A stretch of DNA of 24,698 nucleotides from a virus, in the IMG/VR virus record IMGVR_UViG_3300047562_004594, positions 1-24,698 of that record, one strand, 5' to 3'. Positions 1-24,698 of this stretch are shown here, one piece after another. Both the position numbers and the translations under genes were made by a program. Numbering within the stretch: position 1 is the stretch's first letter; every line of letters starts with the position of its first letter. Below the pieces are notes generated by a model that worked only from the letters and a program-made list of their open reading frames with translations, was not told the DNA's origin and did not search any database.

Positions 1-35
1 TCAAACTTATACGTTTTGTGATATCCGTCGAGCAT
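1..35 (-). CDS. 5' end of a small minus-strand gene (partial)
   Basis: Only the first eleven codons (MLDGYHKTYKF) are inside the window, so no function can be given. The start is supported by a good Shine-Dalgarno (AGAGGAGAAAGAAA just before ATG) and by a TTGACA-N16-TATCCT promoter directly upstream, the same layout as the other small minus-strand genes. The reading frame is open to the window edge. Confidence 0.6.
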   Translation of the reverse strand, partial: MLDGYHKTYKF

Positions 36-58
36 TTTCTTTCTCCTCTGTTTTCCTA

Positions 59-86
59 AGGATACCATATAGATCGGCATTGTCAA
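59..86 (-). promoter_or_regulatory. Sigma-70-type promoter for the gene at 35-1
   Basis: On the minus strand a perfect -35 TTGACA (81-86) and -10 TATCCT (59-64) are separated by 16 nt. The start codon is 24 nt past the -10. It belongs to the cassette-promoter family seen repeatedly up to 6.3 kb. Confidence 0.65.
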
Positions 87-115
87 GCGAAATCTTTAGA
101 AAAATATTTTTTGCT

Positions 116-201
116 CTAAGTCATTGGCGGATAAGGACTTACGACGCGGTGGGCGGCGCGGCCTCGCCCTAAGTGCTTTAGGGACAAGGCTTTACGTCAA
201 C
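116..201. repeat. R1, palindromic intergenic element
   Basis: First of six related elements. It has two inverted-repeat units, TAAGTCATT...AAGGACTTA and TAAGTGCTT...AAGGCTTTA, around a very GC-rich core (about 144-167). It overlaps the end of the 23-codon gene at 197-268 and precedes the promoter for the leftmost gene. On the minus strand CCCTAA...TTAGGG forms an extra small hairpin. It has no sigma-54-like promoter of its own. Role unknown: operator array, structured RNA or terminator are all possible. Confidence 0.75.
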
Positions 202-268
202 TGATGAAGTATGCAAATACCATACCGAAAAAGAATCCGGCACTAATGATCTTTTGTTCACTGGTCAT
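197..268 (-). CDS. Tiny membrane peptide, 23 aa
   Basis: Translation MTSEQKIISAGFFFGMVFAYFIS. After a polar start of about six residues, nearly all the rest is hydrophobic and could form one short transmembrane helix. The start follows a strong Shine-Dalgarno (CACGGAGGACAACCAA then ATG), and the ATG overlaps the end of the preceding 36-aa gene, which indicates translational coupling. It is the last gene of the operon starting at 1093. Function unknown. Very small phage membrane peptides often act on the envelope or on host proteins, but nothing here shows which. The ribosome site and overlap are the main reasons to believe it is translated. Confidence 0.5.
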   Translation of the reverse strand: MTSEQKIISAGFFFGMVFAYFIS

Positions 269-368
269 TTGGTTGTCCTCCGTGAATAACGTCGCACAAA
301 CTCCACGCAAAGATAAACCCGACAACATATCCAATCGTCACACTGATAAAGTCAATCTCAACTGGCAT
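258..368 (-). CDS. Small single-pass membrane protein, 36 aa
   Basis: Translation begins MPVEIDFISVTIGYVVGF and ends in a polar tail HGGQPNDQ. Residues about 7-27 form one hydrophobic stretch, a probable membrane helix. The start is preceded by GGAGGAGG, 6 nt from the ATG, one of the strongest ribosome sites in this region. It overlaps the 65-aa gene upstream by 11 nt and the 23-aa gene downstream by 11 nt, so the three are probably coupled. No family recognised. A holin- or spanin-like role cannot be claimed from one helix. Confidence 0.55.
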   Translation of the reverse strand: MPVEIDFISVTIGYVVGFIFAWSLCDVIHGGQPNDQ

Positions 369-555
369 AGGAAACCTCCTCCATGCTAAATCGTTCCACT
401 TCGCCCACGATACTTTCCAATGCTCCCGATACTGCTACTAGATTTTCGTATCGGTCAACTGCTTCGCTCAGATCAATCGCTGGTACACTCACGACACAAC
501 TATTGTAAGGTGTACCGTCAACTGTTTCGATATTCGTACACTTATAGTATCTCAT
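358..555 (-). CDS. Small hypothetical protein, 65 aa
   Basis: Soluble, acidic protein beginning MRYYKCTNIETVDGTPYNSC with a predicted-helical second half (EAVDRYENLVAVSGALESIV). No known family recognised. The start has a TAGGAATAA ribosome site. It lies 2 nt downstream of the 66-aa gene and overlaps the 36-aa membrane gene by 11 nt, so it is the third gene of the operon transcribed from the promoter at 1128-1155. Function unknown. Confidence 0.65.
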   Translation of the reverse strand: MRYYKCTNIETVDGTPYNSCVVSVPAIDLSEAVDRYENLVAVSGALESIVGEVERFSMEEVSYAS

Positions 556-557
556 TA

Positions 558-758
558 TTAGTTATTCCTAAAGGCGTTGTATTCATCCATAGCATCCTCA
601 AACTCTTGCAGCAGTTCGGGCATATTCATAGCCCAGTGTGCATACAGTTCCGTTTCCGATGGCGTCGGGGCGTATAGTCCCGTTTTTTCCAGGGCGTAAC
701 AATATGCCATATCTTCAAGATTATTTTCAAATCCAGCAACCATAGTATCAAAGTTCAT
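558..758 (-). CDS. Small acidic hypothetical protein, 66 aa
   Basis: Begins MNFDTMVAGFENNLEDMAYC. It is rich in Glu, Asp and Met and predicted mostly helical (PELLQEFEDAMDEYNAF). Its ATG overlaps the TGA stop of the 111-aa gene upstream (TGATG), with GGGGAGG as ribosome site inside that gene's last codons, a classic termination-reinitiation junction. No family recognised. Second gene of the 1093-197 operon. Confidence 0.7.
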   Translation of the reverse strand: MNFDTMVAGFENNLEDMAYCYALEKTGLYAPTPSETELYAHWAMNMPELLQEFEDAMDEYNAFRNN

Positions 759-1093
759 CAGTAGTCCTCCCCATAGTAACCGTAGTCCTCATCTGTTCCC
801 CATCCAGCGTCACGCATGGCACTGTCGAAATCCCCATCCATACTATCATCGTAATCATCGTTCCAAGCATCATCCAACTCATCAGGGTCTAAATCATCAC
901 GGTACTCAGCCGTACCGTCGTGGGCATCACGAATCTCTTGCCAATCCGAATCAATCTCATCCTCACGGTAGAAATCGTTGTAATCGTCGTACAGATACTC
1001 TGCAAACGGAACATCACTCTCGTCCGGCTCAGTGAACATTTCATCGTCCTCGTAGGAGTTCTCAGGATCGTACAGCGGGTCAGGGTGACTCAT
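758..1093 (-). CDS. Highly acidic protein, 111 aa, possible DNA mimic
   Basis: By my count 44 of 111 residues are Asp or Glu, there is no lysine and only four arginines, with many Tyr and Trp spread through the chain (for example DDYNDFYREDEIDSDWQ). No hydrophobic membrane segment or enzyme motif is visible. Such composition is known from DNA-mimic proteins of phages (Ocr, ArdA-type), but charge alone does not prove that role. It is the first gene of a five-gene operon. The start has CCAAGGAGAAAGAAA before ATG, and the promoter TTGACA-N16-TAGATT sits just upstream. Function otherwise unknown. Confidence 0.75.
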   Translation of the reverse strand: MSHPDPLYDPENSYEDDEMFTEPDESDVPFAEYLYDDYNDFYREDEIDSDWQEIRDAHDGTAEYRDDLDPDELDDAWNDDYDDSMDGDFDSAMRDAGWGTDEDYGYYGEDY

Positions 1094-1127
1094 TTTCTTT
1101 CTCCTTGGGGTTACTTTCTATATCGAC

Positions 1128-1155
1128 AATCTACCAGAAAAACTTTAGGTGTCAA
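1128..1155 (-). promoter_or_regulatory. Sigma-70-type promoter for the 1093-197 operon
   Basis: Minus-strand TTGACA (1150-1155), 16-nt spacer, TAGATT (1128-1133). The stop codon of the upstream gene (1152-1154) lies inside the -35 hexamer, so there is no intergenic spacer before the promoter. Confidence 0.7.
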
Positions 1156-1382
1156 GAACAAAAATCGGCTTCGGGATAAACTTCGTCAAAAATGTCTACG
1201 CCCACCACACTAGCCCAGTCGAGGGGGTGGCAATCATTTTCGTCGATGGGCTCAATCGTCGGCTCAACAATGCCAGCGTCAGCCATCTCCGCCAGAATCA
1301 GATTTACATCCTCAAAATCGTACATCTTTTTCTCCTGTCTCATATCACCCAAAAAAGCCATCATACGAGGAAAGTTATTCAT
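1152..1382 (-). CDS. Small acidic hypothetical protein, 76 aa (or 57 aa)
   Basis: From the ATG at 1382 it reads MNNFPRMMAFLGDMRQEKK and continues into an acidic part ending PEADFCS. Two starts are credible. The ATG at 1382 has GGAGGGG eight nt upstream and overlaps the end of the 66-aa gene. The ATG at 1325 (MYDFEDVNL) has an excellent ACAGGAGAAAAAG site. The shorter form lacks the basic N-terminal 19 residues. No family recognised. Second gene of the operon from 1575. Confidence 0.6.
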   Translation of the reverse strand: MNNFPRMMAFLGDMRQEKKMYDFEDVNLILAEMADAGIVEPTIEPIDENDCHPLDWASVVGVDIFDEVYPEADFCS

Positions 1383-1575
1383 TGTCAACCCCTCCTTCGA
1401 GGTATTCTTGATTGTAGAAGATCGCATCTTCGAGCATATGGATACGATCACGGATCACCTTCATTCTAGCATACGGCATACCATCCTTCAACTGATCATC
1501 CAAGTCTATGATCTTCTTGCTGAACCTCAGATTCTGATCCATAATCCGCTTCTTCTCTTCTGCTGAAATCTTCAT
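1375..1575 (-). CDS. Small charged helical protein, 66 aa
   Basis: Begins MKISAEEKKRIMDQNLRFSK. Almost entirely helical, charged and coiled-coil-like (FSKKIIDLDDQLKDG, then IRDRIHMLEDAIFYNQEYLEGG). The frame is open further upstream, but the consensus promoter and the GAAAGAAAGAGGATAG ribosome region lie inside that extension, so the start at 1575 is preferred. It overlaps the next gene by 8 nt. Function unknown. The shape would suit a dimeric binding protein, which is only a guess. Confidence 0.7.
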   Translation of the reverse strand: MKISAEEKKRIMDQNLRFSKKIIDLDDQLKDGMPYARMKVIRDRIHMLEDAIFYNQEYLEGGVDNE

Positions 1576-1600
1576 TCTATCCTCTTTCTTTCTTTCTTTC

Positions 1601-1628
1601 ATTCTACATACTATATCGTCAATGTCAA
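1601..1628 (-). promoter_or_regulatory. Sigma-70-type promoter for the 1575-1152 operon
   Basis: Minus-strand TTGACA (1623-1628), 16-nt spacer, TAGAAT (1601-1606), one of the closest consensus matches in the window. It is followed by a GAAAGAAAGAAAG leader and then the ATG at 1575. Confidence 0.75.
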
Positions 1629-1660
1629 GAAAAAAATCCAGAGAAAATAAAAATTTTTTT

Positions 1661-1674
1661 GGCACAGTATTTGC
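1661..1674 (+). promoter_or_regulatory. Sigma-54-like -24/-12 promoter reading into R2
   Basis: The plus strand reads TTTGGCACAGTATTTGCTAT, with the GG (1661-1662) and GC (1673-1674) exactly ten nt apart as in RpoN promoters (consensus TGGCAC-N5-TTGCW). A start about 12 nt downstream would fall at the first base of R2. The same sequence with one change precedes R5. No coding gene lies downstream on this strand, so any product would be a non-coding or antisense RNA. Confidence 0.5.
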
Positions 1675-1682
1675 TATGCTTC

Positions 1683-1768
1683 CTAAGTCATTGGTATCAA
1701 AGGAGTTACGTCGCGGCCGGCCCGCCTCGCTCGCCGTAAGTCTTTACGCAGCAAGGGTTTACATCACA
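1683..1768. repeat. R2, palindromic intergenic element
   Basis: Two inverted-repeat units (TAAGTCATTG...AAGGAGTTACG and GTAAGTCTTTA...AAGGGTTTAC) flank a GC-rich core near 1714-1735 containing CGGCCGGCCCG. It abuts the stop codon of the nuclease gene at 1769-2323 and sits just downstream of the sigma-54-like site at 1661-1674. Confidence 0.75.
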
Positions 1769-2323
1769 TCAACTATCATTGAGAATTTTTTGGATATTTT
1801 CTTTAGTGATAGTCAAGAATCTTTCCTCTCCCTTCAAAAACCTATGGCCCCTATACCTATTGAAATAAACCGTTTCGCCCCTATCGGTTAGTGTGCCATA
1901 AACATTTATGAATCGTTTAGCAGATTTGCCGCCAATAATAATGCTTGTATAATCATAACCAACCATAACTAATGCTAAAATATCGAAATTGCTGGTTTTG
2001 ATATTGTTGAAACAAAAGTTATCGCTAACTCCACCTTGTGCTGCTGTTTTTACCTCAACATACTTCCACCCATCTCCAATCTTCACCCTAAGATCCGCAT
2101 GGTCATACCCATTCAAAATCTGAACTTTATAACCCAATTTCTCAAACTGTTGCTTTACCAGATATTCCCCTTTGCGTCCCTTCTCCCCACCGGCTGCCAT
2201 GAACTCGATAGACACAGGATCAGAAAACTTACCATTCTGACGCTCGTTTTTCAGATAGTCCTTGTCTGCTTTCTGAAAATCACGCTGAGAAACAAAACCC
2301 GGAATTTTTGTTGCAGTAGTCAT
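1769..2323 (-). CDS. PD-(D/E)XK-superfamily nuclease-like protein, 184 aa
   Basis: Residues about 48-100 fit the PD-(D/E)XK nuclease core: a helix with an acidic residue (GRKGEYLVKQQFEKLGYKV), then DHADLRV with the metal-binding Asp, then WKYVEVKTAAQ holding the E-x-K pair. This fold covers Holliday-junction resolvases, restriction enzymes and repair nucleases, and which one cannot be told from the window. The C-terminal half is basic and aromatic (YFNRYRGHRFLKGEERF), suitable for DNA contact. The ATG follows GGACAAGG. A TTGACA-N16-TAAAAT promoter lies upstream, inside the previous gene's 3' end. Likely to act on host or phage DNA in the cytoplasm. The nuclease call is by motif only. Confidence 0.7.
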   Translation of the reverse strand: MTTATKIPGFVSQRDFQKADKDYLKNERQNGKFSDPVSIEFMAAGGEKGRKGEYLVKQQFEKLGYKVQILNGYDHADLRVKIGDGWKYVEVKTAAQGGVSDNFCFNNIKTSNFDILALVMVGYDYTSIIIGGKSAKRFINVYGTLTDRGETVYFNRYRGHRFLKGEERFLTITKENIQKILNDS

Positions 2324-2358
2324 TACCTTGTCCTTATTGGGTCACTGGTTATGACGCT

Positions 2359-2386
2359 ATTTTATTGCCCAAATTTTATTTGTCAA
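2359..2386 (-). promoter_or_regulatory. Sigma-70-type promoter for the nuclease gene
   Basis: Minus-strand TTGACA (2381-2386), 16 nt, TAAAAT (2359-2364). The -35 box is formed by the last codons (Ile-Asp-Lys) of the upstream 58-aa gene. Confidence 0.7.
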
Positions 2387-2552
2387 TAGGTTTTCTGGAA
2401 AAAATCGTGTCCAAATAAATCTCCCTATCCGTAACAACATACCCATATTCACAAGACGGCGTATACACCCCAAAATACCATTTCCCATCATCATACCCCT
2501 CATACCCAACCCCATATCCTAGCATACCCATCATCATTACGATACTGTACAT
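2376..2552 (-). CDS. Small Gly/Tyr-rich hypothetical protein, 58 aa
   Basis: Begins MYSIVMMMGMLGYGVGYEGY and ends DTIFSRKPIDK. It has a Met/Gly/Tyr-rich first part and a single Cys. Not clearly a membrane protein. The start is well supported by CACGGAGGAAAACAG directly before ATG. The stop overlaps the promoter of the nuclease gene, so the two may be co-transcribed as well. No convincing promoter was found upstream. No family recognised. Confidence 0.6.
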   Translation of the reverse strand: MYSIVMMMGMLGYGVGYEGYDDGKWYFGVYTPSCEYGYVVTDREIYLDTIFSRKPIDK

Positions 2553-2647
2553 CTGTTTTCCTCCGTGAGAATCTTTCTACATATATTATCGGCCAATCCC
2601 CCAGATATCTTTACAAAAATAAAACTTCACCTAAACCCTTATCCTGC

Positions 2648-2716
2648 AACAACTTACGTCAAGTTGGGCGGCGCAATTTTGCCCTAAGTCCTTATATACC
2701 AAGGATTTACGCTGAC
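2648..2716. repeat. R3, partial palindromic intergenic element
   Basis: Keeps the right arm of the first unit (AACAACTTACGTCAA), a core with GGGCGGCGC, and a full second unit (TAAGTCCTTA...AAGGATTTACG). The left arm of the first unit is lost or diverged. It lies between the gene ending at 2774 and the gene starting at 2552, consistent with one R element per operon boundary. Confidence 0.7.
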
Positions 2717-2732
2717 TAGCTGACTCTATCAT

Positions 2733-2780
2733 AAACCGGTAGGTTTAGCCGGTACAACCGTACACCCCTACAATCAGGGG
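2733..2780 (-). repeat. Three-hairpin 3' element, copy 1
   Basis: Read on the minus strand, directly at the 3' end of the gene at 2774-2992: CCCC...GGGG, then GTAC-N4-GTAC, then CCGG...CCGG, three short stems in tandem. The copy at 4289-4336 has the same order and near-identical sequence, also at a gene 3' end and also just before an R element. No U-tract follows, so it is not a standard intrinsic terminator. Confidence 0.6.
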
Positions 2781-2992
2781 AGATTGCGGATCGACTCACG
2801 ATACCTGAACAACAGTTCAGCGGCAGCGTTGCTGATTCCTTCGAGCAGCGTAGCACGAACATTGCCAAACTTGTAGTGGTCAAGTCGATGCTGTGCCTCA
2901 TAGAGCCACTGTTGAATCGTCGTGGTTTGCATAGCCGAAAAGTCTGCTGCATAAAAACTTACACAAAACATATAATCACTCATATCTTTCAT
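2774..2992 (-). CDS. Small hypothetical protein, 72 aa
   Basis: Begins MKDMSDYMFCVSFYAADFSA. The rest is soluble with helical stretches (QWLYEAQHRLDHYKFGNVRATLLEGISNAAAELLFRYRESI). ATG codons at 2992 and 2983 are both preceded by GA-rich leader. The first is chosen because it follows the GAGAGAAAG tract. Promoter TTGACA-N17-TAGACT is just upstream. Its end overlaps the three-hairpin element. No family recognised. Confidence 0.65.
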   Translation of the reverse strand: MKDMSDYMFCVSFYAADFSAMQTTTIQQWLYEAQHRLDHYKFGNVRATLLEGISNAAAELLFRYRESIRNLP

Positions 2993-3017
2993 ATCTTTCT
3001 CTCTTTCTTATACTGGT

Positions 3018-3046
3018 AGTCTATCAGAAAAATTTTGGGTTGTCAA
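3018..3046 (-). promoter_or_regulatory. Sigma-70-type promoter for the gene at 2992-2774
   Basis: Minus-strand TTGACA (3041-3046), 17 nt, TAGACT (3018-3023). The stop codon of the upstream gene (3043-3045) is inside the -35 hexamer. Confidence 0.75.
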
Positions 3047-3240
3047 GCGTTCAATTCTTCGTAAGAGACACGACGTAAAATATTTTTATTCTCATCGATT
3101 TCGTACACAGAACAATCGTACTGGTACAATAATGAGTTTTTGATATTCTTTTCCCAAGTCTCTTTGGCTTCAGAGATTGTATCATAAAGCCTATAGTCTT
3201 GAATGAAACCATCGAACGCTATTACAAACTTATTCATCAT
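3043..3240 (-). CDS. Small hypothetical protein, 65 aa
   Basis: Begins MMNKFVIAFDGFIQDYRLYD and continues with an amphipathic helix (TISEAKETWEKNIKN) and a beta-like end (YDCSVYEIDENKNILRRVSY). A TTG codon at 3252 could extend it by four residues, but the ATG at 3240 has AAAGG four nt upstream and is preferred. It lies 8 nt after the 52-aa gene and is probably co-transcribed with it from the promoter at 3707-3735. No family recognised. Confidence 0.65.
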   Translation of the reverse strand: MMNKFVIAFDGFIQDYRLYDTISEAKETWEKNIKNSLLYQYDCSVYEIDENKNILRRVSYEELNA

Positions 3241-3248
3241 TTTACCTT

Positions 3249-3407
3249 TCAACCAAACATCTCATACTCTTCATCAGTCAATGCTACCTCATCCGGACGA
3301 TAGCAGTTATTACCGTACAACTCACGATTAGTAGGACGCTTTTCCCACTCATCCATGAAACGATTGTACTCTTCAATCATACGCTGTTCTTCACTATCCT
3401 TTTCCAT
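3249..3407 (-). CDS. Small acidic hypothetical protein, 52 aa
   Basis: Begins MEKDSEEQRMIEEYNRFMDE and ends ALTDEEYEMFG. Strongly acidic and helical at the N-terminus, with a central WEKRPTNRELYGNNCYRPDE. The start follows a GAAAGAAAGG-type leader. It sits 23 nt after the 83-aa gene and 8 nt before the 65-aa gene, so it is the middle gene of a three-gene operon. No family recognised. Confidence 0.6.
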   Translation of the reverse strand: MEKDSEEQRMIEEYNRFMDEWEKRPTNRELYGNNCYRPDEVALTDEEYEMFG

Positions 3408-3430
3408 CTTTCAATCTACCTTTCTTTCAC

Positions 3431-3682
3431 TCAGACTATCACAGGAAACATGCTCTTGACCAACTCACCCTCATACGGATGTTCACGATGATACTTCATC
3501 CACAACTCATCGACTACAAACTGAGCCGCACGTTGACGCGACCCACGAAAAACGTAGTAGTTTGCTTTGATATCAAACAACTTGATTGTACCATCCGTTT
3601 GGGGGTGGTAAGTGAAACCGGCAATGTAGGCATACCGATTGATGCTTTTCAGAATCGTGCTAGTCTTAGGAGGCTTTCTCAT
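3431..3682 (-). CDS. Small basic hypothetical protein, 83 aa
   Basis: Begins MRKPPKTSTILKSINRYAYI. A mixed beta part (YIAGFTYHPQTDGTIKLFDI) is followed by a basic helix (RGSRQRAAQFVVDELWMKYH). Basic N-terminus and arginines suggest nucleic-acid or protein contact, but no family is recognised. The ATG follows GAAAGAGAGAAAGAAAA. Promoter TTGACA-N17-TAGAGT lies immediately after the stop of the 65-aa gene upstream. Confidence 0.65.
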   Translation of the reverse strand: MRKPPKTSTILKSINRYAYIAGFTYHPQTDGTIKLFDIKANYYVFRGSRQRAAQFVVDELWMKYHREHPYEGELVKSMFPVIV

Positions 3683-3706
3683 TTTTCTTTCTCTCTTTCT
3701 TCCTTT

Positions 3707-3735
3707 ACTCTACCAAACTTTTCCCGCCGTGTCAA
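3707..3735 (-). promoter_or_regulatory. Sigma-70-type promoter for the 3682-3043 operon
   Basis: Minus-strand TTGACA (3730-3735), 17 nt, TAGAGT (3707-3712). Five nt separate it from the upstream stop codon, and a short CCCC...GGGG hairpin spans that junction. Confidence 0.7.
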
Positions 3736-3740
3736 TCCCC

Positions 3741-3938
3741 TCAATCGGGGGTGACCGGTCCCGGTGATCGGTAGACTATGTGACCACACTTGTTAGCGTA
3801 GACTGAACGATACCCTACCGCTTCATCGTTGATGAGCAACAGAATACCCTTACCCGGAATGTTCCGAATATTCTCAACCGGACCTTCGAAAATCTCACCG
3901 GTTGCATAGACCACATTGACGATATCACCAATCTTCAT
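3741..3938 (-). CDS. Small beta-barrel-like protein, 65 aa
   Basis: Begins MKIGDIVNVVYATGEIFEGP. The pattern (GDIVNVVY...GEIFEGPVENI...GKGILLLI...GHIVY) looks like a small SH3/KOW-like beta-barrel, which would suit RNA, DNA or protein binding, but this is inferred from the pattern only. It is the first gene after the best sigma-54-like promoter (3971-3984), about 33 nt from it, and the ATG follows GAAAGAGAGAGTGAAAG. Its stop lies 5 nt before the next promoter. Confidence 0.65.
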   Translation of the reverse strand: MKIGDIVNVVYATGEIFEGPVENIRNIPGKGILLLINDEAVGYRSVYANKCGHIVYRSPGPVTPD

Positions 3939-3970
3939 CTTTCACTCTCTCTTTCTTACCTCTATATAAT

Positions 3971-3984
3971 GCAATCGCCGTGCC
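3971..3984 (-). promoter_or_regulatory. Sigma-54-like -24/-12 promoter (module R4)
   Basis: Minus strand TTTGGCACGGCGATTGCA matches the RpoN consensus (TGGCACG-N4-TTGCA) at every informative position: GG at 3984-3983, GC at 3972-3971, ten nt apart. The predicted start near 3959 leaves about 20 nt of GA-rich leader to the ATG at 3938. Three dyads lie 74-151 nt upstream, where activator sites of sigma-54 promoters are usually found. An AT-rich TATATAG follows, so an extended -10 sigma-70 promoter is the alternative. Confidence 0.6.
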
Positions 3985-4057
3985 AAACCGAAAAATATTT
4001 TTTGTGCGATTTTTACGGGAAAAACGCTGTGCTATTTTTTGTGCCTAGTTTTTGAGC

Positions 4058-4135
4058 GTAGCAAAACGCTACAGCAGTGTAGCAAAACGCTACGCATAAC
4101 TCAGCCTAAAACAGCAAAGTGTAGCAAAATGCACT
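4058..4135. repeat. Three 15-bp dyads (enhancer-like sites), module R4
   Basis: GTAGCAAAACGCTAC at 4058-4072 and again at 4079-4093, and GTAGCAAAATGCACT at 4121-4135. The unit is an inverted repeat GTAGC-N5-GCTAC. Related sets occur at 5312-5378 and 6603-6669, always between the sigma-54-like promoter and the R element. Expected to bind a dimeric regulator, possibly a sigma-54 activator. No such activator gene is in the window. Confidence 0.7.
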
Positions 4136-4182
4136 ACCCCATATATAGTGTGCCTAAAAATCAGGCACCACAAGACACTCGT

Positions 4183-4265
4183 CGTAAGTCGTTGATACCA
4201 AAGGAGTTACGTCAAATTTGCGGCCGCAAAATCGTCGTAAGTCCTTACGTAGCAAGGGTTTACGG
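4183..4265. repeat. R4, palindromic intergenic element
   Basis: Cleanest R copy: GTAAGTCGTTG...AAGGAGTTACGTCA, a perfect 14-bp palindrome TTTGCGGCCGCAAA in the centre, then CGTAAGTCCTTACG...AAGGGTTTACG. It sits downstream of the gene ending at 4344 and upstream of the dyads and leftward promoter. Unlike R2, R5 and R6 it has no rightward sigma-54-like site before it. Together with 3971-4135 it fills the 405-nt gap between genes. Confidence 0.8.
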
Positions 4266-4288
4266 CTCGCTGGCTGTCATCATATGTC

Positions 4289-4336
4289 AACCGGCTGGTT
4301 CAGCCGGTACAAATGTACACCCCCACCACAGAGGGG
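4289..4336 (-). repeat. Three-hairpin 3' element, copy 2
   Basis: Minus-strand order: CCCC...GGGG, GTACATTTGTAC, ACCGGCTGAACCAGCCGGT. Near-identical to 2733-2780 and in the same place: gene end on one side, R element on the other. The third stem is the strongest (seven pairs). No U-tract follows. Confidence 0.65.
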
Positions 4337-4343
4337 TCGAGTA

Positions 4344-4655
4344 TCAATCCCCCATAAAGGGGGACATCTCGTTTTCGGACAGGCTGGCATATTGCATAGC
4401 CAACGCTTCCACCCTTTCGCGAGAACCGGGCTTGCCAACCTTGAACCGCATACGATCCTCACCCCCCACAAGGCGGGGGTCAGCTTTTTCTAGTGTACGC
4501 TTGGCCAGTGTACGCATAGCCTTGCGATTGAACTTCAATACCTTCTCACTGCGAATCGTACCACCATCGGCGGTAGTCTTGTCGCACGGAATAGCGATAC
4601 CACTGAAGCACAGGAACGCTTGACGCTTTGCATTTTCGATGATTTCAAACTTCAT
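4344..4655 (-). CDS. Small basic hypothetical protein, 103 aa
   Basis: Begins MKFEIIENAKRQAFLCFSGI. It is rich in Lys and Arg in the middle (RSEKVLKFNRKAMRTLAKRTLEK) and ends SENEMSPFMGD. No family recognised. The basic helix could contact nucleic acid. The frame is open upstream to 4739, but the start at 4655 is chosen because the cassette promoter (4687-4714) and the GAAAGAGAGAAAGAAA leader precede it. It is followed by the three-hairpin element and R4, so it is probably the last gene of its unit. Confidence 0.7.
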   Translation of the reverse strand: MKFEIIENAKRQAFLCFSGIAIPCDKTTADGGTIRSEKVLKFNRKAMRTLAKRTLEKADPRLVGGEDRMRFKVGKPGSRERVEALAMQYASLSENEMSPFMGD

Positions 4656-4686
4656 TTTCTTTCTCTCTTTCTTTCGTGTTGAGTGT

Positions 4687-4714
4687 AGTCTACCAAAAAA
4701 ACTTTTCTTGTCAA
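4687..4714 (-). promoter_or_regulatory. Sigma-70-type promoter for the 103-aa gene
   Basis: Minus-strand TTGACA (4709-4714), 16 nt, TAGACT (4687-4692), five nt after the upstream stop codon. A CCCC...GGGG hairpin spans the stop. Confidence 0.75.
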
Positions 4715-4719
4715 TCCCC

Positions 4720-4893
4720 TCAGTTGGGGGATACTGCATATTCCTCAGTCAACACTTCGCAGTGTTCACGACAATCGGGGCAGATTTCGTAGCAGATATG
4801 CTCATCGCTCATATATGCTCCGCAACAATCGCTCATATACAGAACGTTCATTTCGTAATCGGCGTAATCGGGACGGGGATCGGGGCAACTCAT
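4720..4893 (-). CDS. Cys-rich zinc-binding-like small protein, 57 aa
   Basis: Begins MSCPDPRPDYADYEMNVLYM. Residues 23-45 read CCGAYMSDEHICYEICPDC then REHC, so cysteines fall at 23, 24, 34, 38, 41 and 45 with His at 32 and 44. This spacing fits a compact treble-clef or knuckle zinc site of a kind common in small phage proteins. No enzyme motif is present. The ATG follows GAGAGAGAGAAAAA, with promoter TTGACG-N16-TAGACT upstream. It may bind nucleic acid or protein; which one is not visible. Confidence 0.7.
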   Translation of the reverse strand: MSCPDPRPDYADYEMNVLYMSDCCGAYMSDEHICYEICPDCREHCEVLTEEYAVSPN

Positions 4894-4922
4894 TTTTCTC
4901 TCTCTCTTTCTTTCTTTCTTTC

Positions 4923-4950
4923 AGTCTAGCAAAAAATCCCGCCGCGTCAA
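4923..4950 (-). promoter_or_regulatory. Sigma-70-type promoter for the Cys-rich gene
   Basis: Minus-strand TTGACG (4945-4950), 16 nt, TAGACT (4923-4928), six nt after the upstream TAG stop. The only cassette promoter with a one-base change in the -35. Confidence 0.65.
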
Positions 4951-4956
4951 GCCCCA

Positions 4957-5181
4957 CTATCGGGGGGCACCCAAACGCCATTCGTGAAACTTCAACGTGA
5001 ACGCTTGTCCAGGGTACTTGCTAGCGATATACGCCTCGGCCGTAGCCTTGCGGTTATCCTTAGCGGAAACACCCTGTACGATCACACCGTCGATGATCAC
5101 ATGCCAGATTCGACGGCTGCGAATCCGGGGAAGGCTACCGATGAAATCGTTGACTGAAGTGGACTTTTGGATACCGTACAT
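4957..5181 (-). CDS. Small basic hypothetical protein, 74 aa
   Basis: Begins MYGIQKSTSVNDFIGSLPRI. A core WHVIIDGVIVQGVSAKDNRK is followed by a helix (ATAEAYIASKYPGQ) and a final beta-like strand. The layout (Trp-x-Ile strand, Gly-turn strand, helix ending in Tyr-Pro) resembles the gene at 6286-6483, which holds the same position after a sigma-54-like promoter. They may be distant paralogues, though identity is low. The ATG at 5181 follows a GAAAGAAAGAGAG leader. No family recognised. Confidence 0.65.
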   Translation of the reverse strand: MYGIQKSTSVNDFIGSLPRIRSRRIWHVIIDGVIVQGVSAKDNRKATAEAYIASKYPGQAFTLKFHEWRLGAPR

Positions 5182-5231
5182 TTGAAACTCTCTTTCTTTC
5201 TAAAACTCTCTTTTTCTACCTACTATATAAT

Positions 5232-5245
5232 GCACACCCCGTGCC
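5232..5245 (-). promoter_or_regulatory. Sigma-54-like -24/-12 promoter (module R5)
   Basis: Minus strand TTTGGCACGGGGTGTGCA: GG (5245-5244) and GC (5233-5232) are ten nt apart with the full TGGCACG -24 block. The predicted start near 5220 is about 40 nt before the ATG at 5181. The flanks (AAAATTTTTT upstream, TTATATAG downstream) match the copies at 3971 and 6523. Confidence 0.58.
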
Positions 5246-5311
5246 AAAGCCAAAAAATTTTTTGAGCCTAGAAAACAAGGCATTTTTGAGTGTTACCCCC
5301 CATTGGTAGGT

Positions 5312-5378
5312 GAAGCATTTTGCTACAGTTTTTGCATTTTGCAACCTATATATAGACGCTTTTGTAGCATTTTGCAAC
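5312..5378. repeat. Three 15-bp dyads (enhancer-like sites), module R5
   Basis: GAAGCATTTTGCTAC (5312-5326), TTTGCATTTTGCAAC (5331-5345) and GTAGCATTTTGCAAC (5364-5378). They lie between two divergent sigma-54-like promoters, 67-133 nt from the left one and 33-99 nt from the right one. A further dyad AACCAC...GTGGTT follows at 5384-5403. Confidence 0.72.
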
Positions 5379-5410
5379 AGTGTAACCACTACATCTTGTG
5401 GTTCGCTTTT

Positions 5411-5424
5411 GGCACAGCATTTGC
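5411..5424 (+). promoter_or_regulatory. Sigma-54-like -24/-12 promoter reading into R5
   Basis: Plus strand TTTTGGCACAGCATTTGCTA: GG at 5411-5412, GC at 5423-5424, ten nt apart. The predicted start near 5436 lies a few nt before R5. One base differs from the site before R2 across GG to GC. No plus-strand gene follows, so the product would be a non-coding or antisense RNA. Confidence 0.5.
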
Positions 5425-5440
5425 TATCCGAGCACATTAG

Positions 5441-5526
5441 CTGTAACTCCTTATGTAGCAAGCACTTACGTCAAATTTGCGGGCGAATTTTTGTCGTAAC
5501 TCCTTATGCCACAAGGGTTTACGTCA
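5441..5526. repeat. R5, palindromic intergenic element
   Basis: Units GTAACTCCTTA...AAGCACTTACGTCA and CGTAACTCCTTATG...AAGGGTTTACGTCA flank the core AAATTTGCGGGCGAATTT, which is a dyad allowing one G-U pair. It lies just past the 3' end of the 49-aa gene. With the dyads and two sigma-54-like sites it fills the 350-nt gap between genes. Confidence 0.8.
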
Positions 5527-5531
5527 ATCTT

Positions 5532-5681
5532 TCAGAGAATCGTACCATCCCCCCTAATGCGGTAGTATATGCCACCGATACTGTACAAACTTATACCCTC
5601 GCCCATATGCTGTACAAATGTAGCACTGTACCCGTGTCGAGCAACTAGGCGGCGAACGGTATTCTGTACTTGAATCGTCAT
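5532..5681 (-). CDS. Small basic hypothetical protein, 49 aa
   Basis: Begins MTIQVQNTVRRLVARHGYSA and ends YYRIRGDGTIL. A basic N-terminal helix is followed by beta-like segments. Its ATG overlaps the TGA stop of the 71-aa gene (TGATG), and GGGAG seven nt upstream acts as ribosome site inside that gene, so the pair is translationally coupled. It ends six nt before R5. No family recognised. Confidence 0.6.
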   Translation of the reverse strand: MTIQVQNTVRRLVARHGYSATFVQHMGEGISLYSIGGIYYRIRGDGTIL

Positions 5682-5896
5682 CACGAAACTCCCATGTAGT
5701 CTGCATTTTCGCAGCAGTAATCGTAAAACATATCGTTCAACACTTCTTCATAGTTTGAATCGGTCAACCTACGATGAGCAAGGGTAGATTCGCACTCAGC
5801 GAAAAACTTACCAGTTGAAACTTCGTAAACAATCGTACAGGCCGAAGCCTCATAACCCCAAATCTGAGCCTTAGCATTCACAAACTTCTTCAACAT
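5681..5896 (-). CDS. Small hypothetical protein, 71 aa
   Basis: Begins MLKKFVNAKAQIWGYEASAC. Four cysteines (C20, C34 and the pair in FYDYCCENADYMGVS) are too scattered for a clear zinc site. No family recognised. The ATG follows GAGAAAGAAAG, with promoter TTGACA-N16-TAGAAT directly upstream. It is the first gene of a two-gene unit ending at R5. Confidence 0.65.
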   Translation of the reverse strand: MLKKFVNAKAQIWGYEASACTIVYEVSTGKFFAECESTLAHRRLTDSNYEEVLNDMFYDYCCENADYMGVS

Positions 5897-5922
5897 CTTT
5901 CTTTCTCTCTTTCTTTCTATCT

Positions 5923-5950
5923 ATTCTACAAACTTTTTTCTGTCTGTCAA
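5923..5950 (-). promoter_or_regulatory. Sigma-70-type promoter for the 5896-5532 operon
   Basis: Minus-strand TTGACA (5945-5950), 16 nt, TAGAAT (5923-5928), six nt after the stop codon of the 80-aa gene. Confidence 0.75.
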
Positions 5951-5956
5951 TACTGA

Positions 5957-6199
5957 TCAGTAGTACAGAAAGTCTCGCACCACGTTTCCGTCGCGGTCAA
6001 CCTCGATATACTCACCCTCATCACCACACGGGAAAAAATACTCGATATATCCGGTAACGTCGTTGGCAATGTCGCTGGCAAGAGCCTCATCGAGCAACTC
6101 ACCGCCGATACTGGCAACTCCAACCAACGTATCGGGCGAAGTACTATTCGCACCATACAGGAACTCAACCAACTCGTCTCGGGTGTTTACGGTTATCAT
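5957..6199 (-). CDS. Small acidic hypothetical protein, 80 aa
   Basis: Begins MITVNTRDELVEFLYGANST, with a helical middle (GGELLDEALASDIANDV) and an acidic beta-like end (EGEYIEVDRDGNVVRDFLYY). No family recognised. The ATG follows GAGGAAACC. Almost the whole leader between the -10 box and the ribosome site is eight GAAA repeats, so its translation or transcription could change with repeat number. Confidence 0.68.
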   Translation of the reverse strand: MITVNTRDELVEFLYGANSTSPDTLVGVASIGGELLDEALASDIANDVTGYIEYFFPCGDEGEYIEVDRDGNVVRDFLYY

Positions 6200-6206
6200 G
6201 GTTTCC

Positions 6207-6240
<34 letters not shown>

Positions 6241-6268
6241 AGTCTAGCAAAAAAACTTTGTCTGTCAA
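6241..6268 (-). promoter_or_regulatory. Sigma-70-type promoter for the 80-aa gene
   Basis: Minus-strand TTGACA (6263-6268), 16 nt, TAGACT (6241-6246), 17 nt after the upstream stop codon, with a CCC...GGG hairpin in between. Confidence 0.75.
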
Positions 6269-6285
6269 TCCCCCCTATCGGGCGA

Positions 6286-6483
6286 TCAGTCTTCCGACAT
6301 GATCTTCACGATGCTGATTTCGGTAGCGTCAGGATATTGACGCTGAACGCGAAGTTGAGCATCGACCCACGAGCGATAGCGGGTATCGAGTTTTCCGGTG
6401 TACACTTGGCCACCGCTCACGAAACTGATTTCCCAACCGAGAAAAACTTGAGCATGGCGACGATAGGTGTTTGAAGTTTTCAT
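6286..6483 (-). CDS. Small basic hypothetical protein, 65 aa
   Basis: Begins MKTSNTYRRHAQVFLGWEIS. Core FVSGGQVYTGKLDTRYRSW, a helix (VDAQLRVQRQYPDA) and a final strand. Its layout resembles the 74-aa gene at 4957-5181. The start at 6483 is chosen over the longer open frame because GAGGAAAGAAA precedes it and the sigma-54-like promoter's predicted start (about 6511) lies inside the extension. No family recognised. Confidence 0.65.
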   Translation of the reverse strand: MKTSNTYRRHAQVFLGWEISFVSGGQVYTGKLDTRYRSWVDAQLRVQRQYPDATEISIVKIMSED

Positions 6484-6522
6484 TTTCTTTCCTCTTTTCT
6501 TTCTTTCTTGCCATATATAAAT

Positions 6523-6536
6523 GCACATACCGTGCC
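6523..6536 (-). promoter_or_regulatory. Sigma-54-like -24/-12 promoter (module R6)
   Basis: Minus strand TTTGGCACGGTATGTGCA: GG (6536-6535) and GC (6524-6523) are ten nt apart. The predicted start near 6511 gives a GA-rich leader of about 28 nt to the ATG at 6483. Flanks match the copies at 3971 and 5232. Confidence 0.58.
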
Positions 6537-6602
6537 AAACCGGAAAATATTTTTGAGTCTATAAAAATAGGGTTTTTCGTATCATACCCCCCGTTAGTAG
6601 GC

Positions 6603-6669
6603 GTAGCATTTTGCAACACTTTTTGCATTTTGCAACCTACATATAGGCGATTTTGTAGCATTTTGCTAC
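6603..6669. repeat. Three 15-bp dyads (enhancer-like sites), module R6
   Basis: GTAGCATTTTGCAAC (6603-6617), TTTGCATTTTGCAAC (6622-6636) and the perfect inverted repeat GTAGCATTTTGCTAC (6655-6669). Spacings (19 and 33 nt) equal those of module R5. The dyad ACCAC...GTGGT follows at 6676-6693. Confidence 0.75.
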
Positions 6670-6701
6670 AGTCAAACCACTATATATTGTGGTCGGCGAA
6701 T

Positions 6702-6715
6702 GGCATACGGTTTGC
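6702..6715 (+). promoter_or_regulatory. Sigma-54-like -24/-12 promoter reading into R6
   Basis: Plus strand AATGGCATACGGTTTGCTAG: GG at 6702-6703, GC at 6714-6715, ten nt apart. It is weaker than the R2 and R5 sites in the -24 block. The predicted start near 6727 is a few nt before R6. A run of seven T after GAGGGG at 6834-6840 might end a transcript of about 110 nt, though no good stem precedes it. Confidence 0.45.
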
Positions 6716-6729
6716 TAGTGAAAACTGAA

Positions 6730-6806
6730 CGTAAGTCGTTGTCAGTAAAGGAGTTACGTCAAATTTTCGCCTGCATTTTTTACATAACTCCTTATATATC
6801 AACATC
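6730..6806. repeat. R6, palindromic intergenic element
   Basis: First unit GTAAGTCGTTG...AAGGAGTTACGTCA is intact. The second unit (ATAACTCCTTATA...AACATCTTATATCA) has drifted. The right arm of unit one and left arm of unit two (AAGGAGTTACGT and ACATAACTCCTT) are complementary at 11 of 12 positions, so a long alternative stem is possible. Confidence 0.75.
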
Positions 6807-6981
6807 TTATATCAACACCATACCATAGAGGGGTTTTTTTGTTTTCAAAGGATATTGAGATTGCGTCTCAAAAACCGGCCGGGGTTTACACACAGTATGG
6901 ACCCATATAAGTATATGTATTACCTAAACTATTAAGTTAGGCCATCATAGTTTGTTTCGTGTTGCTAAGAACCGAGGCCCT
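6807..6981. other. Non-coding gap between R6 and the minus-strand terminator
   Basis: No supported gene on either strand. It holds a T7 run (6834-6840), a five-pair hairpin TGAGA...TCTCA (6856-6870) and the palindrome CCGGCCGG (6875-6882). No tRNA or clear promoter was seen. Confidence 0.6.
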
Positions 6982-7020
6982 ATAAACAAAAAGGCCGCCG
7001 GAATTACCCAGCAGCCTTTT
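6982..7020 (-). terminator. Intrinsic terminator of the 7565-7050 operon
   Basis: On the minus strand a 12-pair stem AAAGGCTGCTGG...CCGGCGGCCTTT (two G-U pairs, six-nt loop) is followed by TTTTTGTTT. The wobbles pair only on the minus-strand RNA, which fixes the direction. It lies 30 nt past the stop codon of the exported protein gene. Confidence 0.85.
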
Positions 7021-7049
7021 AAAACTTATCCTCAACAATTTATATTCAA

Positions 7050-7301
7050 TCAATATGGAACATATACCCACTGATACTGTGGCTGAGGACACCACCACCG
7101 TCTCCAGCACGGAGTCCACCCATAATGTACATACGGATTAAAATAGTAAACAGGAACCAGCTCTTTCTGCATAACCACCACAGGAGGAGGTAATTGCACT
7201 ACTGCTGGTTGGGGCTGATATACCGGCACCCATACCGTTTGTGCTAATAGTGAACTTTGAACACCCAAATACATAATCAAACACAACAAGATACTTTTCA
7301 T
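7050..7301 (-). CDS. Small exported Pro/Tyr/Trp-rich protein, 83 aa
   Basis: The N-terminus MKSILLCLIMYLGVQSSLLA is a typical signal peptide, with a likely cut near LLAQ-TVW. The mature part is rich in Pro, Tyr, Trp and Val (VWVPVYQPQPAVV, then HYGWTPCWRRWWCPQPQYQW) with two cysteines, and lacks enzyme motifs. Such low-complexity exported proteins often sit on the cell surface; here the role is unknown. Cys5 is in the signal peptide but is not in a convincing lipobox. The ATG follows AAAGGA. It lies 21 nt after the HTH gene and before a strong terminator, so the two form an operon. A surface or superinfection role would be a guess. Confidence 0.7.
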   Translation of the reverse strand: MKSILLCLIMYLGVQSSLLAQTVWVPVYQPQPAVVQLPPPVVVMQKELVPVYYFNPYVHYGWTPCWRRWWCPQPQYQWVYVPY

Positions 7302-7322
7302 AAATAAAAATCCTTTCTTATC

Positions 7323-7565
7323 TTATGACAACAACATCGAACTAGGGTTTTGTTCATTTGTAGTAGTAATACTCTGATTCTTTCGAGGTCTGCCCCTTGG
7401 CTTCTTTAGTGCCAACTTGCGTCGCTGTCTTCGAACCATAGCTGTAGTAATCTTTTCTCCTGTCATATTACTTAATTTATCGGCCAAAACCTCATCACAC
7501 AAAATATTATGATTGTTCTGGATAAATTCAGCTTCTGCACTTGACCATTTTTTATAATTTGCCAT
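7323..7565 (-). CDS. HTH DNA-binding protein with AT-hook tail, 80 aa
   Basis: Begins MANYKKWSSAEAEFIQNNHN. Residues about 5-50 look like a short helix-turn-helix (EAEFIQNNHNILCDEVLADK, then TTAMVRRQRRKLALKK). Residues about 55-60 are KPRGRPRK, a textbook AT-hook core (GRP) for minor-groove binding. The N-terminal pattern resembles that of the small-terminase-like protein at 8446. The start at 7565 is chosen over upstream codons because AGGAAAACAATT precedes it and the chain starts at the conserved part. It is divergent to the late block, with 83 nt between the start codons, a good place for a regulator of that switch. Confidence 0.7.
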   Translation of the reverse strand: MANYKKWSSAEAEFIQNNHNILCDEVLADKLSNMTGEKITTAMVRRQRRKLALKKPRGRPRKNQSITTTNEQNPSSMLLS

Positions 7566-7585
7566 AATTGTTTTCCTAGTTAAAG

Positions 7586-7613
7586 TTGACAAAATGTGTA
7601 AGAACTCTATTAT
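7586..7613 (+). promoter_or_regulatory. Sigma-70-type promoter of the late block
   Basis: Plus-strand TTGACA (7586-7591), 16 nt, TATTAT (7608-7613), in the divergent gap. It would transcribe the genes from 7649 onwards. The first ribosome site AAGGAGAATAA is 25 nt downstream. Confidence 0.7.
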
Positions 7614-7648
7614 AGTATGTATTGGCAAGTTTTGCGCAAGGAGAATAA

Positions 7649-7834
7649 ATGACTAATTTCAATAATTTTCGCCCTGTCGATTCTGTGCTTGTCGTAAAGT
7701 CTTCAGGAGTAGATACTAGTGTAGCCAACGATCTTTCTATGCCCCAAGGAAAAAGTATAGCTGAATTATTATATGAAGAAACCAACCAAAACCAAGAAAG
7801 CAATACGCCCCAAGAAGAAAAAGAAGCAGAATAG
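7649..7834 (+). CDS. Small hypothetical protein, 61 aa
   Basis: Begins MTNFNNFRPVDSVLVVKSSG and ends in an acidic, Gln/Glu-rich disordered tail (NQNQESNTPQEEKEAE). The start is strong (AAGGAGAATAA before ATG). Its last 62 nt overlap the start of the sigma-factor gene in the +1 frame, so it may serve as a leader for it. No family recognised. Confidence 0.65.
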   Translation: MTNFNNFRPVDSVLVVKSSGVDTSVANDLSMPQGKSIAELLYEETNQNQESNTPQEEKEAE

Positions 7835-8456
7835 CGAGCTACCAAACGGAGTTTCCGAAGAAGAATTCCTCATTGTTTTAGAAAATATTAGCAAAAGACT
7901 TGGCCATAAATTTAAATTTGGATATCACTCTTATGAGGACATGAAACAACAAGCAGCTATTTTTGCTTTAGAGGGCTTAGAAAAGTACGATAATACCAGA
8001 CCATTAGAAAATTTCTTATGGACCCACGTACGTAATCGCCTTTTTAATTACAAACGAGACAATTACCAACGCCCCGATAAACCATGTTTAACATGCCCAC
8101 TATACGACCCCCACTGCAAAAAGTCCTCTAGTCAATGTTTGGAATTTACAGACAAAAGTGAGTGCGAAGAATATTCTTCTTGGAGTAATCGTAACAACAA
8201 CAAAAAGAATATTATGAAACCTATTGGCATGGAAGAAGTTAAAGATGCTTCGGCCAGTATATCTTTTGATGATAATATCTTGTCTAGTTTAGCCGACCAA
8301 CAAATAATAGACATTTTAGATAAGGAAATCCCTGCACAATATAGAGAAACCTATCTTAAATTAAAGTACGGTGACAAGGTTTACAAAACAGACCTTAATA
8401 AATTATGCTCAATTATAACAGAGATATTACAAAAACACAACTATTATGAATCGTAA
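7773..8456 (+). CDS. Phage RNA polymerase sigma-like factor, 227 aa
   Basis: Residues about 52-98 (YHSYEDMKQQAAIFALEGLE, then KYDNTRPLENFLWTHVRNRL) match sigma region 2: core-polymerase binding and -10 recognition, as in T4 gp55-type late factors. A Cys-rich insert follows (C111, C114, C120, C127, C135), possibly a zinc site. The C-terminal third (IIDILDKEIPAQYRETYLKLKYGDKV) is like a degenerate region 4. The N-terminus is very Lys-rich. Expected to direct host RNA polymerase to phage promoters, probably for the structural genes. The start overlaps the 61-aa gene by 62 nt and has no close Shine-Dalgarno, so translation probably depends on coupling or a frameshift. It overlaps the next gene by 11 nt. 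Confidence 0.75.
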   Translation: MKKPTKTKKAIRPKKKKKQNSELPNGVSEEEFLIVLENISKRLGHKFKFGYHSYEDMKQQAAIFALEGLEKYDNTRPLENFLWTHVRNRLFNYKRDNYQRPDKPCLTCPLYDPHCKKSSSQCLEFTDKSECEEYSSWSNRNNNKKNIMKPIGMEEVKDASASISFDDNILSSLADQQIIDILDKEIPAQYRETYLKLKYGDKVYKTDLNKLCSIITEILQKHNYYES

Positions 8457-9276
8457 AGCGCCCAAAAAAAGAGGTCAGCTCTCTTTAGAAGAAGAAAGCT
8501 TTATTCGACAAAACATTAATAGTATGTCTATTGATGATATCGCCCTACATTTAAATAGAAACCCCGAACCTGTAGAAAGATATGTTCGAGAATCCAAAAT
8601 CGACATTTCGTCTGACAATTTTGAAAATGACAAAATATTACGACAAAAACTCAAGACTAAAACCTTTTGGCTAGAGATAGAAAAACAGTTCGATAAAAGC
8701 ACGGGAGAATTAGACTACTTTGAAGATACATGGATTAGTTTAATAAAACAGTTTAGAGAGGACGTCCTTCCTGCAGAAGAATTACAAATCAAACAATTTA
8801 TTACTATCGATATTCTTATTAACAGAAGTATGAAAGAACGCAAAAGGCATATTGCTGAAACCGATAAATTACAACAACAAGTAGATCAAGAATATGCTAA
8901 ACCCGAAGATCAAAGAGATATTCCAAAACTGGCCAATCTCGAAACACAGCTTAGTTTCACGCGCAACAGTATCGCTAATTATACTAATGAATATACCAAA
9001 CTACTTAATGAACAGCAAAAAATTAGTAAAGATCTTAAGGCAACTCGCGAACAAAGAATTAAACGAATAGAAGACGGCAAGAGTAGCTGGATAGGATTGA
9101 TTCGAATGCTTGAAGACGAAGCTATACGAGAGAAAGAAGGCAAAGAAATGGAAATATTAGCTTTGGCTACCAAACAGACCAAACAAACACTTTCAGAATA
9201 CCACAACTATGCTGATCAAACAGTAGACAGTCCATTACTAACACCAGAATCTATACTAGATCACCCAGAGGAATAA
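8446..9276 (+). CDS. Probable terminase small subunit, HTH plus coiled coil, 276 aa
   Basis: Residues about 10-50 form a helix-turn-helix (LSLEEESFIRQNINSMSIDD, IALHLNRNPEPVERYVRES). The middle and end are long charged helices likely to form a coiled coil (about 120-215). DNA-binding head plus oligomerising helices, and a position ahead of the nuclease/large-terminase genes, fit a small terminase that recognises packaging sites. No direct family hit is claimed. Its gp55-like neighbour and 11-nt overlap place it in the same operon. Alternative: a regulator or scaffold-like protein. Confidence 0.5.
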   Translation: MNRKAPKKRGQLSLEEESFIRQNINSMSIDDIALHLNRNPEPVERYVRESKIDISSDNFENDKILRQKLKTKTFWLEIEKQFDKSTGELDYFEDTWISLIKQFREDVLPAEELQIKQFITIDILINRSMKERKRHIAETDKLQQQVDQEYAKPEDQRDIPKLANLETQLSFTRNSIANYTNEYTKLLNEQQKISKDLKATREQRIKRIEDGKSSWIGLIRMLEDEAIREKEGKEMEILALATKQTKQTLSEYHNYADQTVDSPLLTPESILDHPEE

Positions 9277-9278
9277 AT

Positions 9279-10259
9279 ATGCCCACAGCTCTTATAACAG
9301 GGGTCACAGGACAAGACGGATCATATTTAGCAGACCTACTACTTAATAAAGGCTATACAGTAATAGGATGCCACAGGAGAAGCAGCGTTAATAATTTTAC
9401 CAGAATTAATCACCTAATAAAAACCCCCCAATTTATTTTAGAAGAATTCGACCTTACAGATCCCTCAGGAATAAGACACACTATTGACCGTTTTCGCCCC
9501 CATGAGATCTACAATCTAGCTGCACAAAGCCATGTTGGAACCAGCTTCAAGCAACCTTCTACAACTTTTGAAATTAATACCGTTGGATTAATAAATATTT
9601 TAGAAGCCATCAGACAATGCAATCCTTCTGCTAAATTATATCAGGCTAGTACCAGCGAAATGTTTGGGCGAAACTATTCTCATAGTGATAATGGTAAAAA
9701 ATATCAAAACGAAGATACTGCTATGCTGCCCCAAAGTCCTTATGGTATAGCTAAATTAGCAGCTCATCATATGATAGAAATTTATCGTAGTAGTTATAAT
9801 CTATTTTGCTGCTCTGGTATTTTGTTTAATCACGAAAGTCCACGACGCGGAGAAAATTTTGTTACTCGTAAAATTACCAAATGGATTGGCGACTATATTA
9901 ATAAGCGCACATCAGATCGTTTAAAACTAGGTAATTTAGCATCATACAGAGACTGGGGTCATGCTAAAGACTATGTTTACGCAATGTGGCTAATGCTTCA
10001 ACAACCAACTCCAACCGATTTTGTTATTTCATCAGGAGAAACTCATAGTGTACAAGAGTTTGTAGATATTGCTTTTAAAATAGCTAATTTGGATCCTGAT
10101 AACTTAATACATATTGATCCTGAACTTTTTAGACCAGCAGAAGTTGACTATTTATGTGGCGACTCTACACGAGCACGCACAGCTCTTAATTGGACACCAC
10201 AAATCTCGTTTAATGATTTGGTAACAGAAATGGTACAATACGATGTTCAGAAACTATGA
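9279..10259 (+). CDS. gmd: GDP-mannose 4,6-dehydratase, 326 aa
   Basis: Short-chain dehydrogenase of the extended type. Residues 6-13 GVTGQDGS give the NADP-binding Gly motif, followed by the family-typical RRSSVNNFTRI. STSEMFG (about 124-130) and YGIAK (about 154-158) supply the catalytic Ser/Thr-Glu and Tyr-x3-Lys. FNHESPRRGENFVTRKI and LGNLASYRDWGHAKDYVYAM are signatures of GMD. It converts GDP-mannose to GDP-4-keto-6-deoxymannose in the cytosol, the first step to GDP-fucose, GDP-rhamnose or perosamine sugars. Slightly shorter than typical bacterial GMD. No partner reductase (fcl) is in the window, so a host or distant phage enzyme must finish the pathway. The two-nt gap to the previous gene and 17-nt overlap with the next put it in the packaging operon. 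Confidence 0.93.
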   Translation: MPTALITGVTGQDGSYLADLLLNKGYTVIGCHRRSSVNNFTRINHLIKTPQFILEEFDLTDPSGIRHTIDRFRPHEIYNLAAQSHVGTSFKQPSTTFEINTVGLINILEAIRQCNPSAKLYQASTSEMFGRNYSHSDNGKKYQNEDTAMLPQSPYGIAKLAAHHMIEIYRSSYNLFCCSGILFNHESPRRGENFVTRKITKWIGDYINKRTSDRLKLGNLASYRDWGHAKDYVYAMWLMLQQPTPTDFVISSGETHSVQEFVDIAFKIANLDPDNLIHIDPELFRPAEVDYLCGDSTRARTALNWTPQISFNDLVTEMVQYDVQKL

Positions 10260-10512
10260 CGATCCCCAATATAAAGAATGGAGAAAGCAAGTTTACAAAC
10301 GAGACAACCATACTTGCAGATGGCCACATTGTAATAAAAAAACCAAACTAAATGCTCATCATATTAAAACCTGGGCACACTATCCGGGGTTAAGATTTGA
10401 TGTTAATAACGGCATAACACTATGCAAACAACACCACAAGATGATTACGGGAATGGAAGAAATTTACGAATCCACTTTTTTTAGAATACTAGCTAATGAT
10501 AGACTTCAGTAA
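10243..10512 (+). CDS. HNH endonuclease, 89 aa
   Basis: Compact HNH nuclease: C22-x4-C27 (CRWPHC), then NAHHIKTW with the catalytic His pair, the Asn in DVNNGITLC, and CKQHH at the end, matching the beta-beta-alpha metal fold. The short N-terminal part is basic (EWRKQVYKRDN). Stand-alone HNH proteins next to terminase genes in many phages assist in DNA packaging or cut DNA at packaging ends. A homing nuclease is the alternative, but the tight overlaps on both sides (17 nt each) argue for an integrated packaging gene. Confidence 0.88.
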   Translation: MFRNYDDPQYKEWRKQVYKRDNHTCRWPHCNKKTKLNAHHIKTWAHYPGLRFDVNNGITLCKQHHKMITGMEEIYESTFFRILANDRLQ

Positions 10513-10975
10513 TTTTCATATAATAGTAGATACTCGCGAACAACAACCATGGGAATTTGAAAACATGGTGAAGTCAGTGTCTAAATTAGATACGGGCGAT
10601 TATTCTCTCAAAGGGCTAGAAGACATTTTGTGTATCGAGCGCAAAAAGAGCGTTAGCGAGGTCGCTAATAACATTACAGAGTCACGTTTTAAAGATGTTG
10701 TGGCAAGAATGAATACTTTTAAATATGCATTTTTACTACTAGAATTTGATCTAGATGATGTTTTAGCATATCCTGTAGGATCTAATGTTCCAAAGAAAAT
10801 GTGGGACAAGCTTAAAATTACTCCTAAGTTTATCCTTAAACACTTAATAGAATTGCAATTATTACACAACATAAAAGTTTTATTTTGCGGATCTCCGTCT
10901 AGCGCAGAACGCATGGCTTTATCCATCATGAGAAAAGTTTATGAATTTCACGGACAGCCAAAACAAGATATTTGA
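10496..10975 (+). CDS. ERCC4-type nuclease, 159 aa
   Basis: Residues about 8-52 carry the ERCC4/XPF-family core: HIIVDTREQQPWEF, LDTGDYSLKG, then CIERKKSVSEV, i.e. the D...GDY...ERK metal-binding set of the structure-specific nucleases. The rest (FKYAFLLLEFDLDDVLAY) continues the domain. There is no helicase and no clear HhH tail. It would cut branched or flap DNA. Between HNH and large-terminase genes it may trim replication branches before packaging (inference). It overlaps HNH by 17 nt and the terminase by 35 nt. Confidence 0.88.
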   Translation: MIDFSNFHIIVDTREQQPWEFENMVKSVSKLDTGDYSLKGLEDILCIERKKSVSEVANNITESRFKDVVARMNTFKYAFLLLEFDLDDVLAYPVGSNVPKKMWDKLKITPKFILKHLIELQLLHNIKVLFCGSPSSAERMALSIMRKVYEFHGQPKQDI

Positions 10976-12974
10976 TGATGCGTGGCTAGGACTTGGTGAT
11001 CTATCTAAGATCATTATTCCTGACAATCCCATGATTCATCGATCCAAAGATGAAATAGAAAATCCGGATCTTCATCTTATACGACTATTAAGAAATCCTC
11101 AATATATTGGTTCTACTTGTAAATTACTATTTAATATAGAACTGCATCCTATGCAGATAGTAATTTTGCAGGAATTCTGGAACAGGCCATTTCCTATGTA
11201 TATTGCTAGTCGTGGTTGGGGTAAAAGTTTCCTATTAGCTCTATATTCTATTTTAAGATGCACATTTTATCCTGGTACTAAAATAGTGGTGGTTGGCTCA
11301 GCTTTTAGACAGAGTAAAATTATCTTCGAATATATGGAAACTATTTGGCGTAATAGTCCGATTTTACGCAGCATTTTTAGTGGGAATGATGATGGTCCAC
11401 GACGCGACGTAGACCGATGTACCATAAGACTAGGAGACAGTTGGACAATTGCTGTTCCTATGGGCGACGGCTCTAAGATTAGAGGCTTAAGAGCACACAT
11501 TATTATAGCTGACGAATTTGCTTCTATTAGTCCGGACATTTACGAAACAGTAGTCTCGGGCTTCGCCGCAGTATCGGCTAGTCCAATACAAAACGTTAAA
11601 GAACAAGCTAGACGAGCAGCTATGAGCGAAGCAGGACTATGGAACCAGGAATTAGAAGCACTCAACGACAAAATGGGTAATCAGGCTATTATTTCTGGTA
11701 CGGCAGACTATGCATTTAAGCATTTTGCAAGTTACTGGAGAAGATATAAAGCTATTATCGAAAGTCGTGGAGATATTCACAAATTAGAAGAAATCTTTAA
11801 AGGAGAAGTACCATCTAATTTTAATTGGAAAGACTATAGTATTATTCGTATTCCTTATGAATTAATTCCAAAAGGTTTCATGGACGATAAACAAGTAGCA
11901 CGAGCTAAAGCCACTATTCATACCGGCATATACAACATGGAATATGCTGCTTGTTTTACGGCTGATAGCGATGGCTTCTTTAAAAGAAGTTTAATAGAAA
12001 GCTGCGTAGTAGACGATAAAAATCCTATAGTTATTAATGAAAAACCTATTCTGTTTGATGCTGTAACTTCTGGCAACTCTTCGTATCAGTATGTTTATGG
12101 AATCGACCCTGCTAGTGAACAAGATAACTTTAGTATAGTTGTATTAGAAGTACATCCTGATCATACTAGAATAGTATATTGTTGGACAACAAATCGCAAC
12201 AATTTTAAAGAACGACAAAAAACAGGATTAATTGGAGAGCACGACTTTTATGGTTTTTGTGCTAGAAAAATTAGAAATCTTATGAAAGCTTTTCCTCCTA
12301 TAAAAATCGGAATGGATGCTCAGGGAGGAGGAGTAGCTATTGAAGAAGCTTTACATGATCCGTCCAAGCTACAAGATGGAGAGATTTTAATATGGCCTTC
12401 TATAGATTACAATAAACCCAAAGATACTGATGCTCAGCCAGGACTACACATTATCGATTTGATACAGTTTGCTCGTGCCGATTGGACTAGTCAAGCAAAT
12501 CACGGATTAAGAAAAGACTTTGAAGATAAAGTTCTTTTGTTTCCTAGATTCGATCAACTCACATTGGGACTAGCTCTAGATCAAGAAGGAAAAGATATTT
12601 TAGATAGCAACCTTAATCCTATTTATGATAGTTTAAGTGAATGTATTTTAGAGATAGAAGAGCTTAAAAATGAATTAACCACTATTGTAATGAGTCAAAC
12701 TAGTAGTGGTCATGGAGCAAGAGATCGATGGGATACTCCGGAAGTAAAGATGCCAAACGGTAAAAAGGGCAGACTTCGAAAGGATAGATATAGTGCTCTT
12801 GTTATAGCCAATATGCTAGCAAGACAAATAAATAGACAACTTCAGCCAATAGATTATGATATTATTGGCGGTAACCGCGTTACTATGGCTAATCATAACG
12901 GAGATATGTACAAAGGACCAGAATGGTTCACCAAGAACGCAAATGATGATTTTTACACGGGAATTTATAGATAG
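10941..12974 (+). CDS. terL: Terminase large subunit, 677 aa
   Basis: Packaging motor ATPase and nuclease. Walker A is SRGWGKSF (about residues 90-97). Walker B is IIIADEF (about 186-192), followed by a serine-containing coupling segment. The C-terminal nuclease domain has the acidic set GIDPASEQDNF (about 391), GMDAQGGG (about 456) and the late ADEK-type acidic region near HGLRKDFEDKVLLFP. The length fits T4 gp17-like terminases (about 600-680). It pumps DNA into proheads at the portal and cuts the concatemer. The start at 10941 overlaps the ERCC4 gene by 35 nt with only a weak ribosome site, so translation may be coupled. Confidence 0.93.
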   Translation: MNFTDSQNKIFDDAWLGLGDLSKIIIPDNPMIHRSKDEIENPDLHLIRLLRNPQYIGSTCKLLFNIELHPMQIVILQEFWNRPFPMYIASRGWGKSFLLALYSILRCTFYPGTKIVVVGSAFRQSKIIFEYMETIWRNSPILRSIFSGNDDGPRRDVDRCTIRLGDSWTIAVPMGDGSKIRGLRAHIIIADEFASISPDIYETVVSGFAAVSASPIQNVKEQARRAAMSEAGLWNQELEALNDKMGNQAIISGTADYAFKHFASYWRRYKAIIESRGDIHKLEEIFKGEVPSNFNWKDYSIIRIPYELIPKGFMDDKQVARAKATIHTGIYNMEYAACFTADSDGFFKRSLIESCVVDDKNPIVINEKPILFDAVTSGNSSYQYVYGIDPASEQDNFSIVVLEVHPDHTRIVYCWTTNRNNFKERQKTGLIGEHDFYGFCARKIRNLMKAFPPIKIGMDAQGGGVAIEEALHDPSKLQDGEILIWPSIDYNKPKDTDAQPGLHIIDLIQFARADWTSQANHGLRKDFEDKVLLFPRFDQLTLGLALDQEGKDILDSNLNPIYDSLSECILEIEELKNELTTIVMSQTSSGHGARDRWDTPEVKMPNGKKGRLRKDRYSALVIANMLARQINRQLQPIDYDIIGGNRVTMANHNGDMYKGPEWFTKNANDDFYTGIYR

Positions 12975-13029
12975 TTGTGTATTAAATCATTAATTCTATT
13001 ACAATTACATCGCATTAGTATTAAATAAT

Positions 13030-15192
13030 ATGGCTAAAAAACCTTCTCGTAATAATATCCCAGACGCCTCGACCATTAATGAAGAAGCATATGTAACGTG
13101 GGGGGACGATCTAGAAAGCAAGAAGGAAGCCCTTAAGACTTCTTCTGAATCTATGTCGGAATATACGGCCATAGAACACACATCAGCTTTGCGTCGTTAC
13201 GGACTAGACTACTCCAATCTTGATACTAATACTGGTGGGCGACCCGGTTTAACCAGAAGAGACTACGATTTCTTTAGGCCGGATGAAGCTGTTCCTACCA
13301 ATATTAAGATCATTATTAAAAAAGCAGAAGATATTTATCAGAGAGTGGGTCTTGTAAAAAACGTTATAGATTTGATGGGCGATTTTGCTAGTCAGGGTAT
13401 TCGTATTGTTCACAAAAACAAAAGAATAGAAAGATTTTATAGACATTGGTTTAAAAAAATTAAGGGCAAAGATCGTAGCGAAAGATTTCTTAATAATTTA
13501 TACAAAACAGGAAATGTTGTTGTTAATAGACAAACTGGCAAGCTATCACTAAAAGCTACTGATCGACTATATAAGACCTCAGCTTCTCCCGATTTACAAA
13601 TTTTGAATACTGAGGATATGATATTAGAAAAAAGAGAAATTCCATGGAAATATACTTTTATCGATCCTTTTTATGTAGAAGTATCTGCAGGCTCTTTGTC
13701 TTCTTTTGTACAGAACAAAACGTATGAATTGATTTTACCAGCTAATTTACGTAAAACCATTAACTCTCCTAAAACTATTCAAGAACAAAATATTGTTGCA
13801 AATTTACCAGAAGCTATTATAGAAGCAGCGAAAACCAAAAAGCCTTATCCACTAGACCCAGACAAAGTACAGGTATTTCATTACAAAAAAGACGATTGGC
13901 AAAGCTGGGCTTTTCCGATGATTTATTCTATCATGGACGATATTACCGTAATAGAAAAGCTAAAATTAGCAGATATGGCAGCTTTGGATGGCGCTATATC
14001 TAATATTCGTATTTTTAAGCTAGGTAGTCTAGAACACAAAATAGCACCTACAAAAGCAGCCGCATCTAAGTTAGCACAAATCCTAGGAAATAATGTGGGT
14101 GGTGGCACAATGGACTTGGTTTGGGGTCCAGACATAGAGTTACTAGAATCCAAAACAAGCGTTCATCAATTTTTAGGAGAAAGCAAATATGTTCCGCATA
14201 TGAATAGCATATATGCAGGATTAGGTATTCCTCCGACTTTGACTGGTACGTTTGGAGCAGCTGGAACAACTAATAACTTCATTTCTCTCAAAACCCTTAC
14301 TCAAAGATTACAATACGGCAGAGACTTACTGGTAGAATTTTGGGAAAAAGAAATAGCATTGATACAGAAAGCAATGGGTTTTAGATATCCAGCTAAAATT
14401 GAATTTGATAGAATGGACCTTAGTAATGAAGACACAGAAAAAGCACTATTAGTGCAGCTATCAGACAGAAATCTTATTAGTGATGAACTATTACAAACTC
14501 GTTTTGGTTTTGATCCAGATATGGAAAAATCTAGATTAAATAGGGAAAACAGAGACAGAGAAGGCAATCGAATGGTACAAAAAGCCGGACCATGGCACGA
14601 CCCAGCTCCAGAAAATGCTCTCAAAAAGATAGCTTTACAAAGCGGTATTGTTAGTCCTAGTCAGGTTGGATTGGAACTAGACAAAAAGAAATCAGGGGAA
14701 AAATCAGCACTCGAAATGAAGCAACCTCCTATACCTAATAAAAAGGCAAATGATTCGCCAGAATCTTTGCCCGGTGTACCCCAGCAAGGTCGTCCCAAAT
14801 TATCAAACGACACTAGCAAACGCAAAACAAAAACCTTTCAACCCCAATCCGGGGCGGCCCTATTACTTTGGGCGGCAGAAGCACAAGATAAAATTAGCGA
14901 TATAATAAACCCAACCATGTTAGAATTTTACAACAAGAAAAACTTACGAAGTCTATCTAACGAGCAAACGAAGGAACTCGAAAATCTCAAAACAGGAATA
15001 TTCTTAAACCTAGAACCTTTCTGCATAATAGATAATAATAATATTTTGTCCCAGATTAATAATGTAAATAATGAACTAATATCGTCATATAGTGTATGGT
15101 TAAGACAGCTATCTAGCACACTAGGTAAAGATCTATCTGTAGATGACCAAAAACAAGCAAAGGCGTCATTTTATAGTTATTTGTATTCCTAA
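13030..15192 (+). CDS. Portal protein, 720 aa
   Basis: Identified by features of phage portals and by position between large terminase and prohead protease. An early region IYQRVGLVKNVIDLMGDFAS is the typical portal start helix. The middle SIYAGLGIPPTLTGTFGAAG, then LKTLTQRLQYGRDLLVEFWE, is the conserved crown/stem region. RFGFDPDMEKSRLNRE follows. The tail from about residue 560 is Pro/Lys-rich and then helical, longer than in many portals. It would form the dodecameric DNA gate in the capsid vertex and dock the terminase. It is separated from terL by 55 nt with no clear promoter. Confidence 0.85.
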   Translation: MAKKPSRNNIPDASTINEEAYVTWGDDLESKKEALKTSSESMSEYTAIEHTSALRRYGLDYSNLDTNTGGRPGLTRRDYDFFRPDEAVPTNIKIIIKKAEDIYQRVGLVKNVIDLMGDFASQGIRIVHKNKRIERFYRHWFKKIKGKDRSERFLNNLYKTGNVVVNRQTGKLSLKATDRLYKTSASPDLQILNTEDMILEKREIPWKYTFIDPFYVEVSAGSLSSFVQNKTYELILPANLRKTINSPKTIQEQNIVANLPEAIIEAAKTKKPYPLDPDKVQVFHYKKDDWQSWAFPMIYSIMDDITVIEKLKLADMAALDGAISNIRIFKLGSLEHKIAPTKAAASKLAQILGNNVGGGTMDLVWGPDIELLESKTSVHQFLGESKYVPHMNSIYAGLGIPPTLTGTFGAAGTTNNFISLKTLTQRLQYGRDLLVEFWEKEIALIQKAMGFRYPAKIEFDRMDLSNEDTEKALLVQLSDRNLISDELLQTRFGFDPDMEKSRLNRENRDREGNRMVQKAGPWHDPAPENALKKIALQSGIVSPSQVGLELDKKKSGEKSALEMKQPPIPNKKANDSPESLPGVPQQGRPKLSNDTSKRKTKTFQPQSGAALLLWAAEAQDKISDIINPTMLEFYNKKNLRSLSNEQTKELENLKTGIFLNLEPFCIIDNNNILSQINNVNNELISSYSVWLRQLSSTLGKDLSVDDQKQAKASFYSYLYS

Positions 15193-15214
15193 AAATATAA
15201 CATAAGGTTTTTAT

Positions 15215-16732
15215 ATGGAAATATTTGATACAGAAATTTCAGACGGCTTAGAAGAGCAAATTAAGGCTTCTGCGAGCATAGCATACGCATCTTTGGCCTG
15301 TAAATGTGACGCAGACGATAGTAAAAATATCACTGTTAAAAGCTCTGCCTCTATTAATGATAGCGATCTTTATTATGTTCAATCTATTTTAGTAAGCTCG
15401 TCATGGAATAAAAATGACGATATTTTTGATAAGGCTGAGGTTTGGGAGGCTAGAAAAACTCCCGAAGATAAACCGACTAATCTTGAGCACGACGAAAATT
15501 TAATTATAGGACATATCACATCTAACTGGCCCATAGACGAACAAGGACTACCTATTCCTGAAAATACTGCTATTGCTGATATTCCAGAAAAATTTCATAT
15601 TTTAACAGGATCGGTTATCTATAGAGCATTTACTAGTCCCGATCTAAAATCTCGTGCCGAGAAACTTATAGAAGAAATCGAAGCCGGAGAGAAGTATGTT
15701 AGCATGGAGTGTTATTTTCAGGGCTTTGATTATGGTCTAATTAATAAACAGACCGGAGAATATAAGGTTTTGAGTAGAAATGATAGTACTGCATATCTGA
15801 CTAAATTTTTGAGAGCATACGGCGGCTCTGGCGAACATGAAAACTATAAAATTGGTAGAGTGCTCAGAAATATAACATTTTCTGGTAAAGGCTTTGTTGA
15901 CAAACCCGCTAATCCAGATAGTATTATATTTACGAAAGACACAATAAATAAAATATTGAACGAAAAAAACGACGATTTAACAAAATCAGGTGTAATATCA
16001 AATAAGTTCACATCCAATGCGGAGAATATAACTATGAGTTTAGATTTAGAAAAACAGGTAGCTGAATTGACAACCAAACTAGACACCGTTACAGCTAGTT
16101 GCGCTGATTCAGTAAAAGAAGCTTACGCTGCTGCCGACCAGATCAAAGAAGAAAATACCGTTCTGGAAGCTGCTGTGAAGACCAAAGAAGAAGAAATGAA
16201 AATGAAAGAAGAAGAGATGAAAAAAATGAAAGCAGAAATTGACGAAGCTTTAGCTAGTCATGAAGCTGCTGTTGCAGAGAAAGAAGCCGAGATTGCCGAA
16301 CTCAGAAAGCAACTCGAAGATGTGAACGAAGTTTTGGCCGGATATAAGATGAAAGAAGAAGAGATGGCCAAGAAAGAGAAAAAAATGAAAAGAATGGCTG
16401 CTCTATTAGAGGCAGGCTTAGACAACGATACTGCCGCTGCTACTTTAGACCAATTTGAAAGCCTAGATGATACTTCTTTTGATGCTATGACAGGTGTTTT
16501 TGCTGCAATGAACAGCAAGAAAGCCAAAAAAGACGAAGAAGAAGCTATGATTATGACGAAGAAAAAGGCTTCAGAAGATGATGTTGAGGTCCTAGAACAG
16601 GTAGAAGCTGAGCACAGCGTTGATCTAGGTGTTGGTGATGATATTGCCGATCATTCTGTATCGAATGTTAGAGCAGAATTAGTTGAATTTGTAAGTGCTA
16701 GACTCAATAAAAATACTAATAAGGGAGAATAA
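15215..16732 (+). CDS. Prohead protease fused to scaffold, 505 aa
   Basis: Residues about 45-245 look like a caudoviral maturation protease of the herpesvirus/T4 gp21 fold: NLEHDENLIIGHI supplies the probable catalytic His, and KYVSMECYF the probable nucleophile Ser in a V-S-M-E context. GKGFVDKPANPDS closes the domain. Residues from about 274 on form a long Lys/Glu coiled coil (EEEMKMKEEEMKKMK) typical of scaffolds, ending in an acidic tail. It would guide capsid assembly and then cleave the scaffold. An in-frame internal start at 16034 with a matching ribosome site probably makes the scaffold alone as well. It lies 22 nt after the portal. Confidence 0.8.
   Translation: MEIFDTEISDGLEEQIKASASIAYASLACKCDADDSKNITVKSSASINDSDLYYVQSILVSSSWNKNDDIFDKAEVWEARKTPEDKPTNLEHDENLIIGHITSNWPIDEQGLPIPENTAIADIPEKFHILTGSVIYRAFTSPDLKSRAEKLIEEIEAGEKYVSMECYFQGFDYGLINKQTGEYKVLSRNDSTAYLTKFLRAYGGSGEHENYKIGRVLRNITFSGKGFVDKPANPDSIIFTKDTINKILNEKNDDLTKSGVISNKFTSNAENITMSLDLEKQVAELTTKLDTVTASCADSVKEAYAAADQIKEENTVLEAAVKTKEEEMKMKEEEMKKMKAEIDEALASHEAAVAEKEAEIAELRKQLEDVNEVLAGYKMKEEEMAKKEKKMKRMAALLEAGLDNDTAAATLDQFESLDDTSFDAMTGVFAAMNSKKAKKDEEEAMIMTKKKASEDDVEVLEQVEAEHSVDLGVGDDIADHSVSNVRAELVEFVSARLNKNTNKGE
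16034..16732 (+). CDS. Internal in-frame start: separate scaffold protein, 232 aa
   Basis: ATG at 16034 is exactly codon 274 of the 505-aa frame and begins MSLDLEKQVAELTTKLDTVT, the first residue of the coiled coil. It is preceded by GCGGAGAATATAACT, which closely matches the ribosome sites of the next two genes (GGGAGAATAACAC and GGGAGAATAAAAAC). The product would be the scaffold without the protease, an arrangement known from lambda C/Nu3. That both forms are made is inferred. Confidence 0.6.
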   Translation: MSLDLEKQVAELTTKLDTVTASCADSVKEAYAAADQIKEENTVLEAAVKTKEEEMKMKEEEMKKMKAEIDEALASHEAAVAEKEAEIAELRKQLEDVNEVLAGYKMKEEEMAKKEKKMKRMAALLEAGLDNDTAAATLDQFESLDDTSFDAMTGVFAAMNSKKAKKDEEEAMIMTKKKASEDDVEVLEQVEAEHSVDLGVGDDIADHSVSNVRAELVEFVSARLNKNTNKGE

Positions 16733-16735
16733 CAC

Positions 16736-17188
16736 ATGGCTCTTAAACCAGATCGTATCGAATTGATGACAGATATTTCGTTCTTCATGAACACAACTGC
16801 AACCAGAGGCGGCGTAGCTTCTGTTGTCACTGGCGGTGCTGGCGTTGCCATGGATGATGCTAGTGCTGTTGTTGGCTATGCTGCTAGCGTTAGTGGAGCA
16901 AAGCCCGTTGGTGTGCTGCTCAATGATGTTGTTGATCTAGACCTAACCAGACAACATATCAACTGGCACAGAGATGAAGTACAGGTAGGTGGCAAGGTCA
17001 CCCTTCTTCGTCAAGGCCAGGTAACAACAGACATGTTGGTTCCCGGTATTAGTCCAACTGCTGGTGTTGACGCCTATGTTGGAGCAAGTGGTCTTATTGG
17101 CACATCCAGTACTGACTCCGTAAAGGTTGGTACATTCTTGAGTTCAGTAGACTCTGATGGTTTCGCTAAGGTATCAGTCAATCTTTGA
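16736..17188 (+). CDS. Probable capsid decoration or head protein, 150 aa
   Basis: Begins MALKPDRIELMTDISFFMNT and is rich in Gly, Ala and Val beta-type sequence (GGVASVVTGGAGVAMDDASA, then VGVLLNDVVDLDLTRQHINW). No enzyme motif. Small beta-rich proteins placed between scaffold and major capsid genes are often head decoration or stabilising proteins, so this call rests on position and composition. It has a strong ribosome site (GGGAG) and a 3-nt gap to the scaffold stop. The frame ends 29 nt before the capsid gene. Confidence 0.45.
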   Translation: MALKPDRIELMTDISFFMNTTATRGGVASVVTGGAGVAMDDASAVVGYAASVSGAKPVGVLLNDVVDLDLTRQHINWHRDEVQVGGKVTLLRQGQVTTDMLVPGISPTAGVDAYVGASGLIGTSSTDSVKVGTFLSSVDSDGFAKVSVNL

Positions 17189-17217
17189 TTCAAAAAATAA
17201 CAAGGGAGAATAAAAAC

Positions 17218-18231
17218 ATGTCAGCAGTTAAAACAAAAGCTTTTCAACCAACACCAGAACTAACAGATCTTTTGATCCGTTCTGGTTCTCAGCACCGGGA
17301 GACCTCCTTAGCGGCCAACGCCGAGTTTGCCAAAGCCCTAGAGCTTCCGTTGCGTCAAGGTATCCTAAATGGGGATATTTTGGATAACATTTTCGAGCCA
17401 GTTCGTCTTGCTCAAAGTGCTACTCCAGAATTTCCACTCGATTTTCTTGCTCCAGGCACAGAGAAAGACTTTGTGGCCTATACCATTCCTAATCACGGAT
17501 ATATTCCAGAGCGTCATATCGAAGGCGATTATGTCATGGTTCCAACCTATGACATCGGAGCATCGATTGATTATCTGCTTAAGTATGCTCGTGATGCTCG
17601 TTGGGATGTTGTAGGTAGAGCTATGGAGGTTTTAGAAGCCTCTTTTGTTAAGAAAATGAACGATGATGGCTGGCACACACTATTAGCTGCCGGTACAGAT
17701 CGTAACATTGTTGTTTATGATAGCGATGCTGGTGCTGGCCAGTTCACCAAGAGACTTGTCAGTCTTCTCAAGACTGTTATGCGTCGAAATGGTGGTGGCA
17801 ATAGTGCTAGTAATAACAGAGGTATGCTTACTGACCTATATGTTTCTCCAGAAGCTATGGAAGACATTCGCAACTGGGGTATCGATCAGGTTGACGAAGT
17901 AACTCGTCGTGAGATTTATACCGCTGCTGATGGCGCTATCAATAGAGTGTTTGGTGTTAACCTTCATGACCGAGATGAGCTTGGTGAAGGACAAGAATAT
18001 CAAAAATTCTATACAGATGTCCTTAGTGGCTCGCTACCTTCTGGCGATGCAGAAATTGTTGTTGGTCTTGATCTCCGCAAGAGAGACAGCTTTATTATGC
18101 CAGTTCGCGAAGAAGTACAGATTTTTGAAGATGAAACACTTCATCGTCAAAAGAGAGCCGGTTTCTATGGCTGGGCCGAGCAAGGTTTTGCTGTTCTAGA
18201 CAACCGTAGAGTGCTTTTGGGCTCGCTATAA
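17218..18231 (+). CDS. Major capsid protein, 337 aa
   Basis: HK97-fold-type major capsid protein by length, order and pattern: a helical N-arm (LTDLLIRSGSQHRETSLAAN), PTYDIGASIDYLLKYARDAR, a spine-like helix VVGRAMEVLEASFVKKMNDD, GMLTDLYVSPEAMEDIRNWG, and a C-terminal FEDETLHRQKRAGFYGWAEQ typical of the A-domain end. The start at 17218 has ACAAGGGAGAATAAAAAC before ATG; the longer open frame from 17185 has no such site. It follows the decoration-like gene by 29 nt and is closed by a strong terminator 26 nt after its stop, as expected for a highly expressed product. Confidence 0.85.
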   Translation: MSAVKTKAFQPTPELTDLLIRSGSQHRETSLAANAEFAKALELPLRQGILNGDILDNIFEPVRLAQSATPEFPLDFLAPGTEKDFVAYTIPNHGYIPERHIEGDYVMVPTYDIGASIDYLLKYARDARWDVVGRAMEVLEASFVKKMNDDGWHTLLAAGTDRNIVVYDSDAGAGQFTKRLVSLLKTVMRRNGGGNSASNNRGMLTDLYVSPEAMEDIRNWGIDQVDEVTRREIYTAADGAINRVFGVNLHDRDELGEGQEYQKFYTDVLSGSLPSGDAEIVVGLDLRKRDSFIMPVREEVQIFEDETLHRQKRAGFYGWAEQGFAVLDNRRVLLGSL

Positions 18232-18250
18232 TGTTTATTGCCTGTTGTTA

Positions 18251-18285
18251 ATAAAAGAGCTGGCGTTCGCGCCAGCTTTTTTTTT
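18251..18285 (+). terminator. Strong intrinsic terminator after the capsid gene
   Basis: Perfect eight-pair stem AGCTGGCG-TTCG-CGCCAGCT (18258-18277) followed by an uninterrupted T run to 18285. The upstream AAAA makes it partly bidirectional, but no convergent gene is present. Confidence 0.95.
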
Positions 18286-18328
18286 AGGTGTATTTTACTA
18301 ATAAAGCCTTCACACGGGTAACATTATT

Positions 18329-18733
18329 ATGGCAGCAGCTCAATACGACTTTACAATTGAACAAGGGTCTTCTTTTAAGATTTCCTTAATATATAAAGAC
18401 CAAAACGGTATTCCAGTTAATTTAACCAATTGGTGTGCTAGGTTAGTCTGGAAAACCAATTCGAATACTACTCAAGTGTTCAGTTCCAATAATATCGATT
18501 ATAGTGTATATCAATTTAGCATTGACGCCCCAGCGGGTAAACTAACACTTATGATTCCGGCCAATACAACTAATTCATTTACTTTTAGTAGCGCAAAATA
18601 TGATCTTGAGTTACAAAGTCCTGATGATTTGTATGCTGGAGGAGGTAAATTTACTACAAGAATACTTTTTGGCACAGTAAATATAGCCAAGCGCTTTAGT
18701 CAATCTTCACAATTATTGGACTGTGATTTATGA
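18329..18733 (+). CDS. Small beta-rich structural-type protein, 134 aa
   Basis: Begins MAAAQYDFTIEQGSSFKISL. The pattern (EQGSSFKISLIYKDQNGIPV, AGKLTLMIPANTT, KYDLELQSPDDLYAG) is like small Ig-like beta-sandwich proteins found beside phage fibre or neck genes. It begins after the capsid terminator and so needs its own promoter, which I could not identify. It overlaps the next gene by 4 nt (ATGA). Exact role unknown. Confidence 0.55.
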   Translation: MAAAQYDFTIEQGSSFKISLIYKDQNGIPVNLTNWCARLVWKTNSNTTQVFSSNNIDYSVYQFSIDAPAGKLTLMIPANTTNSFTFSSAKYDLELQSPDDLYAGGGKFTTRILFGTVNIAKRFSQSSQLLDCDL

Positions 18734-18993
18734 GTAATTTTACCATAGACATTCTTGAGCCTTCTATAAATATTTTGGAAGTTGAGACATCATTTGGTTC
18801 TATTGTTAATAATATTGAAATAGAAAAATTTAACACATTTAATTTGGAAATTGTAAATACAGAAAAAATTCTAGCATCAGATTTGCCAGACGACATCCCA
18901 ATGTCAAAAATTGTTGGAAATTTATCAGTAACAAGAATTGATGGCTTGAATGAATATTTGGACAGTTATAGTTTTGATTGCGGCTCTCCATAA
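18730..18993 (+). CDS. Small hypothetical protein, 87 aa
   Basis: Begins MSNFTIDILEPSINILEVET, with alternating hydrophobic residues suggesting beta strands, then ILASDLPDDIPMSKIVGNLS, which resembles the interaction segments of phage fibre chains. It overlaps the 134-aa gene by ATGA, so the two are coupled and may work together as virion or adaptor proteins. No family recognised. Confidence 0.55.
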   Translation: MSNFTIDILEPSINILEVETSFGSIVNNIEIEKFNTFNLEIVNTEKILASDLPDDIPMSKIVGNLSVTRIDGLNEYLDSYSFDCGSP

Positions 18994-19029
18994 AACGTCA
19001 CAGAAAACAAACATAAAGGGTAAGAAACC

Positions 19030-20781
19030 ATGGCTGTACAAACATTAATTCAGGTTCGTAGAGGAACATTGGCTCAATGGAATGCTTCGGATGATCAGGT
19101 ATTAGGAGAAGGCATTCTTTATCAAGGAGAAATGGGCTACGAAACAGATACTCGTAGATTTAAGATTGGAGACGGATCTACGCCATGGGCGTCATTACCA
19201 TATGCTGCTGTTGTACCTACCGGTTTTCTTGCTGGTAGTGGTATTTGTTTAACTCCTGGTGATAACGGATCATCAATTACGATTAGTTTGTGTGATCCTA
19301 CTATACAAGTAGAGGATATTACCGATTTCGCTGAAGGAGTTGACGACAGAGTATATAATCTATTACAAGCTGGCACTAATATATCTCTTAGTTATGATGA
19401 TAATGCTAATACATTAACTATTAATAGTACACTAGGAACAGAAGAAGTACAAGATGCTATAGGAACATACTTAATAGGAGTTAGTGGGATTAGTGTTAGT
19501 TATGATGATGCTACAGGATACACCACCCTGTCTTTAAGCGATCCGTCTATCGAACTAGCGGATATTACTAATTTGACGACAGAAGCAGAAAACTTTTTAC
19601 TAAACGCTACAAGCAGTAATTTGCGAGCATTGGTTACAGACGAAACCGGCTCTGGTCAATTGGTCTTTTCTGATAGTCCTTCTCTTAGTGGCATAGTTAC
19701 TATTACTGGAGATTTGACTGTTTCTGGTAGTGGTTTAGTTGCTAGTAATATTAATGATTTTGATACTCAGGTTAGAACTAATCGTCTTGATCAAATGTCA
19801 GAACCAACAGCTGATGTTTCTCTAAATAACAATAAAATTACCAACTTAGCAACACCTACTGCTGATAGTGATGCGGCAACTAAAGACTACGTAGACGCTG
19901 CTCGAAGCGGATTAGATGTCAAACAAAGCGTAAGAGTTGCCACTACAACCAATATCACTCTAAGCGGAACACAGACTATTGATAATGTGTCTGTTGTTGC
20001 TGGAGATAGAGTATTAGTGAAGGATCAAAGCACAGCTAGTGAAAACGGTATATACGTCGTTTCTGAAACTTCTTGGAGCAGAGCTAGTGATGCGGATTCT
20101 GACGCTGAAGTTACTTCTGGGATGTTTACGTTCGTTAGCGAAGGCGACACACATGCTGATAGTGGATGGGTTTTAACCACTAATGACACTATAGTTTTGG
20201 GAACAACAAACCTATCGTTTGCTCAATTTAGTGGTGCTGGTCAAATTACAGCTGGTGGTGGTTTAATTAAAAATGGTAATACCATAGATGCTGTTGGTAC
20301 AACAGGTCGAATTGTTGTCAATGCTGATAGCATAGATCTAGATACAGTAACACAAACAGATTCTACCGGTGCTGTAGGACTATCATTTGTGCAAACTGTT
20401 GGTAGAGATGCATACGGTAGAGTTTCTGGTGTTATCACTAGTACAATACAAGATGCCTCAACATCCCAAAAGGGCGTTGCTCAATTTGATAGCGATGATT
20501 TTTCCGCCACTAACGGTTTGATTAGTATCAAAACCAGTGGTGTTGACAATGCTCAATTAGTTAATGATAGCATTACTATCGGAGATGTTTCCGTTGCTCT
20601 TGGAGATACTGTTACAGCAATAACTGGGGTTGCTAGTTTTGCTAGTACTAATTTATATGGAGAATTAACAGGTAATGCTAGTAGTGCAACTAAGTTACAA
20701 ACATCAAGGACTATTAATGGAACTAGTTTTGACGGTACTCAAGATATAATAATATCTTTTGTTGATGGAGGAACACCATAA
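19030..20781 (+). CDS. Tail fibre with tropism-determinant-like N-terminus, 583 aa
   Basis: Residues about 4-62 (TLIQVRRGTLAQWN...GEMGYETDTRRFKIGDGSTPWASLP) match the pattern of the N-terminal domain of phage major tropism determinants and related fibres. Then come repeated beta units (RVYNLLQAGTNISLSYDDNA, LIGVSGISVSYDDATGYTTL), a segment ATKDYVDAARSGLDVKQSVR common in long tail fibres, and a C-terminus with GNASSATKLQTSRTINGTSF. Probably a trimeric receptor-binding or baseplate fibre. No chaperone domain or lectin tip is visible. Ribosome site AAGGGTAAGAAACC. Confidence 0.8.
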   Translation: MAVQTLIQVRRGTLAQWNASDDQVLGEGILYQGEMGYETDTRRFKIGDGSTPWASLPYAAVVPTGFLAGSGICLTPGDNGSSITISLCDPTIQVEDITDFAEGVDDRVYNLLQAGTNISLSYDDNANTLTINSTLGTEEVQDAIGTYLIGVSGISVSYDDATGYTTLSLSDPSIELADITNLTTEAENFLLNATSSNLRALVTDETGSGQLVFSDSPSLSGIVTITGDLTVSGSGLVASNINDFDTQVRTNRLDQMSEPTADVSLNNNKITNLATPTADSDAATKDYVDAARSGLDVKQSVRVATTTNITLSGTQTIDNVSVVAGDRVLVKDQSTASENGIYVVSETSWSRASDADSDAEVTSGMFTFVSEGDTHADSGWVLTTNDTIVLGTTNLSFAQFSGAGQITAGGGLIKNGNTIDAVGTTGRIVVNADSIDLDTVTQTDSTGAVGLSFVQTVGRDAYGRVSGVITSTIQDASTSQKGVAQFDSDDFSATNGLISIKTSGVDNAQLVNDSITIGDVSVALGDTVTAITGVASFASTNLYGELTGNASSATKLQTSRTINGTSFDGTQDIIISFVDGGTP

Positions 20782-20854
20782 GCTTATGTTACTAAACTAC
20801 ACAACTCAACTTCAGTCGCATTCGCATTATTTGTTTATAGGGCGCACCACCTCA

Positions 20855-20882
20855 TTAACAACTGAAAGGGATAATATATAAT
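20855..20882 (+). promoter_or_regulatory. Sigma-70-type promoter before the second fibre gene
   Basis: TTAACA (20855-20860), 16 nt, TATAAT (20877-20882), in the 145-nt gap between fibre genes and 44 nt before the ATG at 20927. It would allow the fibre genes to be expressed apart from the upstream block. Confidence 0.6.
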
Positions 20883-20926
20883 CTATTAGTAAGTTTTGAA
20901 GCAAGCCCCTTAAGCAAAGATATACA

Positions 20927-22828
20927 ATGCCAGCTAATACGACCATACAATTTAGACGAGGGCCAAGTAGCGAGTGGTTGGACAACGATCCTATACTGGC
21001 TAGCGGTGAACCCGGACACGATATATCAGAAAACCTGTTTAAGATTGGTGATGGTGTTCATTCATGGTCTGAGTTACCAGTTTTGGCTCATGGTAGCTCT
21101 GGTGTTTATAACTATAGTACAAAATGGTTAAATAATTATGCTTTAACCACAGGTATTATATATGATAACGGCAGCCAAGTAGGAATATTAACTGCCAACC
21201 CTACATATACTTTAGATATCAATGGATCATTTAAATCCAACAGTATTAACGTTAACAATGCTTATACTCTTCCTTCTGGTGATGGGTTAGCAGAGCAGGT
21301 TTTACAAACAGACGGTAATGGTAGCGTAGAATGGGTTAGTATAGCGGGATTAGGCGGTGGAACACCAATTTCTGTTACAGGTTCTACTCAGCTCAATAGT
21401 GCCAACTTCTTAGGAGCAGGGTCAGTTTCTGTTATACTAGATGGAACTGATATTAAAATTAGTGGGTCCGATGCTAATAATGCTGTTTTATCCGTTAGAG
21501 GATACGAAGTATTATCAGATAGTAAAAATGTTTTTGAACTTGAGCAAAATTATGTTTCTGGCTCACTAGATGTTTACCAAAATGGTATAAAGCTATTAAT
21601 TAATGATGATTATATAGCTAACGGTGGCTCTAGTTTTACTTTAAATAATACTGCAATTAGCGGAGACACTATAGAGTGGATAGCTGGATATGCTGGTAGT
21701 AGTTCATATTCTCCGATAACCAATATTGGCAGTGGTTCGATTAATTATTTGTCTAAATGGGATTCGTCTAATACTCTTACTAGTGGTATTATATATGATG
21801 ACGGTCAAAATATTGGTATAGGATTATCTAGTCCTCAATATAGGCTCGACGTTGCTGGAACAGGACGTTTCGATGGCTTGATTATAAACAATGCTTACTC
21901 TTTGCCTAATACAGACGGGTCCCCAAACCAGTATTTAAAAACAGACGGCTCAGGCAATCTTATTTGGTCAACAGTTAGCGGTGTTGGCTCAAGCTCTTCT
22001 GCAACAGAAATATCGGTTACAGGATCTGTTGTTGTGCCATATTTAAATATTACTGGTGTTGGCTTAGTATCTGTAGGTCTAAATGGAGATATACTGGAGA
22101 TTAGTGGGGCTGGTAGTCAAGCGATTAAAGGTTACGAAATTGTTTCTGTTTCTAAAAATACTTTTGATATTGGAGGAACTTATTCTTCTGGTAATTTAGA
22201 TGTATATTATAATGGTTTTAAACTATTAATTAACGATGACTATACTGCAAATGGGGGATCGTCTTTCTCTTTGGCTAGTGCTGCTGTTAGCGGAGATATA
22301 GTAGAATGGATAGCCGGATATTCTGGCAGTAATTTTGTTCAATCTATTAATGGTAGTGGTTCTAGTAATTTTGTGGCTAAGTGGGCTAATAACACAACAC
22401 TAACTAGCGGCATATTATACGATAATGGTTCTAATATAGGCATAGGAACCTCGTCTCCGTCGACCAAATTGCATGTTGTGGGAGACTGTCGTTTTGATGG
22501 AGATATAGTTGTTTCTTCTATATCAGAAAAACTTCACAACAATGGTAATAGTGGAGCTTCTCAAACTATTAGCTTAGACGACGGAGCTATACAAGCCTAT
22601 ACGCTTACTGATAATTGCACTTTTATAATGCCAGCAGTATCAATTGGTCAAAGTTTTAAGCTTTTTTTAAATACTGGGGCAGGAAATTTTTCTGCTTCTT
22701 TTAGTGGTATTTTATGGTATAATTCTACTCCTCCTACGATCACAACCGCTGCTTCTAAAGTAGACATTTTAACTTTTATTAGCGATGGAGCATATTGGTA
22801 CGGCTCATATGATCAAAATTATGGTTAA
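20927..22828 (+). CDS. Tail fibre with internal duplications, 633 aa
   Basis: The N-terminal 52 residues (TTIQFRRGPSSEWLDNDPIL, then LFKIGDGVHSWSELPVLA) repeat the tropism-determinant-like domain of the upstream fibre. A unit of about 208 residues then occurs twice (about 62-270 and 272-480) plus a third partial copy: TKWLNNYALTTGIIYDNGS, SKWDSSNTLTSGIIYDDGQ, AKWANNTTLTSGILYDNGS, each followed by a VGI or IGIG step. LDVYQNGIKLLINDDYIANG and LDVYYNGFKLLINDDYTANG are matching pieces. A distinct C-terminal domain from about 525 may be the receptor-binding tip. Duplication suggests growth of the shaft by recombination. Confidence 0.8.
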   Translation: MPANTTIQFRRGPSSEWLDNDPILASGEPGHDISENLFKIGDGVHSWSELPVLAHGSSGVYNYSTKWLNNYALTTGIIYDNGSQVGILTANPTYTLDINGSFKSNSINVNNAYTLPSGDGLAEQVLQTDGNGSVEWVSIAGLGGGTPISVTGSTQLNSANFLGAGSVSVILDGTDIKISGSDANNAVLSVRGYEVLSDSKNVFELEQNYVSGSLDVYQNGIKLLINDDYIANGGSSFTLNNTAISGDTIEWIAGYAGSSSYSPITNIGSGSINYLSKWDSSNTLTSGIIYDDGQNIGIGLSSPQYRLDVAGTGRFDGLIINNAYSLPNTDGSPNQYLKTDGSGNLIWSTVSGVGSSSSATEISVTGSVVVPYLNITGVGLVSVGLNGDILEISGAGSQAIKGYEIVSVSKNTFDIGGTYSSGNLDVYYNGFKLLINDDYTANGGSSFSLASAAVSGDIVEWIAGYSGSNFVQSINGSGSSNFVAKWANNTTLTSGILYDNGSNIGIGTSSPSTKLHVVGDCRFDGDIVVSSISEKLHNNGNSGASQTISLDDGAIQAYTLTDNCTFIMPAVSIGQSFKLFLNTGAGNFSASFSGILWYNSTPPTITTAASKVDILTFISDGAYWYGSYDQNYG

Positions 22829-22869
22829 ACAACAAGGTGTATTATTAATTTGATAGGAATCAATATTTA

Positions 22870-24698
22870 ATGTCAAAAAACTATACTAATATACAAAAAC
22901 TAGATAACATTACAGGATCTATTGACGACAATAGCGATGTCGATCTATTAGGTCTTGCTGATGGTCAGTTTTTAAGATACTCTGTTGCTAGTGGAGTTTG
23001 GCTACCAAGTTCTAGCGGAGATTTTTCGTCTTTATCAATTAACGGCACAGGTATTAGTATAAGTGGCCATACTCATATTGTTGATGATATTACAAATTTT
23101 AGCGAAACAGTTAGTGGCTTGTTAACGGTAACCAATCTTGAAGCTGGTAGTGGTATTGACGTTATCAATAATAATGGTGAATTTACTATTAGTGTTACCG
23201 GTACTTTTGGACTAACAGGAGAACAAGTAGATACTCGTGTAGGCAACCTGTTACAAGTTGGTTCATATATTGATCTAAATTATCAGGAAGAACTTAATAC
23301 TCTTACTATAAGTGCTACAGGACTACAGCCAACGGGCGACTATAGTATAGTAGGGCATACCCACACGTCCTCAGATATAACCGATTTTAATAGTAGCGTA
23401 AGCGGATTAGTTGATGGTATATATGCTCCTATTACAGGAACATTGGATCAATTTACGCCAACATCGTCGGCTCAATTAGCTTCGATAATCAACGATGAAA
23501 CAGGAACAGGCTTATTAGTTTTTAATACCAGCCCTCTATTTACAGGAACGCCTTTAGTTCCTACAGCACCCAGCGGAACAAACAACAATCAGATCGCCAG
23601 TACAAGTTTTGTTCGTACAGAAATCAGTAACCTAGTTAATTCTGCCCCAGAAACATTAGATACGTTACAGGAATTAGCAACTGCTTTAGGTAATGATGCT
23701 AATTTTAGTGCTACAGTCACTAGTGGCTTAGCCAATAAAGCTAATCTATCAGGAGCTAATTTTACTGGGCCTATTTCTAGTCCTAGCGGTAACTTTACAG
23801 CATTGTCTGTTAATAATTCGTTTACTTTTCCGAATACTGACGGATTTGCTGATCAGGTTTTACAAACGGACGGAGCCGGTAACGTTGTTTGGTCCGATAT
23901 AAATGGCGGCAATTTGATAGAAGGAACAGGTTCTTTAGGATATGTTACCAAGTGGGTATCTAATAATATTATTAGTACTGGTATCATATATGATAACGGC
24001 AGTCGTGTAGGCATAGGAACAATAGCGCCAACCACTACGTTACATGTACAAAGCAGCACACAAGCATCTGCCCAGATACAATCTTTGTCATCTTCCGCTT
24101 CGCTAGATATTAAACATAACAACTCTGGGCTATATGGATATATAGGATTCAACAACAATAACAACAAATACTCTTTTATTCAACACAATGGTTCGGCAAC
24201 AACATCTTATGGTGGGTCTAATGCTCTTAGTATATACAATTATGCTGGACCTGTAATTTTAGGAGCAAGTTCATCTAATACATACGAACAAAACATCGTT
24301 ATCAATACTGATGGCAATGTTGGTATAGGGACGGCTTCGCCGTCCTATAAGTTAGAAGTAAATGGAGATATTGGTCTTACAGACAGCGGTTTTTATGCTA
24401 GTCCAACAGGAGTAATGGTAGGCACTAGCGGCTGGCTTTATAATGATGGACAAACAACTCTGTCTCATGGTAATTTTATTGATAATGGAGATGCTCAAAA
24501 TAGTTCCTATGTATTAAGAACATCAACAACAGACGGCGCTTTCACAACTATTCAAAACAATGGATCAAATGTTATATTAGCGCCTAATAGAACTATGATG
24601 TTTACAGCAAATATTGTAGCTCGTAGAACAAATGGACAAGATAATGCAGCGTATAAACTTGAAGGAGCTTTAATTAATGATGATTATGGAGCGTCGAT
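22870..24698 (+). CDS. Third tail fibre protein, partial (609 codons, open at the window end)
   Basis: The frame runs from ATG at 22870 (MSKNYTNIQKLDNITGSIDD) to the window end without a stop. It lacks the N-terminal domain of its two neighbours. Two units ISGHTHIVDDITNFSETVSG and GHTHTSSDITDFNSSVSGLV are typical fibre repeats. LVPTAPSGTNNNQIASTSFV and LQELATALGNDANFSATVTS match T4-type long fibres. TKWVSNNIISTGIIYDNGS and the NVGIGTASPSYKLEVNGDI step are shared with the 633-aa fibre. A self-cleaving chaperone domain may follow beyond the window. The start has only a weak ribosome site (ATAGGAATCAAT). Confidence 0.8.
   Translation, partial: MSKNYTNIQKLDNITGSIDDNSDVDLLGLADGQFLRYSVASGVWLPSSSGDFSSLSINGTGISISGHTHIVDDITNFSETVSGLLTVTNLEAGSGIDVINNNGEFTISVTGTFGLTGEQVDTRVGNLLQVGSYIDLNYQEELNTLTISATGLQPTGDYSIVGHTHTSSDITDFNSSVSGLVDGIYAPITGTLDQFTPTSSAQLASIINDETGTGLLVFNTSPLFTGTPLVPTAPSGTNNNQIASTSFVRTEISNLVNSAPETLDTLQELATALGNDANFSATVTSGLANKANLSGANFTGPISSPSGNFTALSVNNSFTFPNTDGFADQVLQTDGAGNVVWSDINGGNLIEGTGSLGYVTKWVSNNIISTGIIYDNGSRVGIGTIAPTTTLHVQSSTQASAQIQSLSSSASLDIKHNNSGLYGYIGFNNNNNKYSFIQHNGSATTSYGGSNALSIYNYAGPVILGASSSNTYEQNIVINTDGNVGIGTASPSYKLEVNGDIGLTDSGFYASPTGVMVGTSGWLYNDGQTTLSHGNFIDNGDAQNSSYVLRTSTTDGAFTTIQNNGSNVILAPNRTMMFTANIVARRTNGQDNAAYKLEGALINDDYGAS

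What the first reader, a model, noticed from the sequence alone, without database searches (positions are those of the whole stretch)
116..6806. Six copies of a two-unit palindromic element, one per operon boundary
R1-R6 share a plan: inverted repeat GTAAGTCNTT/AANGANTTAC, a centre that is GC-rich or palindromic in most copies (TTTGCGGCCGCAAA in R4), then a second inverted repeat GTAAGTCCTT/AAGGGTTTAC. Arms from different units can also pair with each other, so an RNA could switch between two small hairpins and one long one. All six lie at ends of minus-strand transcription units. The DNA view is four half-sites for a repressor (comparable to phage stoperators); the RNA view is a put-like or terminator-like structure.
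Basis: partly seen in the sequence, partly recalled or inferred. Interest (0 to 1): 0.75.

Follow-up and report, generated by a model that had tools for sequence, protein, structure and literature searches.

The report
Paired DNA sites upstream of phage promoters
Six copies of a 90-base DNA element in a large uncultivated phage belong to a widespread family that sits at a fixed helical distance upstream of the promoters of one gene block, and relatives carry the same element with a completely different recognition sequence in the same places.

Summary
In detail: six copies, each with two 27-bp dyads starting exactly 53 bp apart; shuffled windows give none. The RNA reading fails: neither pairing scheme covaries and RNAalifold predicts no pair. 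These are DNA sites. 653 distinct copies were collected from uncultivated phages, confined to one block beside the terminase gene. In 314 of 523 copies a sigma-70 promoter points away on one side, never both, mostly 19, 29-30, 40 or 63 bp from the -35 box, that is, in helical phase. In the window only R1 and R2 show this.

Unexpectedly, close relatives carry a different dyad (CTGCCATTTTGGCAG, pitch 29) around a similar GC-rich core, beside the same genes. The two types alternate at least five times on a terminase tree. Best reading: an upstream promoter-control element with an exchangeable recognition code, activation somewhat likelier than repression. The binding protein was not found; integrase, CI-type repressor and ParA families had no match over cut-off.

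The parts
116..195 (.). R1: dyads 116-142 and 169-195, GC-rich core GGGCGGCGCGGCC between
   Evidence: similarity extends about 7 bp either side in relatives
1683..1762 (.). R2: dyads 1683-1709 and 1736-1762, core GCGGCCGGCCCGCC
2631..2710 (.). R3: dyads 2631-2657 and 2684-2710, core GGGCGGCGC
4184..4263 (.). R4: dyads 4184-4210 and 4237-4263, core TTTGCGGCCGCAAA
5443..5522 (.). R5: dyads 5443-5469 and 5496-5522, core TTTGCGGGCGAATTT
6731..6810 (.). R6: dyads 6731-6757 and 6784-6810 (second dyad weakest, 14 of 20), core weak
59..86 (-). Sigma-70-type promoter of the operon to the left of R1 (TTGACA-16-TATCCT); 29 bp between R1 and the -35 box
1601..1628 (-). Sigma-70-type promoter next to R2 (TTGACA-16-TAGAAT); 54 bp between R2 and the -35 box
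1659..1674 (+). C box TTGGCACAGTATTTGC, sigma-54-like, between R2 and its promoter, pointing at R2
   Evidence: role unknown
5409..5424 (+). C box TTGGCACAGCATTTGC next to R5, pointing at R5
   Evidence: role unknown
6701..6717 (+). Variant C box TGGCATACGGTTTGCTA next to R6
   Evidence: read; not matched by the exact pattern
3971..3986 (-). C box TTGGCACGGCGATTGC on the other strand, about 30 nt before the start codon of gene 3741-3938

Best explanation
Each R is a double-stranded DNA control element of the promoter beside it. Shown by sequence: two conserved dyads on a fixed pitch flank a GC-rich core, and the nearer dyad typically sits a whole number of helical turns upstream of the -35 box of one sigma-70-type promoter, across an A/T-tract. 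Inferred: a dimeric sequence-specific protein binds the two dyads on one face of the helix (53 bp is about five turns) and acts on RNA polymerase from upstream, most likely as an upstream activating site, so that the small operons of this block are controlled together. Also shown: the recognition sequence can be replaced at all detected elements of a block (A type to B type) while place and phase are kept. A promoter-control element of either sign I hold at about 0.75; activation specifically at 0.42.
For: Half-sites and pitch are conserved: 563 of 653 distinct elements have pitch 53; in the 89 elements from the terminase-selected loci, where the pitch was not imposed, 71 have 53, 10 have 52 and 4 have 54. 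Dependence between positions is almost only between neighbours, as in a protein-DNA site. Promoters pointing away from R: in 314 of 523 elements, on one side only (139 right, 175 left, 0 both), against 23 promoters pointing toward R. Distances peak at 19, 29-30, 40 and 63 bp (Rayleigh p about 5e-42 at 10.5 bp; about 3e-25 after thinning to 159 distances). All but one of the listed -35 boxes lie 16 bp or more from R, so R practically never overlaps the promoter, which fits an upstream activator better than steric repression. B-type elements show the same geometry: 215 of 268 with pitch 29, a promoter on one side only in 178 of 268, distance peak 23-25. Dyad centres then lie about 32 bp from the -35 box in B and about 32.5, 43 and 53.5 bp in A (my arithmetic).
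Against: 209 of 523 A elements and 90 of 268 B elements have no promoter by the strict rule within 110 bp. In the window only R1 and R2 do; R3-R6 do not, and 8 of the 10 minus-strand promoters with a perfect TTGACA in window 1-7000 have no R beside them. The promoters already match consensus closely, so they should not need an activator. Concerted change of a binding code is more typical of repressor-immunity systems. No binding protein was identified. Timing of expression is unknown.
Confidence: 0.42

Rival explanations
1. Operators of a block-wide repressor (immunity- or superinfection-type control), acting from upstream by looping or by holding polymerase. The A and B types would be different specificity groups.
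For: Same placement and phasing. The dyad sequence is swapped at all detected elements of a block between relatives, and types alternate at least five times on the TerL tree, as expected if specificity is under diversifying selection. Analogues: stoperators (PMC6550527) and SPBRE (PMC10516654).
Against: The elements do not overlap the promoter core. No Phage_integrase (0 of 21 over cut-off), serine Recombinase (0 of 13), HTH_3 repressor (0 of 13) or ParA-like protein (0 of 13) was found, so no ordinary lysogeny module is seen.
Confidence: 0.3
2. Insulator or roadblock: protein bound at R stops read-through from the upstream operon into the next.
For: R lies at the 3' end of one operon and at the start of the next, often within 0-15 bp of the upstream stop codon. 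No ordinary terminator is found at R.
Against: Does not explain helical phasing with the downstream promoter.
Confidence: 0.1
3. RNA element (hairpin switch, put-like antiterminator, processing site).
For: The arms can pair; R4 and R6 fold better than all 200 of their shuffles (z -3.3 each).
Against: No covariation in either structure; at several arm positions complementary pairing is below independence (z to about -5); RNAalifold 0 pairs; the six copies fold differently and R2 no better than chance; Rfam none.
Confidence: 0.03
4. Recombination sites (attC-like or Xer-like), making the block a cassette array.
For: Inverted arms around a 7-nt spacer resemble a recombinase core site (recalled); units of about 1 kb lie between elements.
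Against: Phage_integrase 0 of 21 over cut-off, serine Recombinase 0 of 13; spacers differ between elements of one genome; gene order is largely kept between A and B genomes; the model does not predict promoter phasing.
Confidence: 0.04
5. Sites for replication, partition or packaging that happen to lie in the gaps.
For: Many copies in one block beside the terminase gene.
Against: One promoter on one side only and in helical phase; no ParA-like protein.
Confidence: 0.05

Closest known systems
SPBRE elements of Bacillus phage SPbeta, bound by MrpR (PMC10516654, abstract and passages seen)
   Same: A repeated phage DNA motif in the promoter regions of about ten phage genes, recognised by one phage protein and so forming a regulon.
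   Different: SPBRE is a 15-bp motif in a temperate phage. Here two dyads flank a GC core over about 90 bp, in phages without detected integrase, and the regulator is unknown.
Stoperators of cluster A mycobacteriophages (PMC6550527, passages seen)
   Same: 20-30 sites per genome; site consensus differs between relatives together with repressor specificity.
   Different: Stoperators are 13-bp asymmetric sites, mostly not promoter-associated, that block elongation; their motifs form a spectrum. Here the sites are dyads, promoter-phased, and two unrelated sequences are exchanged.
Upstream region of E. coli rrn P1 promoters (UP element plus phased Fis sites; recalled)
   Same: Strong sigma-70 promoter, A/T-tract just upstream, then phased dyad sites further upstream.
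   Different: Fis sites are degenerate and bend DNA; here the sites are specific, paired at fixed pitch and flank a GC core.
Phage class I activator sites (phi29 p4, P2 Ogr; recalled)
   Same: Dyad sites upstream of -50 that act on RNA polymerase.
   Different: Those serve one or a few promoters; here a dozen or more in one block.

Membership tests
Stoperators (cluster A mycobacteriophage type) | Many copies per phage genome of one site, mostly one orientation to transcription | tested here: met
   15-23 A elements in each of four A genomes; promoter on one side only
Stoperators (cluster A mycobacteriophage type) | Short asymmetric 13-bp site | tested here: not met
   Two 27-bp dyads at pitch 53
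Stoperators (cluster A mycobacteriophage type) | Mostly not promoter-associated; block elongation | tested here: not met
   314 of 523 have a promoter beside them; the elongation block itself is not testable here
Stoperators (cluster A mycobacteriophage type) | Immunity repressor and prophage-maintenance genes | tested here: inconclusive
   Integrase, serine recombinase, HTH_3 and ParA families: none over cut-off; other folds not excluded
SPBRE/MrpR type operators | Motif in the promoter regions of several phage operons | tested here: met
   for the family; 2 of 6 in the window
SPBRE/MrpR type operators | Bound by a protein of tyrosine-recombinase fold | tested here: inconclusive
   PF00589 0 of 21 over cut-off, one weak hit in G006; a diverged fold would be missed
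put-type or other structured RNA | Conserved RNA structure supported by covariation | tested here: not met
Intrinsic terminator | GC-rich stem-loop followed by a T run | tested here: not met
   Eight terminator-like sites in window 1-7000, none at an R
Integron attC / Xer site | Cognate recombinase in the genome | tested here: not met
   PF00589 0 of 21 over cut-off
Sigma-54 promoter (for the C boxes) | GG and GC ten bases apart in TGGCAC-N5-TTGC | tested here: met
Sigma-54 promoter (for the C boxes) | Drives a gene just downstream; activator present | tested here: inconclusive
   Most C boxes run into an R with no gene; Sigma54_activat 0 of 13 phage records, a host activator is possible

The most novel reading that the evidence does not exclude
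The block is a set of regulatory sockets: promoter, A/T-tract and GC core stay in place, while the DNA-recognition modules around the core (A, B, perhaps the C-box dyad) are exchanged at all 14-18 elements of a block, repeatedly and sometimes through hybrid elements. This would be regulon-wide rewiring of a viral operator code under selection to escape, or to match, a DNA-binding protein of a rival phage, a satellite or the host.
Probability: 0.35. Interest if true: 0.8.

Novelty: new variant of a known kind. Interest (0 to 1): 0.62.

Why it matters
How a regulator and all of its binding sites change together is an old question with few natural series to study. Here dozens of related phages keep the same genes and the same control geometry but carry one of two unrelated recognition sequences, with apparent hybrids, so the path between them could be reconstructed. 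The elements also give a handle on gene control in large uncultivated phages: a defined DNA bait for finding the protein, and a signature for recognising the gene block in metagenomes.

Tried and rejected
Covariance-model work (R-scape style) was replaced by direct pair counts, because the RNA signal was absent. Search for the binding protein: gene content of four A and three B genomes and identity contrasts gave no DNA-binding protein that follows the type. One marked contrast, a 232-aa protein (93% within A, 75% A to B), looks by eye like a helix-hairpin-helix DNA glycosylase (recalled motif), not a regulator. The small AT-hook protein beside the block (window 7323-7565, minus) does not follow the type (nearest neighbour same type 28 of 46). 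Block genes were tested the same way: several follow the type strongly (47 of 51 for a 102-aa family), none looks to me like a DNA-binding protein, and one-sided families were mostly spurious reading frames or small unknowns. Host: a genome-contig scan gave three metagenome-assembled contigs of unrelated phyla, and A-type units in those assemblies lie mostly on a few contigs, so mis-binning is likely and the host stays unknown. Cultured phages: no DNA match to an A-type consensus; the one plasmid match covers 24 nt at E 0.7; TerL about 26% identity in the best-covered hits and capsid 22.5% to phage G. Literature searches listed no description of these elements; that holds only for those terms in that library.

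My first thought, that C boxes are sigma-54 promoters making R the start of an RNA, was dropped as a main reading: they occur at a minority of elements, form face-to-face pairs, mostly lead into R or a hairpin rather than a gene, and no activator was found.
Full report
What is there. The window is a 24,698-bp fragment of an uncultivated phage with terminase, portal and tail-fibre-like genes on the plus strand and a block of small minus-strand genes at 1-6800. The six elements lie in that block. Each is two dyads of 27 bp (10-nt arm, 7-nt spacer, inverted arm) whose starts are exactly 53 bp apart in 6 of 6. Shuffling the window 60 times with dinucleotides kept gave no element.

A family of elements. 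A terminase search returned 80 loci, not selected for the element. In the terminase set 43 of 80 loci had dyads, and dyads lay 53 bp apart in 67 cases, 52 in 7 and 54 in 4. Together there are 653 distinct elements, 563 with pitch 53; from the terminase loci alone 89 elements, 71 with pitch 53. One relative (L199) uses 52 at the elements read. The logo of 486 elements is conserved from about -7 to +85: TTGAC-GTAARYCCTT-N7-AAGGACTTAC-GNCAA, a core like GGGCGGGCC, then the same dyad again.

Where they lie. Of 21 records searched, all had pattern matches, but in G011 they were at the level of the reversed control. In the three records whose listing is complete enough to judge, nearly all matches fall in one stretch (about 93-106 kb in G013, 57.8-75.4 kb in G004, 28.6-43.5 kb in G019). 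Four A genomes have 15-23 elements, in one block in three of them and reaching both record ends in G007, beside TerL.

Not RNA. On 241 thinned elements no arm pairing shows the pattern of a conserved stem, and complementary pairing at arm positions 4-6 is below independence (z -3.4 to -4.8 within unit 1). Against this, one outer arm position (0 with 26, z 4.3) and one inner cross pair (21 with 58, z 4.9) were above independence, and the GC core shows dyad correlation (z about 4). On an 80-sequence alignment (80 of the elements held, window copies included) the covariation score was reached by 306 of 500 shuffles for two small hairpins and 497 of 500 for one long hairpin, and RNAalifold found no pair. 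Folding the six copies gives different structures; R4 and R6 fold better than all of their 200 shuffles, R2 does not. Rfam has no match.

Upstream of promoters, in phase. Among 523 elements with enough flank, a promoter TTGACA-16/18-TAnnnT (one mismatch allowed in the -35, two in all) pointing away occurs on the right in 139, on the left in 175, on both in 0, on neither in 209. Promoters pointing toward R number 23. Random positions have 0.06 promoters per test window. The distance from R to the -35 box peaks at 19 (18 cases), 29-30 (102), 40 (22) and 63 (11). After thinning, 159 distances still show phasing (p about 3e-25 at 10.5 bp; the fit is slightly better at 11-11.5). Related copies are not independent, so these p values are only a guide. 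Between R and the -35 box lies an A-tract then a T-tract. In the window R1 has its promoter at 29 bp and R2 at 54 bp with a C box between; R3-R6 have none by this rule. In G010 likewise the elements nearest TerL lack one, so the window shows the less typical end of the block.

A second code in the same sockets. L161 and L166 have no A elements but repeats CTGCCATTTTGGCAG - GC-rich 14 bp - CTGCCATTTTGGCAG. A scan found 73 stretches. Of 268 distinct B elements 215 have pitch 29; a promoter points away on one side in 178, on both in 0, with distances peaking at 23-25 bp. Four A genomes have 15-23 A elements and 0, 0, 1 and 0 B dyads; three B genomes have 0 A elements and 18-40 B dyads. Orthologous block genes of G010 (A) and of G011 and G022 (B), at 27-86% amino-acid identity, often have the element at nearly the same distance: 5' of the gene 101 and 99 (101 in G022), 80 and 76 (75), 237 and 232 (232), 55 and 48 (48), and 70 and 66 in G022; 3' of the gene 13 and 13, 2 and 1. 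Some rows differ or lack an element on one side (same call). In nucleotide comparisons, L011 (A) and L259 (B) share a segment of 372 nt at 82.5% identity that lies by A elements in one and B elements in the other, and L042 and L259 share 5.7 kb at 80%. On a TerL tree of 24 A and 11 B rows the types need at least 5 changes, also counting only well-supported branches; L086 is a long branch there, and TerL may have a history other than the block. Apparent hybrids (an A dyad, GC core, then a B dyad or a C-box pair) are seen in L178 and L179; six of 354 loci scored as mixed by a simple rule, 122 as A, 62 as B and 164 as undecided. One of the six is a piece of the B genome G011 with two single A-like units.

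How it probably works. Conserved half-sites, a fixed pitch of five turns, phasing to one promoter and absence of covariation point to a protein bound to duplex DNA that acts on polymerase from upstream. Lack of overlap with the promoter core favours activation; exchange of the code and strong promoters favour repression. The sign is not decided by sequence. The binding protein is unknown: no type-following DNA-binding protein was found, and no ordinary lysogeny genes. A host protein remains possible; A and B phages would then be expected to have different hosts, but hosts are unknown. That the block holds early genes is an inference from promoter type and small gene size; it was not tested.

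Comparison. SPBRE (PMC10516654, passages) is the closest in layout, stoperators (PMC6550527, passages) the closest in evolution of specificity; rrn P1 upstream regions, phi29 p4 and P2 Ogr are recalled. The elements meet some and fail other defining features of each, so they are not filed under any. Searches of the paper library listed no account of them.

Noticed in passing
window 1659-1674, 5409-5424, 6701-6717 (+); 3971-3986 (-): Sigma-54-like C boxes (TTGGCAY-N5-TTGC) occur almost only in the element block of these phages, mostly near its terminase end and pointing at an R; none in the reversed-pattern control. They also form face-to-face pairs in relatives.
   Followed up: partly
window 4058-4072, 4079-4093, 6655-6669: Palindromes GTAGC-N5-GCTAC, with near copies at 5364 and 6603, lie in the long gaps beside R4-R6; two of those gaps share a 198-nt repeat (5229-5426 and 6520-6717, 79%). 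Nearly absent from the seven large relatives.
   Followed up: partly
window 3730-3751, 4709-4730, 4945-4966, 6263-6284: Short C-run/G-run hairpins stand directly before several minus-strand TTGACA boxes, between gene end and next promoter (family D12).
   Followed up: no
window 7323-7565 (-): Small protein with an AT-hook match (E 0.0012) and a nearly invariant RRQRRK motif, found in most relatives of both types beside the block.
   Followed up: partly
window 7773-8456 (+): Weak sigma-70 region 2 match beside the block (Pfam E 0.0012, below cut-off; PHROG sigma factor E 7e-5); conserved in relatives.
   Followed up: no
L178, L179, L142 (upstream of TerL): Elements with one A dyad and a GC core whose other side is a B dyad, a C-box pair or a C-rich/G-rich hairpin.
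   Followed up: partly
G011 42739 and G022 8565: C boxes followed within about 10 bases by a CCCC...GGGG hairpin and a T run, like a terminator at the expected start site.
   Followed up: no
window 19030-22828: Tail-fibre-like genes with several diverged internal repeats.
   Followed up: no
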